From positions 1-64,000 of the forward strand of contig PLUB01000023.1 of assembly GCA_003164755.1 (NCBI GenBank): a stretch of DNA of 64,000 bases, read 5' to 3'. Under the pieces are notes generated by a model that was not told the origin of the DNA, did not search any database, and was given only the letters and a program-made list of their open reading frames with translations. The position numbers and the translations under genes were made by a program. This document shows positions 1-64,000 of the stretch, piece by piece. Position 1 is the stretch's first letter. Each line of letters opens with the position of its first letter. The stretch is from Methanosarcina sp. Its GTDB lineage: Archaea > Halobacteriota > Methanosarcinia > Methanosarcinales > Methanosarcinaceae.

Positions 1-79
1 ATAACATATTACTACTTTTGATTTCCTTTTTGTTTTACTATATCCTTATAAAAGATTTTTTGCAACGGAACCATATTTT

Positions 80-290
80 TTGGGTCAGCTTTCAGAGCAA
101 AATCAAAAGGTATGATGCAGTAATGAAATGAGCAGTAAAAGAACATCTCTGTGCATAAGAGATATATTAAGAAACAAGAGATTCAGCACAAAAAGAGCTC
201 CATAGAACGAGTTTTTGCAGTAATTAAAAAATATTCAGGCAGGGTAATATCTAACTCAGCATCTGAAGACTCATAGATCCTCATTTTGCC
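80..290 (+). mobile_element. IS5-like transposase C-terminal fragment
   Basis: Decayed 3' part of a DDE transposase gene. In shifting frames it reads AKSKGYDA, then MKRAVKEH, then LRNKRF, the same C-terminal segment present in three longer copies at about 20.0, 35.7 and 48.5 kb. Stop codons and frameshifts rule out function. The 5' part is absent or lies outside recognisable similarity. Assignment to the IS4/IS5 superfamily is from my recognition of the protein segment. Confidence 0.6.
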
Positions 291-373
291 AACAATATGA
301 CAAATCTAGTTTATGTGCCCTTTATGATATAATGGATATTTTCATAAACCAACAATTATCGGCAACATTCGCA

Positions 374-390
374 GAAAGATTTTATATACT
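374..390 (+). promoter_or_regulatory. Archaeal promoter of the MC1 gene
   Basis: A purine-rich BRE-like stretch (GAAAGAT) is followed by TTTATATA at 381-388. This is the classical archaeal TATA arrangement. Transcription would start about 25 bp further on, near 410, leaving a short leader with the ribosome binding site GAGGTGATC at 425-433. Confidence 0.6.
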
Positions 391-436
391 TAAAAACTTA
401 ATCAGTGTCTAGCAAGTAATTTATGAGGTGATCTTA

Positions 437-721
437 ATATCCAACATGAGAAATTTTGTTTTACGAGACAAAGATGGCAATGAACAGGGAATTTTCACTG
501 GAAAACAGCCTCGACAAGCCGCTTTAAAAGCTGCAAACAGGGGCACTGGGACCAAATCCAAACCTGAGATTATCCGCCTCAGGGAACGTGGAACAAAGAA
601 AGTACATATTTTCAAGGCATGGAAGCAAATTGTCGAAGCCCCCAAAAATAGACCTAGCTGGATGCCGGAGAAAATAAGTAAGCCCTTTGTCAAGAAAGAG
701 AAAATAGAAACGATCGAATAA
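437..721 (+). CDS. Chromosomal protein MC1
   Basis: Small basic architectural DNA-binding protein that bends and compacts DNA in Methanosarcinales. About 94 residues, the usual length. It carries the family core FVLRDKDGNE, FTGKQPRQAALKAANRG, RLRERGTKKVHVF-like and the C-terminal APKNRP-WMPEKISKPFVKKEK block. The start is unusual. Known MC1 proteins begin M-S-N-T-R-N-F. Here the codon before S-N is ATA (437-439), and T3 is replaced by M. The strong ribosome binding site GAGGTGATC (425-433) ends 3 nt before this ATA, the same spacing seen before the ATG at 29056. The in-frame GTG at 428 lies inside the ribosome binding site, and the ATG at 446 is 12 nt past it. Initiation could therefore be at ATA or at the ATG at 446. 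The gene is monocistronic with its own promoter and terminator. Confidence 0.93.
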   Translation: MSNMRNFVLRDKDGNEQGIFTGKQPRQAALKAANRGTGTKSKPEIIRLRERGTKKVHIFKAWKQIVEAPKNRPSWMPEKISKPFVKKEKIETIE

Positions 722-739
722 ATATAGTTTCCTTATATG

Positions 740-771
740 CCCTGAAAATCAGGGTTCTTTCATTTCTTTTT
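740..771 (+). terminator. Hairpin plus T-rich tail after MC1
   Basis: CCCTGA-AAA-TCAGGG forms a perfect 6-bp stem with a 3-nt loop 19 nt after the MC1 stop. It is followed by a T-rich run (TTCTTTCATTTCTTTTT). A terminator is the simplest reading. Confidence 0.6.
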
Positions 772-1037
772 GATATTCATAAACGAAATTAGCTTGTAAG
801 TGTCTTCAATATTTAGGACTGTTTAATTGAACAACACTTCTCTCCTGCAAATTTAGTTTTTCAACCCATATATCCAAAAATCACTAGATTTTGAACCAGA
901 GTTCATAAGGCTGGATTTTTATTTTATTAATCCTTTCTGGCTATACCAATCATAATAATGGACAAAGCGCTACTTATTGAATTTAGTCAGTGGCAAAAAT
1001 ATTTTTTCGCTTACTAGGTATTTCATCCTGGTCGGTT

Positions 1038-1439
1038 ATTTGATTTCTCCGCGGATTGACTTTACCAACTTCTTCTCAAGATCTTGCGCAGGCACTATAG
1101 AATTCTCAAGTGCAGAGTCGTCTCTCCCGATTACAACTCCAATGTTTCAGACAACTGTAACACCAAGATTTATGAGAATGCAATTCATTTCACGCATTTC
1201 AAGACTTCATCATCACCGCTTCCCTCTGCTGTGCATACCGAGAACCCAACTTTTTCAGTCAGCATCTGGCAGTGAATAGCATCTGAAAGTCTATCGAAAA
1301 GGTCTTTCATTGGATCCAGAACGGAGTAAATGTAGTCCGGAGCCACAAGAACAACTCCATTTGCATTCAAAATATGTCTCAATCTCTTCTCATAGTCATC
1401 GAATAAGAACATGGATCTGTAACGTAACAGGATCTTCAT
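1038..1439 (-). pseudogene. Flavodoxin / NADPH-dependent FMN reductase family fragment
   Basis: Reading on the minus strand from 1439 gives GVVLVAPDYIYSVLDPMKDL-FDRLSDAIHCQMLTEK and VGFSVCTAEGSGDDEV, which match the FMN-binding half of the flavodoxin-fold iron-sulfur flavoprotein/FMN reductase family. A stop after CVK and a further in-frame stop after GVTVV interrupt it. The remainder (IGVVIGRDDSALEN, then AQDLEKKLVKSI) continues in another frame. The N-terminal P-loop segment is missing. It is a dead remnant. Confidence 0.7.
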
Positions 1440-1621
1440 TCAGTACAATATTAAATATGCAGTTTATAGATATCTATAGCTTAGTTTCTGACCCTTCAGT
1501 TTCAGCACCTTTGAGGACAAAATCTAACCGTTTCAAGTTGTTACTTGCATTGCCCTTTGGGTTTGCATTGCTTCCAATGCTTTTCCTTTAGCCTCCTTGA
1601 TGAAATACTTCAAAATAAAGA

Positions 1622-3030
1622 TTATTTTGCAGTTTTTTTACCTTCTGAATGTATACCTGGATTACTTATTGAACTTGCTTTTCCTCTTACCAGAGAAGCG
1701 AATATACCAATGAAGCAGAAGATCGTAAACAGAATAAATGCATAGTGCAAACTTAAAAAGAATTGCTGATAATAAGCAGGCGTGATCTCTACAGGACCGA
1801 TAAAAATTGCAAAGATCATCATTGCAATACCCATCGAAAGCATCTGGCCAAGGAGTTGCATAGTCTCGTTCATCCCGGATGCAACGCCATAACATCTCTT
1901 GTCGACTGAACTCATAATAGCATTCGTGTTAGGGGACGAGAAAAGCCTGTAACCTGCACCGAGCACTATGAGAATGAAAATAAGGTGCAATAGGGATATT
2001 TTTTCTGTGAGGGAGATGAGTAGGAAGAGTCCTATTGTAGTTAGACCCATTCCTGCAGATGCAACGATTCTTGCTCAATTCTGTCGGAAAGCTGGCCGGC
2101 AATCGGCGAAATCATAGCTTGGACAACCGGCTGAACAACCAAAATAAAACCTGCATACTCAGGTGTTAAGCCTTTCGTATACTAAAGGTAAAGGCTTAAG
2201 ATAAAAGTCACTGCGTAAGTTGCACTGTAATTAATGAGAGTAGATAAATTCGAAAAAGCTTAGGTTCGGTTTTTTATTAGAAGGATAATATCAAGTACAG
2301 GGGATGGAATCGATATTTCATATCTCGCAAAAATCAGCATCCCAATAATTCCAGCAGCTATAAGAGCAGCACCTTTTAAGTCCGGAATGACTGATAAACC
2401 GCACATGACAGCAAGGGCAGCGAGACCGTAGATAATCGATCCTGTCAGGTCAAAATTATCTCCCTTGCACTCGGCCCATTCATATTTGAGTTTCCAGAGA
2501 ATTAAAAGAATTGTTGTGATACCTATTGGCACATTTACGAAGAAAATGCTTCGCCAGCCGAGAAGGTCTGTCATTACGCCGCCAAGGAAAGGGCCGATTG
2601 AAAGCCCAATATAAACCGCGGTGATGTAATATACCAAGAGCTCTCCCACGCTCACCTGGGGGAAAGACAGAGGCCACGATAGCAACTCCGGTTCCGAAGA
2701 TCATGGCACTTCCTATACCCTGTATGATTCGAATTCCAATTAGCATCTCTGTTGAGGGGACCATTGTCATTGCAAGGGATGCAAGGCTGAAAAGCGCTAT
2801 TCCATAGAGCTAAATCCTTTTTTTCCCGTAAATATCGGCTATTTTCCCAAAAGGGACCAGAAAATTGCTGCAGTAAGAAGATACGCAGTTGCAATCCAAG
2901 AAAGGGCAATTGCGTCCATGTGAAACTCTTTCCCCATCGAGGGAAGGGCAATGTTAACTGCTGAGCCGTCAAATGGAGTGATAAATCCTGAAAGTATTGA
3001 GAATTAAAAGCATCGAAAAGATCAAGACAA
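1622..3030 (-). pseudogene. MFS drug:H+ antiporter (DHA2/EmrB-like), multiply frameshifted
   Basis: Four overlapping minus-strand reading frames together cover most of one major facilitator. From the N-terminus: the segment around 2770-3030; GIRIIQGIGSAMIFGTGVAI and FPPGERGRALG (motif C region); SIGPFLGGVMTDLLGWRSIF-FVNVPIG (2550-2640), diagnostic for the 14-TM DHA2 family; and the C-terminal helices at 1622-2050. At least three frameshifts and internal stops separate the pieces, and about 200 bp around 2050-2260 no longer reads as protein. No functional product is expected. Confidence 0.85.
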
Positions 3031-3158
3031 ATTTGGTACACAAAAGATCTTTTCAGAATAATGATCCTTTAAATCATTCGGTTTATTATAGTTTTTTTAG
3101 ATATAGTTAACTAATAAACTTTTTTAGTATTATCTACTTGTTATGTATAGTATTCCAT

Positions 3159-3320
3159 TTAACTAGTTTTCAATACTTTCTTCCTGCTCGTTCTCTTGAG
3201 CCTTAGAATAAAGGACATTACCCTTGGCTCTACATTTCCAGCCTGTGCTTCTCCAAAGTTCTCAAAGTGCTGGTAGATAACTTCAACATCAGGTCCAGCT
3301 ACAATCGTTGAAGAAGGCAT
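3159..3320 (-). CDS. Possible 53-codon ORF or gene fragment
   Basis: An ATG-started frame of 53 residues (MPSSTIVAGPDVEVIYQHFE...), with a central stretch rich in E, G and N and a basic C-terminus (RLKRTSRKKVLK). No ribosome binding site precedes it and I do not recognise the protein. It lies among pseudogenes, so a leftover piece of a larger gene is at least as likely as a real small gene. Confidence 0.25.
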   Translation of the reverse strand: MPSSTIVAGPDVEVIYQHFENFGEAQAGNVEPRVMSFILRLKRTSRKKVLKTS

Positions 3321-3429
3321 GAAGATACGTATGAATCAAGTATGAGCTTAAGGATAAAAAGGAAAAATCTGAAGGAGAATAGTGAATAGCTTGTTTCAAG
3401 CTCTTGCCTTCTTTATTTTTGATTACAAG

Positions 3430-4150
3430 TTTTTATATTAACAATTTAGCAGGGAATTGAGGGTGGAAAAAGGTGTCCTGATAGTGCTTATTCGCTTGCA
3501 TTAAAAGCAGCAGGCAACAACAAGGGCACAATTTCAAGAATTGAAAAAATACACACTGAATTGGATCTAAAAGAATAAGGACTTTTAATAGAGTTGCAAG
3601 GTAAAGTTAAAATGCTGAAGTGCGAGCATCTCAATCTCCAACACAAATTAATTGTTGCAGAGTTAGCTAGTGTAAGTATAGGACTGATCTATAAATATTT
3701 TTCAGGCGGCAAATCGATACCGTTAAAGGAATAGGTCATTAATACATGGGGAAACTGTTGATGATAAAGCGCCAGAAATTGTTGATTTCAATGATTTTCC
3801 AGGTTACATAGAGATATCATCAAAAATTTGCAGCAACTCAACAAAGAGAATAGCTCTTTGATAAAGGCAGTGAAATAGCCGCATTTGTTGACAGTGAAAT
3901 TATAGACAAAGTCAAAAATATAGACTTTAAAGACTACTAAGTTGCATCCGAATTTTTCGCCCTTTTCAATGACGTTAAGATAGCAATAATGATTCTTTTT
4001 AACTCCTTATGAAATGGGAGATCTCACGGTAAAAGGTATTATTTTCTTTAATAAGATCTACCCAGTGCCTTTCAAGAATGAAGAAGTTCTGACGGATTTA
4101 ATGGTTGATCTATCTTTGAAGATATGGTGCTACCATAATACATAGAAGCT
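3430..4150 (+). pseudogene. Decayed gene(s) of unknown function
   Basis: Short protein-like stretches alternate between frames: ALKAAGNNKGTISRIEKIH, then LLIELQGKVKMLKCEHLN and LIVAELASVSIGLIYKYF (coil-like), then KAPEIVDFNDFPGYIEI, and near 4010 YEMGDLTVKGIIFFNKIYP with a stop near 4145. Stops and frameshifts separate them. The N-terminal piece resembles a small helix-turn-helix and the next part a coiled coil, but I cannot name the family. From 4150 to 4530 I see no coding signal. Confidence 0.35.
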
Positions 4151-4532
4151 TTTTTCAGTTAGCTCTATCTAGAAAGCTATCGATGGCAAAATTTAGACTT
4201 TATATAAATCCGAATATCAACAGCGTTAGCTTTGGGATCCTTAACAAAATTATGTGAGTATATCCCTTTACTCGCTTTATGACATTTTTACTCCTTCATT
4301 TTCGTCTACCAATCTTTTAATGTAAATTTGGGACACTGCCTAATAACTGATAAATTTCTTGTCAACAGACCAAATAGACTTAGATTAGTCTTTGAATCTA
4401 CTGAATTAAATTGTTAACTCCAAGGGGTTACAAGCCTCACAGATTTAGCGTGGGGTGGTTAACTGGTACATAATCACTGGATTCACTGGTGTTGGGCAAA
4501 AGTATGAGCTAATTTCTTTAAAGCTCCAGCAT

Positions 4533-4563
4533 TGAGTATATTTATCTTAAAAGATATACCTCC
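4533..4563. other. Imperfect hairpin downstream of the thioredoxin-like gene
   Basis: GAGTATAT...AAGATATACCTC can fold as an imperfect stem just past the 3' end of the minus-strand gene at 4576. It could mark transcript termination or 3'-end protection. Only the dyad symmetry supports this. Confidence 0.3.
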
Positions 4564-4575
4564 TCTTCGGTTTTC

Positions 4576-5139
4576 TCATGTGGATTTACTTTTATCCTGC
4601 TGAACAATAGCAAGATCAATGATTTTTTTAAATATCTGTTCATTTTTATCGCCTAGTCCAATAATCCTGGCTTGAGATCTGTCCATGTTAATTTTTCCCT
4701 CGTCACTTATGTAAACGTATTTTCCGTTTTCTGTACCAACGATAACAAAGGAGTCAGGCGTGTGGTTGCTTATTGAAAAATATTTTGCAAGTCCAGGACT
4801 TTGATGTATATCGATAAACGCAATCGTAGCTTTTCCTTGGTATTCTACAGCCAATTTTTCCAGAATAGGTTTCATTGCCTGGCATGGTCTGCATGACTCA
4901 TATCCCATCTCCACAAAAACCGGGCCTTTATATAGAAATGTGTTTATTTGCTCAAGCTGAGTTATTTTCACAATATTATTGTTTTCTAGATTTACTTCTG
5001 AATTATCTTTATCCGTGTATGTATTCCCCTGCGTGTATACATTTCCCATTTGGGATGGGTAGTTCCCCATAATCTGTGCTAGTGCAGGTCCAAGAGACAG
5101 AGCTAAATATATTACCAGAAGAGAAGCTATTAATTTCAT
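4576..5139 (-). CDS. Secreted thioredoxin-fold protein
   Basis: Exported or membrane-anchored disulfide oxidoreductase-like protein of 187 residues from the chosen start. The N-terminus MKLIASLLVIYLALSLGPAL is a signal peptide or anchor. An Asn/Gln/Thr-rich linker follows (about residues 24-57), then a thioredoxin fold with VFVEMGYESCRPCQAMKPIL carrying the CRPC active site (C83, C86). The sequence then reads IAFIDIHQSPGLAKYFSI and a cis-Pro-like TPDSFVIV. The start at 5139 was preferred over an upstream in-frame codon at 5160 because GGGTGA lies about 9 nt before it and the signal peptide begins there. A perfect palindrome sits in the leader. Its substrate is unknown; it stands alone between two non-coding stretches. 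Confidence 0.85.
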   Translation of the reverse strand: MKLIASLLVIYLALSLGPALAQIMGNYPSQMGNVYTQGNTYTDKDNSEVNLENNNIVKITQLEQINTFLYKGPVFVEMGYESCRPCQAMKPILEKLAVEYQGKATIAFIDIHQSPGLAKYFSISNHTPDSFVIVGTENGKYVYISDEGKINMDRSQARIIGLGDKNEQIFKKIIDLAIVQQDKSKST

Positions 5140-5168
5140 TTTCACGATTTCACCCAGCATATAAATTA

Positions 5169-5185
5169 AGCCAGTTAAACTGGCT
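5169..5185. promoter_or_regulatory. Perfect palindrome in the leader of the thioredoxin-like gene
   Basis: AGCCAGTT-A-AACTGGCT is an exact 8-bp inverted repeat with a one-base spacer, 30 bp upstream of the ATG at 5139. An A/T-rich TATA-like stretch follows upstream (about 5200-5220). Position and perfect symmetry fit an operator for a dimeric repressor; a leader hairpin is the alternative. Confidence 0.4.
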
Positions 5186-6334
5186 GAATATCTGTCTAAT
5201 TAAATAAAATTTATTTTAATCTAACAAAATTAGATAAAGACTAGTATATCTTTTATTTTTGGGAAAATGTAGTAATGTACCAATGTTTCTGTAAAATCAC
5301 AAATCTTAGTAAGTTATCAAGGAGAATATCATATATTAAAAGACCCCGCGCGCATACAGTATGAAAAAATTTAGTATGGAATTTACAGCAATTCGTAATA
5401 CTGCATAAAATGTAGAGTGAACCTTATATTTACGATTTTCAACAACTCATAGCCATGATCCATTCTATCTCATAAATTATTTGATTTTTTTATTCGGGTA
5501 CTATTTACAGTAAGAAAAATATATTTTTTTAATATCTTTTTATTATAGATATTGTAGAGCATTTCGAGAAATTCCCATTTTTGGCTGGTTGTCTTTAAAG
5601 TAAATAAAGCAATTTGTCGAAATAGGGGGTTTATCGAAATTCTCTAAATTACTTCGTGTACTTGCACATCTACCAATCATTTACTAGATAGTTTTCTTTA
5701 TCTTTCACTTTAAGCTACAATGTATAATTACCACTGTATTTATTTTAAATTAATTATACAATAAATAGTTTCTGAATAAAATCTACTTCCTCCTAAAATA
5801 TTTAGTCTAGAACAATAATTTGATAGTAATTATGTTTTTATTCTCCCTGAAGATCTTTACAAATTTTACATTGAGTTTTTTCCTAAAAAAGCGATGCAGA
5901 TTAATCTTAGATCAAATTTTAGATTTTAAAAGCCCCATAAGAGTTATTATCAACACCCTACGATTATAATGAAAATCTTTAAGTGTAGGGTTATATCCTT
6001 AGGGATTGAATAAATCTAAAAAATGATCATATTCCCATTTAGGTGGAATTTTTAAAGAAAACGGTATATAGCCTCCTTCAATATATTCAAAATACCACAA
6101 CTAATGTGTTGTAACTTTTTTTATGGAAAAGTTTACAGACAAATTAGTACATTGCTAAATTATTCCAATACATACTCTCAGGCTATCTCCATCTTCGGGA
6201 ATAAGAAAAACATAATTAATATTAATTTGTTGTTTAATTTTAAAATATTTTCTATGAAAATAAAATTTATTTAAAAACTATTATTTTTAGGATTAATTTA
6301 AAATAATAAAGAGAATAAGTACATGTAGCTTAAA
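5186..6334. other. Long AT-rich intergenic stretch
   Basis: No coding signal on either strand over more than 1.1 kb. It contains one copy of the ~90-bp palindromic repeat (5560-5647). It also has a short segment around 5430-5470 (TTTTCAACAACTCATA) that recurs near 31170. Otherwise I see only A/T-rich sequence. Confidence 0.5.
5560..5647. repeat. ~90-bp palindromic repeat, copy 1
   Basis: Left arm ATTTCGAGAAATTCCCATTT, centre GGCTGGTTGT...AAAGCAATTTGTCGAAAT, right arm GGGGGTTTATCGAAATTCTC. The outer arms are inverted repeats of each other. Same family as copies near 6335, 7177, 8775, 26311, 30951, 44223, 47501, 50812, 52350, 53141 and 61587. This copy has the 'GGCTGGTTGTTTATA' type of left half. 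Confidence 0.7.
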
Positions 6335-6427
6335 GAGGATTTCGATAACCACCTATATTTTGTCAGATGCTTATATTTGTTACATGCCAAACTAGTGAAA
6401 ATCTCAGGTTCATCGAAATCCCCTAAA
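6335..6427. repeat. ~90-bp palindromic repeat, copy 2
   Basis: Begins GAGGATTTCGATAACCACCT and ends GGTTCATCGAAATCCCC, the conserved outer inverted arms of the family. The middle has diverged. Confidence 0.6.
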
Positions 6428-6830
6428 AGGTCAAGTAGTTATGGAAAAATCTACATAGCTAAAAAAGCTATAACTGACATTCAAAATGTTCAAAAAATTA
6501 TCAAACAAAGTATGTAAGTTATACCGAAAAACAATCTTGAAATTTGTTGATATCTAGGTTTCTATATAGATATCCACATGACTAGAATAATCAGTTATAT
6601 TAATCCTCTAAACTAATATTCAATGCAAATTTGGTGGAGTTTTTTAAAACTGTCGGCTATTGATCATATAATTTATTTTCCTATCAATTAGTAATCACAA
6701 GTTTCTATTGCATCAAAATAGTTTCAATAAACCTATTTTTAGTAAATTTAATAGTTGCCAAAAAACAAAATCCCTTAAAAAATGAAATGCCTTGAAATTA
6801 TTAATTTTAACAATAAAGGAGTTAAATAAA
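6428..6830. other. Leader region of the small secreted-protein gene
   Basis: No coding signal. The last ~60 bp (ending ATAAAGGAGTTAAATAA before the ATG at 6831) closely resemble the region before the related fragment at 54025. The upstream sequence was evidently duplicated with the gene. AAGGAG at about 6817-6822 is the ribosome binding site. Confidence 0.5.
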
Positions 6831-7080
6831 TGTTGAAACAATCATCTAGTAAAATAAAGAAGGTATTGGCTATTTTGCGGCAGTCCTTGTTGTGGTTTCC
6901 TTGACAGCAGCGCTAGCGAGTGCAAGAGCTGAGAATGAAGGGCATGGGCATGATGGCGGTGGTGGTCATGGTAGTTCAATTAACGGCACCGACAGTACTA
7001 GATTCGGCAGTAGCGTCGGTAGTGTTTATGGCCACTCAGGATGTGGATGGGTAAACGGCGCATGGGTTTGTTCCACATAA
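6831..7080 (+). pseudogene. Small secreted Gly/His-rich protein, frameshifted in the signal peptide
   Basis: After a good ribosome binding site (AAGGAG) the ATG frame gives MLKQSSSKIKKVLAI, a typical signal-peptide n-region. The hydrophobic core (AAVLVVVSLTAALASARA) continues in the +1 frame around 6870-6880. The mature part is ENEGHGHDGGGGHGSS, then a Ser/Gly stretch and a C-terminal CGWVNGAWVC with two Cys. The open frame from GTG at 6892 alone would lack the basic n-region. Either a real frameshift has killed the gene or there is a sequencing error in a short homopolymer. A second copy of the N-terminus lies at 54025. Confidence 0.5.
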
Positions 7081-7176
7081 GGTTATCCGTATATCTGAAT
7101 ATGAAAATGTGCCAAATGGTAATAGCATTGCAATAAAAACAAAACTACAAAGGATAAAAACTTTAAATAAAATATA

Positions 7177-7268
7177 GAGGATTTCTATAAATTCTATTTT
7201 TTTAGGCTGTTGTTTCTAAAACCTATATAAGCAAATTGTTGAAATACTAGGTCTTACGAAATTCTCTA
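7177..7268. repeat. ~90-bp palindromic repeat, copy 3
   Basis: GAGGATTTCTATAAATTCTA ... TTAGGCTGTTGTTT ... TATATAAGCAAATTGTTGAAAT ... TTACGAAATTCTCTA. Same half-type as the copies at 5560 and 52350. It starts 97 bp after the small secreted-protein gene. Apart from this the 7081-7485 gap shows nothing coding. Confidence 0.65.
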
Positions 7269-7485
7269 TGTTAAGGATCTCAAAAAAACGACAACAGAGT
7301 TTAATTGGTCTATATTGCCTAAATGGAGTTAAATCGAACGTTATATTAGTATGCTTCGATAAACTCAACTGTGGATACACAGGGCACTCTATTTTTTGGC
7401 CACTAGTTTTTCTCTCAAAATCGCCGAACACTTCTTTTAGACTCCAAATCTGTCTTTCCATTTTTTTTTTTCAATCTTGAAGTCA

Positions 7486-8466
7486 TTATTCTTTGCAAGT
7501 TTCTTCGTTTTCATTTTTATTAAGGATCACTCTTGTCCTTTCCATGTCTTCTTTTGAATGGATTTTTATGAGTTTTCTGCGCTCTGCGCTCATCTGTGAC
7601 ATATCTTGTGAAAGCAGTCCAAAAGCATCAGCTCTACACTGTCTGCAGTGTCGCATCTGCATGACGTAAGGTTCACAATCTTCTTGGACAGCCTTTCTCT
7701 CTTCTGCTGTAGGTGGCTCAATGTCTGCAAAAGCTCCCTGATTGATAAGAGGCATTACATTCATAATGTAAACTCCGAGTTCATTGAGTTTTCTGGCGAT
7801 CTCAACTACATGCTTATCATTGATACCTGGAATGAGCACGGTATTAACTTTGACAACTAAACCTGCATCAACAGCTTCTTTGATACCCTCTAGCTGATTC
7901 TTAATATGGATTTCTGCGGCTTTGGTCCCCCTGTAGACTTCTCCGTGATAGATAATATGATCAACTATTTTTGCATGAATTTCTGGATCAATTGAGTTTA
8001 ATGTCACTGTTAATGTGGAAACTCCCAACCGGAGCAAATCCTGTAGCTTTTCGGGAAGCAATAGTCCGTTTGTGCTCATACAGAGGGTGATTTCAGGAAA
8101 TTCTTTTTTTATCAGTTCAAAGGTCTCGAAGGTCTCATCATTAGCCAGAGGATCACCTGGCCCTGCAATCCCAACGACCTCGATGAAAGGATAGTCTGCT
8201 AGAATCGGTTTTGTTTTCTGAAGAGCTTCTTGTGGAGTTAGGACTTTACTTGTAACTCCTGGACGGCTCTCATTTACACAGTCAAATTTCCGGATGCAAA
8301 AATTACACTGGATATTACATTTCGGAGCTACAGCCAGGTGAATTCTCCCGTATTTGTGCTGGGCTTTCTTGTCATAGCAAGGGTGTTTTGCAATCTTTCT
8401 TAGGAGTTCCTCTTCATATTTTGGCCCTGTATCTATCTCGCTCATATGATTGTCTTCTTCTGGCAA
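7486..8466 (-). CDS. nifB: NifB-type radical SAM FeMo-cofactor precursor synthase
   Basis: Builds the carbide-containing 8Fe precursor (NifB-co) of nitrogenase cofactors from two 4Fe clusters and SAM. The SAM-cluster motif is CNIQCNFC (C50, C54, C57). NifB-specific segments follow: FDCVNESRPGVTS, VVGIAGPGDPLANDETFETF, LCMSTNGLLLPE, and near the C-terminus HCRQCRADAFGLLSQD. At 326 residues it is the short archaeal form without the C-terminal NifX-like domain of many bacterial NifBs. The TTG start at 8466 is chosen because GGAGGAG lies 7-9 nt upstream; an ATG seven codons in lacks a close site. No nifHDKEN genes are in the window, so it is an orphan here. A TATA box lies about 190 bp upstream. 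Confidence 0.93.
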   Translation of the reverse strand: MPEEDNHMSEIDTGPKYEEELLRKIAKHPCYDKKAQHKYGRIHLAVAPKCNIQCNFCIRKFDCVNESRPGVTSKVLTPQEALQKTKPILADYPFIEVVGIAGPGDPLANDETFETFELIKKEFPEITLCMSTNGLLLPEKLQDLLRLGVSTLTVTLNSIDPEIHAKIVDHIIYHGEVYRGTKAAEIHIKNQLEGIKEAVDAGLVVKVNTVLIPGINDKHVVEIARKLNELGVYIMNVMPLINQGAFADIEPPTAEERKAVQEDCEPYVMQMRHCRQCRADAFGLLSQDMSQMSAERRKLIKIHSKEDMERTRVILNKNENEETCKE

Positions 8467-8647
8467 ATGTGTTCTCCTCCATTAGGAGTTTAAAAATACA
8501 GCAGGATCCTCAAGTACAAGGGGACACTGAAACATCTAAAGCAAACTATGTTACAGCACCTTGATATACATTGTGGAATTTCTAGAATACCAAATTGGAA
8601 TTTAAGACAAAATTAGACAGAATACTAAATTTCATTATGTACGACTA

Positions 8648-8662
8648 AGCTTTTATACTTCT
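8648..8662 (-). promoter_or_regulatory. Probable nifB promoter
   Basis: On the minus strand GAAGTATAAAAGCTTAG gives a good archaeal TATA box, which would leave a leader of about 160 nt before nifB. A long untranslated leader would allow regulation, but I see no clear operator. Confidence 0.4.
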
Positions 8663-8774
8663 GTTTTCTTAATAAGATTCAAAGTTATATCTTATACTTT
8701 TTGGCTTGGGATTCTTTCGCCAAATACATCCTGTCTGTATAATGCTTTTTTTGTAATAATAATACTTAGATAAT

Positions 8775-8845
8775 TCCGATTAATCTCTGATTTACACGAG
8801 TCATTTATACACCATTTATAAGCAGATGACGAAATTTGGAGGGCT
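8775..8845. repeat. ~90-bp palindromic repeat, copy 4
   Basis: GATTAATCTCTGATTTACACGAGTCATTTATA ... TTTATAAGCAGATGACGAAATTTGGAGGG; the outer 'CGATAAACC' tips are eroded. The rest of 8467-9045 has no gene signal. A 69-codon minus-strand frame here consists largely of this repeat and was not called. Confidence 0.6.
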
Positions 8846-9045
8846 ATAAAAACTCTATGTAGTTTATCACAGGCCACTTGATCAATAACATTTAAAACCA
8901 TTTGCCTTTTTGGAGTTGGTTACAAATGTCTATTTTTTAGGAGCTATTATCTATTTGAAATGGTGATCTCAAGTTGATTTGAAAGGCCAAATACTAGGCA
9001 AATTAAGACCTTTTTAGGATTTAAATTCGGGGATTTGCGTTAGTT

Positions 9046-9600
9046 ATGGCTATCTATCCTATTGTTTTCTCTTCTGGCTACTGTTTTTCGATTTACGAGC
9101 CTGCCGCCAAACCAGAGGGTTCTTATGCTCGCAATCATCAATATTTTGATGGTAGAAATCAGCGAGGAGTTTATGTTTCGAAGCATATTGTTCCATTGGG
9201 ATTATCATCATTTAAGATCTTATGTACGGTTTGGATTATATCGATTATTTTTTGGTGCTGGCAATACATTAAACGGCTTTATCACTTGAGACTTTAGTGT
9301 GAGCATAGTTCAGTTTTTGTTTGCATTTATATCTAGTAGCTATATGTTAGCTTTGCGAGTCCGTATAACACAATTATTTCGAGAATCATCATTTATTGGG
9401 TATGGGATTTCTTTGCATATCTGTTCCTATTCCCTTGTATGAGGTACATTCCTTCTCTTCATCTGCTGATTTTCTCTTATGGCCTCTGAAATTACAAAAA
9501 TATTTTCCCATCAGAATGTTTAAAATGAAACAGCAAAGTCGAATTATGGGTGGGTTATTGTCGATTGAATGAATTGGAGCACGCACCAAATGGTAGACTA
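9046..9600 (+). pseudogene. CPBP intramembrane protease (CAAX protease family) remnant
   Basis: In one frame: LPPNQRVLMLAIINILMVEI followed by SEEFMFRSILFHWDYHHLRS, which carries the EExxxR metal-site motif of the CPBP/Abi family. After a stop and frameshift it continues with IVQFLFAFISSSYMLALRVR and YWVWDFFAYLFLFPC (motif 4-like HxxxD region, altered). The N-terminal helices are missing and at least three frame breaks are visible. A dead gene. Confidence 0.65.
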
Positions 9601-9804
9601 TAGTGGACATAACGATCGTCTTTTCAGTAAAAGGCAAAGTTGGTCAATATTGAAATCAATTCTCTTCACTTGAACTGTAATACTACTCTCATTTACATCC
9701 AAGATTTATTGGTTATTTACCCTTTTCAGGGATAAAGATAGCAACTTTTTAGCTTTTGGTATCACAATTATTTTAATAAAATCTCTACTTTTCCTTCAAA
9801 TTTA

Positions 9805-9930
9805 GGTGAAAGGTATGCATAATTTCTACTTTAGAACTCTACAATATTGGCTATTCTGAGACGATTACAAAAAATAGAATTAAGATATATTATGAAGTTT
9901 TTTCTTGTGAACCATTGAGGTAAGAATTGA
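9805..9930. repeat. Dispersed repeat (GCATAATTTC type), copy 1
   Basis: GGTATGCATAATTTCTACTT, a CTACAATATTGG segment and a downstream TTTTTTCTTGTGAACCATTGAGG match the sequence at 18005-18135 over about 120 bp. An inverted partial copy (TAGAAATTATGCCTAG) lies near 31880-31915. Nature unknown. The surrounding 9640-10013 gap shows nothing else. Confidence 0.45.
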
Positions 9931-10013
9931 AAAATAAAAAAGTAGTCTTTGGACCTACTGATGTTCACATATAATATCTAGGTATCTAAAATTATTATTC
10001 CTGACCTTTCCCT

Positions 10014-10526
10014 TCATAAATTCCATCGTTCATCTATTGGGAAATGTTCGTTGATCCACATGAAGGTACAGTTGTTGTGGATTATCTTGTAGGAACGGGA
10101 AAGTACAGGTATGCCGTCGAAAGTAGATTCTCTTTCTAGAATTTCGAGTTCGCTCATATCACGCCTTATCTCGAGATTGTGGCTGCGCAGAATCTGGCCT
10201 ATAGGGATGTCCGCGCGCATGAGCTGTTCACGCATGGTTTCAGGCATTCGTTCGAGAGGCGAGAGTGATCTTGCGTGCACAAAAACCGTATTACCTGTAG
10301 AGAGCTTTACTACTCTGTTATTTACCTCACTACCTTTTTTTATTTCCAGAAGGTCAGCCGTCCCAAGATCAGCTTTTACAGTGTATTGTGATTCGGTTGT
10401 TACAATTACCGGCTTTCTGGTCATTATCTCCAGGAGAGTCGTCAATGAACCATCAGTCCCACAGCAGACACGAAGATAGGTGGGAATTTCTAGGTTCTTT
10501 AGTTTTTCCAAAAAATCTGTGGCCAA
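10014..10526 (-). CDS. Chorismate pyruvate-lyase-like protein (DUF98/UbiC fold)
   Basis: Expected to split chorismate into pyruvate and 4-hydroxybenzoate, the aromatic precursor of methanopterin in methanogens. It has 170 residues, typical of the family. Visible features: TDGSLTTLLE (substrate-binding N-terminal strand region), NRVVKLSTGNTVFVHARSLSP in the middle, and IPIGQILRSHNLEIRRD before the C-terminus. The TTG start at 10526 has GGAGGT 6 nt upstream. It follows the DUF5611-like gene by 66 nt on the same strand, so the two are probably cotranscribed. The cofactor role is inferred from family and organism. Confidence 0.8.
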   Translation of the reverse strand: MATDFLEKLKNLEIPTYLRVCCGTDGSLTTLLEIMTRKPVIVTTESQYTVKADLGTADLLEIKKGSEVNNRVVKLSTGNTVFVHARSLSPLERMPETMREQLMRADIPIGQILRSHNLEIRRDMSELEILERESTFDGIPVLSRSYKIIHNNCTFMWINEHFPIDERWNL

Positions 10527-10592
10527 AAAATACCTCCAATAAGGATTTTCAAAATGATAGTATTATTAAGATGAGACTCAGCATACGGATTT

Positions 10593-10901
10593 TTAGTCTA
10601 CATCTTTAGCTGCGTTTTTCATGCGCTCTTTTGTCGTGTATCCAGTAGCTTTGTATAAAAAATCCCGGAAGTCTTTATTTGTCTGCAAGATTATTTTCTC
10701 ATCTGATATAGTTTTATCGGAAACCGTATCAACAAAGAGCATTTTATTTGCGATCCATACCTTTATCTTTGACAAAGCTCCGTAGGCTGTCTCCAGATAT
10801 ATTCCGTTTCTGAAGATTTCCCCGGGAAAGCATTCCTCCATTACCGAGTAGATTCTGTCAATGTCAGGCTTAAAACCGCGTTTTATTTTGTACTGTTTCA
10901 T
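10593..10901 (-). CDS. DUF5611-like conserved methanogen protein
   Basis: 102-residue soluble protein of unknown function. It begins MKQYKIKRGFKPDIDRIYSV and has a central strand-rich part (VWIANKMLFVDTVSD) and a basic C-terminus. GAGGGTAAC lies directly before the ATG. It is the first gene of a probable two-gene unit with the chorismate lyase, which hints at cofactor metabolism but does not prove it. Family name is from memory and moderately certain. Confidence 0.7.
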   Translation of the reverse strand: MKQYKIKRGFKPDIDRIYSVMEECFPGEIFRNGIYLETAYGALSKIKVWIANKMLFVDTVSDKTISDEKIILQTNKDFRDFLYKATGYTTKERMKNAAKDVD

Positions 10902-11400
10902 TGTTACCCTCTTATAAACATCTTCAGCTCAAATAAAATTTTGCTTAAGGTTGGGTTGTTATAATTAATTTCCTAACCCTTACATTTAGGTTGAACAGGA
11001 AAAATCCAGATTTCATTTATACAAGTGGTTTCCATTTCAAACAGTTCAGTTCTGAGTGTATTAACATTAGCTATTAATTTTAATATATATAGGATTTACG
11101 CGGTTGAATCATTTTTCTGCAAATTTGATTGAAATATTTTCTTTAATATAATCTGATATTTATATCTCTAAACTTTTTAGTTGACGAAATAAATCTATCT
11201 AAATGTACTGAACTTGATAATATCAACTTTCTCTTTGCTTCTTCCAGAGTATCCGCATAGCATAGTGTTATTTATCTTCATTATATTCCAAAACAGGCTA
11301 ATTCGATTTTTTCCCTCACCAGGTAATTTTAAATGAAGAGGTTTTAGTCACTCTAGAAGCTCTTAAATTGGAATTCTATCTTGAAAATCTATTTTTTTCA
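10902..11400. other. Intergenic region between the ATPase operon and the DUF5611 gene
   Basis: About 500 bp, AT-rich, with no frame that looks like protein. It contains the promoter of the DUF5611 gene (A/T-rich TTTTATTT about 40 bp before its start) and the 3' end of the atpG transcript. Confidence 0.4.
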
Positions 11401-12327
11401 CTAATTCTTATAAATGTTACTTTCGTACTGGGCAGAATTGCGAGAATGGGACAGCGCCTCAAAGCCGGAGAAGACTTCAAACAACTCCTCATCGATGCTA
11501 TTTTGTCGCAAACGGTAGTATTTTCCCTTGAGTTCTTCTAGCATCTCATTTATGTTTTTTTCAGCATGTTGCATCGCTGCCAAACGGCTCGCATTCTCAC
11601 TTGCAAGAGACTCGGCGCACGCTCTGAAGAGCGAAACGAAGAGGTATTCGTGAATGAGGGCTTGCAAAGTTAATATGTTATCACCAATTATTTCGGGTAA
11701 ATTTTTAGTCGGCCAAGGGAGTTCAGCCAGTTCTTGCCTCCAGATTTTATCTAGTGGTAATAATAGTTGACTAGTTGGTTCATATAAAGTTCTTGATTTG
11801 TGGAGGTTGTAGAATATATGGATTTCGGAAACTTTACTCTGACTATGGATAGTCTCGATCTTCAAGAGAATCTGCTTGACTAGTGGGGTAATGGCCTTGA
11901 TAGAATTCGGTAATGTATAAAGTCCCATAATCTGCAGGTCAGTATCCACAAGACGTGCATGAACGCGCTCACCGACAGATAACACCTGAGCTTTTCCTGG
12001 CAAACCTGGTAATATTTTGACAGCATAATCAGCTATTACATCATTAAATTGGCCCACCAGTCCCTGATCTGAACCAAACACAATCGCACCAATCAAAATA
12101 GCTTTTTTCTGCTTCTCTAGTCCTGAATAAAAGATATCTGGTATACTATCCCGAAAACATACGCTCAACCCTAGCTCTACAGTGCGATAGTAGTCATCCA
12201 ACGCGCTTACTGCTTTCTCATATTGTCCTATGCTCGAGGTTGCCAAGGCTTTCATCGTGCGGACTACGGATTGAAGATCTCCTGCTCGGTTGATATTTCG
12301 GCGCAGACTCTCCATGGTGTCGCTCAT
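11401..12327 (-). CDS. atpG: F1 ATPase gamma subunit (N-ATPase type)
   Basis: Rotor shaft of F1. It has 308 residues, a normal length. The N-terminal helix starts MSDTMESLRRNINRAGDLQS-VVRTMKALA, the family's rotor coiled-coil signature. The middle has FGSDQGLVGQFND (Rossmann-like domain), and the C-terminal helix contains SENASRLAAMQHAEKNINEM. GGAGG precedes the ATG at 12327. It is last in the operon, 91 nt after atpA. The coding frame is fully intact, unlike the beta subunit gene at the other end of the operon. Confidence 0.93.
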   Translation of the reverse strand: MSDTMESLRRNINRAGDLQSVVRTMKALATSSIGQYEKAVSALDDYYRTVELGLSVCFRDSIPDIFYSGLEKQKKAILIGAIVFGSDQGLVGQFNDVIADYAVKILPGLPGKAQVLSVGERVHARLVDTDLQIMGLYTLPNSIKAITPLVKQILLKIETIHSQSKVSEIHIFYNLHKSRTLYEPTSQLLLPLDKIWRQELAELPWPTKNLPEIIGDNILTLQALIHEYLFVSLFRACAESLASENASRLAAMQHAEKNINEMLEELKGKYYRLRQNSIDEELFEVFSGFEALSHSRNSAQYESNIYKN

Positions 12328-12418
12328 TCATCCTCCTTATTTTGAGGTTTTGACTTGACCTCGGTTGTAGCTTCCTACTTGTTTTTACTTCAGTTTTCGA
12401 TTTCGGTTTAAATTTGGA

Positions 12419-13954
12419 TTAAGAAATATGCTGGAAGATTACTAATGCTTTGTGGGCGATTTCGAGGATTATTTCACGATCTTTGTCGCTCAATTCTTCA
12501 TTGGTGTCGAACCACTTGTGCACATCCGCAGAGACATCCTGTACCGCCTTTCGCAGAGAATGTTCAGCATCTTTCATTTGGTCTAGCGGCACGTTATCAA
12601 AAAGTTTAGCATTCAACGCAAGTAGAATGAAGATTTGTTCAGACATTGATACAGGAGAGAATTCTGGCTGCTTGAGAAGTGCACGAATTCGCTTCCCATG
12701 CTCGATAATCTTGAGGGTGTTTTCTTCTATCCTAGCGCCAAACCGGGTAAATGCTTCAAGCTCTTCAAACTGTGAATAGGCAAGCTTGAGATCCCCAGCC
12801 ACCCCGCGATAGGCAGCATGTTGTGCTTTACCACCTACACGCGAAACTGATTTGCCGACATCGACTGCAGGCAGAATGCCCAATTCAAAAAGTGATGGTG
12901 AGAGATATATCTGCCCATCAGTAATAGAAATCAAATTGGTTGGAATATAGGCAGAAATGTTCTGCGCTTCGGTTTCGATGATTGGAAGGGCAGTCAGTGA
13001 GCCACCACCCAGCTCTTTGAGTAGGTGTGTAGCACGCTCCAGTAAACGCGAGTGAATGTAAAAAATATCACCAGGATATGCTTCACGTCCTGGAGGACGG
13101 CGGAGTAATAGAGAGAGTTCGCGATAGGCACGTGCATGATTGGTTAGATCATCGTAAACAATCAGCACGTCTCTTCCCGCTTCCATAAAATACTCTGCAA
13201 TGCTAGTCGCTGCGTAAGGAGCAATATAGGTTAAACCTGGTGGGGAGTTGCCTTCAGTCACGACGACAACAGTGTAATTCATTGCTCCCTTTTCCTGCAA
13301 GGTTGCTACTACCTTAGCAACTGCTGATGCGCGCTGACCGATGGCGCAATAAATGCACAGAACATTGTAGTCTCGCTGGTTAAGGATTGTGTCGATCGCA
13401 ATTGTAGTTTTGCCAGTCTGGCGGTCGCCCATAATCAACTCTCTCTGGCCTCGTCCAATTGGTATTAATGTATCTATGACTTTTATACCGGTCTGGAGAG
13501 GCATATTTACAGAAGAACGATCCATAATTGGCGTGCTGGGGCGCTCAATAGGCAATCTCTTGGTGGAGATCACCGGTTCTTTGTCATCTAGTGGCCGACC
13601 GAGTGGATCGATGACTCTCCCAAGCAATTTTTCGTCTACTGGCAGGTCCATAACTCGGCCAGTGCGTTCGACTTTATCTCCTGCATGCAGAAGTGAGTAT
13701 TCGTCTAGTAGAACTACGCCGATTTCTTCTTCGTCCACATTAAAAGCTATCCCAAGTACGTCATTGGGAAACTTCACCACTTCTTCAAAACCCACACTAT
13801 GAAGGCCCGAGACATTAACAATACCTGTGGAAACTGTAGTGATAGTGCCAACCTCCTGAAGAGTAAGCTTTGGGCTGATCAGTCCATGCAGCTCTTTTAT
13901 TTCAGTGAAAGCATCCTCAAAAACATCTTTCAGATTTTTAGGGGTTGTGTTCAT
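12419..13954 (-). CDS. atpA: F1 ATPase alpha subunit (N-ATPase type)
   Basis: Non-catalytic nucleotide-binding subunit of F1, 511 residues. Walker A is GDRQTGKT (176-183). The Walker B region is [20 protein letters not shown], followed by [20 protein letters not shown]. The arginine-finger segment is [13 protein letters not shown]. This means the subunit could still complete an active site if a beta subunit were supplied. It lies 190 nt after atpF, an unusually long gap for this operon. The stop at 12419 is followed in frame by an open, Lys/Pro/Ser-rich stretch of at least 30 codons, so an ancestral basic tail is possible. Confidence 0.95.
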
Positions 13955-14144
13955 AACTCTCCATGTGAGCTTTGGTTCGGTATTGACCCTTTGCTTAATT
14001 ATAGACTCGAATTTTGTCTCAGATTTTTCTTGAATCTCAGATTTTTGTTTGGTCCCCTAATCTTTTTTGGCTTAGACCCGTTAGGTTCTAAAGTGTAGTT
14101 TTGGTTTTCAGGTTTAGTAGGTTTAGCCCCATCTCGGCTTTTGC
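13955..14144 (-). other. Basic low-complexity spacer between atpF and atpA
   Basis: 190 nt in an otherwise tightly packed operon. It has no start-codon-led gene. It reads as Lys/Pro/Asn-rich sequence in one frame (GAKPTKPEN...GSKPKKIRG) and Lys/Glu/Ser-rich in the frame of atpA ([14 protein letters not shown]). It may be an eroded C-terminal tail of the b subunit or N-terminal extension of alpha. GGAGAG just before the alpha ATG is the likely ribosome binding site. Confidence 0.4.
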
Positions 14145-14912
14145 TTAACTCTTAGGCTGCTTTTCCAGAAGTTCATTTATACCTTTTTCCAGTGATGTGA
14201 GATAATCTCCTATGCTCCAAGCCACTTTTAGTCCATTTGTGATTAACTCAATACCACTTACTAATTCTGGTGCAGTCTCGAATTTGGCTTGAATCTCTAT
14301 CCCAAGAGTCTCTGTAATCGTCTTTTTAATCAAATCACGCTGTTCCTGTGGAAGATCGAAGGCGGTGAGAACGAGCAGCGATCTTGGCGATGCGCTAAGT
14401 TCTAAGGCAATTTGTTTCTTCTCCTCATCTTTTAGCTCGTGTAGCTTTCTAGAAAACACTTCAACTGTGCGCTCTTCCAAACTCGTTTCAGCCAGATCAA
14501 TTAGTGTTTTTCGCGCTATGGCAAAGACTTCCTGTTGAGCACGATGTCTTATTGCCTGATTTAAGTTCTGTTTTTCATTCCTTAATGCCTCCTGCTGCCT
14601 TGACATCAAATCAAAGGCTTCTTTACGTGCTTCTTCTATGAGGTGCAAGCTTTCGGTTTTTGCTTCATCCTTCGCCTTGCTCAAGAGCGCAATACGTTGC
14701 TGGTCTAACTCCTCTTTCTTACGCTTGAAATCCTCTTTCTCTCTTTGCGCGTCTGTCTTTTTAGCTTCGGCATTCGCAAGTTCATCTGCGACTTTTTTCT
14801 CGCGCGCGTCGATGGCATTGAGAATGGGTTTGTAAAAAAAGTGCTTTAACAACCAAACCAATATTAAGAAGTTGAGTATCTGGGCAATTACGGTGAACCA
14901 ATCAATAAGCAT
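14145..14912 (-). CDS. atpF: FO b subunit with delta-like C-terminus (N-ATPase type)
   Basis: Peripheral stalk subunit, 255 residues, longer than the usual ~160-residue b. One N-terminal membrane helix (IAQILNFLILVWLLKHFFYK), then a long charged coiled coil (about residues 38-145). The C-terminal domain of about 100 residues ends GIELITNGLKVAWSIGDYLT and resembles the C-terminal part of delta/OSCP. N-ATPase operons lack a separate delta gene, and this extended b is thought to replace it. It ends 190 nt before atpA and begins 21 nt after atpE. Confidence 0.92.
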   Translation of the reverse strand: MLIDWFTVIAQILNFLILVWLLKHFFYKPILNAIDAREKKVADELANAEAKKTDAQREKEDFKRKKEELDQQRIALLSKAKDEAKTESLHLIEEARKEAFDLMSRQQEALRNEKQNLNQAIRHRAQQEVFAIARKTLIDLAETSLEERTVEVFSRKLHELKDEEKKQIALELSASPRSLLVLTAFDLPQEQRDLIKKTITETLGIEIQAKFETAPELVSGIELITNGLKVAWSIGDYLTSLEKGINELLEKQPKS

Positions 14913-14933
14913 AATCTAACTTTCCTCTGTGGA

Positions 14934-15203
14934 TTAGACAATTGCGCTGTTCCAGAAAGGGTTGGCGAAGATAAGAATCATCGAGACCACGAAACAATAA
15001 ATAGACAAGGACTCGATCATAGCCAGGCCCACAAATAGAGTCCGAGTGATGGTCGCGGAAGCGTCGGGTTGTTGTGCCAATGAACTCAGCGCCGTCGCGA
15101 CAGCTCGCCCTTCGCTAATGGCTGGTCCAATGACTCCGATGCTGATAGTGATGCCGGAAGTGACAATTGATGCCACTGCGATTGTAGTCATATAAGTATC
15201 CAT
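14934..15203 (-). CDS. atpE: FO c subunit, Na+-type ring
   Basis: Rotor ring proteolipid, 89 residues, a hairpin of two helices with the polar loop SSLAQQPDAS. The outer helix has IESLSIY, giving the ion-binding E64 with S65 and Y69, the ES...Y pattern of Na+-translocating rings. Helix 1 has ISEGRAV, with a second carboxylate E31 at the position that is Gln in Ilyobacter-type Na+ rings; two carboxylates are described for N-ATPases. Na+ as coupling ion is an inference from these residues. Confidence 0.94.
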   Translation of the reverse strand: MDTYMTTIAVASIVTSGITISIGVIGPAISEGRAVATALSSLAQQPDASATITRTLFVGLAMIESLSIYCFVVSMILIFANPFWNSAIV

Positions 15204-15235
15204 AGTGTTTCCTTCTATTGATATAATTTCAATTT

Positions 15236-15925
15236 TTATTCTCCAATTTCAGGCTTTGCCTTGTGGGTGCGCGTGGCAGCAGCAATGTAGACTGTGGCCA
15301 AGATGCTGAAGATGTACGCTTGCACCATTCCAGTGAGCAGACCGAGAGCAGTCATAAAAATCGGGAAGAAAAATGGCGTAATGGTCAACAAAATGGCAAT
15401 AATCATCGTCCCACTCATCATATTACCAAACAGACGGATCGCCAGAGCCAGCGTGCGGGAGATTTCGCTGATGATATTAAAAGGTAACATGATCAATGTC
15501 GGCTCCGTGTATGACCTAAGGTATTCACCAACCCCCTGCTCTTCTATACCAAAGATCGGCACAGCCACAAATACACTTATCGCGAGCGCCGCAGTGGTTG
15601 ATAACGATCCTGTTGGAGGTTCATAGTCGGGGATAATAGTGCATAAGCTGGCCACAGCGATGGACAGGAATAGTGTGCCAAGAAAGCCAAGATATTTTCG
15701 TGGCCGACTTAACCCCACTTGCTCAATTTGAGTCAAAATGGTCGTGACAATGATTTCCAGGAAATTCTGCCAAATAGAACGATTCAGACCACTGGAAAGT
15801 TTGCTTGTAATTATTTTTGAACTGACTATCATTATGAGCATCAATCCCCATGTGTACATAATCGTGGCGTTGAGTTTGATAAAACCGTACTGCCAAAAAA
15901 TCAGCTCATCAGGACTAAGTCGCAT
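15236..15925 (-). CDS. atpB: FO a subunit
   Basis: Stator channel subunit, 229 residues, five to six membrane helices. The segment SEISRTLALAIRLFGNMMSG contains the essential Arg (R164, aligning with R210 of E. coli a). The last helix has GMVQAYIFSILATVYIAAA, the usual Q-A-Y-I-F signature. The frame overlaps the preceding atpR by 11 nt. Full length and all key residues are present. Confidence 0.94.
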   Translation of the reverse strand: MRLSPDELIFWQYGFIKLNATIMYTWGLMLIMIVSSKIITSKLSSGLNRSIWQNFLEIIVTTILTQIEQVGLSRPRKYLGFLGTLFLSIAVASLCTIIPDYEPPTGSLSTTAALAISVFVAVPIFGIEEQGVGEYLRSYTEPTLIMLPFNIISEISRTLALAIRLFGNMMSGTMIIAILLTITPFFFPIFMTALGLLTGMVQAYIFSILATVYIAAATRTHKAKPEIGE

Positions 15926-16229
15926 GATTTGCCTCCTTTGCCAATTGATTCGATTCTTCCTCTGGCAGTCTGATGAGTTTCATTACAATACAGCGCACAA
16001 TGAAGAACCCAAATAAGCACATCAACACCCGATCCCAATGGCCACCTGAGGCAAAATAAAATCCAGTTACTACAATTGTAATCCGCAGCATTAGGCTGCC
16101 TATGAACTGAAGTGCCGGTCTTTTGGATGAAGGTCCCTCCTGAACAGTCCACCAAAGGCCGGCGAAGAAAATTGCTCCGAACAAAAAGCCTTCTAACAGA
16201 GCCGAAACTAAATTCAAAGTTTCATTCAT
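15915..16229 (-). CDS. atpR: N-ATPase accessory membrane protein AtpR
   Basis: 104 residues, three predicted membrane helices (ALLEGFLFGAIFFAGLWWTV; LQFIGSLMLRITIVVTGFYF; VLMCLFGFFIVRCIVMKLI). Small proteins of this type sit between AtpQ and subunit a in N-ATPase operons and are one of their defining marks. They are proposed to help assemble the c ring. Gene overlaps both neighbours by 8-11 nt, so translation is probably coupled. Confidence 0.88.
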   Translation of the reverse strand: MNETLNLVSALLEGFLFGAIFFAGLWWTVQEGPSSKRPALQFIGSLMLRITIVVTGFYFASGGHWDRVLMCLFGFFIVRCIVMKLIRLPEEESNQLAKEANHAT

Positions 16230-16560
16230 TGTTATCCTCCTGTTCCGGTTGCATTTTATGATATTCCTTGGTCACCCAATGCCATGCATTAAAGCACCCT
16301 ATGATCAGACCGATAAGTAGCATCGTAAGCGTCCAGGAGAAGCTCACTGGATAGTGCTTGTCCAACCATAGACCGACTACTGCACCAAGAAGGGTTGGAA
16401 TAGTCACAGACCAACCGATAAGCCCCATCATGCCCAAACCAAGCCAAATAGTTCGCGTCACGTTACGTTGCGCCCTGAGTTTGCGTTCAGCTTTTGTTCC
16501 AACTTGATTGGCTAGGGTTTGTTTATCCCTCGATTCTTTCACTTTCAGCTCGTCAACCAT
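16222..16560 (-). CDS. atpQ: N-ATPase AtpQ (AtpI-like) membrane protein
   Basis: 112 residues with a basic N-terminal tail (about 38 residues) and two membrane helices (MGLIGWSVTIPTLLGAVVGL; WTLTMLLIGLIIGCFNAWHW). This is the AtpI-type small protein of F-ATPase operons, likely a c-ring assembly factor or cation carrier. The gene overlaps atpC by 8 nt and atpR by 8 nt. Confidence 0.88.
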   Translation of the reverse strand: MVDELKVKESRDKQTLANQVGTKAERKLRAQRNVTRTIWLGLGMMGLIGWSVTIPTLLGAVVGLWLDKHYPVSFSWTLTMLLIGLIIGCFNAWHWVTKEYHKMQPEQEDNNE

Positions 16561-16957
16561 TATGAAACTCCACTAAGCGACTTACAAGCTCGCTTTCTAA
16601 TTTTGCCATCACTGAACGTATTTTTTCCTCGCTCTTATCTAGGGTCAAAAACTCTCTCTCCACCGCTTCCCTCAATTGGCTCAAGTTTGTTCCAACAATG
16701 GCGTTGCGAACTGAAACCAGCACTTGCTGACCGGTCTTGATCAGAACACCTTCATCGACAGCCACATAAACCTCACCTTCGGCTTCTGTTTCATAGATTA
16801 AAATACCAGGTTCTAAAGCCATGACACAATCGAGTCGTTGTGGAAGGAGCCCAAATGACCCTTCTAGAGCCTCTGAAACTATTCGTGATACGCCTTTCTT
16901 TTCGGCGAATATCTGGAATGGTAGAATAATTTTAAGATTCATCAATATTGAGCTCAC
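16553..16957 (-). CDS. atpC: F1 ATPase epsilon subunit
   Basis: 134 residues. The beta-sandwich N-terminal domain begins LKIILPFQIF and includes EGSFGLLPQRLDCVMALEPG, the family signature around 'G.fgiLP.H'. The C-terminal helical part (about residues 90-130) is charged. A GTG start at 16957 is used; it follows GGGTAGATC and lies 3 nt after the stop of the beta remnant, while an ATG five codons in has no better site. This is the first intact gene of the operon. Confidence 0.9.
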   Translation of the reverse strand: MSSILMNLKIILPFQIFAEKKGVSRIVSEALEGSFGLLPQRLDCVMALEPGILIYETEAEGEVYVAVDEGVLIKTGQQVLVSVRNAIVGTNLSQLREAVEREFLTLDKSEEKIRSVMAKLESELVSRLVEFHNG

Positions 16958-16960
16958 GAT

Positions 16961-17062
16961 CTACCCAGCTAGATTTTTTTTGGCTATTGCTTCATCAATC
17001 ATTCCGATTATAAGATATCCTCTGCAGGTTAGTCTTTGAATTCATCGCACAGTATTACTACC
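16961..17062 (-). pseudogene. atpD: C-terminal remnant of the F1 ATPase beta subunit
   Basis: Directly upstream of atpC, where N-ATPase operons carry the catalytic beta subunit, only the last ~35 codons remain. They read VVILCDEFKD-stop-PAEDIL, then after a frameshift IIGMIDEAIAKKNLAG and a stop at 16961. This matches the conserved beta C-terminus 'DEFKDxPE..fYmiGtIdEA'. Sequence upstream of 17062 has no similarity to beta: no Walker A (GGAGVGKT), no DELSEED region. Over 440 residues are missing and the leftover piece is itself broken. Confidence 0.85.
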
Positions 17063-17247
17063 TGATCCGAGCAAAGAATGGGGGAAAAAATCATAATCAC
17101 TATTTAATAAACTGTATACACTAACATATATATACATATATACGCCTTTATATATCAGTATACTTATTTATCATTTTTATGTTAAATCAAAATGAATATG
17201 CACTATTTAGCAGTAACATTGTGATACACTAAAAACGTGACTAGATA
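17063..17247. other. AT-rich region upstream of the truncated ATPase operon
   Basis: Contains several TATA-like runs (TATATATACATATATA around 17130-17145, TTTATATATCAG around 17150). Any of these could serve as a promoter for the remaining operon. No coding sequence. Confidence 0.35.
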
Positions 17248-17478
17248 TTGCAGGTACCAAATGTGTTTAAAAATATACGAAAAATTTTATCTTTAATGAT
17301 ATGTTTTTTGATTTTAGCAAGTATTCCAATAGCTTTGTGGTCTGAATCAATAAACTACAACACCAACTCCTACACTAACTCCCATCTACACCAAACCCGC
17401 TCCAACGTCAAAGCAAAAAAGATCCAAACAACGTTGAGAAATTATATTTACTTAAAACTATTAACAATCTTTTTATAG
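17248..17478 (+). CDS. Possible small secreted peptide, or gene fragment
   Basis: A TTG-started frame whose first 30 residues look like a signal peptide (basic KNIRK, then LSLMICFLILASIPIALWS). An Asn/Thr/Ser-rich tail follows. No clear ribosome binding site precedes it. Its last 24 codons lie in a repeated segment also found at 56211-56287, so the C-terminus is not native. I regard it as the 5' end of a broken secreted-protein gene. Confidence 0.3.
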   Translation: MQVPNVFKNIRKILSLMICFLILASIPIALWSESINYNTNSYTNSHLHQTRSNVKAKKIQTTLRNYIYLKLLTIFL

Positions 17479-17482
17479 TCCA
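17404..17482. repeat. 75-bp repeat shared with the region beside tRNA-CAT
   Basis: GTCAAAGCAAAAAAGATCCA followed by AACAACGTTGAGAAATTATA and ACTATTAACAATCTTTTTAT matches 56211-56287 at most positions. The second copy abuts the 3' end of the tRNA gene at 56285. Confidence 0.55.
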
Positions 17483-17521
17483 TTTCAAAATATTAACTCG
17501 ATTTTGAGGCCAGTGTCCGAC

Positions 17522-17657
17522 TTTCTGCAGCTGTATAGAAAAATTCCATCGATTTTTTCGACATGACAGCAGCTTAAAAATTAATCTGGCTTTCAATGAA
17601 TAATAGTGGGCAAATGGGAAAACAAATCTACAACTATGTACATCTCAGAATATCGGA
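17522..17657 (+). repeat. Mobile short repeat (GATGTACA family), copy 1
   Basis: CTGCAGCTGTATAGA at the left end, AGCAGCTTAAAAATTAATCTGG and TTTCAATGAATAATAGTGGG inside, and ATGTACATCTCAGAATATCGG at the right. The ends are imperfect inverted repeats. Related copies: 22075-22205 and 28105-28235 (inverted), 36735-36890, 56686-57030. Confidence 0.65.
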
Positions 17658-18004
17658 TGAATATTAAAAACAGGTTTTAAGCTACGAATATATTCCAAAT
17701 GGTTTGTATAAGAACTCTATTTTTTTGTACTATAAATGTATTATGTATAATATTATCTTGTTAAAGTCAGTTATAGGATTAGGGCATATCTTGACACCGG
17801 AAATTGACACCGCAAATCAGTAAGGATATAATTAGATTAGTAACAGACGGAACTAAAGAATTATGCAATATTTCATCAAAATTACTCCTGAATTACTTAA
17901 CAAAATTTAATCGAGATAGAAATCAAGCGCAAATCTGTTGATTAATAAATATAGAAACTATAAAATATTCTCAATCAAAACAAATCACAAAATAGTTTAG
18001 GAGA

Positions 18005-18135
18005 TTATGCATAATTTCCGCTTAATAATTCTATAATATTGAACTCTCTAGAGACGCTTATAATAAAATGGAACCAAGATGTATGGATAAAGTTTTTTCC
18101 TTGTGAATTATTGAGGAAAAATTGTAATGGATGAG
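18005..18135. repeat. Dispersed repeat (GCATAATTTC type), copy 2
   Basis: TTATGCATAATTTCCGCTTA ... TTCTATAATATTG ... TTTTTTCCTTGTGAATTATTGAGG, matching 9805-9930. The surrounding 17660-18390 region has no gene signal. Confidence 0.45.
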
Positions 18136-18395
18136 AGTAACTATTCAGAACTACAACAAATTTGAACTATTAGCGACATTTTCCTTTAATTTACATTTCC
18201 CTCTCATATCGCCGGCTAAGTACGTTAATAATGTAAATTTGATATCATGAATAGTGGCAAGAAATCTCTGAATGATCTAATTCACAAAGCTATTTTTTCT
18301 AGATAGTTACGAATTTTCAGGATTGTTTAATGAGCGAAACTCGATTGGATTATTCGAGATACAGGATTCAAAAAGAAAATTATGAGGAGGACCAA

Positions 18396-18431
18396 ATGGA
18401 AATATTTACTTACAATAAAATCCCACTTTGA
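18396..18431 (+). CDS. 11-codon ORF upstream of the UPF0104 gene
   Basis: ATG at 18396 with the strong ribosome binding site GAGGAGG 5 nt upstream, reading MEIFTYNKIPL then TGA. It ends 18 nt before the TTG of the next gene. It is either a translated leader peptide or the N-terminus of a lost gene. The ribosome binding site is the best in the neighbourhood. Confidence 0.4.
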   Translation: MEIFTYNKIPL

Positions 18432-18449
18432 ATCGTGTGAGGTATATTC

Positions 18450-19427
18450 TTGAACATGGGAACCTTGGTAAAAACCATTGCAGTTCTTTTACTGCTAACA
18501 GCAGGGGTGCTTCTGGTCCATACTTACTGGATAGATATCATACCTATTCTGGAAGAAATCTTAAGAACATTCCGGGAAACTCGGATACGTTATGTTATTC
18601 CGGCTGTTTTAGTCTACTTGTTGAGCGTGTACATATTTGCAGTTCGCTGGCAGAAGGTTCTCTTTTGTATTGGTTACAATCTAAAAGCCAGATGTCTTGT
18701 TCCCATTTATTTTGGAGCGATATTCATGAATAACATCACTCCGGCAAATCTGACAGGTGGGGAGCCTCTCAGGATACTTTGGGCCAAAAAACTCTTTGGG
18801 ATAAGCTATACTAACGCTTTCAAAACAATCCTCTTCGAAAGACTGGTTGAAGCAATACCGATTGCATTTTTATTAATTTATGTTCTATATTCATTTCCTT
18901 CTTTAGAGATTAGATTCTTACCCCTGATAAATAGTCTAACATTAAAATCAACTCATCTATTAATATTAGCCTTCCTCACAGCAGGAATGGCAATCTGGTT
19001 TCTCAGAGCAAAGTTTGCTGCCCTCCTTAGAAATCTGCAGAAAAATTGGAAACAGTTTGAAAAATCGTTTACATATGTTTTGCTTCTATCCTCTAGTGTC
19101 TGGACACTTGATATAATCCGTCTTAAATTGGTTGCTTTAGCCCTGAATATTTCTCTCCCCCTAAATCTTATTGTAACAGTTTCAATCCTTTCCTTTCTTC
19201 TAGGACTCCTACCATTAACTCCCGGAGGTATTGGAATAATTGAAGGCGGTCTGATTTCTCTGCTTTTATATTCTGGGTTACCTTTTGCATCTGCAGGCAG
19301 TTTCGTTTTTTTGGAGCGTTTAATTTCTTATGGAGTCAGTAGTGTAATAGGATTTCTGTGCCTATTCTATTATGGAGGATTTAAGATATGGGAAAAATAC
19401 AAAAAAGAAAAATTGACTGATAAATGA
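18450..19427 (+). CDS. UPF0104 / LPG-synthase-TM family membrane protein
   Basis: 325 residues with about eight membrane helices. This family covers the transmembrane flippase half of lysylphosphatidylglycerol synthase and archaeal relatives that may move lipid-linked molecules. Marks seen: YFGAIFMNNITPANLTGGEP (conserved N-x-x-P-x-x-x-G-G-E-P loop), RLVEAIPIAFLLIY, and near the C-terminus LGLLPLTPGGIGIIEGG. The TTG at 18450 is chosen over the ATG two codons later because GTGAGGT lies 7 nt before it. It has no soluble aminoacyltransferase domain. It stands alone after an 11-codon ORF. Confidence 0.85.
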   Translation: MNMGTLVKTIAVLLLLTAGVLLVHTYWIDIIPILEEILRTFRETRIRYVIPAVLVYLLSVYIFAVRWQKVLFCIGYNLKARCLVPIYFGAIFMNNITPANLTGGEPLRILWAKKLFGISYTNAFKTILFERLVEAIPIAFLLIYVLYSFPSLEIRFLPLINSLTLKSTHLLILAFLTAGMAIWFLRAKFAALLRNLQKNWKQFEKSFTYVLLLSSSVWTLDIIRLKLVALALNISLPLNLIVTVSILSFLLGLLPLTPGGIGIIEGGLISLLLYSGLPFASAGSFVFLERLISYGVSSVIGFLCLFYYGGFKIWEKYKKEKLTDK

Positions 19428-19969
19428 GTGGTATTTTACCAAAGTTTGTTGCGATAGAATGCTCATTACAGTCCTTTCTAAACCGTTTCCTTTCCTACTA
19501 CATATACGCTTTCTTGCAAAGAGATATTATGTTTTTCTGAACAAAGTATCATACTCAGAGCCCACTGGTAAGGATCACAAATATCTTTTCACTAGACGTT
19601 TTTGTTTCCTAATACACAACACATCTAAAAAACTCTACCATCGAGACTATATAAAAAGCTATTTTACTCTTCTAGAACTTATTTGAGATTTATATATGTC
19701 AAAATGTATCTAAAAAGGTACAGTAACTACAGTTCCTTAAAATTGAATGTTCCAATAACTCGGAATAGGTAATTTTAAAAGCAGATATATTTCTTTTGTC
19801 CTCATTAAACTATGATAGACAACACAGGTATATTTTTTTAGACTTTTCATATTATAATTTATACATATACAAAATATATCTATATATATACATATTTGGT
19901 ATGGTATTCAGTATAATTGTGATGAAACAAAATTTAATTTGATATCTATGCCTATAGATAATTTTGATA
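19428..19969. other. AT-rich intergenic region
   Basis: No convincing coding or RNA signal. A short frame of 75 codons just after the UPF0104 gene has no start context and no recognisable protein. A run of TATATA around 19860-19900 could be a promoter or simply low complexity. Confidence 0.35.
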
Positions 19970-20905
19970 AACTTCTATGTATTCGAGTATTTGAAAGTTT
20001 AAATTTTTACTGATTTTGGTCTCAAGGAAGAATAAAAATGGTTTTAATCAGTTGGAGACTAACTTGGTAAAATTGATTTCTTAATTGATTGAAAATCTTT
20101 TCGTATCATTTTGAGCTCATGCATTTATCAAGAACAGTTTCAGGAGGCATATATAAAGCTAATACTATCCTGTATTTAAAATATTTGATAACAGTAATTG
20201 ATTATCTTTCTGGCTTCGAAATTGAGAAACAATGTATTGATCGAGTTTTTTTTCAGGAAATTTTTTGGTTTTCTTGAGTACATACAAAAAAATACCATAA
20301 TCTGATCATTCACTAAAAGAATTATTGATAACTGCAAGGAACTGAAATTTTGGGACAGTTGCAAAGATAACCTGATTGTCTCAGTTTGAAAATAAAAAGT
20401 GAATGATCCATGACATAATTTTATCCATTCAGACAATGATATACAAAAGTGGATAAATCTCTAGAAAATGAAACAAAAACAAGGAAAAAGCAAAGATGAA
20501 ATCTAAACGACAAAGGACAGTAAGTCACACTTTGGATACAAACTTCATATCATAATAGACAGAGATTATGAGATGATCAAATGATTCAAAACAACGACTT
20601 CATCACTTCCTGCTTCTCAGGTTGATTTATCAGAAAAAAATGAAATAGTTCCCAGATGCAGAGGATACTTTGAAGCAAAATCAAAAGGTTATAATATAAC
20701 AATGAAAAGAACAGTAAAAGAATATCCTCTGTAAATAGAGGATCTATTGAGAGACAAGAGGATTAAGCTCAAAAAACTCCAGGCGGAAGAGTCTACACAG
20801 TAACTAAAAAGATATCCAAAGCAGGGAAAAAAAGTCTTACTACTAATGTTCAAGGGGTGGATCGAAAAATGTTGTGTACATATTTTTGTAGTAATCTCTT
20901 AATTA
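19970..20905 (+). mobile_element. Degenerate IS5-like element, copy at 20 kb
   Basis: Collinear with the copies at 35742 and 48528. Recognisable pieces in changing frames: LIDWKSF/LIDWKIF near 20080, LERQCIDRVFFQEIFWFS at 20215-20275, VDLSEKNEIVPRC near 20620-20655, AKSKGYNITMKR near 20680, and the C-terminal VKMLCTYFCSNLL at 20865. These are typical of an IS5-superfamily DDE transposase. Many stops; no intact transposase. Confidence 0.7.
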
Positions 20906-20929
20906 TAAGGCGATCGAAATACTCTCTAA

Positions 20930-21292
20930 TTATTTACCCAAATAAGTTTTTATTCCTACTAAAATTAAAAATATTCCAAAAGCTTTTTTCATCACATCTA
21001 ATGGTAAGTTATTTGCGAATTGCGCTCCAAACTTTGCACAAATGATCATAGCTATACAAATAATTATGCCTGCATACAAATCAGCATTGCCTTTTTTATA
21101 GTATTCAAAAAGTGCAAGTATGCCAACTGGTGGAAGCAATGCAACTAGATAAGTTCCCTGAGCTTTTAATTGAGAAAATCCTATATAATATACTAACGCT
21201 GGAATAATAATTGTCCCTCCCCAAATCCCAAAGAAGCCACTAAAAATACCTGCGATAATACCAATAATTAAATAAATTATTAAATCTATCAT
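20930..21292 (-). CDS. Half-length TauE/SafE (TSUP) membrane protein
   Basis: Sulfite/sulfonate exporter-type membrane protein. Only 120 residues, four helices, whereas full-length members have two such repeats (~250 residues). The N-terminal signature GIIAGIFSGFFGIWGGTIII (G-x-x-S-G-x-x-G-x-G-G) is present, and the C-terminal part PLDVMKKAFGIFLILVGIKT is the usual end of one repeat. The frame is clean with GTGAGGA before the ATG, so it may act as a homodimer. Substrate cannot be told. Confidence 0.8.
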   Translation of the reverse strand: MIDLIIYLIIGIIAGIFSGFFGIWGGTIIIPALVYYIGFSQLKAQGTYLVALLPPVGILALFEYYKKGNADLYAGIIICIAMIICAKFGAQFANNLPLDVMKKAFGIFLILVGIKTYLGK

Positions 21293-21544
21293 AAATCCTC
21301 ACACTGTAAATATAATTTATAACGACGTGTCTAATGTTTTAGGATTACTTTATTTAGAACTTTTCTAGCCTCTGTTTTTATAATTAAGTAAAAAATGCTG
21401 CCATCAATAAAAATCTAAAAATATTGAAGATTATTTTTGTTACCTTATTTTTAACACAGTATTTAATATTTATCCCATTATCAATATCAATCTGTCAAAT
21501 TCAACATCAAAAGTTAAATCAGAGAAATGATTTTAACACAAACT

Positions 21545-21960
21545 TTTTTTTAAACTTATTAGCGAGAACCAAGCAATAGCTATTGAAACTCTGAATGTTA
21601 AAGGCATAATTAAGATTCATCATTTAGCATAGGCTATAGGTGATCCGGCATGGAGTAGTTTTGTAACAAAATTAGAATATAAATCAGAATGTTCAGGAAA
21701 AAACATTCTTATGACAGGTAAATTTGAACCATCGTATAAGATCTGTCATATTTATAGATACCAAACTCTGATCTAACACTAAAATATCGAGAATGGAAAT
21801 GTCCTTATTGAAGACAAAACATGATAGCGAACTTAATGCTGTAATTGACATCATAAAATTCGCTTTCATTGATCAAAATCTAATTATAATCTGACACCCG
21901 TGAAATTCGGGGGATGAGCCTGGGGTCTTGTTCTCAAAAGATGTTATGTTTTAATTTATG
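21545..21960 (+). mobile_element. IS605-type TnpB remnant with right end
   Basis: In broken frames: ENQAIAIETLNVKGIIKIHH, AIGDPAWSSFVTKLEYKSE, and near 21830 a form of the RuvC C-terminal 'DxxAAxNI' segment (LNAVIDIIKFAFIDQNL). The zinc-finger part is damaged. After the stop, GACACCCGTGAAATTCGGGGGATGAGCCTGGGG (21893-21925) is the hairpin-bearing right end of such elements, which in live copies also lies in the guide RNA. TnpA is absent. The element is dead. Confidence 0.7.
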
Positions 21961-22074
21961 CTTCAAACAGTTTGGGGTTTAATATTTATCTTAAGACTTA
22001 TGCATCAGAGGAGAATATCATGTACAAAAGACGTTGTTATCAAATTTACTTTTTAAATAATTAAACCGACATTT

Positions 22075-22205
22075 CAAAGATGTACACATATGTAGAATTT
22101 GTTTGCCTATTTTCCATTATTGCTTATTGAAAGTTAGATTAATTTTTAAGCTACTGTCATGTTGAGGAAATAATTGCGTTCTTATGTACCTCTGCTGGAA
22201 GTGAG
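22075..22205 (-). repeat. Mobile short repeat (GATGTACA family), copy 2
   Basis: Inverted relative to the 17.5-kb copy: AAAGATGTACACATATGTAG at the left, CCATTATTGCTTATTGAAAGT and TTAATTTTTAAGCTACTGTCA inside, TTATGTACCTCTGCTGGAA at the right. Imperfect terminal inverted repeats. Confidence 0.65.
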
Positions 22206-22620
22206 AATAACAGTTATCTTAGAAGTTTCGATCTACGTAGCAATTTGCGGGTATTCGATGGGAATAAATTATAAATTTTATTACTTATATGTATTTATAA
22301 ATCAGTAGTGCATTTTTTGCAGCACTTTGTTAAATAGTTTTAGTCAAATGCGTCGGTTTAAATAAATATATATACTATCAAAACACTAGTATTTATCTGA
22401 ATAATATAGGTATATACTTATTTATGCTAATTATTTTATCAAATATGGGGGAGTAAACTAATTTCAGGTAAACTGGCCAACAAATACTCATGGGCTAATA
22501 TAACTTATTCCATAGCATTTTCAGCGCTTTGAAGCTTCAGCAAAAAACAGTTCCAGCTTCAACATATTGAGCATGGTAATAAAAAGCGAAATGTTTGTAG
22601 ATGTAGATAAAACCGACTCT

Positions 22621-22797
22621 CTATATAATTATTAAATCAGGGTTAAAGACTTTGAGTTTCGCACTATAAAAATGATTCCGGACAGTTTCGAATTCGGTAT
22701 CCTTATTTTTAGAGATATGGAGTTCAACAAGCTCTGTTTTGATATCATAGCCATTTGCATGATCCTTGGAATAGGTAATCTTTACCTGAAAATCCAT
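22621..22797 (-). CDS. 58-codon protein-like frame, probably the end of a lost gene
   Basis: Minus-strand frame MDFQVKITYSKDHANGYDIK...ELVELHISKNKDTEFETV, then RNHFYSAKLKVFNPDLIII and stop. The alternation of charged and hydrophobic residues suggests a beta-rich domain. CAGGAG abuts the ATG. I do not recognise it. It may be a small gene or a C-terminal fragment. Otherwise 22206-23056 shows no gene. Confidence 0.35.
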   Translation of the reverse strand: MDFQVKITYSKDHANGYDIKTELVELHISKNKDTEFETVRNHFYSAKLKVFNPDLIII

Positions 22798-23056
22798 CTC
22801 CTGCTAACCTTAGCTATGTTAAGAGGTATGCAGTTCAGTTCCCCATGCGCTGGGTAATGTTGATTGTTTTTGAGGGTTCAAGCTTTTGTAGAAAGATAAC
22901 CATACTAAGACCACTTAAAGATGTTAATATCAATAGCTGTCATTATTTTTCCCACTCTCTCATAAATTATCCAAATATTCTATTGTGATGGAACATGAAA
23001 AGCAAATTCTTAAAAATTTTATAATTAATACTTAATGGTAATTGGGGGGATATATT

Positions 23057-23998
23057 ATGGAGACTCAAATAATATTAGTTACTGGTGGAGCAGGTTTCAT
23101 AGGTACAAATCTCGTCAATGAATTAGAAACTAGAGGTCACGAAGTAATCGCAGCTGATATCTATAACACTAGACGTGAGAATTATATTAGGGCTGATGTC
23201 AGAAATTATAGACAGCTTGAACGAATTTTAGAGCAATCAAAATTCAATTACGTATACCATTTAGCTGCTGAATATGGTAGATGGAATGGAGAGGATTACT
23301 ATGAAAATCTCTGGCAGACTAATATGATAGGTACCAAAAATATGATTCGCCTTCAAGAAAAACTGAAATTTCGCATGATTTTCTATTCAAGCGCCGAGGT
23401 GTATGGTGATTATGAGGGTGTCATGACAGAAGATGTAATGAAAAAAAATCCCATTAAAGATACCTATCAGATGAATGATTACGCTATCACTAAATGGGCT
23501 GGAGAACTCATGTGCATGAATTCTGCAAAGATGTTCGGGACAGAAACTGTTCGGGTTCGTCCTGTAAACTGTTACGGCCCCCATGAGCATTACACACCAT
23601 ATAGAGGTTTTATTCCCAAATTTATCTACCTTGCTCTTCATAATAAACAATATACTGTTTTTAAAGCTCATAAAAGGATAATTGACTTTGTTGAAGATTC
23701 TTGTCACACCTGGGCAAATATTATTGATAATTTTATCCCCGGAGAGGTCTACAATGTAGCTGGAAGGTCTGAATGGGAAAAAGATATTAAAGAATATTCA
23801 GATCTGGTGTTGAAATTCGTGGGCGTGGACGATTCACTAGTCACTTATGAAGAAGCAGAAGCTTTTACAACAAAAGTAAAAACTATTGATTGTTCAAAAG
23901 CAAGCAAAGATCTTAAACATAATCCTAAAGTATCTCCAGAAGATGGAATACGTAGGACAGTAGATTGGATGAAAAAACACTATCTTGTGGGTGAATAA
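23057..23998 (+). CDS. NAD-dependent epimerase/dehydratase (extended SDR), first
   Basis: Nucleotide-sugar modifying enzyme of 313 residues. The NAD-binding motif TGGAGFIG lies near the start, YHLAAEYGRW gives the usual 'LAA' loop, SSAEVYG supplies the Ser, and YAITKWAGE the catalytic Tyr-Lys pair. The ATG at 23057 is chosen because GGGGGGAT precedes it; the frame is open a few codons further upstream to a TTG inside that site. It overlaps the ribosome binding site of the next SDR gene, so these two and the glycosyltransferase at 25010 form one operon. The substrate (for example a UDP- or dTDP-sugar) cannot be fixed from sequence alone. Confidence 0.88.
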   Translation: METQIILVTGGAGFIGTNLVNELETRGHEVIAADIYNTRRENYIRADVRNYRQLERILEQSKFNYVYHLAAEYGRWNGEDYYENLWQTNMIGTKNMIRLQEKLKFRMIFYSSAEVYGDYEGVMTEDVMKKNPIKDTYQMNDYAITKWAGELMCMNSAKMFGTETVRVRPVNCYGPHEHYTPYRGFIPKFIYLALHNKQYTVFKAHKRIIDFVEDSCHTWANIIDNFIPGEVYNVAGRSEWEKDIKEYSDLVLKFVGVDDSLVTYEEAEAFTTKVKTIDCSKASKDLKHNPKVSPEDGIRRTVDWMKKHYLVGE

Positions 23999-23999
23999 A

Positions 24000-24998
24000 T
24001 TGAGAGATTATACAAATGATTATGAAGAGAAAAATATACTAGTTACTGGTGGAGCTGGTGCAATTGGTGGAAACCTCTGCCGTAAACTCTCTGAGATGAA
24101 TGCACAAAAAGTTATCATATTAGATAATCTCTCATCTTCTTATGAATGGAATATACCGAAGGCAGATAATATTGTTTTTGTTAAAGGGAGTATTTTGAAT
24201 GATGAAATGCTCAAGCGTGTCTTCAAGGAAAAGCCTGATTATGTCTTCCATCTAGCTGCTCATTTTGCAAACCAGAATTCAGTAGATAATCCTGAAAGAG
24301 ATCTAATGATCAATGGTATCGGGATTCTTAAAGTTCTCCAGTACTCTCAACTTGTTGAATTAAAGCGTTTTGTTTATTCTTCATCAGGATGCGGAGTATA
24401 TGGGCTTGATTCTAAAATGCCATTTGAAGAACATGATATTTCAATCAGTCTTCATACACCTTACCAGGTAACTAAACTTCTTGGTGAACTTTATACCAAT
24501 TACTTCCATAATCTTTATGCCATGCCAATTACAAACGCCCGTTTCTTCAATTCCTATGGACCAGGGGAGGTCCCGGGAAAATATCGGAATGTAATCCCCA
24601 ACTTTTTCTATTGGGCGATGAAAGGAATCCCGCTCCCAATTACCGGTAAAGGCACTGAAACAAGAGACTGGACCTATGTGGGTGATATTGTCAATGGGTT
24701 AGTTGCTATGGGTGTAGAAGAAAAAGCTATCGGTGAAGCTTTCAATCTTGGATCTGGTACTGATCACCAGGTCATTGAAATGGCAACTATTGTCAACGAG
24801 TTGACGAATAATGAAGCTGCGGTCACTTTCAAAGAACGCAGAGATTGGGATGTAAAGACGAAGCTTCTGTCCTGTGTGGATAAAGCAAATAGAGTACTTG
24901 GTTACAAACCTCAGATGAAATTTGAAGATGGTTTAAAGAATGTCCACTCCTGGTTTAAAGAAAACTGGGTAAATATTGATAAGAGTGCCGAATTCTGA
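24000..24998 (+). CDS. NAD-dependent epimerase/dehydratase (extended SDR), second
   Basis: 332 residues, similar to UDP-glucose 4-epimerase and dTDP-glucose dehydratase families. NAD motif TGGAGAIGGN, LAAHFANQNSVDNPERD (typical of these enzymes), SSSGCGVYG, catalytic YQVTKLLGE, and the sugar-binding RFFNSYGPGE and GTETRDWTYVGD segments. The TTG at 24000 is preferred: GGGTGA overlapping the stop of the previous gene lies 5-6 nt upstream. The frame is open back to 23985, with GTG and TTG alternatives. Likely acts in sequence with the first SDR to make an activated sugar for the cluster. Confidence 0.88.
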   Translation: MRDYTNDYEEKNILVTGGAGAIGGNLCRKLSEMNAQKVIILDNLSSSYEWNIPKADNIVFVKGSILNDEMLKRVFKEKPDYVFHLAAHFANQNSVDNPERDLMINGIGILKVLQYSQLVELKRFVYSSSGCGVYGLDSKMPFEEHDISISLHTPYQVTKLLGELYTNYFHNLYAMPITNARFFNSYGPGEVPGKYRNVIPNFFYWAMKGIPLPITGKGTETRDWTYVGDIVNGLVAMGVEEKAIGEAFNLGSGTDHQVIEMATIVNELTNNEAAVTFKERRDWDVKTKLLSCVDKANRVLGYKPQMKFEDGLKNVHSWFKENWVNIDKSAEF

Positions 24999-25009
24999 CG
25001 TGATGCTTA

Positions 25010-26221
25010 ATGAAAATCTTACTACTGCAGGAAACAGATTGGATTAAAAGAGGGCCTCATCAACAGCATCATCTAATGGATAGAATGGCTTTGAGGGGTC
25101 ATCAAATAAGAGTAATTGACTATGAGTATCTGTGGAAAGAGGATCATAAAGATAGAAAAATATTCACTGGTCGGAAGGAAATCAAAGGAGCTTATAAGAT
25201 ATTCAAGGAAGCAGACATTACTCTCATCAGACCAGGGATGATTAAACTGCCTATACTTGATATGGCATCTATCCTCTATTTTCACGAAAAAGAAATTAAA
25301 AGACAAATTATGGAGTTCAAACCGGAAGTCATAATATCATTTGGCATTCTCAATGCGTATCTTGGTATGAAACAGGCTAAAAAACACAATATTCCTTTTG
25401 TGTACTACCTCATAGATCATTTGCATACACTACTTCCAAGCAAACTTAAAAAGAATACTGCAAAACAATTTGAAAAACAGACAATTAGAGGCTCAGATAG
25501 GATATTTGTCATTAATCAAGGATTGAAAGACTATGCTGTGGAAATGGACGGAGACGTCAATAAGATCTCAGTAATACCTGCAGGCGTAGATTTTGAGAAA
25601 TTCAATCCGCAAACTGACGGTTCATCAATCAGAGAAAAATATGGGATTAAAAAAAATGATATCCTATTATTCTTCATGGGATGGATATATGATTTCTCTG
25701 GGATGAAAGAGGTCGCAGAAAGTCTTTCTAGCACTGACAACGAAAATATTAAACTAATGATAGTTGGAGAAGGGGACCTCTACAAACTTTTAAGCAAAAT
25801 GAAATCTGAAAACAATCTTAATAAAAAATTGATACTAACAGGAAAAATCCCATTTGAAGAAGTTCCCAAACATATTGCCTCCGCTGATATATGCCTTTTG
25901 CCAGCTTATAAAAACGAAATTATGATGAATATAGTCCCGATTAAAATATACGAATATATGGCCATGGGAAAACCTGTAATAGCCACAAATCTTCCTGGAC
26001 TAAAAAAGGAATTTGGTAATAACAATGGGGTCGTATATATCGAGAATCCTGAGCAGACTTTGGAAAAAGCAATTTATCTCTCTGAAAATTATATGATAAA
26101 GTCTGAAGGTAATAAAGCTAGTTTGTGCTCGCGGGATCAAGATTGGAATAAAATAACGAATGAATTTGAAAGTATATTAAAAAATTTTCTCAAAAAAAAT
26201 GTATCCGTGATTGGAAATTAA
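25010..26221 (+). CDS. GT4-family glycosyltransferase, first
   Basis: 403-residue GT-B fold enzyme, retaining. The N-terminal domain has GPHQQHHLMDRMALRGHQ (acceptor side). IPAGVDFEKFNP lies at the domain junction. The donor-site segment is VPIKIYEYMAMGKPVIATNLPG with the conserved E-x7-E-like spacing. GTGATG lies before the ATG, 12 nt after the second SDR. Expected to add a sugar to a lipid- or protein-linked glycan. No membrane helix. Confidence 0.87.
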   Translation: MKILLLQETDWIKRGPHQQHHLMDRMALRGHQIRVIDYEYLWKEDHKDRKIFTGRKEIKGAYKIFKEADITLIRPGMIKLPILDMASILYFHEKEIKRQIMEFKPEVIISFGILNAYLGMKQAKKHNIPFVYYLIDHLHTLLPSKLKKNTAKQFEKQTIRGSDRIFVINQGLKDYAVEMDGDVNKISVIPAGVDFEKFNPQTDGSSIREKYGIKKNDILLFFMGWIYDFSGMKEVAESLSSTDNENIKLMIVGEGDLYKLLSKMKSENNLNKKLILTGKIPFEEVPKHIASADICLLPAYKNEIMMNIVPIKIYEYMAMGKPVIATNLPGLKKEFGNNNGVVYIENPEQTLEKAIYLSENYMIKSEGNKASLCSRDQDWNKITNEFESILKNFLKKNVSVIGN

Positions 26222-26869
26222 ATGAATAAATAAACGAAGATCAGAATTTGTAAGCTGAAGAAACAAGCATACATTAGTTGTAAGTCACCAGTTGATAAAT
26301 TGTAAATTAAGGAATTTTGATAAATCTTTGATTTTCAAGAATCATTTATGAGCATATGAAGAAATTTAGGGGTTTATTGAAGCACTATATATTTATCTAC
26401 GCTGTTAAGCTAAGAACTCGATAATATTAACTCTAATGGTCTAAAAAATAAGTTTTACTACAATGTATATATCTAAATTCAATTTTGTACTTCAAATCCT
26501 AAGTCCTAATTTAATAATAATTTATCTCGGAAGTTACTTGGAGTTTCATTTGCTACTACTTTGCTTTATCCAGGAAGTATTTTATCATTAACTAAGTTGG
26601 TGAGATGCTTAATTACGAAGCCTACTGAGTAAAAAAATAATATGAACCATTGTTCAAAAGAAAAACGGACAAAATAGCTTAATTATATATGAAATCCGAA
26701 AATTTAAGCTTGTTTATTTTAGTAGATATCTAAACAAGGTTTAATTATTCATTCTGGAACGAAGTCAATAAACATATCTGATATGATACATAGTTCAAAA
26801 TAGATATAAGTGTTCATATAGATTAGTAATATTATTTCAATTACAAAAGTGTTGATGGTCTGATGATCT
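26222..26869. other. Intergenic region within the polysaccharide cluster
   Basis: 650 bp without genes. Contains palindromic repeat copy 5 (26311-26382). An A/T-rich promoter-like region lies before the next glycosyltransferase (about 26790-26840), so that gene is probably transcribed separately. Confidence 0.4.
26311..26382. repeat. ~90-bp palindromic repeat, copy 5
   Basis: GGAATTTTGATAAATCTTTGATTTTC ... AATCATTTATGAGCATATG ... AAGAAATTTAGGGGTTTATTGAAG. Closely matches the right half of the copies at 30951 and 50812. It lies 90 bp downstream of the glycosyltransferase stop. Confidence 0.7.
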
Positions 26870-28006
26870 ATGAGAATATGTGTGATTACTTCCGCAAAGT
26901 TACCTCCTGAGGAAGGAATTGGTAATTATATTTACAATATGTCAAAGGAATTTATTCGAAAGGGACATAATGTAACTGTTATTACGCGTGGAAGCTTAAA
27001 TAAGACACAGAAAGACCATTTTGAAGATATAGAATTATACAAAGTTCCTTTTGCGTTAGTTTACCCATTTCATGTACATATTCATGGATTTTTTGTGAAT
27101 GAGTTATTGAAATCGATTGAGCACAATTTTGATGTGATCCATATACATACACCTTTGCCTCCTACAATAAATTCTACGGTTCCGATAGTATTAACAATTC
27201 ATTCTTCTATGATTGATGCTGAAAAAGTTATAGATATAAAAGACTTGTTTTCTCTTGCCACTAAATTTCAAGCAAAATATATTAGTTATCCAATTGAAAG
27301 AAAATTGCTGAAAAATGCAGATCTTATTACCACTGTCTCGAAAAAAGTGGCAATAGATCTTAAAGAATATGGGTTGGATTATAACAATATTAGAATCATA
27401 TATAATGGGGTCGATGAAGATTCGTTTTCACCAGTTGATAAGAAGATTGGGGAGAAATATATTCTGTATACGGGGAGAATTAGTTATGGTAAAGGTCTGG
27501 TTGAGTTAATTGAATGCGCAAAAGAAGTTCTCATAGCTCATAGTGACATACACTTTATACTGGCTGGAAATGGTCCTTTAATTAATGAGCTAAAAGTAAA
27601 AGTTAAAGATCTAAATCTTGAAGATCGTATCAAATTTCTAGGGCATGTAGGTAGAAATGATATAATAAAGCTATATCAAAATGCTCATATGTTCGTTTTT
27701 CCTTCACATTATGAAGGATTGCCTGGTTCACTTCTCGAAGCAATGTCCTGTAAACTTCCGATTGTAGCCACCAAAGTACCTGGAAATATCGAACTTATAG
27801 AGCATTGTGTGAATGGAATTCTGGTTCCCCCTAAAAATGCAAGTGCATTGAAGGAAGCTATATTAACACTTCTTGATGATGCTGATATGAGAACTAAGCT
27901 CGGTGATAAAGCGAGAGATACTATAATTAGGAATGGTTTTACTTGGAAAAAAATATCAGATAACATCTTACGATGTTATCAGTCCATACAGAAAAATGGT
28001 AATTGA
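26870..28006 (+). CDS. GT4-family glycosyltransferase, second
   Basis: 378 residues, typical GT4. N-terminal LPPEEGIGNYIYNMSKEFIR, DVIHIHTPLP, and IIYNGVDEDSF at the hinge. YILYTGRISYGKGLVELIEC starts the donor domain, and HYEGLPGSLLEAMSCKLPIV with VPGNIELI carries the two donor-binding glutamates. The first helix pattern resembles PimA/WaaG relatives. The ATG start lacks a strong ribosome binding site; a weak GGTCTGATGA precedes it. Likely works with the first GT on the same glycan. Confidence 0.9.
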   Translation: MRICVITSAKLPPEEGIGNYIYNMSKEFIRKGHNVTVITRGSLNKTQKDHFEDIELYKVPFALVYPFHVHIHGFFVNELLKSIEHNFDVIHIHTPLPPTINSTVPIVLTIHSSMIDAEKVIDIKDLFSLATKFQAKYISYPIERKLLKNADLITTVSKKVAIDLKEYGLDYNNIRIIYNGVDEDSFSPVDKKIGEKYILYTGRISYGKGLVELIECAKEVLIAHSDIHFILAGNGPLINELKVKVKDLNLEDRIKFLGHVGRNDIIKLYQNAHMFVFPSHYEGLPGSLLEAMSCKLPIVATKVPGNIELIEHCVNGILVPPKNASALKEAILTLLDDADMRTKLGDKARDTIIRNGFTWKKISDNILRCYQSIQKNGN

Positions 28007-28104
28007 CATATAAACATATTTGATGATGATGTCACCTTCAATGTGAAGCGTATATCCTAAATTGTAGAGAAACTTTGAATTTCAAATTAATAAACGGAAT
28101 TCAG

Positions 28105-28235
28105 CAGGTATACACAGATCTATAATTTGTTGTTTATCTGCCAACTGTTATTCATTGAGAGTTAGGTTGATTTTTAAGTTACTGTAATATTGGGAAAATA
28201 GATTGCATTCTTGTGTATATCTATGGAACGTGTGA
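28105..28235 (-). repeat. Mobile short repeat (GATGTACA family), copy 3
   Basis: Inverted copy: GGTATACACAGATCTATAATT at the left; GTTATTCATTGAGAGTTAGG and TTGATTTTTAAGTTACTGTAA inside; TTGTGTATATCTATGGAACG at the right. It sits between two cluster genes, close to the start of the acyltransferase. Confidence 0.65.
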
Positions 28236-28272
28236 ATAAATCACAACCCTATATGATTTTGGAGAGACAATA

Positions 28273-28824
28273 TTGAACTCAAAAATAAGTGCATATCTAG
28301 AATCCATTGGAAAGTATTTCTGTCTAATAATTTACTATTCATTTGCTCAGCATCTCCCTGTTTCCGATGAGCTGCAATCCTTAAAATTATCAAAACCAAT
28401 TAGAGGATTTTTAGCTCGTAGAATTTTTGATGAGTGTGGGGAGGATATAAATCTTGAGAAAGGAGCATACATTGCGGATGGAAGGTTTATTAGAGTCGGA
28501 AATAGGTCTGGCATTGGTATAAACGCTTTTGTCCAAAGGCATGTGCATATAGGAAATGATGTCATGATGGGAAAAGATGTTATTATAATGACAACTAGTC
28601 ATGAAATTTCAGACAAATCAATTCCTATGAGATACCAAGGTGGTAAAGAAGTTGCCCCTGTAGTTATAGGCGATGATGTTTGGATTGGGAGTAGAGTAAT
28701 AATACTTCCAGGCGTAAAGATTGGAAATGGTTCCGTAATTGGTGCTGGTGCAGTTGTTACTAAAGACGTCGAGCCATATTCCGTGGTTGGAGGTGTTCCT
28801 GCGAAACTAATAAGAAGGAGATAA
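28273..28824 (+). CDS. Hexapeptide-repeat acyltransferase (WbbJ/CatB type)
   Basis: 183-residue left-handed beta-helix enzyme that transfers acetyl or another acyl group to a sugar. After an N-terminal helical part (about residues 1-45), hexapeptide turns run from [20 protein letters not shown] to [20 protein letters not shown]. The catalytic His lies in TTSHEISD, and the usual end [10 protein letters not shown] is present. A TTG start is used with GGAGAG 6 nt upstream. It would decorate the glycan made by this cluster. Confidence 0.88.
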
Positions 28825-29055
28825 GAAGGAGATAATACTTGTAAATAAAGGAAATCTATTATAGCCGTGGGGAAAAATCATCAACAGCTCTCTTTACTAA
28901 GATTAATTGAACAAATATTGTTGTGTATTTTCTTTAACTTTAGGTTATATCAAATGGTTTTCTATTTTCCCATCAGTTGGTAATCAAAAGTATTTATTCA
29001 TCAAAATAATATCTGATATTTATATAACTTTCTATGAAGTATCTTTGTGATCTCT

Positions 29056-30858
29056 ATGTTTGGGCTGAATATTATATTCAAATTGATTTGTATACTTTGT
29101 TTTATGCTTAGTCTATTTTCGATTCTGATGGCTTATTTTAATCCAGCTCATGGTTATGAATTATCGTTGTATAACAGTACACCTCCAATAGTATGGATTA
29201 GCTTGATATTCAGTATATTTGGAGGAATTTCTATTATTATGTACATTGTACATAGGAATCAATCAGACTATTATAATTATTGCTTTTTAGGACTTTTGAT
29301 ACTATTATTTGATCGAATTATCCTACTTTATATTCCTTATATTAGAGGTTATTATTCATGGAGAGGAGATAATATCTCTCATTTTGGAATTCTAAAAGAG
29401 ATTTTAACATTTGGGCATATACCCTCTGATCTCGTATATCCGATAACTCATATATTATTGTCAGAGCTTGTATATATCACGGGACTTTCCAATGAGATTA
29501 TAGCAAACCATAGTACTGCTTTAATTTCAGTTTTTTACGTAATATCTATATATTTACTGGCAACTTCTTCCTTGGTTACAAAAAAAGAACAAATTTTAGC
29601 TGTTACTTCAATTGCTGGTGTATTTTTTAGTGGATACGATGTCTATCTTATGCCAAATGGATGGTCTCTGTTATATTTGCCTATTGTGTTATTTTTTTAT
29701 TTTAAATCACTAACAAAAAAATACTCTATGAAATATGCAATCTTATTTCTAATTACATTAATATTGTATCCCTTTTTCCATCCACTATCCACAGTGATAT
29801 TAATATTAATGCTAGTTGTTATTGGATTGATGGAATTTTTGATTCCTATATTTGAAAATAAAAAGATTTTATTAATTAAGTCTTCTTTCCCATTGACACC
29901 TATCTTACTTGAAACAGCTATATTTTTTCCTTGGATACTCTCATTCCAAAAGTTTAATCTAAATATAAAAATGATGTATTATTCAATTATTGCAGGTTCA
30001 AGCCCAAATGTAATTTCTTCGATGAGTAGCACAGTTGGTAAATTAAGTTTGACTAAATTAGAATTTCTAAGATTATTATTTAGACTTATGGGTCAGCATT
30101 TTATTTTTTTAATATTTTTTTTCCTTAGCTTTGTATTATTATTAAAATATCCCAATTATAGAAAAAACAATAAAAATTTGATAATCTTACTGAGTATCAC
30201 ATTATTTATTGGCCTAATGTATGTATTTTATTTGTTTAATATTCTTCCAGGTCTACAAGCAATGGGTTCAGATAGGTTGCAAGCATATTTAGTAATTTTC
30301 ACTCCAATATTCGCTGGTTTTGTGCTATCATACATTATTACCAGAAAAATGATAATTCATAAGTTTAATCTTGCACCAATGGTTTGTGTGATTATAATTC
30401 TGATTGCTTCAGTAGTATCTATCCTCAATTTGTACCCATCACCTTATGTTATGCAACCCAACCCATCAATTACACAAATGGATATGAATGGGGCTGAGTG
30501 GCTCTTAAATTTCAAAAATTCTGCTACCAATAGTGTGTATATAATGAGTCCAGTATATAGATTTTTAGCAGGTTCTTTGGGCCATGTTGAAGCTGGGAAG
30601 TTGTTTGGATCTTCTTATAAAGAGGCAAATATTACGGATCATTTTAATTATACGATATCCAAAAATCTTGGGAACTCCTATACTCAGAATGAATATTTCA
30701 TGATGACGATGTTTGACAAAATAGTTTATGAAACTGTCTGGAATGTTGTTGGAAGATTTCATCATAATGATTTTAAAGAACTAGAGGGAGATACTTCCGT
30801 TGATAGATTATACTCGAATGGTGATACCAGTGTATATTATATACATAGTTTATTATAA
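29056..30858 (+). CDS. Large multispanning membrane protein, GT-C-like
   Basis: 600 residues with about 12 membrane helices, then a C-terminal extracellular domain of roughly 130 residues (from about NLYPSPYVMQPNPS). An early loop has RGYYSWRGDNISHFGILKEI; an acidic D-x-x-(S)H loop between the first helices is typical of GT-C enzymes such as oligosaccharyl and mannosyltransferases. I cannot place it in a named family, so polymerase, ligase or lipid-sugar transferase are all possible. ATG at 29056 is chosen: GTGATC lies 3 nt before it, the same spacing as at MC1. The GTG of that site opens the frame three codons earlier. Confidence 0.75.
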   Translation: MFGLNIIFKLICILCFMLSLFSILMAYFNPAHGYELSLYNSTPPIVWISLIFSIFGGISIIMYIVHRNQSDYYNYCFLGLLILLFDRIILLYIPYIRGYYSWRGDNISHFGILKEILTFGHIPSDLVYPITHILLSELVYITGLSNEIIANHSTALISVFYVISIYLLATSSLVTKKEQILAVTSIAGVFFSGYDVYLMPNGWSLLYLPIVLFFYFKSLTKKYSMKYAILFLITLILYPFFHPLSTVILILMLVVIGLMEFLIPIFENKKILLIKSSFPLTPILLETAIFFPWILSFQKFNLNIKMMYYSIIAGSSPNVISSMSSTVGKLSLTKLEFLRLLFRLMGQHFIFLIFFFLSFVLLLKYPNYRKNNKNLIILLSITLFIGLMYVFYLFNILPGLQAMGSDRLQAYLVIFTPIFAGFVLSYIITRKMIIHKFNLAPMVCVIIILIASVVSILNLYPSPYVMQPNPSITQMDMNGAEWLLNFKNSATNSVYIMSPVYRFLAGSLGHVEAGKLFGSSYKEANITDHFNYTISKNLGNSYTQNEYFMMTMFDKIVYETVWNVVGRFHHNDFKELEGDTSVDRLYSNGDTSVYYIHSLL

Positions 30859-30950
30859 TTTTTAATAAATTCTTAAAATTAATTCTGAAAATTCATGCGA
30901 TTTTTTTAAATGCCTTTGATTTATACATGTATCATTTCAAGAGTAGATTT

Positions 30951-31040
30951 TGGGGATTTCGATAAACCTCTGATTTTCACGAGCTATTAATATATCATTT
31001 GTGTGCATATAAGGAAATTTAGGGGTTTATGAAATTCTAC
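30951..31040. repeat. ~90-bp palindromic repeat, copy 6
   Basis: GGGGATTTCGATAAACCTCTGATTTTC then ACGAGCTATTAATATATC ... GTGCATATAAGGAAATTTAGGGGTTTATGAAATTC. It starts about 90 bp downstream of the GT-C-like gene, the same distance as copy 5 after its gene. Confidence 0.75.
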
Positions 31041-31571
31041 TAATCTTCAACAAATCATAGTGAATAAATAGACAAACAATTTTACATATGTGAAATGTCG
31101 GATAGCTCTCATTTTTGGAAAAATGTGTAGCTAGTCTTATATTTCTATTTTCAACAACTCATGAATATGTCCCGATCTGTTAGGCTGAGATACGTATCTA
31201 TTACGTAAAAAGCGAAAATAGTTTGTAAATTTTCAACGAGTTATACGCATTCAAGATTTGTTCACACTAATATACCGTGCCAAATTATGAGATAATGATA
31301 TCAAAGGAATCTGATTCAAATAAATACATTAAGCAAGTGCCATGGTATAACATTTAGACAGGGAACACTTGCCAATATTTAACAAATTAAAAGACTGTTT
31401 ATATCGAAAGCAATGCCATGTTGCTCCCATAGCTATTGCCTATATACATAAAATCGATTCATATACTTTGTTGTTCATATTTGATAAGGACTCTGTTGTT
31501 TACAACTTCCAGTAACTTATCCTCGCTGTTGCATTTGTAATTCTTTGTTTAAGCATTTATTTTGGAAAATC
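31041..31571. other. AT-rich region without genes
   Basis: No gene signal. A segment near 31160-31200 (TTTCAACAACTCATG) matches 5440-5460. Otherwise featureless. Confidence 0.35.
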
Positions 31572-31685
31572 TTAATGCCCTTGATCATAAAAATAAACAA
31601 TATTAGCAAGAACACCAAATAGACCACAAATAACAATAATACTTATTAACAAATCAAACCAGGATGTAGCAGTAGCAGTATCCAT
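31572..31685 (-). CDS. 37-residue single-span membrane protein
   Basis: ATG frame MDTATATSWFDLLISIIVIC-GLFGVLANIVYFYDQGH and stop. It is one clear membrane helix with a polar N-terminus and a short charged C-terminus. GTGAGGT lies 8 nt before the ATG, among the best ribosome binding sites in the window, and a T/A-rich stretch upstream can supply a promoter. No family recognised. The clean frame in a region full of broken genes argues that it is real. Confidence 0.55.
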   Translation of the reverse strand: MDTATATSWFDLLISIIVICGLFGVLANIVYFYDQGH

Positions 31686-32079
31686 ATTAAATATACCTCA
31701 CATACGTCATATAACATTAAAATATATAACTTTTATTAATTTATCAGTAGTACAGCTTTGCTATGGTCTTACTAGTTATTGCTTATTTGTTTACACTTAT
31801 TTCTCAGTAGTTCATAAAAAAATCATCCAAACATTTTAGTTCCATTTTTTTGTAATGCCTCTATAAAATTCAATATTGTAGAGTTTTGAAGTAGAAATTA
31901 TGCCTAGTTTTCGTGAATCACAGTCGGTATTTTTCAATAATACAACATTTTATTTATGAGTGTGTACTTTTCTCAAAATTCATTCAGTTTTTCTCCTACT
32001 ACTTTAATATTTTTGAATGATCTTCTTGACTTTAACATCTTCATTTTCTTATCCAACGATATTCAGTTGGGCTTCTTTA

Positions 32080-32870
32080 TGGTGTAGCTGGAGGATAAAA
32101 TAATGTTTACAAACAATGCTTATTTTTTTGATAAAATTTCTATGTTTTTTTAATTTATACCATGTGGCTCAGTCCAGTGGAAGAACGATCTTTGTTTCTA
32201 TATCTCTATCAAAATCAAATAATGATTTTAGGAAAGAGTACATATTTTATGTAATACCTAAATCATACCCATAGAACTCTTCGTTTTCAGTATAACATTC
32301 TCAAATGTTGATTTAGGCTTTTGAATCACTTGTAAATTTAATTGGGTTTTGGTCCTCGATTGCCCACCATCTTGATTTATTTGAATCCACAAAAGAAATT
32401 ACTATCATCACATGTGATGCTTGGATCAATGGAGTTTAGGATCTCTTTTGGATTGAAGAGATCTAATTCATACCTGAGCACTTCATTTGTTTTTTTGATC
32501 TAGAGTATAATTTTTGACTCGGAATAAAATAAATTGAATTTCTCATTGACAAATTTGATTGCATTTTGTGTTTGCTGAGTACGATAATCACCATTATCTC
32601 TTGTCATTGGTTCTGAAAGTGTTTCCCTTAAATTAGAAAGTTGTTCTTCTGTTAAAGGAGATTTTATTCCTTTACAAATTTACATCCAATGTTGAGAAAA
32701 TCTTCCTCATCAGTACACTTTATCCAAGGATAAATCTTTGATATGTGGAGGAAAGTTTTCTATAACTTTAGCTGGATCAAATAATATTTAACAATAATAG
32801 GCTTGAAGTCTCAATAGGTTCGTTTTTTTCGCAGGAACAAATTTTCGCTTTAGCAATAAATATTATGCAT
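32080..32870 (-). mobile_element. IS630-type transposase remnant (32 kb)
   Basis: Minus-strand pieces in several frames. MIVISFVDSNKSRWWAIEDQ and PIKFTSDSKA correspond to the DDE core region seen also at 50.9 kb. An N-terminal helix-turn-helix part (segments around 32640-32870) matches the copy at 57.3 kb. Many stops. No terminal repeats identified. Confidence 0.55.
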
Positions 32871-33179
32871 AGTAAAATGTCTCAGCTCATAACTCATTTA
32901 ATATATAATAATATCTATATATTTTGTACAAAGAAGTAACTAAATATGTGAGTTACGAGTTTTATATTTTTCAAAACTCTCAAACTTATCAGTCATGCAG
33001 CTCGAAATGTGCAAATAATGTTGATTATGTTCAATTATTTCGAGATGTTCAATTTATTGTATATGATGGTGGTAACTAGATGTTCTATATTCAACCAGAT
33101 AATGCCAACCCATATGATTCAGATAACGGGTAAAATATAATTCACAATACGATTAATGCTGCTCTATTTAGGTCCATCT

Positions 33180-33300
33180 CTTTTTATATACTTCATCAGC
33201 TGCCTTTAGGCCTTCATTCGAAGATTGTTTTAATATCTTCTGGGATCGTAAAAATTGAGCATTAATTTTATTTTCATTGACTGTAGTCAATCCAAAACTC
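33180..33300 (-). repeat. Fragment related to the HTH remnant at 45 kb
   Basis: GATTGTTTTAATATCTTCTGGGATCG with TAAAAATTGAGCATTAATTT aligns with 45205-45250 (TTTAATATCTTCTGGGACCG). Both lie at the start side of a decayed DNA-binding gene. The stretch 32871-33447 contains nothing else, apart from the promoter region of the lipoprotein gene. Confidence 0.4.
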
Positions 33301-33447
33301 AGAGAATTATAAAAAGTTTTTTTGAGGGATAAAATCAAGTATATGGAATCCCTTTATATTAATTATACTCTATATCAATAAGGGTCTAATGCTGTTGTTT
33401 TTCAATTCAACCGCGTAAGCACTCGTATATTACGGAGAATATAACAT

Positions 33448-35148
33448 ATGTATTATAAAATTGGAATCGTTGTCATAACATTATTTCTTCTTGTTTCTGG
33501 CTGTATGTCAGGCGCATTACCAGAAGAAAGATCCCACGAAAATAAAAGTGAAAATGGTACTCTTCTAAACACATCAAACCGACTTTCAGTATCGATACCT
33601 GACCCATATGGATATAATCAGTTCAATCATCCTGATGTCTATTACAATACATCTGGTGTATTTGGTCATAAATGGTGGATGTTTATTACTCCCTTTTCAG
33701 ATTCGAATGGTACCTCTAAAAATGCATGTTTGTACTATTCTGATGATGGACTACTTTGGAATGTACCCTATGGAGTGACAAATCCTATCGGAAAGCCAAT
33801 AGTATCTGATTATAGCTCAAATGCTTATGGGTCTTACCCTGATATCGTATATGATCCTATTACTCGAAAACTTATGTGCTACTATGTAATTGGGGATGTA
33901 GTTAGTAACGTAACTATAGAAGATCCGAAAGTTAGAACATATGATGGTATTACTGTTTCACCAGAAATGAATGTCACTGCTCATGGGATATCACCAGCCG
34001 TTCTTTATGATAATTCCACAGGAACTTATTACATGTGGATTGTTGATATCGATCCAAAACCTCATGTTATATACAGATACACTTCCACTGATGGTGTGCA
34101 TTTTAGTGATAAACAAGTAGTTGGTCAATCAAGCGAATATCAACCCTTGCTTATGAATACGATGAATTATCCCGGAAACTCAACAATATACGCATTATTT
34201 AGATTCGACGAACCTAAAGATAATTTATATCTTGCGACTGCAAAAAACTATACGGATAATTTCACGGTTCAAGGTTTGCCACTGCTACAAATCAGTGATC
34301 CATCATGTGCGATGTATAAGGATATTCGATTAGATCGCAGTGCAGGTGTGTTTAGTGATGATGGAAACTTCTTGAAACTGTGGATCCCTGCGAAAGATAC
34401 TAACGGAATTTGGACATTGTTTTATACACAAGCAACTCAGGAAAATGGTGTATGGACAGTTGATAAAGGAGTGAATAAATATCCTACACATGGGGTAATT
34501 TACTGGAAAGGGCTAAATTGGTATGTGATTAAAGGTAGATCAGATCCTATTAATAATCACTGGAATAATACTGGTGCATGGATAGATGACAAAGATAGGA
34601 TGCACTTAACAATTGTAAAGAACGGAGATATATGGAACTGTACGATGTTGAATAGTCAACATAAATATCATTATGGTACTTTCACCTGGAAGGTAGCTTC
34701 ACCTATTTATACATTTGATAATAAAAGCGTGGTCGGATTTTTCACTTATTTAAACGATAATAATGAATTAGACATTGAAGCTTCAACATGGGGTAAAACA
34801 AATGGAGATCAATTGACGTATACTGTACAGCCTACTAAAATTAAAGGCAATGCTCATGCGTATGCTGTCCCAGACACTAACGGTACAAACACAACATATA
34901 CTCTTGAATGGAAACCAAGCTATGTAAGATTTACATCTGTGCAGGAAAACGGAAAAATTATAGCAGACTTTAATTATACAAATGTTTCTGGAATCCCTCA
35001 GGATCCTGCAGATCTCTTAATGAATTTATGGCTGTGGGATTGGAATCAGCCTCCAACTAATGGGAAAAACATTGAACTTATAGTTAGTGATTTCACAATT
35101 ACTAATGGTTTAAATGAAATTGACTCAAGTAAAAATATGAAAAAATGA
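33448..35148 (+). CDS. Lipoprotein with beta-propeller glycosidase-like and GH16-like domains
   Basis: Predicted surface carbohydrate-active enzyme, 566 residues. The N-terminus (IGIVVITLFLLVSGC) is a lipobox with C19 for lipid attachment, then a polar linker with N-glycosylation sequons. Residues about 45-375 show repeated blades (NHPDVYYN, GSYPDIVYDPITRKLMCYY, ISPAVLYDNSTGTYYMW) as in five-bladed GH43/GH32-type propellers. Residues about 405-555 look GH16-like: ELDIEASTWG with catalytic-type E440, D442, E444, then TYTLEWKPSYVRFTS and LLMNLWLWDWNQPP, which match the C-terminal strands of lichenase/laminarinase. Both domains in one archaeal lipoprotein are unusual. It follows the polysaccharide cluster, so trimming or release of the cell's own matrix is a reasonable guess; feeding on foreign glycans is the alternative. 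Confidence 0.75.
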   Translation: MYYKIGIVVITLFLLVSGCMSGALPEERSHENKSENGTLLNTSNRLSVSIPDPYGYNQFNHPDVYYNTSGVFGHKWWMFITPFSDSNGTSKNACLYYSDDGLLWNVPYGVTNPIGKPIVSDYSSNAYGSYPDIVYDPITRKLMCYYVIGDVVSNVTIEDPKVRTYDGITVSPEMNVTAHGISPAVLYDNSTGTYYMWIVDIDPKPHVIYRYTSTDGVHFSDKQVVGQSSEYQPLLMNTMNYPGNSTIYALFRFDEPKDNLYLATAKNYTDNFTVQGLPLLQISDPSCAMYKDIRLDRSAGVFSDDGNFLKLWIPAKDTNGIWTLFYTQATQENGVWTVDKGVNKYPTHGVIYWKGLNWYVIKGRSDPINNHWNNTGAWIDDKDRMHLTIVKNGDIWNCTMLNSQHKYHYGTFTWKVASPIYTFDNKSVVGFFTYLNDNNELDIEASTWGKTNGDQLTYTVQPTKIKGNAHAYAVPDTNGTNTTYTLEWKPSYVRFTSVQENGKIIADFNYTNVSGIPQDPADLLMNLWLWDWNQPPTNGKNIELIVSDFTITNGLNEIDSSKNMKK

Positions 35149-35741
35149 ATATGTAATGTACTATACAGGTAGCAGAATTCAGATTAAAGGATGGTGATTT
35201 CTATATCTAGAATATCACCAACTATTATAATTTTTTCCTTAATATTGGTATATATATTAACCAACTCCAAGAAGCTGAGAGTAAAAAGTAAGAACATACT
35301 TAATTGAATTGAAAAACAGAGGCATCAAGTACTTCTCTATCTAAATCTCGATAATTATGACAAATTCGGTGCACTTTTTTTTCATTCTTCAACTTATTAA
35401 TTTTTCAATAGTTTTTCAGAAGTAACTACATACAATACTGGGTCACATAAGTACTGGATATGGATGAATTCAAGAGAACATATCTGGTTAATAAATAATA
35501 AAAAATTAAAGAGTATCCTGGATGAATAAGATGCTTATATAGGTTGGGGAAATTTCAGACAAAAAAAGGAGTCACAATGCACATTTTATGTTTCCATCGA
35601 GGTCTTTTTAAGGTCGGCTTCGCCAATAATTAAAAATAGAGTGTATTGGTTTGAAATAAAAAGCAAAATTCACTTGGTGGTATCAATAAATAGCATGCCC
35701 AATCCGATCATATAACTTTAATTTATATTAGATAATTTCTA
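35149..35741. other. Intergenic region
   Basis: No coding signal. AT-rich with a few short direct repeats. It lies between the lipoprotein gene and a dead IS. Confidence 0.35.
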
Positions 35742-36734
35742 AAAACTTCTATGCATTTGAGTATTGGGGAGTTTAAATTTCTTAACAATAATTTTTACTC
35801 ATGAAAACTCTTACTAATTTTGTCCTTAAAGAAGAATACGAAAGTCTTCAGTCAGTTGAAGACAAACGGGTTGAAATTGATTCTTTAATTGATTGAAAAT
35901 CTTTTCGTGTAATTTTGGAGTCCATGTATTTTAACGAAACACTTTTAGAAAGCAGACCTGAAACTGACTTAATCATTATGGTTTTAATACTTGTTTTGCA
36001 GCAATGACATGATTTCCCTAATTTTAACTTGAGAAACAAAGTATTGATTAATTTTTTTCAGGAAATTTCTTGTTTTTCCTTAGTACATACAAGACAATAC
36101 CAAGTCTGATCATTCAGAAAGAGAATTAGTTATAACTGCAAAGAAAAAGAAATATTGATACAGTTGCAAAATTAACTTGGTTGCCTTAGGTTAAAAATCA
36201 AAAAAAATAAACTGATTCAGGAAACTACTTTTATCTCTTCAGATCCGAGCACTCAAAAGTGGATAAATCTCAAGAGAATGAAACCAAAAAGAGAAGCAGG
36301 GACTGAACATTGGTAAAAATAGTTTTCAGTCACACTTCGATATATACTTCATAGCATAATAAACAGGAATTATGAGCTGATCAGAAGGTTCGAGGCAAAG
36401 ACTACATCATTTCATGATTTTCATATGGATTTATCAGAAAAAAATAAGGTAGTTTACAGGGACAAAGGATATTTTGGAGCAAAATCAAAAAATTATAATG
36501 CAACAATGAAAAGATCTTAAAAGAACATCCTACGGGAATGAGTGATGGATTAAGGAACAAGGAGATCAACTCTAAAAAACTAAAGTGGAACGAGTTTATG
36601 CAGTAACTAAAAAGATATTCAAAGCAGAATAGTTTTTGTCGCTAGTGTTCAAAGAGTGAATCTAAAGATGTTGTGTATAAATTTTGTTATAATCTCTATC
36701 AGTTGATGACATTAAAAATAGAAGGAGTATTTCA
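35742..36734 (+). mobile_element. Degenerate IS5-like element, copy at 36 kb (most complete)
   Basis: Best-preserved of the copies. Frames in order: EYESLQSVEDKRVEIDSLID (35830), RPETDLIIMVLILVLQQ (35945), INFFQEISCF (36050), then HTSIYTS to INRNYELIRRFEAKTTSFHD (36330-36410) and DLSEKNKVVYRDKGYFGAKS (36430). KEHPTGMSDGLRNKEINSKK (36520) and the C-terminal NLYQL (36695) complete it. The DDE-type YRDKGYFGAKSK region identifies the IS5 superfamily. Several stops make it inactive. Its 3' flank is interrupted by a different short repeat at 36735-36890. Confidence 0.75.
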
Positions 36735-36890
36735 ATGACCTTAATTTCCGCGGATGTACATAAGGATGCCATCTATTTTCTCGATATTATAGTAGCTTAA
36801 AAATAATCTAACTTTCAATGAGCAATAATGGAAAATAGGTGAACAAATTCTATATATTGTATATCTTTTAAATGTCGGAAGGATAGCGAA
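36735..36890 (+). repeat. Mobile short repeat (GATGTACA family), copy 4, inserted in an IS flank
   Basis: TTCCGCGGATGTACATAAGG at the left, AGTAGCTTAAAAATAATCTA and TTTCAATGAGCAATAATGG inside, ATTGTATATCTTTTAAATGT-CGGAA at the right. Sequence before it (TTGATGACATTAAAAATAGA) and after it (AGCTATCTTTAAAATCAA) is contiguous in the IS copy at 49440-49500. This copy is therefore an insertion. Confidence 0.7.
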
Positions 36891-37102
36891 GCTATCTTTA
36901 AAATCAAAGAATAATGAACCAGAACAGAAAAAACCCGATCAAATACAGAAATGAGCGAGAAAGATTTGACAGGATTCCTTTGAAGAAAAAAATAGAGATC
37001 AATCGGAATACCATGATACTAACTGAATGAGGGGATAAATCTGCAGATCCTCTACTGTGGAGGTCCTAATTGTAATAGAATCCGTATATTTCCTAAAGTA
37101 TT

Positions 37103-37525
37103 TTGCTGATGAAATCGAAACTTTGGAGAGAAATTTTGAATTATTCTTATGGAAAGCATGAAAGTCAGATGGAAATTCGAATGTTTTTTCCGTGTATTGG
37201 GAAAATTGGTGCAATAATCCTAGTTGCTGAAATTGCTAATTTCAAGAATTTTTCTTCAGGAAATAATAATGGCTTGGAACCGATCCAAATGTATACTAAA
37301 TATGTGTATAAATTCTACAGTGGCATTCACAAAGGGAGGATCAAGGGCTACAAGTGGACTCTAACGCAGATTGCTAAGGCAGAAGCAAGAACGAAAAATA
37401 GCAAGCTAAGAGAGTTTTTTAACCGGAAGAAGAACTCAATTGGGAATGCAAAAGCAATTATTGCACTGCAAAGGAAAATTGCCACAATAATATGGTATCT
37501 TATTACAAATGATGAGCTGTACTAA
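37103..37525 (+). pseudogene. IS110-type transposase C-terminal remnant
   Basis: The frame contains FFPCIGKIGAIILVAEIANF (the Tnp20-type helix-hairpin-helix-like region of IS110/IS116/IS902), then KWTLTQIAKAEARTKNSKLR and EFFNRKKNSIGNAKAIIALQ-RKIATIIWYLITNDE, the usual C-terminus. The N-terminal DEDD catalytic domain is missing and the middle is shortened. Upstream 36891-37102 contains the IS5 3' flank shared with 49480-49600. Confidence 0.75.
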
Positions 37526-37724
37526 AATTAAACAGGTTACAATAGGGAAAAATCCAAAAGAGTAACATTGTTAATACTGAAATCTTTTGGTTGATGAAAG
37601 TAGAATAATTGGTTGAGTAACATGATTGTGGCAAATGGGGGTAGTAAAATATGTGATGTTTGTAACCTTATGCACTTTCATGCCGAACTAACTAAAGTTT
37701 TTGCTGGAATGAATTTTTTCAATT

Positions 37725-38846
37725 CTATAATATAAGAGTTGCTGCCAGAATACAACCATTTGCTATGAATATTTTTTCAAAGCTAAAAAAGCCTGTGAAA
37801 AGCCCTGCAATAATAGGGGCAAAAGAAAGCCCGGCATAGATGGTTGTATTAAAAAGTCCCATTACTAGCCCCCTATTCGAATTCATTCTGGCAACAGCCA
37901 GAGCAAAACCTACCAGCGCAATTCCGGATCCTCCACCCAGGCTTGAAAAGCCGAGAAAAGGATACTTAATGACTAAAATGGCTCCAAGGGCAGAAAATGT
38001 TAATCCAATCCGGATTATGTTTTTTTCCTTGATCCTGACCCGTCCGATAAGGAGAGATGTAATCATGGCGCAGGCGTAGAGGCTAGCAATAGAACTCCCG
38101 AGCTGGGTTTTAGTCATAGTGCCCAGGCTATAATCCGGATAGTAAGCTATAAGGACTCCGATGGTTCCATTGAGAAGAAAAGAACTGAGCCAGATCCTTG
38201 AATTGCTGCCGCTAAGTAGTTTTATAATAACATTATACAAATCTCTAAAAAGTCTTCCGGGGGGGTGAGGTAGTGAACCTGACTTTTCTGTGTTCTGAGG
38301 ATGGATCAATTCCCTGTGCCTTGGAAAAAGGCATAAGATCAAAGGAAAAGTGATAACTGTAAACACAAGGACTGCTCCTTTTAGGTAGGTATCCGCCAGT
38401 AAACCCGAAAAAAGAACACCTGCTGCCAATCCTGCGTTGAAAAGAAACGTGAATTCTCCGATATAACGCACTGGATCCTTAGATCTTGAGAGGGTGGCAA
38501 AGGCAGCTGGGAAAAAAGCTCCGCAGGCAGAACCTTCTATAAACCTTGAAATTAAAAGAATCCAGAGGTTTTCTGAGAGTAGGATGGTTAGCCCTGAAAT
38601 TGCTGTCAGAATAATGCTAAATCCTATAAACCTCAAATTTCCGAACCTATCAGCTAGAATCCCGAAAGGTAGCATTGTAACCAGGGCTCCAAAAAAATAG
38701 GCTGAAAAGAGCAGGCTGGGAGCAAATTTTCCGGAAGCGCTATAGTCCTGGCTCACAAGCTCCGGAAGGATAGGAATGACAGCGTTCGAAAGTCCCATAA
38801 TTGCAAAAGCTGCTCCATAAATCAAACGCCTATCAGGGTTCATAGT
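37725..38846 (-). CDS. MFS transporter
   Basis: Twelve-helix major facilitator of about 373 residues, clean frame. Motif A appears as GILADRFGNLRFIGF between helices 2 and 3. RFIEGSACGAFFPAAFATLS (helix 4) and FLFNAGLAAGVLFSGLLADT (helix 5, motif C-like) follow. The central cytoplasmic loop is basic and Pro-rich. The ATG at 38846 (MNPDRRLIYG) is the likelier start. The frame is open 13 codons further to a GTG at 38885, but no ribosome binding site supports it. The C-terminus ends within helix 12 (CILAATLIL), slightly short. Substrate unknown; a sugar- or drug-efflux type is possible. Confidence 0.8.
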   Translation of the reverse strand, partial: TMNPDRRLIYGAAFAIMGLSNAVIPILPELVSQDYSASGKFAPSLLFSAYFFGALVTMLPFGILADRFGNLRFIGFSIILTAISGLTILLSENLWILLISRFIEGSACGAFFPAAFATLSRSKDPVRYIGEFTFLFNAGLAAGVLFSGLLADTYLKGAVLVFTVITFPLILCLFPRHRELIHPQNTEKSGSLPHPPGRLFRDLYNVIIKLLSGSNSRIWLSSFLLNGTIGVLIAYYPDYSLGTMTKTQLGSSIASLYACAMITSLLIGRVRIKEKNIIRIGLTFSALGAILVIKYPFLGFSSLGGGSGIALVGFALAVARMNSNRGLVMGLFNTTIYAGLSFAPIIAGLFTGFFSFEKIFIANGCILAATLIL

Positions 38847-39019
38847 ACAAAAGAACCAGTTATCAAGTAAATACTTTCTTGTCACGGTAATTTTGAAAAC
38901 TTGCTTTGGATGATTTAAAATGTTTCAAGTGAATTATTAAGGTTTCTTTAGTAATTTGCAGGCTTTTTATTTGGCATATAATTGGATCAAACAAAGAACT
39001 TCTAAATCTAAATGTTGAT
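38847..39019. other. Upstream region of the MFS gene
   Basis: No genes. Contains the MFS promoter region; nothing distinctive. Confidence 0.3.
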
Positions 39020-39130
39020 GTATGTTTTGTATTATATGATTATTATATTATGTGATGATTAGATTATAGGGTTGTTATATTATACGATTATTATATTATA
39101 TGATTATTAAATTATACGATTAATTATATT
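39020..39130. repeat. AT-rich tandem repeat
   Basis: About eight imperfect copies of a unit close to ATTATATTATATGATT (variants ATTATATTATGTGATGATT, TTATATTATACGATT, ATTATACGATTA). It is a simple slippage-prone array. No function evident. Confidence 0.65.
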
Positions 39131-39221
39131 ATGATGGAACAGAATGCATAGCTATTTATATAATTAATTTTAATAAGAGTAATTGTAAGATGTGAGCGGA
39201 AAACTTTTTTCACATACCATA

Positions 39222-39252
39222 CCCCCCACTCCCCATATGACCCCCACTCCCC
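39222..39252 (-). other. G-quadruplex motif
   Basis: The minus strand carries GGGG-AGT-GGGGG-TCATAT-GGGG-AGT-GGGGGG: four runs of at least four G with loops of 3, 6 and 3. The plus strand is CCCCCC-ACT-CCCC-ATATGA-CCCCC-ACT-CCCC, a direct repeat of CCCCCACTCCCC around CATATG-like DNA. It is striking in this AT-rich surrounding. It lies about 375 bp upstream of the MFS gene and next to no other gene. Confidence 0.6.
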
Positions 39253-39899
39253 AACCCGCTCACACTCTTCTACTTAAATATTGATCTATCTACCCATTTT
39301 TTTCAATCAATACCGAGTTCCCTCATCTCCGAGACAATTTTTGCAAACCATAATAACTCCAAAAAGGGTATTGGAAATAATGGGGCTGTTGATTCTGGAG
39401 AGATAAATTGTTGATTCTGGATAGAGAAATGACCCAACTTCTGGTTTAGATAGATGCATACAGTTTGCTGTCTGTACTCCTGAATCAGGTAGCATCCTTG
39501 ATTTAATCATTTTTCCTGACTATTCGCTTCAATTTGAAACACAGTTTTTCTTCATTTTGGATATCAAAGGTGGAGTTTTTGAGATGATGGATCTCAAAAA
39601 AAATTAAAACATTGTTTTTGATTTCTGTGATATTCTATCTATGGAACTAGCGACACTACATGTATGGGTGGTTTAAAATCGAAGAATGTATCTTCTTGAG
39701 AAACTCGTTCTGTACCTATATATTTAAACGATAAGCGAAATTTGATTTTACTAATATAACTGGGTTAAGCAAAGAATATTATACCTTCATATTTAATACT
39801 TATTTGAAAGGATTGAAAGAATTGAAGTAAAAGTGGAAACCTCAAAAATGGATAGATTCTTTTTAATTGCAAAATAATCTCAAAAATGGAGGAAAAAAC
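39253..39899. other. Intergenic region without a supported gene
   Basis: Short open frames exist (for example a 67-codon minus-strand one near 39307-39510 ending MVCKNCLGDEGTRY), but none has a ribosome binding site or a recognisable protein. Probably debris. Confidence 0.3.
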
Positions 39900-40420
39900 G
39901 GTTATGTAGAAATCATTAATTTAATGCAAATTATTTCTACTATCTTTTTATTTACATCTTAGACTCTCAGTTGAAGTTTTACTTATTTGACTTGATTATG
40001 GAACTTTCTTACCAGAAGTACTTCTCCCAGCTTCCTTTTGGCAACAGAGAACGTTGTCTCAGTTATATTCCTGTTGTCTTATTTAATCTTATCATAGGTT
40101 AAGTGCATCTGTCTTCTATATTTTCCAGAAATTTTCGTTCTCTCTTTTTCTTACAGATATGATTGAGTCTACACTTCGTTCTTCTCTAATTAGGGATGGA
40201 TTTTTTTTGAATCATATCCTTTATCCATCACATAACATTGAGATTTTCTTATCCTATTCGATTGTTTTATCAGAGTAATTGCATGTTTGATTTCGTAATA
40301 TGTTTTTTGACTAATTTTCCATCCTAATACTACCTTTTTAGTTGTGTCGACTGAGATTGAAATTTCCACAAAGCTCCTTCGTGGCTTTCTCCCTCATCGG
40401 GGTTGGTAGATTAATATTAT
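39900..40420 (-). mobile_element. Transposase remnant (ISH3/IS4-like C-terminus)
   Basis: On the minus strand, in broken frames: PTPMRERATKELCGNFNL near 40360-40410, and NRNITETTFSVAKRKLGEVL with VRKFHNQVKEVKLQLRV-like sequence near 39960-40090. The 'ETtFSv.KRk.Ge.lr.R.f.nQv.E' pattern is the C-terminal glutamate region of archaeal DDE transposases. A 94-codon plus-strand frame over it is a shadow. Confidence 0.6.
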
Positions 40421-40709
40421 TTAGGTTTGTTTATTGTATTGTCTCAGATGAGTTCCAGCGGATTTGCAATGGGGCTTTTAATACAGGAATTTATTCAGTT
40501 CTCAGGATATGTCTGGTTTTTGTTATTTTCTTTCTAGAGCCCTTATGCTATGAGCCCATATTTTTAGGAAGTTTTCTGGTGTCTCTTCCCCTGCTCTTTG
40601 TAAAGTTGAAGGAAAAAATCGAATAAAAAATGAGAAATCTTGTTTCAGCAATCTTTAGGAATCCACATAAGCTTTAAAAGGCACAAGAACCCTATGCTAT
40701 AAATAGTGC

Positions 40710-41222
40710 ATGAAATTTTTGAAATCCGGTGATTTATTGAAAGTAAAGTCAAGAGTTCAGCTGAGGAAAAATACGAAGAACAAGATGTTAAAATACCTCG
40801 TGTCCATCTTCGGTGAAACGATGGCAGGGCTGGAAAATAAAGTCCTGGAAAAAATCATCTTGGAGGATTATTCCATTATCCTTGTGGATGGCAAGCCCCT
40901 ATTTTTTGAAATAGAAGGGCAGCTTTTTCCTACCGTCCGTGGAGCTCTTGAGATTGAACTCAAAAAGCGAATTGTAACTGTAGATAAAGGAGCTATTAGC
41001 TTCGTTTCGGATGGGGCGGACATCATGGCTCCTGGAGTAGTGGAGGCTGATCCCGAAATAGACGAAGGAGATCTCGTAATCATTGTGGAAGAGGTTCATA
41101 AAAAGCCTCTTGCAATTGGAAAAGCTCTCATGACGGGTCCACAGATGGTTGAGATCAATTCAGGTAAAGCTATAAAGTCAATAACCCATGTAGGAGATAA
41201 ACTATGGAGCATGGAACTCTGA
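40710..41222 (+). CDS. PUA-domain RNA-binding protein (DUF1947, MCT-1-like)
   Basis: 170 residues. The N-terminal DUF1947 half contains VKSRVQLRKNTKNKMLKYLV and DYSIILVDGKPLFFEIEGQL-FPTVRGAL. The C-terminal PUA domain includes VTVDKGAISFVSDGADIMAP-GVVEADPEIDEGDLV. This is the archaeal counterpart of the eukaryotic MCT-1/Tma20 proteins of translation initiation and recycling. The ATG has no ribosome binding site; CTATAAATAG sits only 7-16 nt upstream, so either the transcript is leaderless from a box further up or that run is fortuitous. Monocistronic, 176 nt before sepF. Confidence 0.85.
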   Translation: MKFLKSGDLLKVKSRVQLRKNTKNKMLKYLVSIFGETMAGLENKVLEKIILEDYSIILVDGKPLFFEIEGQLFPTVRGALEIELKKRIVTVDKGAISFVSDGADIMAPGVVEADPEIDEGDLVIIVEEVHKKPLAIGKALMTGPQMVEINSGKAIKSITHVGDKLWSMEL

Positions 41223-41398
41223 AAATGCTCTTGAAGCATGTAGATTCTTACTAAACAAAATCTGAATTAATAGGTGGGTAATTCCTTGAAACAGAGACTA
41301 AAATCAAGGTTAGCTTTAATAGCAAAAATTAATTAATATAGGTTTCAATATAGGACAATTATTATTCAAATCTAAAAAAATACGAAAGGTGTGCATAA

Positions 41399-41779
41399 AT
41401 GGCAAAATTCATAGACAAAATCCTTGGCAGCAATGTAAGAAGTACAACTAGTGCCGACGACTACACCGAAATTGATCTCAGTAAATACGAGGAGGCTCTC
41501 GAGGAAGAACCTGCAGAGACTTATGTTAAGATCGCAGAAGTCTCAAATATCAATCAGATATCCCTACTCAAGCAGGAGATCTACAATGGAAATATCCTGA
41601 TGATAGATATCTCAAACATCAGGGGCGATGACCTGATGAGGGACAGGGTTTTGAAAGAGCTGAAAGATGTAATCGTCGATGTTCGTGGAGATATTGCAGG
41701 TTTTAAAGGAAACACTGTGATTGTAACTCCCACAGGTATTAAAATCGATAGATCCAAAATAATTGGTGGGAAATATTGA
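41399..41779 (+). CDS. sepF: Archaeal SepF cell-division protein
   Basis: 126-residue membrane anchor for FtsZ in euryarchaea. The N-terminal MAKFIDKILGS can form the short membrane-binding amphipathic helix. An acidic linker follows (DYTEIDLSKYEEALEEEPAE), then the SepF core with YVKIAEVSNI, NGNILMIDISNIRGDDLMRD and FKGNTVIVTPTGIKIDRSKI. GAAAGGTG precedes the ATG. Its stop overlaps the start of the ZPR1-like gene (TTGA), so the two are translationally coupled. Identification is firm; a division role is known for archaeal homologues. Confidence 0.92.
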   Translation: MAKFIDKILGSNVRSTTSADDYTEIDLSKYEEALEEEPAETYVKIAEVSNINQISLLKQEIYNGNILMIDISNIRGDDLMRDRVLKELKDVIVDVRGDIAGFKGNTVIVTPTGIKIDRSKIIGGKY

Positions 41780-42420
41780 ATCATAATTTTTATAAGCATG
41801 AAAGTTTTGAGACAAGGGTCTGCTGTCCGCTATGTCACGACGATCTTGTGATAAACTGGCAGAAGGACAATATCCCCTATTTCGGGGAGATCATGTACAT
41901 TAGTGCAAAATGCCAATGCAGTTTCCATTTTGCAGATACTCTGAGCCTCTCCAGCAAAGAACCCATACGTTATGAAATATCAGTTGAAACTCAAGAAGAC
42001 CTGGACGCAAGGGTTATCCGCTCAACATCAGGAACAATTCGCATCCCGGAAATGGGGGTCACTATCGAGCCTGGAATGGCTTCAGAGTCTTACATAACGA
42101 ATATCGAAGGCGTACTTCATCGTGTCAGGAGTGTACTGATGACTGCAAGTAGGTGGGTACAGGAAGACGAAGATAAATTTTCCCGAAGCCAGGAGCTCTT
42201 GTGTATGCTCGAAGAAGTTATCGCAGGCAAGAAAAAAATTACAGTCGTCATCGAAGATCCTTTCGGGAATAGCGCAATAATTTCAAAAAAGGCTATCACT
42301 ACCAAGCTCTCAAAAGAGGAAGCAGAAAAGCTAAATAACGGTATGATAGTTTTCGATATTGAAAAATCCGAATTTACGCATAAAGCTTTGGAAAATGTCC
42401 AGCTCCTAGAAGGGAATTAA
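41776..42420 (+). CDS. ZPR1-type zinc-finger domain protein
   Basis: 214 residues. The N-terminal zinc knuckle CCPLC ... KCQCSFH supplies four Cys. FGEIMYISAKCQC is followed by RYEISVETQEDLDARVIRST and SGTIRIPEMGVTIEPG, the conserved ZPR1 core. VLHRVRSVLMTA and TVVIEDPFGNSAII form the typical C-terminal half. Archaeal proteins hold a single ZPR1 unit, where eukaryotic ZPR1 has two and acts as an eEF1A chaperone. A TTG start overlaps the sepF stop by 4 nt. The tight coupling with sepF is notable, but its meaning is unknown. Confidence 0.88.
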   Translation: MNHNFYKHESFETRVCCPLCHDDLVINWQKDNIPYFGEIMYISAKCQCSFHFADTLSLSSKEPIRYEISVETQEDLDARVIRSTSGTIRIPEMGVTIEPGMASESYITNIEGVLHRVRSVLMTASRWVQEDEDKFSRSQELLCMLEEVIAGKKKITVVIEDPFGNSAIISKKAITTKLSKEEAEKLNNGMIVFDIEKSEFTHKALENVQLLEGN

Positions 42421-42778
42421 CTCTTGCGTTCTTATTTTTAGGCAGCCCGACAAAAATTCAGGGGATCTAGTTCACATATAGTTATAAACTTTTATTCAAA
42501 TAAAGGAAAGAACAATGCGGGCTATTCAGCAGTTTTCTTTTTAGATATCAGGAGTCTCAGTATATGACAGTTAGAATACTCTTTTGTAGAGTTTTAGAGA
42601 GGTTATAGGGCTTAATATGGCACTTTATCTGTATGGAGTAGAGCTTTTCGGTCAGCACAAAAGCCTGTACTTCCTATCGAAGACGTAGCATTTGATATTA
42701 GGCATGTGCTGGGACTCGCAAATGCCTGAATTTGATGAACTAAATAATTAATTTATATTGTGATAATACGGTGAAGGT
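42421..42778. other. Intergenic region before proS
   Basis: A short protein-like stretch (KPVLPIEDVAFDIRHVLGLA, about 42655-42725) ends in a stop and has no start context; likely a fragment. GGTGAAGGT just before the proS ATG is its ribosome binding site. TATAAACTTTTATT near 42482 may be a promoter. Confidence 0.35.
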
Positions 42779-44221
42779 ATGGCAGAAAGCGAAAAAGGTG
42801 CAGCACTCCCTCCAAAAGAAAAATTTAGCGATTGGTATAATGAACTCCTTTGGATGGCCGAAATAATGGATGTCCGCTATCCTGTGAAAGGGCTCTATGT
42901 CTGGTATCCTTTCGGCTTTGCCATTCGGAGGAATACTTATAACATAATAAGAGAAGTCCTCGACAACAGTGGACACCAGGAAGCTCTCTTCCCGTTGCTT
43001 ATTCCCGAAAACGAGTTCATGAAAGAAGCTGAGCATATTAAAGGCTTTGAGGATGAGGTATATTGGGTAACTCACGGTGGAAAAGATCTTCTTGAGATAC
43101 CTCTGGCTCTTCGTCCAACCAGTGAGACTGCCATTTATCCAATGTACAAAATATGGGTCAGGTCCCATGCGGATTTGCCTCTCAAACTCTATCAGGTAGT
43201 GAATACTTTCCGCTACGAAACAAAACACACCCGACCCTTGATAAGGCTAAGGGAGATTACTTCCTTCAAAGAAGCTCACACAGTGCATGCAACCTGGGAA
43301 GATGCAGAGGTTCAGGTTAGGGAAGCTATTGAGCTTTATACCGAAATCTACCGTAGGCTTGGAATTCCTGTGCTCCGTTCAAGAAGACCTGATTGGGATA
43401 AATTCCCAGGTGCAGATTATACCGATGCTCTGGATGCAGTTATGCCTGATGGAAAGACTCTTCAGATAGGTACAGTCCATCATTTGGGTGACAATTTTGC
43501 AAAAACATTTAATATTAAATATGAAGCTCCTGATGGGGAGCAGTGCTATGCCCACCAGACATGCTATGGGATCTCAGAAAGATCTATTGCAGCTATTATT
43601 TCCATCCATGGAGATGACAAAGGGCTGGTTTTGCCTCCGGAGATCGCACCTGTACAGGTTGTAATTATTCCAATTATCTTCAAGAAAGGAGGAGATGATG
43701 TGCTTGCAGTTTGCAAAGATGTTCAAAAACGCCTGAAGAAAATAGGGATAAGAGTTGAAATCGATGCAAGTGATCTTCGCCCCGGAGCAAAGTATTATAA
43801 ATGGGAAATGAAAGGCGTACCCTTAAGGCTTGAAATCGGCCCTAGAGATCTGGAAAAGAATATTGCTGTGGCTGTAAGGAGAGACACAGGAAATAAAGAA
43901 CATATTTCGCTTTCTGATATTGAAGCTGATGTGATATCAAGATTTGAATCAATCCACAAAAACCTTTATGATAAAGCAAAAATAGGGCTTTTAAACCGTA
44001 TATTTAACTGTACTAATTTTGAAGAAGTAAAAGATAAAATCCAAAAAGGCATTGCAACAATTCCATGGTGTGGTAAGAAAGAATGTGGACTTATTATGGA
44101 AGACCAGATAAATGCAGGAATCCTTGGAATTCCTTTGGAGCAGAAAAAGGACTGGAAAGAAAAATGTCCTGTCTGCAAGGAAGAAACCCAAACTCTTGTG
44201 TATGTAGCAAGAACATATTAG
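42779..44221 (+). CDS. proS: Prolyl-tRNA synthetase (archaeal/eukaryotic type)
   Basis: Charges tRNA-Pro. 480 residues, class II. Motif 1 region [20 protein letters not shown]; proline-site [18 protein letters not shown]; motif 2 [30 protein letters not shown] and [11 protein letters not shown] (motif 3). The anticodon-binding domain starts near [13 protein letters not shown]. The C-terminal zinc domain has WCGKKEC and CPVCKEE, and the protein ends in the conserved Tyr (VARTY). This lacks the bacterial INS editing insert. A palindromic repeat begins 2 nt after the stop. Confidence 0.97.
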
Positions 44222-44222
44222 T

Positions 44223-44314
44223 GAGGATTTCGATAAACCTCTGATTAACAAGAGTCATTTACATAAGCGTTATAAACAACCAGCCAAAAAATGGAATTTA
44301 TCGAAACCCTTTCC
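44223..44314. repeat. ~90-bp palindromic repeat, copy 7, abutting proS
   Basis: GAGGATTTCGATAAACCTCT ... AAGAGTCATTTACATAAGCG ... TTATAAACAACCAGCC ... GGAATTTATCGAAACCCTTTCC. It joins one half of the GAGTCATTTATA type to an inverted half of the GGCTGGTTGTTTATA type, so the two half-types are interchangeable modules. It starts right after the proS stop and can act as its transcript end. Confidence 0.75.
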
Positions 44315-44879
44315 TACTTTATTATGGATGGTTCAAAAAGGTCAAAAATTGATAAGCAATGAAATTATGACTACTCAGAGAAGTTCTTGATTTCATATCC
44401 TTTTTACTTGTATTTTGTTCTCGCTAGATGAATTTATATATCGAAAACAATCGAGAATTCCTATAATTATGAATCTTCATAAGTTAATTGTTTTGATAGA
44501 CTTGACAAATTTACCTATGTTTTATTTAAGAACATGAAACACTACAGGGATGTTTGTATAATTTCAATTTCTAAAAATTGGAGCTTTAAGCCTTTAAAAT
44601 CTCTTCTTTTCAGCTTATATCTAAAAACTAGAAGACTATATTGGTGTTTATCTATTTTTTAAATTTAAACTTTTTGCCCTTAACGGGCAACTATAATTAT
44701 AAATTAAATTTCTACAAGGGCCTATCCTAAAAGTGATGTACTTACTGCAACTTTACAATTAAAACTATTGACCTCTCAATTAGGCTCTATCATAAATTTG
44801 AGAATATCGTTTTTATTAATCAAAAGTTTGGAAGATGTGAGTATTCGGTTAAGTGAGGAAGTATGATAAATTGCACTGA
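44315..44879. other. AT-rich region without genes
   Basis: No coding or RNA gene signal recognised between the repeat and the HTH remnant. Confidence 0.3.
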
Positions 44880-45250
44880 TTTCACAAAAATTCGTCATCC
44901 TTTTTTTCCGCCAATAGCTAATGTGACTCCTGTTTACAAGGTAAACATTAGCGATTTGTTTTTCTGAGAGCCCTTATTTCCAGAATGCTTTTTTAAGTTT
45001 ATCTTCACTGCTTTTTTTAGTGAAAATATATTTACTCCAACTTGGTTATGATCGAACCACAAATTTGTTCTCCAATCCTAAACTGTATCCATATCAACAT
45101 TGAAAACGCTTGTAATTTGTCTATCTGTAAGTCCTAATTTCCATAATATTTTTTTAGTGTGTCTTCTTTTTTGATCGCTTCCATCAATACACACTCATAA
45201 TAATTTATGAGATTCTTTAATATCTTCTGGGACCGCCGAAATTTATCATT
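44880..45250 (-). pseudogene. Decayed double helix-turn-helix gene
   Basis: Minus strand: LKKILWKLGLTDRQITSVFN and DMDTV-DWRTNLWFDHNQVGVN, followed by a second similar block (LKKHSGNKGSQKNKSLMFTL). The 'LtdrqIasvfnVd.dTV..Wr' pattern is a transposase- or regulator-type HTH. Frames are broken. A related fragment lies at 33180-33300. From 45251 to 45654 I see only AT-rich sequence. Confidence 0.4.
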
Positions 45251-45654
45251 AATTCCACTAGTAATTGACTGGAATATATAAAAAACCTATGGAATAATAC
45301 AAAGTCTCTAATTTATTGAAAACATTAGACTACAATGATTAATACATTTATATTAATTATAATTAATAATTTGTGGTGATGAAGACTATATTGGGGGAAA
45401 AAATTGCACAGTTATGTTAATTTATTTTTATCGAACTGATCTCAAAACACAAATTTTGTTATTTTGATTTCCTGATTTGAAAGTAAAACAAAAATGCAAA
45501 TAGTTGCATCAATTATATATATAACCAAAATTAGACAAAAATAAACTTTATTTTTATATTAACCAAATTAGTATAATCATTTGCTTAGAGCCTACTATTG
45601 CGTAAGTCCTATAAGTTTTGAACAGAACTTCCTAAATTAACGAAACATTATTTT

Positions 45655-46215
45655 ATGAAAAAGCTAATGAAACATCTTATGCTTACCCTTGGGATAGTAA
45701 ATACCTACGATAAGATCAAAGTTCTGGATGCTCATTACCGTGTAATTGCAAGAGCTGCTCCAATATGTCATGCTTTTGGATTCCATCTTTCCTTTTATGA
45801 CTTCCCATTCAAAATGAATACAGAAGAATTGGTGGCTTTTGTGATGGAAAAAACCACTATAGGAGATTCAGGAACTTACCTCCAAATTCTTTATGAAAAA
45901 AACCATCTGTCTGTATCAGATCTTCCAAAGAAAGGCTTCCCAGCACATTTTGGTGAAATTGTGATTACTACATCAAAACCAGATCCCAAAAGGCAGGTTT
46001 TGCCTGAAAAAATTGCTGAAAATGCCCTCCGAAATCGCTCATTTCTCTTCCTTGTAGGATTGGGGCACAAAGGACTCCCAAAGGAAATTATGAATAGAGG
46101 TAAATACCATCTGGATGTTACTTGTAAAGGGCTTTCTCTGGAGACATGCACAGCAATCGGAGCGATTCCGGCCAATTTGGCTGGGCTCATGACAAAACTG
46201 GATGTTAAAAAATAA
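45655..46215 (+). CDS. DUF531 family protein (SPOUT-like)
   Basis: 186-residue archaeal protein restricted to euryarchaea. Conserved start LGIVNTYDKIKVLDAHYRVI-ARAAPICHAFG. The C-terminal part FLFLVGLGHKGLPKEIMNRG and YHLDVTCKGLSLETCTAIGA-IPA resembles the cofactor-binding knot of SPOUT RNA methyltransferases. That suggests an RNA-methylating role; the family has no proven activity known to me. The first ATG is used; a second four codons on could also serve. Confidence 0.82.
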   Translation: MKKLMKHLMLTLGIVNTYDKIKVLDAHYRVIARAAPICHAFGFHLSFYDFPFKMNTEELVAFVMEKTTIGDSGTYLQILYEKNHLSVSDLPKKGFPAHFGEIVITTSKPDPKRQVLPEKIAENALRNRSFLFLVGLGHKGLPKEIMNRGKYHLDVTCKGLSLETCTAIGAIPANLAGLMTKLDVKK

Positions 46216-46662
46216 GTTATGAGCTTAAGTTTTTGGATTCAAATCTTCTTGAACATTACATATTAATTCTCTCAAAAATTAGATGAAATTAAAATAAAGG
46301 TACTTGAACAGAAAAACAATGCTGGAAAAATTTTGATAAGGAATTGACTAGAGAACAAATAGAAATTACTTACTCCTAATCAGGTGGCTCTATAGATTTG
46401 CTTTAAACTCAAAGTTAAAGTATTGTGTACTGTATATATTTTGGTTTGTCAGATGTTTATTTAACTCATCATAACTTTTTGAGATTTTTGATTCCACAGA
46501 AAAATCGATGCGATTCCCTCAATCATCTTATCATAGTGCATCTAAATGGCCAAAAAGACAATTATCATATATTATATATGGGGGGTGTAGAAAAAGTATT
46601 TTTCCTAAAATTAAAGTCTTCTCCTCAGTTTCATAAAACATTTGGAAAAACCAGAGGTACAT
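46216..46662. other. Intergenic region before queC
   Basis: 447 bp without supported genes. An open frame covering the queC ribosome binding site shows no protein-like character. No preQ1-type riboswitch recognised. Confidence 0.35.
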
Positions 46663-47316
46663 ATGAAAGCGTTAATTATTTTATCTGGAGGTCTTGATTC
46701 CACGACCCTCCTTTACGACATAGTTAGTAGGGAATACGAAGTTAAAGCGATATCATTTGACTATAACCAAAAACACATTCGAGAAATTTACTATGCAATT
46801 GAGACATGTTTGATGTTGAAGGTTCCTCATCGGGTTTATAATCTTGAAGTTCTAAACTCTCTCGCCCCCTCTTCTCTTACAAGATGCGAAATAGAAGTTC
46901 CGAAAGGACACTATGCTGCATCGAATATGAAGAGTACGGTAGTTCCTAATAGGAACATGGTTTTAATCGCATTAGCGGCTTCTTATGCGATTTCAAGAGG
47001 AATCAATACAATACTCTACGGTGCACACTCTGGAGATCACGCAATTTATCCAGATTGCAGACCGGAATTTTTAGAAGCCATGAAATCCGTTTTGAAACTT
47101 TGTGATTATACATCTATTGAATTAGAAGCTCCCTACCTTAACTTAACAAAAGGAGATATCCTGAGAATTGGACTTAGGTTAGGGGTTGATTATTCCAAAA
47201 CATGGACATGTTACAGTGGACGTGAACTCGCTTGTGGGAAATGTGGTTCGTGTATTGAAAGACTAGAAGCTTTTGAACAAAACAATGCTAAAGATCCGTT
47301 GAGATATGAGATTTGA
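46663..47316 (+). CDS. queC: 7-cyano-7-deazaguanine synthase
   Basis: Makes preQ0 from 7-carboxy-7-deazaguanine, on the path to archaeosine in tRNA. 217 residues from ATG 46663. PP-loop SGGLDS (8-13), then TTLLYDIVSREYEVKAISFD-YNQKH, VPNRNMVLIALAASYA, and the zinc site CYSGRELACGKCGSCIERLE-AF. The ATG is chosen because AGAGGT precedes it by 4-5 nt; a TTG seven codons earlier opens the frame. Other deazaguanine genes (queD, queE, tgtA) are not in this window. Confidence 0.92.
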   Translation: MKALIILSGGLDSTTLLYDIVSREYEVKAISFDYNQKHIREIYYAIETCLMLKVPHRVYNLEVLNSLAPSSLTRCEIEVPKGHYAASNMKSTVVPNRNMVLIALAASYAISRGINTILYGAHSGDHAIYPDCRPEFLEAMKSVLKLCDYTSIELEAPYLNLTKGDILRIGLRLGVDYSKTWTCYSGRELACGKCGSCIERLEAFEQNNAKDPLRYEI

Positions 47317-47500
47317 AAATGTAATTGAGCTATCTTATTCATTATTCAATAAAGTTAACTATTTAGTTTGGGGGGAAAAAATATCCTTAGTCATTGGATA
47401 AAATCAAAAAGTGATGAAAAAATTGACTTAAAAATTATACCAATGTACGCAGTTAATAAAAGCTGCAGTGTAGAGCCAAAGAGGCAAAGATTAACTTTTA

Positions 47501-47580
47501 AGGATCTCGATAAACCCCCTAATTTTATCATATAAATATGGATAGTATATATGATTCGTTGAAATCAGAGGTTCATAGGA
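47501..47580. repeat. ~90-bp palindromic repeat, copy 8
   Basis: AAGGATCTCGATAAACCCCCTAATTTTATC ... GATTCGTTGAAATCAGAGGTTCATAGGAA. Diverged, but outer arms remain complementary. Located 185 bp after queC. The rest of 47317-47744 has no gene. Confidence 0.5.
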
Positions 47581-47744
47581 ATACTTTTTTACATATGAGA
47601 TGCAAATCACCTCGAATCTTGTAAGAAAGTTTTAGCATGAATACAAGATAAGGTACGAAAAATCCTGAAAAATTTGATTTTACCAGTATGATGAATCCCA
47701 AAAAGGACAATTAGCCATTATGGAGCTAATTTTTCTCGAAGATC

Positions 47745-48143
47745 TTATTTTGAAGGAGTAAGGGGCACCTTTTTGCTCATTACCTTCAGATTCGTGATTA
47801 CTGAGGTGGGTCCTCTACATTTGTTGTAAATTTTGTTTTCATAATAACTTTTAATCTCATCAATTGGAGTTATAAGGGAATAAATATTCATCGGTCGCCC
47901 TTTCCCAGGCTTTTTTTCCGATCGCACCCGGATCCATGAATTATTGCGCATTAATCTAATCGCAAGACTGACTTCTGGTTGCCTTAATCCAGTACTTATT
48001 TCAATTTCATGAGATGACTTTTCGTCTACATTCATAAGATATGTCACGATAGTAGCCACATTTCTTGAAATCCCTCGATTCTTCAAGGTTTCAATGAATA
48101 GGTGATCTTTTTCGTCTAACACTTTTACTTCGTAGTCTTTCAT
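47745..48143 (-). CDS. Winged-helix transcriptional regulator
   Basis: 132 residues. A MarR/ArsR-type wHTH: RNVATIVTYLMNVDEKSSHE-IEISTGLRQPEVSLAIRLMR and a wing VRSEKKPGKGRPMNIYSL. It is flanked by a short N-terminal strand part and a basic C-terminal tail (VMSKKVPLTPSK). GGAG precedes the ATG. Similar stand-alone regulators occur in many methanogens; the target is unknown. It is oriented away from the IS-containing region and convergent with queC. Confidence 0.82.
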   Translation of the reverse strand: MKDYEVKVLDEKDHLFIETLKNRGISRNVATIVTYLMNVDEKSSHEIEISTGLRQPEVSLAIRLMRNNSWIRVRSEKKPGKGRPMNIYSLITPIDEIKSYYENKIYNKCRGPTSVITNLKVMSKKVPLTPSK

Positions 48144-48527
48144 GTTAACTCCTTCGATAATCCTAGTTTTATGGATATCTTGTCAACTAAAAAATATCAT
48201 GGAACTATTATGTAAAATTTTCAAATTATATTGTTATAATTAACCTTTAAAGCGAACACAGATTATAAATGTTTTCACAGTCTGCTATATTTGCTCTATA
48301 TCTTGTTAAGTTTGGACATTTTGAAGATAATTACAAAAATTTTTATCTGGAAAGATTTTGGATTAGTCATGTTAGGTTGAATGCACTTTCTGTTTTGAAG
48401 CTCAATGCTAGAAAGATTACGTGGATCCTTATCCAAAAGAATACTGGGTAATATTTCCTCACACTAGCTGAAATTCAGGGAACCTCAGCTTGCCGAGTTC
48501 GATAGATGTTAAAGAGAATTCAGATAA
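48144..48527. other. Intergenic region
   Basis: No supported gene. A 60-codon plus-strand frame at 48269-48451 has no ribosome binding site and no recognisable protein. The regulator's promoter should lie near 48170-48240 (TATAATTAACC-like). Confidence 0.3.
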
Positions 48528-49475
48528 ACTCCGATGCATTTGAGTATTGGAGTGTTTAAATTTCTTAACAATAATTTTTACTCATAAAAACTTTTGCGAA
48601 TTTACTCTTAAACTGAATATAATTTTTTTTAACCAGTTGGGGACAAACTTGTGGAATTTATTCCTTAATTGATTGGGTATTTTTTCGTATCATTTTTGAG
48701 CCCAAAAATCTATTCGAAATAGTCTCATGAGGGATACATGAAGCTGAAGTAATATTGTGTTTTTGAACTTGAGAAACAATGTTTAATCTAATTTTTCCCA
48801 GAAAATTTCTTGGTTTTCTTGAGTGCATATCATAAAGTACACTTCTGGTCATTCATATCAAAAACTATTGACAGATGCAAAGAGATCAAATAGTGTAAAT
48901 AGTTGCAAAGACAACTTGATTGTCTTGGTTGGAAATAAAAAAAGGTAATTATTCTGGACTCTACTTTTATCCATCTAGATACTAGTAATGCAAAAGTGGA
49001 TAAAAGTTGAAAAAATAACACAAAAGAAGGTGAAGTAGGACGGGCCCTACACAAAAAAGTTGATGAGCCACACTTTGAAATAAACTTCATAGCATAATAG
49101 CAAGAGATTATGAGCCGATCCTAAATTTCAAAACAACAATTGTCTCACTTCATGATTTCCAAATAGATTTATCAGAAAAAAAGTAGTTTGGTATAGACAG
49201 AAGATACTTTGTAGCAAAATCTAAAGGGTATGATGCAACAAAGAAAAGAGGAGTTAAAGAATATCTTCTGGGAATGAGTTCTGTTTAAGAAATAAGAGGA
49301 TTAGCTCAAAAAGCTCAAGTCGAAAGAGTTTCTGTAATCACTAAAAAGGGATTCAAAGCCGAATAATTTGTTGTCACTACTGTTTAAAAAGTAGGTATGA
49401 AGATGTTGCGTACAGCTCTATGTTATAATAGTTATCAGTTGATAACATTGAATATAATAGGAACATTTTAAAAAT
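48528..49475 (+). mobile_element. Degenerate IS5-like element, copy at 49 kb
   Basis: Collinear with the 36-kb copy. TGCATTTGAGTATTGGAGTG TTTAAATTTC-type left flank, LIDWVFFRIIFEPKNLFE-like N-terminal part, ETMFNLIFPRKFLGFLEC (48770-48820), SLHDFQIDLSEKK, KEYLLGMSS and LRNKRI (49260-49300), C-terminal region to 49440. Stops throughout. Flank 49440-49600 is uninterrupted, which shows the pre-insertion state of the short repeat at 36735. Confidence 0.7.
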
Positions 49476-49807
49476 AGCTGAAGCTATCTTTAAAATCAAC
49501 GAATAATGAATTTGGAAAAACCAAATCAGGGCAATACAGGAGTTAGCGAGAAAAATATGAACAGGATTCCCACAAAGAAAAAAAATTAGATGTAAATCGA
49601 AATTATCTTTACATTCTTGATTAGGATATAATGTATAAATTAATTTTGGTTTCGTTCCTCGTCTTCTCATCAAGGTCTAATATACATATATATACCTATT
49701 ATATCATTTCATCTGGATATAATCCCCCTTATTCACTTTAACGGCTGAAAAGTTTTCTAATGTTTCGTTATCGTAAACTTTATTTGGTATCCATTAGATG
49801 ATACTTT
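49476..49807. other. IS flank and mptN promoter region
   Basis: 49480-49600 matches 36890-37010 (AGCTATCTTTAAAATCAA ... GACAGGATTCC-type). Beyond that is a run TATACATATATATACCTATTATAT at 49679-49702, a plausible promoter for mptN. Confidence 0.4.
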
Positions 49808-50779
49808 ATGAAAAAAATAGGTATCATAGTTACCAACCCAGAAGACTGGACAGCTCGGGCACTTATTGATGCATCGAGAAAAAGAGGCTTTTCACCTTTT
49901 ATTCTGGATTTTAGGACTGCAGAGGTCAGCATAAATTCAACAGGCATCAAATCGACAGTTTATTTTAAAGCTGGCAATATCTCCCTCTTGGACTTTGATG
50001 CTCTTATTGTGAGGGATATGGGTACGGGGGCTTTTGAGGGGGTTTCTTTCAGGTTTGATATCCTTAGGGAACTTGAGGCTGGCGGAATTCCGGTCATTAA
50101 TTCCCCTGAAGCTATCCAGAATGCTGCAAACAAGTATCATGCTTCTTATCTTCTGGCAGAAGCTGGTCTGCCTACACCCAAAACCGTGGCAGTACATAAT
50201 CTGGGATCTGCTCTCAGGCTGGTATCAAAATTTGGAGATTCTGTCATAAAACCTACTTTTGGATATAAAGGAAAGAATATTGCAAGGATCAAGGATGGAG
50301 AACTTCAATTTTCGGACAGAAAAGCTGAGTCTGTACCTCTGGAAGATGCTCTTGAAAAGCTGCTTGAAGAAAGAGGAATGCTATATATTCAGGAGTTTAT
50401 AGAAAACCCGGGGCGGGATATCCGAGTTTTTGTTGTTGGAGATTCTGCAATTGGTGCAATTTATCGGAAAGCTGCTGCAGGTTCCTGGGTAAACAATCTC
50501 AGCCAGGGTGGTAGTGTGGACCGCTGCGTCCTTACATATGAACAAAAAGAAATTGCAGAAAAAGCTTCCATTGCAATAGGCACAACATTCGCAGGTGTAG
50601 ACATCGTTGAGTATTTTACTGGAATTATTAACGTAGAAAATGGTAAAGACTATAATGGGATTGAACGAACACCTAAAATTCTTGAAATCAATGGAACACC
50701 TTCTGGGAAAGGAATATTTGATGCATTGGGAATAAATCCGGCAGAGTATATTCTTGATAACATACAGGGTATTTTATAG
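49808..50779 (+). CDS. mptN: ATP-grasp ligase, MptN-type
   Basis: RimK-related ATP-grasp enzyme expected to add glutamate to tetrahydromethanopterin, giving tetrahydrosarcinapterin. 323 residues. Pre-ATP-grasp domain to about 100 ([20 protein letters not shown]). ATP-binding: [56 protein letters not shown]. Metal and phosphate site: [25 protein letters not shown] and [12 protein letters not shown]. The paralogous F420 gamma-glutamyl ligase CofF is the main alternative; the assignment to MptN is my best judgement. Solitary gene. Confidence 0.8.
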
Positions 50780-50811
50780 AAAATGACTGTAAATGTTGGA
50801 TGAAATAGTAT

Positions 50812-50903
50812 AGAGGGTTTTGAGAAACCTCTGATTTTCACGAGTCATTTATATCCAATTTATAGGCATATGATGAAATTTAGGGGTTTATCCAAAATCT
50901 CTA
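50812..50903. repeat. ~90-bp palindromic repeat, copy 9
   Basis: GAGGGTTTTGAGAAACCTCTGATTTTC then ACGAGTCATTTATATCCAAT and TTATAGGCATATGATGAAAT then TTAGGGGTTTATCC. It is the reference-like copy. It starts 32 bp after the mptN stop. Inner arms (TCATTTATA/TATAGGCATATGA) can also pair. Confidence 0.75.
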
Positions 50904-50939
50904 AAATAATGATTTATAGTAAAGAGTCTGCATTATATG

Positions 50940-51640
50940 TAATTTCGATATCGTATATATAAAACTCTTAGTTTTCAGCATAATATTCTCTAATGTTGAT
51001 TTTGGCTTTTGAACCAATTGTATATTTAATCTGTTTTGGGTCCTTGATCACTCGACATCTAATATATTCTTGAATCCAAACAAAAATTACTAACAGCATG
51101 GGTAATGAATATGTTATTAAAATTTAAAAGCTGTTTGTTGAACTTAAGCTATACATTTATTAATAAGTGCTTAGTTTATTCATTTTGGTCTAAGCAGATA
51201 CGTTATTTTCCTAAACTCTAAATCTTAATCATAGTCAATTCTTGATTTAGAATAAGACGTTTTAAGTTCCTTTCTTCAAAATTGGATTGAGTCTTTTGTT
51301 TTCTAATCACGATGATAAACAATATATGATGGTATGGCTCTGAAAGTGTTTTTTTAGCCCAAAAAGATGTTCTCCTTTTAAAAGAGATTTTACTCTTTAA
51401 CTATGTTTATATTTAAGGCAAAATAAACCTTTTTCTTGAGCACACTTTTAAATAAAATGTACAGTTGAGCAATAGTCCACAAAAATCTTCTGCAACTTTA
51501 GCTAGGCTTAAGCTATTTTTGATCAATAATAGGGCTTGAGGTTCCATTTTTGTTGTGTCACAGAAACTAATGGTTGATTTAGCAATATCATTCGTAGTAA
51601 ACATATCAAATATCATAATCAATTTAATCTAATACTCTCA
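50940..51640 (-). mobile_element. IS630-type transposase remnant (51 kb)
   Basis: Minus strand. N-terminal HTH: FDMFTTNDIAKSTISFCDTT and EPQALLLIKNSLSLAKVAED (51440-51620), equal in layout to the better copy at 57338. C-terminal core: IRCRVIKDPKQIKYTIGSKA (50990-51080). Broken frames. Confidence 0.6.
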
Positions 51641-51867
51641 AATATATCAATGTTGCATTATATCTAGAAGTGTATATCTCTGATTTGACAAACTCTTCTA
51701 TTTCGTCACATTCTTCTAAAATGGTGTCTATATAGCTTATGAAAATCCACAGTTTATAGAAATCCTCTATAGTTTATTAGATATCTTTTCAGGGTAAAAC
51801 AGCCAAAGAAAGCAATACTGAAAACATTTATGAAATATGCTGACCTTGAATAAGCTTGAGGTAAAGG
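51641..51867. other. Upstream region of pth2
   Basis: No gene. GAGGTAAAGG immediately before the ATG at 51868 is the ribosome binding site. Confidence 0.4.
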
Positions 51868-52215
51868 ATGAGTGAATATAAACAGTGCATAGTTACTCGG
51901 GATGATCTTAAAATTTCTAAAGGCAAGTTTGCAGTACAGGTAGCTCACGCAGCCATTTCTGCAGCCGACTGGTCAACTAAAGATGATGTTAAAAAATGGA
52001 AGGAAGGTGGACAAAAAAAAGTTGTTCTTAAAGTTCCTACTCTTGAGGATCTTTATGTGGTCAAAGAAAAAGCAAGACGTCAAGGACTTTCAACAGCTTT
52101 GATACAGGATGCAGGACTCACGGAAATTCCTCCTGGAACAGTTACTGTTCTTGGAATCGGACCAGCAAAAGAAGAGCTCATAGATAACGTTACTCGAGAC
52201 CTGAAGCTTGTTTGA
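51868..52215 (+). CDS. pth2: Peptidyl-tRNA hydrolase (Pth2)
   Basis: Recycles peptidyl-tRNA by cleaving the ester bond. 115 residues, archaeal/eukaryotic type. Signature [16 protein letters not shown], then [43 protein letters not shown] with the catalytic Asp and the TxxGIGP end. Clean frame and good ribosome binding site. Confidence 0.95.
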
Positions 52216-52349
52216 TTGAGAAATATAAAACTTAGGATTTTAAGGTAGTCTCCATGAGTTATTGAAAGTTTTTAGCATAAGATTCTTTTTACATTGCCCC
52301 AAAAACGAGTGTTAAATTCTTCGAATAATAGGCTCAAATAGGTCAAAAA

Positions 52350-52438
52350 ATGTTTCGATAAATTCTATTTTTTGGTTGGTTGTTTATAATCTCTATATAA
52401 ACAATTTGTTAAATAGGAGGTAAATCCAAATTTTCTGA
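52350..52438. repeat. ~90-bp palindromic repeat, copy 10
   Basis: TGTTTCGATAAATTCTATTT TTTGGTTGGTTGTTTATA-type left half, then TATATAAACAATTTGTTAAATAGGAGG. Starts 135 bp after pth2. Confidence 0.65.
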
Positions 52439-53140
52439 AGTATCCTTAATTTTACATTTTTTTGAACATTAATTTTATGGTTATTTTTAGAAGAAGTTCG
52501 TTTAATTTTAGTTTTCAAAACAATCTGAAAACTAATAGTAATTGTCATCGATGGCACTAATGTAATTTTGATCATGGATATCAAAATGGTTTTTTAGGCA
52601 ATTCCACTGTCTTCTGAATTGGTAATTTAAATTGGCAGAAATAGTTCCCAAGTTTTATAGTTTAGACAATCATATGCGTTTTTTCATTACTACTATCTTC
52701 AGGATACTCATTGAAAAACAGCAATAACGTTTCGCTAGGATAATGGTGGAATTTTAGCTCCTTAAAGTTGGGTTATAGATTAAAAATGTGATGTTTTTCC
52801 ATGTGAATCAATAAATAACTTTTTTGTTTCTACTTGTGATTGGTTGAGAAAGTATCTACCTTTTGTAGTTGGAAATGAATAAGAAGGCGTTTACGCATAA
52901 AAGGCTAGGTCAATTATATTCTGACTCCATTGTACAACTTACACTTAATAACACGATTCTCATCGAAAGTTTCCCTAAAAGACCATAGATTATTTCGGTC
53001 TTATGTTAGGCTTCGCCATAAATTTTTATCATAAAGAACATATAACATGAACCTCCTCCACTCTTGCATCTGAAATGCTTAATCGAAACGATGTGCTGAC
53101 AAATATTTTTGGCAAGAATGGTACACAAATTTTATTAGTA
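52439..53140. other. Decayed region, possible unidentified gene remnant
   Basis: Minus strand gives short protein-like stretches (FKELKFHHYPSETLLLFFNE near 52700-52770; LWSFRETFDENRVIKCKLYN near 52930-52990) separated by stops. The last resembles the N-terminal core of an IS5-type transposase (LWrFRerl), but I cannot confirm it. Confidence 0.3.
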
Positions 53141-53232
53141 AATATCTCGATAAACCTCTGATTTTCATGAGTCATTTTATAACCATTTGTAAGTATCTGA
53201 CGAAATTTAAGGGTTTATCGAAGTTCTCAGAA
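53141..53232. repeat. ~90-bp palindromic repeat, copy 11
   Basis: TATCTCGATAAACCTCTGATTTTC then ATGAGTCATTTTATAACC and GTATCTGACGAAATTTAAGGGTTTATCGAAGTTCTC. Good preservation of all four arms. Not next to an intact gene. Confidence 0.75.
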
Positions 53233-53439
53233 ATCTTTTCAGGTTAGTGTAAGTCAAATAAGGAAACTAATCATCTCATAAATCACTTAACTTAGTTATT
53301 TTACATATTACGAGTTAATAATGATAGGTGCACAAACATTATAGGAACTTACTAATGAATGAAAAGTATATGGTAAATTTAAAAAAACCAATACTTCTAG
53401 TATCAAAATCATAATATTGCTTTCTTAGAAATATTTATT

Positions 53440-53770
53440 GTAAAATTACAGGTATTTCAGGGGAGCTTCTACAAGTACAAGCATGTGGAAAGCATCGCAG
53501 CTTTCTCTAAAACTGGAACTGTAACTAATATTATTTCAGGACTAGCCATAGTCTTTGAGAGCACTCTTTTACCTACAGTATTGATCATAGCCGGATTCTT
53601 GTCTCATATTTTATTGTTATGGAGCAGCAAATCCGGTAATAGGGGTTAATGGGATTTCTATTGTATCCATTGCAATGCTCTCAATCACAAGCTTAATCGT
53701 TGTGTTGAATTCCTAAGGCTCCATTACTGACAATGTCGTAGAAATCGCTCAAATAAGGATTATTCAGAAA
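53440..53770 (+). pseudogene. hppA: Membrane-bound pyrophosphatase (H+/Na+-PPase) fragment
   Basis: Reads FYKYKHVESIAAFSKTGTVT and NIISGLAIVFESTLLPTVLI-IAG, the TGxaTNIISGLAvGmESt segment of membrane PPases. Then after a frame break come INGISIVSIAMLS and ITDNVVEIAQI, corresponding to the 'aMLs..g' and 'DNAGGIAEM' region. Only about 110 of ~670 residues remain; the catalytic DXXXD segments are absent. Confidence 0.75.
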
Positions 53771-54024
53771 CTATTATAAAAAGTATTGATATTAAATTAT
53801 TGTTCAATGTTAAAATACTTATGGGAAATAAGTTTTATTCAGAAACTGTTTTTTTTATAATTAATTTAAAATAACTGATTAAGCTCAGTAAGTATTCATA
53901 GTTCATCGAAATTTGTTGGTGTAATAGTAATAGATATCAACCAACTAATTTTTGGTAGTTTGAATAGTTACCAAAAATAAATTCCATTATAACTATTAAT
54001 TTTAGCCATAAAGGAGTGAATCGA

Positions 54025-54150
54025 ATGTTGAAACAATCATTTAGTAAAATAAAAAAGTTACTGACTATTTTGCTGTCAGCCGTACTGTCTACTATTTTGC
54101 AGTTTGTGTCGTGGTCTTCGTACCGAATGCCTCGGAGAAAAATGTTTTTT
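54025..54150 (+). pseudogene. Fragment of a small secreted protein related to 6831
   Basis: After AAAGGAGTGAATCGA the ATG gives MLKQSFSKIKKLLTILLSAV, nearly the same signal-peptide start as at 6831 (MLKQSSSKIKKVL). The downstream sequence leaves the homology after about 40 codons and ends in a stop. The region 40-60 bp upstream is also shared, so the 5' part of a gene was duplicated. Confidence 0.55.
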
Positions 54151-54158
54151 TCGATATC

Positions 54159-54796
54159 CTAAAGCTCGTTTATGATCGTCTGCTTGAGCTTGAAGTAACG
54201 GACCTGGCAGATTCTGCAGATTTCCTCATCATTTAAAAGGTGCCCGAGTTCTTCTCCAGTGAGAAACCCTATGTAAATCGCAGAGACCGTGAAAGTAAAG
54301 ATGCCTTTCCGTTCTTCCCACAGGTCGTAGCTCTCAACCGGAATGTCTTTAGGATAAATGTAGCCGTCTAAGAAAAAAATGGCTTTCTTTACAAGGGGTT
54401 CATAGAGTTCTTTTACAAACTCAAGGTCTTTCCTGTAGCCTCGTAATATTTCCACAGGGTATGGACGACGAGAGCCGTTTCATCTTCCTGAATCGGGAGG
54501 GACGGCTGTCCGTAATCTATCCAAGGGTGCCAGCTGCTTCCTAGAGTCCCGTCCGGGTTATACTTGTGCAGCAGGCATCCAGCCCACTAGAGCACAGCTT
54601 TACATAACCTGAAAAAGGATTTCGTAAACTCAGGAAAGCCTGCCGTCAGTAAAGACTCCTATCCGCTGGGCATGCTCTATAAGGTGATTTTCCTGGCTCA
54701 CGTGGGGAAAATATATCTCCCTTGGAACCATTTATCTATATTTATGAGGAAGGACTGGTTGCCTAGGGCTATGTGTCTTATCATACTTCTTTCCAT
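54159..54796 (-). pseudogene. GH15 glucoamylase-type pseudogene
   Basis: N-terminal end (54796 down): MERSMIRHIALGNQSFLINI-DKW followed by YIFPT-like, then IGVFTDGRLS, HPWIDYGQPSLPIQEDETAL (54470-54540) and, in the last frame, KDLEFVKELYEPLVKKAIFF and ESYDLWEERKGIFTFTVSAI-YIGF. These follow the archaeal/bacterial GH15 pattern 'ALGNgnlLv..D..g...DlYfPhvGqe' and 'D-LWEer.G.htfTv'. At least four frameshifts and a missing C-terminus. The 54797-55018 minus strand also reads as a short acidic protein end (EKNTEEVSDMNENINLISKF) that may be the tail of an upstream partner. Confidence 0.75.
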
Positions 54797-55018
54797 CGGC
54801 TTTCAGTTTATTTTGAGGTTCCCTCCGGATTTTCGGATGCTTTTCCAGTGTCTTACGCTTCGAATTTGCTTATCAAGTTTATATTTTCGTTCATGTCAGA
54901 TACTTCTTCAGTATTTTTTTCCGGCGGATACCTGAGGTTATCAGTTTTTCTATCATTCTTGACCATCGTTTTTTTCTATACAAGTGCTTTGAGGCCCTTT
55001 AGCGGTCTACAATAAGTG

Positions 55019-55539
55019 CTATCATCAAAACAATTTATGCCAATTGGAGATTTTTCCAAATGTTTTTCTTTTAGAGTTGTGCACTTTTCTTCAATCATCG
55101 AATATACCTTTTGAAATCAAGTAAAAAGCAGCAGCCTAATAGTTATAACCGATTTAATTTGATCCCTTTAGCCTTAATTTTATAACTCAATTCATAAGTC
55201 CTAATAGTTTTAAAAATGTCTATTTTTTTTCTGTCTATATGTTTCAAAACTCGAACGTTCCAGAGTTTAATAGAGTATTTGACCGCTCACATCTTAGTCA
55301 AAGCAAAAATAGTAAGAAACACATAGAAAAAATTACTAAATCCTTATGATTCAGATTTTCAATTGAAAAAGAACCTTACAATTTTAAAAGTCCGAGACAT
55401 GCTAATCGGATTGAAGTTTCCAGTTAAATTACATTTCCTATTTTTAAGCATCTCTTACATATAAAAACAATCCTATATTATAGTAGTTATATATTTTTTA
55501 AAATAAAACTCATAAAGAAGTAAAAACGAGTTCATTAAC
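55019..55539. other. AT-rich region without genes
   Basis: No coding signal on either strand over about 520 bp. Confidence 0.35.
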
Positions 55540-55990
55540 ATGAAATTTTATAACCAGCTTGGAAAAATAGCAATGTATCGCCAAGATCAATTTAATGAAG
55601 TTATTGAGAGGCTTTTGGATGGATCAGATTATTGATGACGAATTCAAGTAATTGATACCACCCTCGTCTTCCAACGAATACCAAACTCTTGAAGAGAATA
55701 TTCTAAAGGATGGCTGTAGGATCGCTTGTATTATGGAATGAAATTCTTATAGATGGACATAACAGTCATACACATGCATAGAACATAATGTCAAATTCAA
55801 TATTGCTGAGAACCTTTTAGATTCACGAAATGATGTTTGCGTATGGATTCTTTAAAATCAGCTCCGAATGCATAATTTACCGCATTTTGCGAGGGCAGAA
55901 TTAGGAGTAAAATTAAAACATTTTTTCCAGGAAAAAGGACTTGAAAATCAGAGATTGCCAGAATATTATCAGACAGGAGTAATGTGATCG
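55540..55990 (+). pseudogene. ParB-like nuclease-domain protein remnant
   Basis: MKFYNQLGKIAMYRQDQFNE (separate frame), then PPSSSNEYQTLEENILKDGC-RIA, WNEILIDGHNSHT, HNVKFNIAENLLDSRNDVCVW (frame-shifted), LPHFARAELGVKLKHFFQEK-GLENQRLPEYYQTGV. The 'EyqqLEenIl.dGCr.Pl..Wng.liDGHnRy' segment is the ParB/Srx fold of plasmid and phage partition or regulatory proteins. The key Arg of 'GHNR' is altered and frames are broken. Suggests a past integrated plasmid or virus. Confidence 0.65.
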
Positions 55991-56102
55991 TAAACATGAT
56001 TTTCAAATAAGAATGTCCGAGACCATATGAACTTACATACTATCAGATGAAAATTCAATCTCGTGCAGGATAAAAAATAACTAAAAATTAAGTAACTATT
56101 CA

Positions 56103-56215
56103 ATCAACAATATTGAATTATGCATTAATTTCATTTACTATTTCAGTTGCTTTGTCATAGGCTTTTATTGCTTCGTTAGATTTGTTTAATTTCTGCAGAG
56201 CTACTCCAGTTCAAT
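56103..56215 (-). pseudogene. TPR-protein C-terminal fragment
   Basis: Minus strand: GVALQKLNKSNEAIKAYDKA-TEIVNEINA and stop. This is the last repeat of a tetratricopeptide protein. No upstream repeats remain; the homology stops at the 75-bp repeat 56211-56287. Confidence 0.6.
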
Positions 56216-56287
56216 GTCAAATCAAAAAAGATCCAAACAACTTTGAGGAATAATATTTGCTTAGGACTATTTAATATATTTTTATGG
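56211..56287. repeat. 75-bp repeat abutting tRNA-CAT
   Basis: TCAATGTCAAATCAAAAAAG then ATCCAAACAACTTTGAGGAA and CTATTTAATATATTTTTATG, matching 17404-17482. It ends at the 3' boundary of the tRNA gene, where integrases of archaeal elements often act. Confidence 0.5.
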
Positions 56288-56359
56288 GCCTGACCGGATT
56301 TGAACCGGTGACCGCTCGGTTATGAGCCGAGCGCTCTAACCTGACTGAGCTACAGGCCC
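56285..56359 (-). tRNA. tRNA with CAT anticodon (Ile2 or elongator Met)
   Basis: 75-nt cloverleaf. Acceptor GGGCCTG/CAGGCCC with discriminator A; D stem GCTC/GAGC; anticodon stem CTCGG/CCGAG with loop CTCATAA, anticodon CAT; variable CGGTC; T stem ACCGG/CCGGT with loop TTCAAAT. All stems pair perfectly. The G1-C72 GGGCC acceptor resembles archaeal tRNA-Ile2, whose C34 becomes agmatidine to read AUA; elongator Met is the alternative. No CCA encoded. Second gene of a tRNA pair, 128 nt after tRNA-Asn. Confidence 0.92.
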
Positions 56360-56487
56360 TTATTAAATATTATGTCTTAAGTGATTGTTAGTAGCTAGTT
56401 ATGAAGCTATAAACTTTTATTATAAATGTTTTTAAAGATGTTTATATTTTCCTAGAAAAGTGTACTTTAAAATATACTAAAGTCTTA

Positions 56488-56560
56488 CGCCGCTTGCAGG
56501 GCTCGAACCTACGACATTCTGGTTAACAGCCAGACACTCTACCAACTGAGTTAAAGCGGC
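56488..56560 (-). tRNA. tRNA-Asn(GTT)
   Basis: 73-nt cloverleaf. Acceptor GCCGCTT/AAGCGGC with discriminator G, as usual for Asn; D stem ACTC/GAGT; anticodon stem TCTGG/CCAGA with loop CTGTTAA, anticodon GTT; T stem GTAGG/CCTGC (one G-T-type mismatch) with loop TTCGAGC. Preceded by an archaeal promoter about 60 bp upstream. Confidence 0.94.
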
Positions 56561-56620
56561 TTTATTATCGAGTGTACCTTTTTTGTCCACCCTGTTGCGA
56601 ACATTCTTAAAGCGATAATC

Positions 56621-56637
56621 GTATTTATATATTTCGC
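56621..56637 (-). promoter_or_regulatory. Promoter of the tRNA pair
   Basis: On the minus strand GCGAAATATATAAATAC: a BRE-like CGAAA followed by TATATAAA. Distance to the tRNA-Asn 5' end is about 62 bp, so a leader of roughly 35 nt is removed by RNase P. Confidence 0.6.
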
Positions 56638-56685
56638 TTGAGGCTGTTCTCACAAGAGCATTTCATTTATTTGTTTCCTCCCACT

Positions 56686-57030
56686 TTCCGCAGATGTACC
56701 CCCGAATGCCATCCATTCTCTCAATATGGCAGTAGCTTAAAAATTAATCTAACCTTCATAACTATTGCAGCTTACAACAAATCAGTTGAAAGATATGTAT
56801 TTTGTTTCAATAGATACTTCTGATTACTAACTGATAAAAAAATAAAAAATATTAACAATAGTTAACAATTAAAGAAAATAAGCTCACCGTAATTTGCTCA
56901 TTGAATCTTGATAAAGTTAGCTATTGATACTTAATCCCTCAGACTGAATCATTATTAACTTTTGATAAATAATCGTGTACCAATGGTTAAACAAATTATA
57001 CATTTGTGTACATCTGCATAATGTCGATTT
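56686..57030 (+). repeat. Mobile short repeat (GATGTACA family), copy 5, long form
   Basis: Left end TTTCCGCAGATGTACCCCCG, then GGCAGTAGCTTAAAAATTAA-TCTAACCTTC as in the other copies. The right end is GTGTACATCTGCATAATGTCG near 57020. Left and right ends are inverted repeats sharing GCAGATGTAC. The inside is about 200 bp longer than the other copies and has no gene. Confidence 0.6.
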
Positions 57031-57337
57031 CATTCTTTAGTTCCTCTTAACAACACATCCCTATTTTATTAGCAATTATTCAGCTATCTGAAATAAGTAT
57101 ATTGATATTTGTTTGACTGTAAAAGTTGTGTAATTGAAAGCCCATCCAAGACTTAAAAATAAAATAAATCGTCACAAAATAACGAAAATGGGTTCTAGAA
57201 ACGTATTTATAAAACCCTAAGTAATATAGCTAATGAAATTGTTTTTCCGAAGTTTAATAGTGACATTTATTTCATATATAGTCAACTCTAAATATAATGC
57301 AACATCATTTTATATGATATAGTTCATTAATTGAATT

Positions 57338-58180
57338 ATGAGCTTGGATATGTTTACTACGCATGATATTGCTAAGGCAACAATTAGTTCCTGCGATAAA
57401 AACGAGCAGATGAGACTTCAAGCTTTATTATTAGTTAAAAATGGTTTGAGTCCATCTAAGGTTGCAGAAGATTTTTTAGTATATCGCTCAACGATTTGTC
57501 GTTGGGTAAAGCGTGCTGAAAAAGAAGGTTTGCTCAGCCTTAAATGTAAAAATGGTCGAGGAGTAAAATCTCTTTTGAAGAAGAACAATTTTCAAAGTTG
57601 AGGAAAGCACTTTCAGAGCCAATACCAACAGATTATGGTTATTATCGTGGTTGGGAAACACAAGGTGCAATCCAATTTGTTACAGAAGAATTCAAAATAT
57701 CTTATTCCAAGCCAAGAATGAGACAAATAATTAAAGATTTAGGGTACAGAAAACTAACATATAAACCTAGATAAAAAAGAAAAAAAGAAACACTCATTGA
57801 ATAATTTATCGCTGAGGTTCAAAAAAAGATTCCTGAACCTTAATTAGAGATTTATTGAAATCCCCCTTAATGTTTGCATAGACTTTAGAGATTGTAATAT
57901 AGCATCAATATATCGTTTTGACTTTAATTCTATTAAAGGTGCATTAAGGCGTCATTTAGAGGGAAATGGAAAATCGTACGAAGTACTGAATATATAAATC
58001 ATGTTGTTCAAGCTATTATTAAAAATGTTTTTATTCACAACCGATTACATCTTACTCTTAAGCTCTTTTTCAAGGTTCTTTACCAACGACTATCCAATAG
58101 ATATAGCATAGAGATTAGTCTAGCCTTATTACGATCAAAAAAGGTTGATTTGATGTGTTTTCAGAGTAATTTCAACTCCA
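57338..58180 (+). mobile_element. IS630-type transposase, best-preserved remnant
   Basis: The first 87 codons are open: MSLDMFTTHDIAKATISSCD and MRLQALLLVKNGLSPSKVAE-DFLVYRSTICRWVKRAEKEG form the double HTH of IS630/Tc1-like transposases. After a frameshift: LRKALSEPIPTDYGYYRGWE-TQGAIQFV, then FKISYSKPRMRQIIKDLGYR-KLTYKPR and stop. The DDE part is further decayed, with a last recognisable piece AIIKNVFIHNRLHLTLK near 58010. Inactive. Other copies at 32.1-32.9 and 50.9-51.6 kb. 58181-58650 has no gene. Confidence 0.75.
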
Positions 58181-58644
58181 TATTTTATATAATCCTTATC
58201 AGGTCGAACTTGAAACAAATACATAGGAAAAAATACTGTCCAGAGTAAGAAAAAGGATATCTATACATTATACTCGTGTTTTTAGGATAATGATCTGTAA
58301 GCTCCAGAAGCTCTTAATTTTCCTTCTACTTTATTTAATCAATAAGAGATGCCCGGGAAAAGCATTTATTCTGTTCTGACCTATAACTTCATGTGATATC
58401 ATATCTCGAAATAAGGCTAAAGTCAAAATACTCGAAATATGAATATACTAAATAAGTATCAGTGATCGAAGGTATAGGGGATTAGTTTACAGCATAACTA
58501 TTTAACATCTATAATAAATTATAAATTCATAAATATACCTTAAATTTATGCCTCTAATTTAGACTTAGACAATTTACGGCTAGGAAATTACAAATTAGGA
58601 TGAAAATTAAGTTTTCAGCTGTCTAGACATAATTTAGCTACAAT

Positions 58645-58662
58645 TAAGACTATATACTGAAT
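58645..58662 (+). promoter_or_regulatory. Probable promoter of the GAPDH gene
   Basis: AAGACTATATACTGAATTG gives a TATA box 40-50 bp before the ATG at 58698, leaving a short leader. An AAAGGAG lies about 22 nt before the ATG, rather far for a ribosome binding site. Confidence 0.45.
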
Positions 58663-58697
58663 TGAATAGAAAAGGAGTAAACAGGACAGGATAACAA

Positions 58698-59705
58698 ATG
58701 GTTAAAGCAAAGATTGCAGTAAACGGTTACGGAACCATAGGGAAACGAGTTGCAGATGCCGTAAGGGCTCAGGAAGATATGGAGGTTATCGGAATTTCCA
58801 AGACAAAGCCGAACTATGAAGCTGCAGTAGCACATCAGCTAGGGTATGACATATATGCACCTGCTGAAAATATCGGAGCTTTTGAGAAGGCAGAAATACC
58901 TTCGGCAGGGACAATTTCAGAAATGATCGAACAAGCCGACCTTGTTGTGGACTGTACTCCAGGGGGAATTGGGGAAAAAAATAAGCCTTTATATGAGAAA
59001 GCCGGAGTAAAGGCAATTTGGCAGGGAGGGGAGAGTCATCAACTAACAGGTTTCTCCTTTAATGCAACTAGTAATTACGATGGGGCTGTGGGTCGTGACC
59101 TTGTGAGGGTTGTCTCATGCAATACCACCGGACTCTGCAGGGTAATATCGCCGATAGACAGGGAACTTGGGATAAATAAGGTGAGGGTAACTGTTGCAAG
59201 GAGGGCAGTCGACCCCAATGATATTAAAAAGGGGCCTGTCAATGCGATTGTACTTAACCCAGTGAAACTTCCGTCCCACCATGGACCTGATGTAAAGAGT
59301 GTGCTTCCAAACATCAATATCACATCTGCAGCGCTGATAGTTCCAACAACTCTCATGCATCTGCATACTGTAAATATAGAAATTAACACTGACTGCACTG
59401 CAGAAAACATCAAGAAGATTTTCAGTTCCCAGTCTAGGATACATTTCGTAGGGCAGGGTATTACTTCAACAGCCGAAATCATGGAAGTTGCTCGGGACAT
59501 AAAGCGTCCCAGAAATGATATGTGGGAGAACTGCATCTGGCCTGAGTCCATAACAGTTAATGAACAGGAACTTTACTTCTTCCAAGCCATCCACCAGGAG
59601 TCTATTGTAGTTCCCGAAAATGTGGATGCCATAAGGGCCATGATGGAACTGGAAAGTGACGGTGCGAAGTCGATCGAGAAAACAAATAAAGCCCTCGGAA
59701 TGTAA
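58698..59705 (+). CDS. gap: Glyceraldehyde-3-phosphate dehydrogenase, archaeal type II
   Basis: Phosphorylating GAPDH of gluconeogenesis in methanogens, NADP-preferring in characterised relatives. 335 residues. N-terminal Rossmann VNGYGTIGKRVADAVR; SKTKPNYEA; VDCTPGGIGEKNKP; catalytic Cys in VVSCNTTGLCR (C141). ARRAVDPNDIKKGPVNAIVL and LPSHHGPDVKSVLP are typical of the archaeal enzyme. C-terminal MMELESDGAKSIEKTNKALGM. Single gene with its own promoter. Confidence 0.96.
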   Translation: MVKAKIAVNGYGTIGKRVADAVRAQEDMEVIGISKTKPNYEAAVAHQLGYDIYAPAENIGAFEKAEIPSAGTISEMIEQADLVVDCTPGGIGEKNKPLYEKAGVKAIWQGGESHQLTGFSFNATSNYDGAVGRDLVRVVSCNTTGLCRVISPIDRELGINKVRVTVARRAVDPNDIKKGPVNAIVLNPVKLPSHHGPDVKSVLPNINITSAALIVPTTLMHLHTVNIEINTDCTAENIKKIFSSQSRIHFVGQGITSTAEIMEVARDIKRPRNDMWENCIWPESITVNEQELYFFQAIHQESIVVPENVDAIRAMMELESDGAKSIEKTNKALGM

Positions 59706-59877
59706 GTCTCGATTGACACTTCAGCTCTTGAGGATTTCGGGTATTCAATCTGAATGTTCGGAATCCATTTTTTTAGATATGGTGTTCCATATTCAGTGAT
59801 CCAGAATTTTCAAATAAATATTTCTATTAAGATTAAAATATGAATGTTAATATATATGTTTTGCACCCTGAGAACAA

Positions 59878-60432
59878 ATGATGCGAAATTTATTTAGGAA
59901 GATTAGGGAAAATCTAAATTTAGTAGATTCAAACTATTTGGAATTATCTGAAGAGGCTTTCAAAGATACATCAAATTTCATTTCCCACCTTGAAGATACT
60001 GATGCCGAAGGTAACTTTTTTTGAATGGTGGCCGACTGGACTCCAATTACCAAAATCGATCTCACAGACGGATATTATTGTTTAGGTGGTTAAAGCTGTG
60101 GTGGAGCTATGAAAATTATCAATGAGAAACTTGGAAAGCGCATTTTAGGAAATTCTCCCTAATTTTATATTGTTATTGGCCCTCGTGGAAGAACCTTTTG
60201 TTATCCTGTAGGGATCCAAGTCTACAAAGTTTCAATGGTTTTTGACTATCATGGTCCAGTATACATGAAGTTCGAGTATGTGAATAATCTTAAAATATGC
60301 CAAGAATATTATGCAAAGACTGGAAAAGAAGCTTAAATCAACGAAAAAAAAGATTCCACCATGAAATCCGACCTGAGGAAAAAGTGTATCATTGTTAAAA
60401 CTACCGGCAAATGTAAAGAGGACTCGAAATAG
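59878..60432 (+). pseudogene. Unknown conserved-looking protein, frameshifted
   Basis: First 49 codons MMRNLFRKIRENLNLVDSNY-LELSEEAFKDTS... end in a stop at about 60024. Then VADWTPITKIDLTDGYYCLG-G, SCGGAMKIINEKLGKRILGN, VIGPRGRTFCYPVGIQVYKV-SMVFDYHGPVYMKFEYV follow with two more stops. I do not recognise the family. The short first part (amphipathic start, then 'nYlELseEaF') vaguely recalls the N-terminus of SepF, but this is weak. Confidence 0.45.
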
Positions 60433-60443
60433 ATACAAAAACT

Positions 60444-60656
60444 TTAAAAAGATATCATTTTTTTGAAAGTGGTCGGTTTGAATTGTTATTTGTAGCCTTA
60501 GGCAGACTGAATGCTTTTGTTAATGTTAAAGATGTTCTGCTCGTGACTGATATGACAGCAAAGCAGCTAATTATGGTGGGAATTGGCGAGCTTGTTATAG
60601 GAGGAGGCGAAACCATTTTAGGACTTTCTGATAATATATCTTTGCGATGGAAATGA
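60444..60656 (+). pseudogene. Inositol-monophosphatase/FBPase IV C-terminal remnant
   Basis: Reads FESGRFELLFVALGRLNAFV, NVKDVLLVTDMTAKQLIMVG and stops after ISLRWK. This fits the last third of archaeal IMPase-family enzymes ('s.alelcyvAsGrfDafvd.r...rv.DiaAg.Livee.GG'). The metal-binding Asp of 'wDiaAg' survives as TDM. The N-terminal two thirds are gone. It lies directly before the NAD kinase gene, its usual partner in archaea (sometimes fused). Confidence 0.65.
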
Positions 60657-60717
60657 TTGCAGTCCAATGGATATGCGCATAAGATATATTTTCTATTATT
60701 ATAATAAGAGGGATGAA

Positions 60718-61545
60718 ATGGCGATAAAAAAAATCGGAATCGATTCACGTTGCGATAGGTCTGAAGTAATTGAAATGGTGAAAGAAATTCTTGCACATTT
60801 CAGCTCAAAGGTGCAAATTTTTGTCGCCACTCCCACAGCTGGTATACTTGGAATAGAAGGTACTCCTGTTGAAAAAATGAAAGACGAAGGCGTCGAACTG
60901 GTTATCAGTGTAGGAGGTGACGGTACCGTCCTTCGGAATATTGCCAAGATGAAAGATCCTCTTCCTATACTCGGGATTAATATGGGGACTCTTGGTTTTC
61001 TTGCAGATGTGGAACCAAAAGATGCCATTGAAACTATAGAGGAAGTTCTGTACGGTTTTTCTTATCTCGAAAGGATGCGAGTAGATGTTTTCCTTAACGA
61101 GGAACTGATTGAGACCGCAACCAACGAAATTGCGATAATGTCAGCAAAACCTGCAAAAATTATTCAATTTCAAGTTCATATCGGTGATTGCCTTCTTGAT
61201 GACATACGTGCAGATGGCGTGGTTTTTGCAACCCCCACAGGCTCGACTGCCTATGCAATGAGCGCAGGCGGTCCTATAGTAAACCCCGGGGTAAATGCGA
61301 TAGTAGTTGTTCCTGTTGCTCCTTTCAAACTTTCCTCAAGGCCCTGGGTAATCCCATCTGACACTGAAATAACAATTAAATTAGCAGCTCAAAAAAAGGA
61401 AGCTGTCATTGCAATTGACGGACAGAAATCCTACCGAATCAGAACCGGTGATGTAGTCAAACTTAAAAAATCCAAATTCCCAGCACGCTTTGTGAAGATT
61501 TCAGATACTTGCTTTTATGAAAGAGTCCAGAGAAAACTCACCTAA
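60718..61545 (+). CDS. nadK: NAD kinase
   Basis: Phosphorylates NAD to NADP. 275 residues from ATG 60718, chosen because GAGGGATGAA precedes it; the frame is open 17 codons further upstream into non-coding DNA. Motifs: GGDGTVLRN (ATP/NAD binding), GINMGTLGFLADVEP, TNEIAIMS, FATPTGSTAYAMSAGGPIVN-P and FKLSSRPWVIPSDTEI near the end. A full-length, intact enzyme. It has lost its intact phosphatase neighbour. Confidence 0.95.
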   Translation: MAIKKIGIDSRCDRSEVIEMVKEILAHFSSKVQIFVATPTAGILGIEGTPVEKMKDEGVELVISVGGDGTVLRNIAKMKDPLPILGINMGTLGFLADVEPKDAIETIEEVLYGFSYLERMRVDVFLNEELIETATNEIAIMSAKPAKIIQFQVHIGDCLLDDIRADGVVFATPTGSTAYAMSAGGPIVNPGVNAIVVVPVAPFKLSSRPWVIPSDTEITIKLAAQKKEAVIAIDGQKSYRIRTGDVVKLKKSKFPARFVKISDTCFYERVQRKLT

Positions 61546-61586
61546 GTAAGTATTTATTCAAAGTTAATTTCCTCTTATGAATTTAA

Positions 61587-61681
61587 AGGATTCAGATAAG
61601 CTACTAAATTCAGATAAGCCTCTTAATTATGTTATATTCTTAGAAGTAGTATATAAATGACTCATTAAAATCAGAACTACT
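61587..61681. repeat. ~90-bp palindromic repeat, copy 12
   Basis: GGATTCAGATAAGCTACTAAATTC...AAGCCTCTTAATTATG ... AGTATATAAATGACTCATTAAAATCAGA; the GAGTCATTTATA half is inverted here. It starts 42 bp after nadK. Part of the arm is duplicated (TTCAGATAAGC twice). Confidence 0.5.
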
Positions 61682-61853
61682 TATTATAGCTATATATATA
61701 TAGGATTAATGGAGACTTTATTTTTTCCTTTATGCTTAACTTATTTTTTTGACGGCTAGAAAATGATAATTATTAAATTTATTTTTGGAAAATAGATTTG
61801 AGTAATGGAATTACTTAAAGCAAATAATTTTATCAAATTCAGGATGACTCAGG

Positions 61854-63122
61854 TTGAAATGGATTAAAAAGTTCTTCGGGAAAAAATATTCAAGTGAAGA
61901 AACTGATTTCAGAGAAATAGATTTTGAAGACTTGCCGGCGTGGCTGGATGATAGTTATCAAAAAATATCTTTCAGAATAAAAACGGATGCCTCAAATCTT
62001 TTAAGGAAACTTGAGGCTTTGCTTTCGGAGCTTAAAGAAAGCAACTCCATGCTTGCAGAAGCAAAAGTCAAGGGAGACTTTGATGTCAGAGCTGTAAAAC
62101 TAGCAAAGAGTAGTCGGGAAAATGTTACGAAGCAAATCGCAACGCTGATCTATAAAATCAATTTGGCAGACGACACAGATTTCAGATCTCTAAAAGAATT
62201 TTATGAGACAGCTGTGAAGAACTTTGATATTTGTCTGGAGCATACAAATCGGAGTTTCAACTATACTAAAGGTGTTTTTCCTCAGGAGTCAAAAGAAGTT
62301 AATGAAAGCCTTTTCAGCTTAGGAAAGGTCTTTAAAGATCTTAGAGAACTAATTTTTGAAAACGTAACGGAAACGGAAGCTATTGAAGTGGCTTATTTGG
62401 ACATAAAAGAAATCCAGAAACTTTCGACTTTAATAGTAGCAGAAAAATTGGAATTAGAGTCTAAAAAGGGACGAATTCAAGCTTTGAAGCATGAAATCGG
62501 CATAGCAAGCCAAGCTGTCGAAGAATTACGAAATGGAGATGCCTGGCATAGGTTATATAACCTTCAGAAAGAATCAACTACAATTAGGGAAAGACTTAAG
62601 AAAGCAGAAGAAGATTTGAGTTTTTTTGTACTTTCACTTTCAAGCCATCTCTCAAAAATAAAAAAACTTCATGAAAGTGGTAGATACAACTTAAAGCCTG
62701 AAGTGAAGCAGCAGCTTTACATCTGTCTTGAAGATCCCATAAATGTCGCCCCCTCTTTTTTCCCAGAACTTCTAAAGGTTTTTGAGGATCAATCCCTGGA
62801 GATGCAGACCCAGAAAAAAAATAAAGCTCTGATACAGGTCAAAACTGCAATTTTGGATTTTTCAGAACGGAATAACGATTACCTTAAAGTTCTGCAGGAA
62901 TTTGAAGCAAAGAAAACTGAAATAGCGGTATTGGATACCGGGAAACTCGTAGCGCTTGAACACAAAGAGGAAGAGCTTCAGAATAGAGCTCGCTTACTTG
63001 AAGAAGATATCGAAAATTCCGAAAAAAGACTAACCTATTTAATAGATGAGCTCGAGAACAAGAGGAAAAAACTTTTTGCTAGCATTAATTCAATCGATAG
63101 CTATGTGAAATTGCACTTTTAA
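61854..63122 (+). CDS. Long coiled-coil protein, C-terminus probably frameshifted
   Basis: 422-residue, almost entirely helical protein. The N-terminus MKWIKKFFGKK is short, basic and amphipathic and could bind membrane. Acidic EETDFREIDFEDLPAWLDD follows, then coiled coils (about 40-115, 185-260, 315-410). No catalytic motif seen. A TTG start is used; the upstream site is weak. The frame stops at 63120-63122 within CTTTTAA. One base back, the -1 frame runs on for 37 codons (LTSLTDNTEIHDKRLLQAHK-KEKRKINDIKTILDNLV) to 63232 with the same coil character, so the ancestral protein was about 460 residues. A mutation, an error or a slip at the T-run can explain this. Function unknown. Confidence 0.8.
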   Translation: MKWIKKFFGKKYSSEETDFREIDFEDLPAWLDDSYQKISFRIKTDASNLLRKLEALLSELKESNSMLAEAKVKGDFDVRAVKLAKSSRENVTKQIATLIYKINLADDTDFRSLKEFYETAVKNFDICLEHTNRSFNYTKGVFPQESKEVNESLFSLGKVFKDLRELIFENVTETEAIEVAYLDIKEIQKLSTLIVAEKLELESKKGRIQALKHEIGIASQAVEELRNGDAWHRLYNLQKESTTIRERLKKAEEDLSFFVLSLSSHLSKIKKLHESGRYNLKPEVKQQLYICLEDPINVAPSFFPELLKVFEDQSLEMQTQKKNKALIQVKTAILDFSERNNDYLKVLQEFEAKKTEIAVLDTGKLVALEHKEEELQNRARLLEEDIENSEKRLTYLIDELENKRKKLFASINSIDSYVKLHF

Positions 63123-63239
63123 CCTCATTAACAGATAATACGGAGATCCACGACAAGCGGCTATTACAGGCCCATAAGAAGGAAAAAAGAAAAATAAATG
63201 ATATAAAAACGATTCTTGATAACTTAGTATAAAGCTTGT

Positions 63240-63357
63240 TTATTTTACGACTAACGAATCCCCTCCATTTGTAGTCGAACACTTTGCTAGTTCAATTGCT
63301 TTCTTATCCCTAAGTTCTTCGAGCTTAGTCCTAAAAGAGTAAAGAATATCAGTTAAA
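63240..63357 (-). pseudogene. C-terminal fragment of an unknown protein
   Basis: Minus-strand frame NLTDILYSFRTKLEELRDKK-AIELAKCSTTNGGDSLVVK ending at 63240, 8 nt past the end of the opposing coiled-coil gene's extended frame. No start codon in frame nearby and the upstream part is not recognisable. Confidence 0.35.
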
Positions 63358-64000
63358 TAGTTTCTTACTCTGAATTTTTAGGGATAAAATAACAAAATTA
63401 TATATTTTAACTGTTTGTAGCATCAATTTCTAAAATTCTAGAAAAACATGATTTTTTAAAAGTAGATTTTTATCCATGCATATGAGTTTGGTAAGTTCTG
63501 CCAGAAAAATCTTCAAAAAATGGTTTCTGATAAATACAATAGGTTGAATAAACTTTGTAAAAAGTCAGACAAAAAAACAGACTCAAGGATAGAAGATTAA
63601 ACAAGTGACAATATAAAATCAATGAACACCACAGCTATAAATACATTCTAAATAATTACGCTACAATGTATAGTAAATAATGTCATTAAAATCTGATTTT
63701 GTAAGATGGGTAATATCTAGCACAATAGTAACAATTCTTATATCACAATCAACACCATTAAAACCAATAGCAACTATAGCATTCACCTCACAATAATAGG
63801 TATAACTATAGTTGGAATTATACATCTCATCAATTAAATGGGCAGCTTGCATAATTTTCTGCAAAAATACGAAAAAGTCATAGATCCGTTGCAGTCAATG
63901 TCCAAAAACATTTGGGAATTAGTGGTCACTATGCGAAAATACAAACTTTCAATAAACAGTTTTTTTGTGGGAAAACCTATCTATTTTTCAAGTTTCAACC
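63358..64000. other. AT-rich end of the window
   Basis: No supported gene. A 67-codon minus-strand frame (63661-63864) has no ribosome binding site and no recognisable family. Confidence 0.3.

Follow-up and report, generated by a model that had tools for sequence, protein, structure and literature searches.

What does a methanogen do with a surface protein that joins a beta-propeller to a GH16 fold, and which of the two domains is still an enzyme? The question is raised by one gene in the 64,000-nucleotide stretch of Methanosarcina sp. contig PLUB01000023.1 analyzed here (the window). The original prediction described an archaeal lipoprotein in which a beta-propeller glycosidase-like domain is followed by a GH16-like domain, and it proposed a role in modifying the cell's matrix. 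The gene and its export signals are as follows.

33448..35148, + strand: lipoprotein gene, 566 aa, propeller plus GH16 (ATG start, single open frame)
33448..33504, + strand: predicted signal peptide with the archaeal lipobox VSGC (V16-S17-G18-C19), read from the translation
33505..33591, + strand: tether, residues 20 to 48, with three sequons (N32, N36, and N41), read from the translation

The open reading frame and the lipobox cysteine of the original prediction both hold up: the frame stays open for 566 aa from an ATG that has GGAG ahead of it at positions 33434 to 33437, and V16-S17-G18-C19 is present in the translation. The protein would be exported, lipid anchored through C19, and shown on the cell surface. 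It contains 18 N-glycosylation sequons compared with 7.5 expected from shuffling (0 of 2000 shuffles reached 18), a number that fits an exposed protein. ORF-poor stretches flank the gene (window positions 30859 to 33447 and 35149 to 37102), and the segment at 37103 to 37525 contains a weak IS110-type Transposase_20 match (E value, 0.0055, below the cutoff) that is probably a transposase remnant. An Rfam scan of positions 30800 to 37700 returned no RNA family around the gene, and the gene had no match in a library of defense systems.

The C-terminal half of the protein carries the following two features.

34468..35106, + strand: GH16 domain, residues 341 to 553 (PF00722, family alignment, and PDB profile search)
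34765..34779, + strand: ELDIE motif, E440/D442/E444, the predicted GH16 catalytic acids (sequence and alignment to GH16)

PF00722 matched residues 370 to 529 with 31.5 bits against a curated cutoff of 22 (E value, 1.5e-7), and a family profile built from 23 aligned related domains, that of the window included, found 16 PDB sequences at E values of ≤0.1, all of them GH16 beta-glucanases (best E value, 4.7e-10). The GH16-like domain that had been predicted is thereby borne out, as is the predicted ELDIE motif, which lines up at residues 440 to 444 with the EIDIE of 1mac/2ayh in the profile alignment. The likeness to the GH16 beta-glucanases known as lichenases (1mac, 2ayh, and 3wvj) takes in the extent of the domain, the ExDxE strand, and the YG..W, W-P-x-Y-V/I, and MNLW strands. 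In comparison, the family to which the window domain belongs has low identity to the lichenases, replaced subsite residues, and invariant residues of its own (D380, H386, and W448), and the window domain itself is fused to a propeller and lipid anchored. The substrate subsite residues of lichenases, which we take to be E63, R65, and W103, align with M, N, and N in the window protein; with these replaced, the substrate should differ from the classical beta-glucan, and it cannot be read off from the alignment. AF2 models made from the single sequence, without an alignment, had pLDDT values of 34.9 for the whole protein and 34.0 for the GH16 domain, too low for either model to be used.

This GH16 family is present in about 18 of the 31 Methanosarcina species, fragments counted, and consists mostly of small proteins of 230 to 290 aa. 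Of the 23 aligned domains, 15 have an intact ExDxE motif: that of the window and 14 others, among them its nearest relatives (L004, L005, and L006). Six of the eight degenerate domains fall in one supported clade that takes in both of the 911-aa proteins described below and has motifs such as ELNII, ASNVV, ALNLG, and ASTVG; the other two are the first copy in L028 (EIDIG) and the distant L020 (EMTIE). The supported acid-less Methanosarcina clade (L007, L008, L009, L010, L022, and L024) supplies candidates for GH16-derived carbohydrate-binding proteins.

The N-terminal half is occupied by a single domain.

33592..34467, + strand: beta-propeller of the 6n1a family, residues 49 to 340 (phmmer, family profile, and homologues)

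That the domain is a propeller is supported by a profile of six propeller sequences, which matched PDB entry 6n1a over the whole domain at an E value of 5.5e-29; the propeller alone reached the same entry at 1.8e-4 (phmmer). The "glycosidase-like" part of the earlier description was not sustained, since the protein had no Pfam match to GH43, GH32, or any other glycosidase propeller and its only solved relative is 6n1a. A GH43, GH32, or GH62 propeller glycosidase was rejected as a candidate, with no Pfam match up to an E value of 10, and none of the Pfam propeller families was matched. After 6n1a, the next PDB matches of the propeller profile were antibody chains at E values of 0.05 or worse. 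The PDB names 6n1a only as "Carbohydrate-binding protein"; we take it to be the Flavonifractor plautii GalNAc deacetylase (P0DTR4), with active-site residues that we assume to be E64, H97, D100, and H252. The Flavonifractor plautii GalNAc deacetylase is described in the literature as an enzyme with a solved structure. Allowing for a 20-residue tag, the four assumed sites become E84, H117, D120, and H272 of the 6n1a chain, where the letters agree. The whole propeller of the window protein can be aligned with the 6n1a/6n1b protein, from which it differs in the absence of the conserved E, D, and H and in having GH16 in place of the bacterial C-terminal part.

The missing residues were located in a propeller alignment comprising 6n1a, L040 (from a Subdoligranulum plasmid), L034 and L035 (distant archaeal propeller relatives in polysaccharide loci), L019, L021, the 911-aa proteins, and the pieces of a broken gene on contig C63 of the source genome.

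33718..33720, + strand: K91, replacing an invariant Glu (6n1a chain E84; propeller alignment)
33835..33837, + strand: Y130, replacing an invariant Asp (6n1a chain D120; propeller alignment)
34150..34152, + strand: L235, replacing an invariant His (6n1a chain H272; propeller alignment)

Invariance across six or more propeller relatives was seen in 21 alignment columns. Eighteen of these are kept in the window protein, and the three lost are exactly the E, D, and H, a choice that a random loss of 3 out of 21 would make 1 time in 1330. These columns presumably correspond to the catalytic E64, D100, and H252, and all of the other propeller relatives retain them wherever the alignment covers these sites. 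H97, the fourth assumed active-site residue, is not conserved across the propeller family in this alignment. With all three conserved charged residues gone, the propeller is probably no longer an enzyme. Its reading frame contains no stops or frameshifts, and its dN/dS ratio is about 0.22 to 0.24 in comparisons with L003 and L002 that are pairwise and do not isolate the window lineage, values which suggest that the domain is still constrained and not simply decaying.

The reading that we hold with moderate confidence is that of a live GH16 endo-glycanase carrying a dead propeller of the deacetylase family as a binding module. The GH16 domain would be a working retaining endo-glycanase or transglycosylase that cuts or rejoins surface polysaccharide, with one of E440 and E444 as the nucleophile and the other as the acid/base and with D442 assisting, following GH16 precedent. 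The propeller is proposed to descend from a family of metal-dependent amino-sugar deacetylases and, without its E, D, and H, would bind, but no longer deacetylate, an N-acetylhexosamine-containing glycan and keep the GH16 domain attached to its polymer. The likeliest polymer is an extracellular polysaccharide made by the cell itself, which may be methanochondroitin. What the sequences show is the identity of the two domains, the intact ELDIE motif, and the loss of the three conserved propeller residues; that the GH16 domain is active, that the propeller is inactive and serves in binding, and what the substrate would be are inferred.

The gene neighborhood bears on the substrate.

23042..30858, + strand: polysaccharide cluster, context only (2.6 kb upstream of the lipoprotein gene)

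The cluster encodes two NAD-epimerases, two group 1 glycosyltransferases, a hexapeptide acetyltransferase, and a hydrophobic protein of 603 aa that matched no Pfam family. The gene had been placed after a polysaccharide biosynthesis cluster, and one does lie upstream on the same strand, although it ends 2.6 kb away. At other loci of the GH16 family, a family 2 glycosyltransferase adjoins the GH16-family genes in L048, L049, L052, L053, and L055 (checked with Pfam in L048, L049, and L052), and Acyl_transf_3 proteins are encoded nearby in L049, L051, and L055 by Pfam and in L053 and L054 as judged from resemblance only. Near the GH16 genes of L050 lie genes for a polysaccharide deacetylase and for a deacetylase-glycosyltransferase fusion. 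The fusion, a polysaccharide deacetylase joined to a family 2 glycosyltransferase (L050 positions 12568 to 14616) and near two GH16 genes, is a candidate exopolysaccharide synthase, and a similar ORF is found in L051 at positions 2300 to 3724.

Methanochondroitin is a polymer of GlcA-GalNAc-GalNAc (PMC12369344), and a propeller of GalNAc deacetylase ancestry fits its GalNAc content. Together, that content and the gene context of the GH16 family, with its membrane glycosyltransferases, acyltransferases, and polysaccharide deacetylases, lend modest support to matrix modification, which is a possible role for the window protein; methanochondroitin as the actual substrate is a tentative assignment. 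The known disaggregatase was rejected as an identity for the protein, which has no Pfam match to PF08480 or PF06848; PF08480 proteins are encoded by separate genes elsewhere in the source genome, and relatives at the genus level also carry this disaggregatase-associated family. The Methanosarcina disaggregatase is extracellular and thought to act on the matrix, as is proposed for the window protein, which differs from it in having no Disaggr domain.

The same active GH16 domain and binding propeller could instead be directed at polysaccharide of foreign origin (for example, beta-glucans or galactans from plants or microbes) or at the polymers of neighboring cells, an arrangement that we consider unlikely. 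Most of the known GH16 enzymes act on beta-glucans and galactans, and the solved relatives closest to the window GH16 domain are lichenases, but the lichenase subsite residues are those that have been replaced. A close relative of the propeller (L031, 69% identical) comes from a Methanosarcina record titled fen_51, a plant-rich setting, whereas the genes of the family neighbor biosynthetic and not catabolic genes, and Methanosarcina are not known to grow on polysaccharides.

Another reading, improbable in our judgment, has both domains noncatalytic, the protein being a structural or lectin-like surface component of the matrix. The existence of a whole sister clade of GH16 domains without the acids indicates that noncatalytic use of this domain occurs in the genus, and the loss of the conserved charged residues of the propeller would suit the same reading; the window protein, however, retains the complete ELDIE motif, as do L004, L005, and L006. 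That the propeller is still enzymatic with a shifted chemistry (as a glycosidase or esterase acting through other residues), making the protein bifunctional, is very unlikely, for although the domain is under purifying selection and keeps all of the remaining invariant residues, R210 included, all three of the invariant acidic or His residues have been lost and the domain matches no propeller family of glycosidases.

For the preferred combination of a live GH16 domain and a binding propeller, a comparison comes from other Methanosarcina species. The propeller family is rare, occurring in 5 of the 31 species of the genus and in 5 of the 393 genomes sampled from the phylum, and its combination with GH16 was found in three species. 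Two other species encode the 911-aa proteins (L002/L048 and L003/L055), whose propeller is 65% identical to that of the window protein and whose GH16 domain belongs to the same family at 58 to 62% identity. These proteins differ in having an extra N-terminal domain and a linker of about 130 aa and in lacking a lipobox, and their active sites are the reverse of those in the window protein: the propeller E, D, and H are kept and the GH16 acids are lost (ALNLG and ASTVG).

The two architectures also differ in where the domains meet: in the window protein no linker separates the propeller from the GH16 domain, whereas the 911-aa proteins have theirs in between. The match of L031 and of the broken C63 gene to the long protein stops where this linker ends. 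A single ancestral fusion common to both types was rejected for the GH16 domain when that of the window was forced to group with those of the 911-aa proteins (AU test, P = 0.0047, with the window row on a long branch). From these three observations the two joins look independent, which is the simpler reading, the long branch of the window GH16 row notwithstanding. A tblastn search upstream of the window gene found no remnant of the N-terminal domain. An origin from phage or plasmid was also rejected: the GH16 domain had no match among phage sequences, no relative was found on viral contigs, and the one plasmid relative of the propeller is from a gut bacterium.

A second propeller gene of the source genome lies on G000 contig C63 at positions 16886 to 17872 (L023; L056 positions 8591 to 10479) and is closer to the 911-aa type. 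It keeps the E, D, and H but is read in several frames, as a broken gene or an assembly error; it has no GH16 domain, and no GH16 match was found on contig C63. In another archaeal family (L034 positions 13 to 2571), an N terminus that by eye resembles ferredoxin/F420-hydrogenase runs into a propeller with intact E, D, and H within a polysaccharide locus.

A broader scheme, which we regard as doubtful, would have the two domains joined at least twice in Methanosarcina, with each join keeping exactly one active site, using the dead partner as a polymer binder, and acting on methanochondroitin. The window protein would then be a deacetylase-turned-lectin with a live GH16 domain, and the 911-aa proteins would be a GH16-turned-lectin with a live deacetylase. 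If true, the mirrored losses would offer a clear example of enzymatic domains that were converted to binding modules.

The genes for methanochondroitin biosynthesis are unknown, and its enzymatic breakdown has been characterized only for the M. mazei disaggregatase (reviewed in PMC12369344). Members of the GH16 family, spread over about 18 of 31 Methanosarcina species and sometimes fused to a propeller, are named candidates for work on this polymer, and the residue pattern allows cutting, possibly deacetylating, and purely binding members to be predicted in a simple way. Elsewhere in the window, ORFs on the − strand at positions 11401 to 16957 resemble by eye a bacterial-type F-ATPase operon, a kind of operon that occurs in some Methanosarcina.
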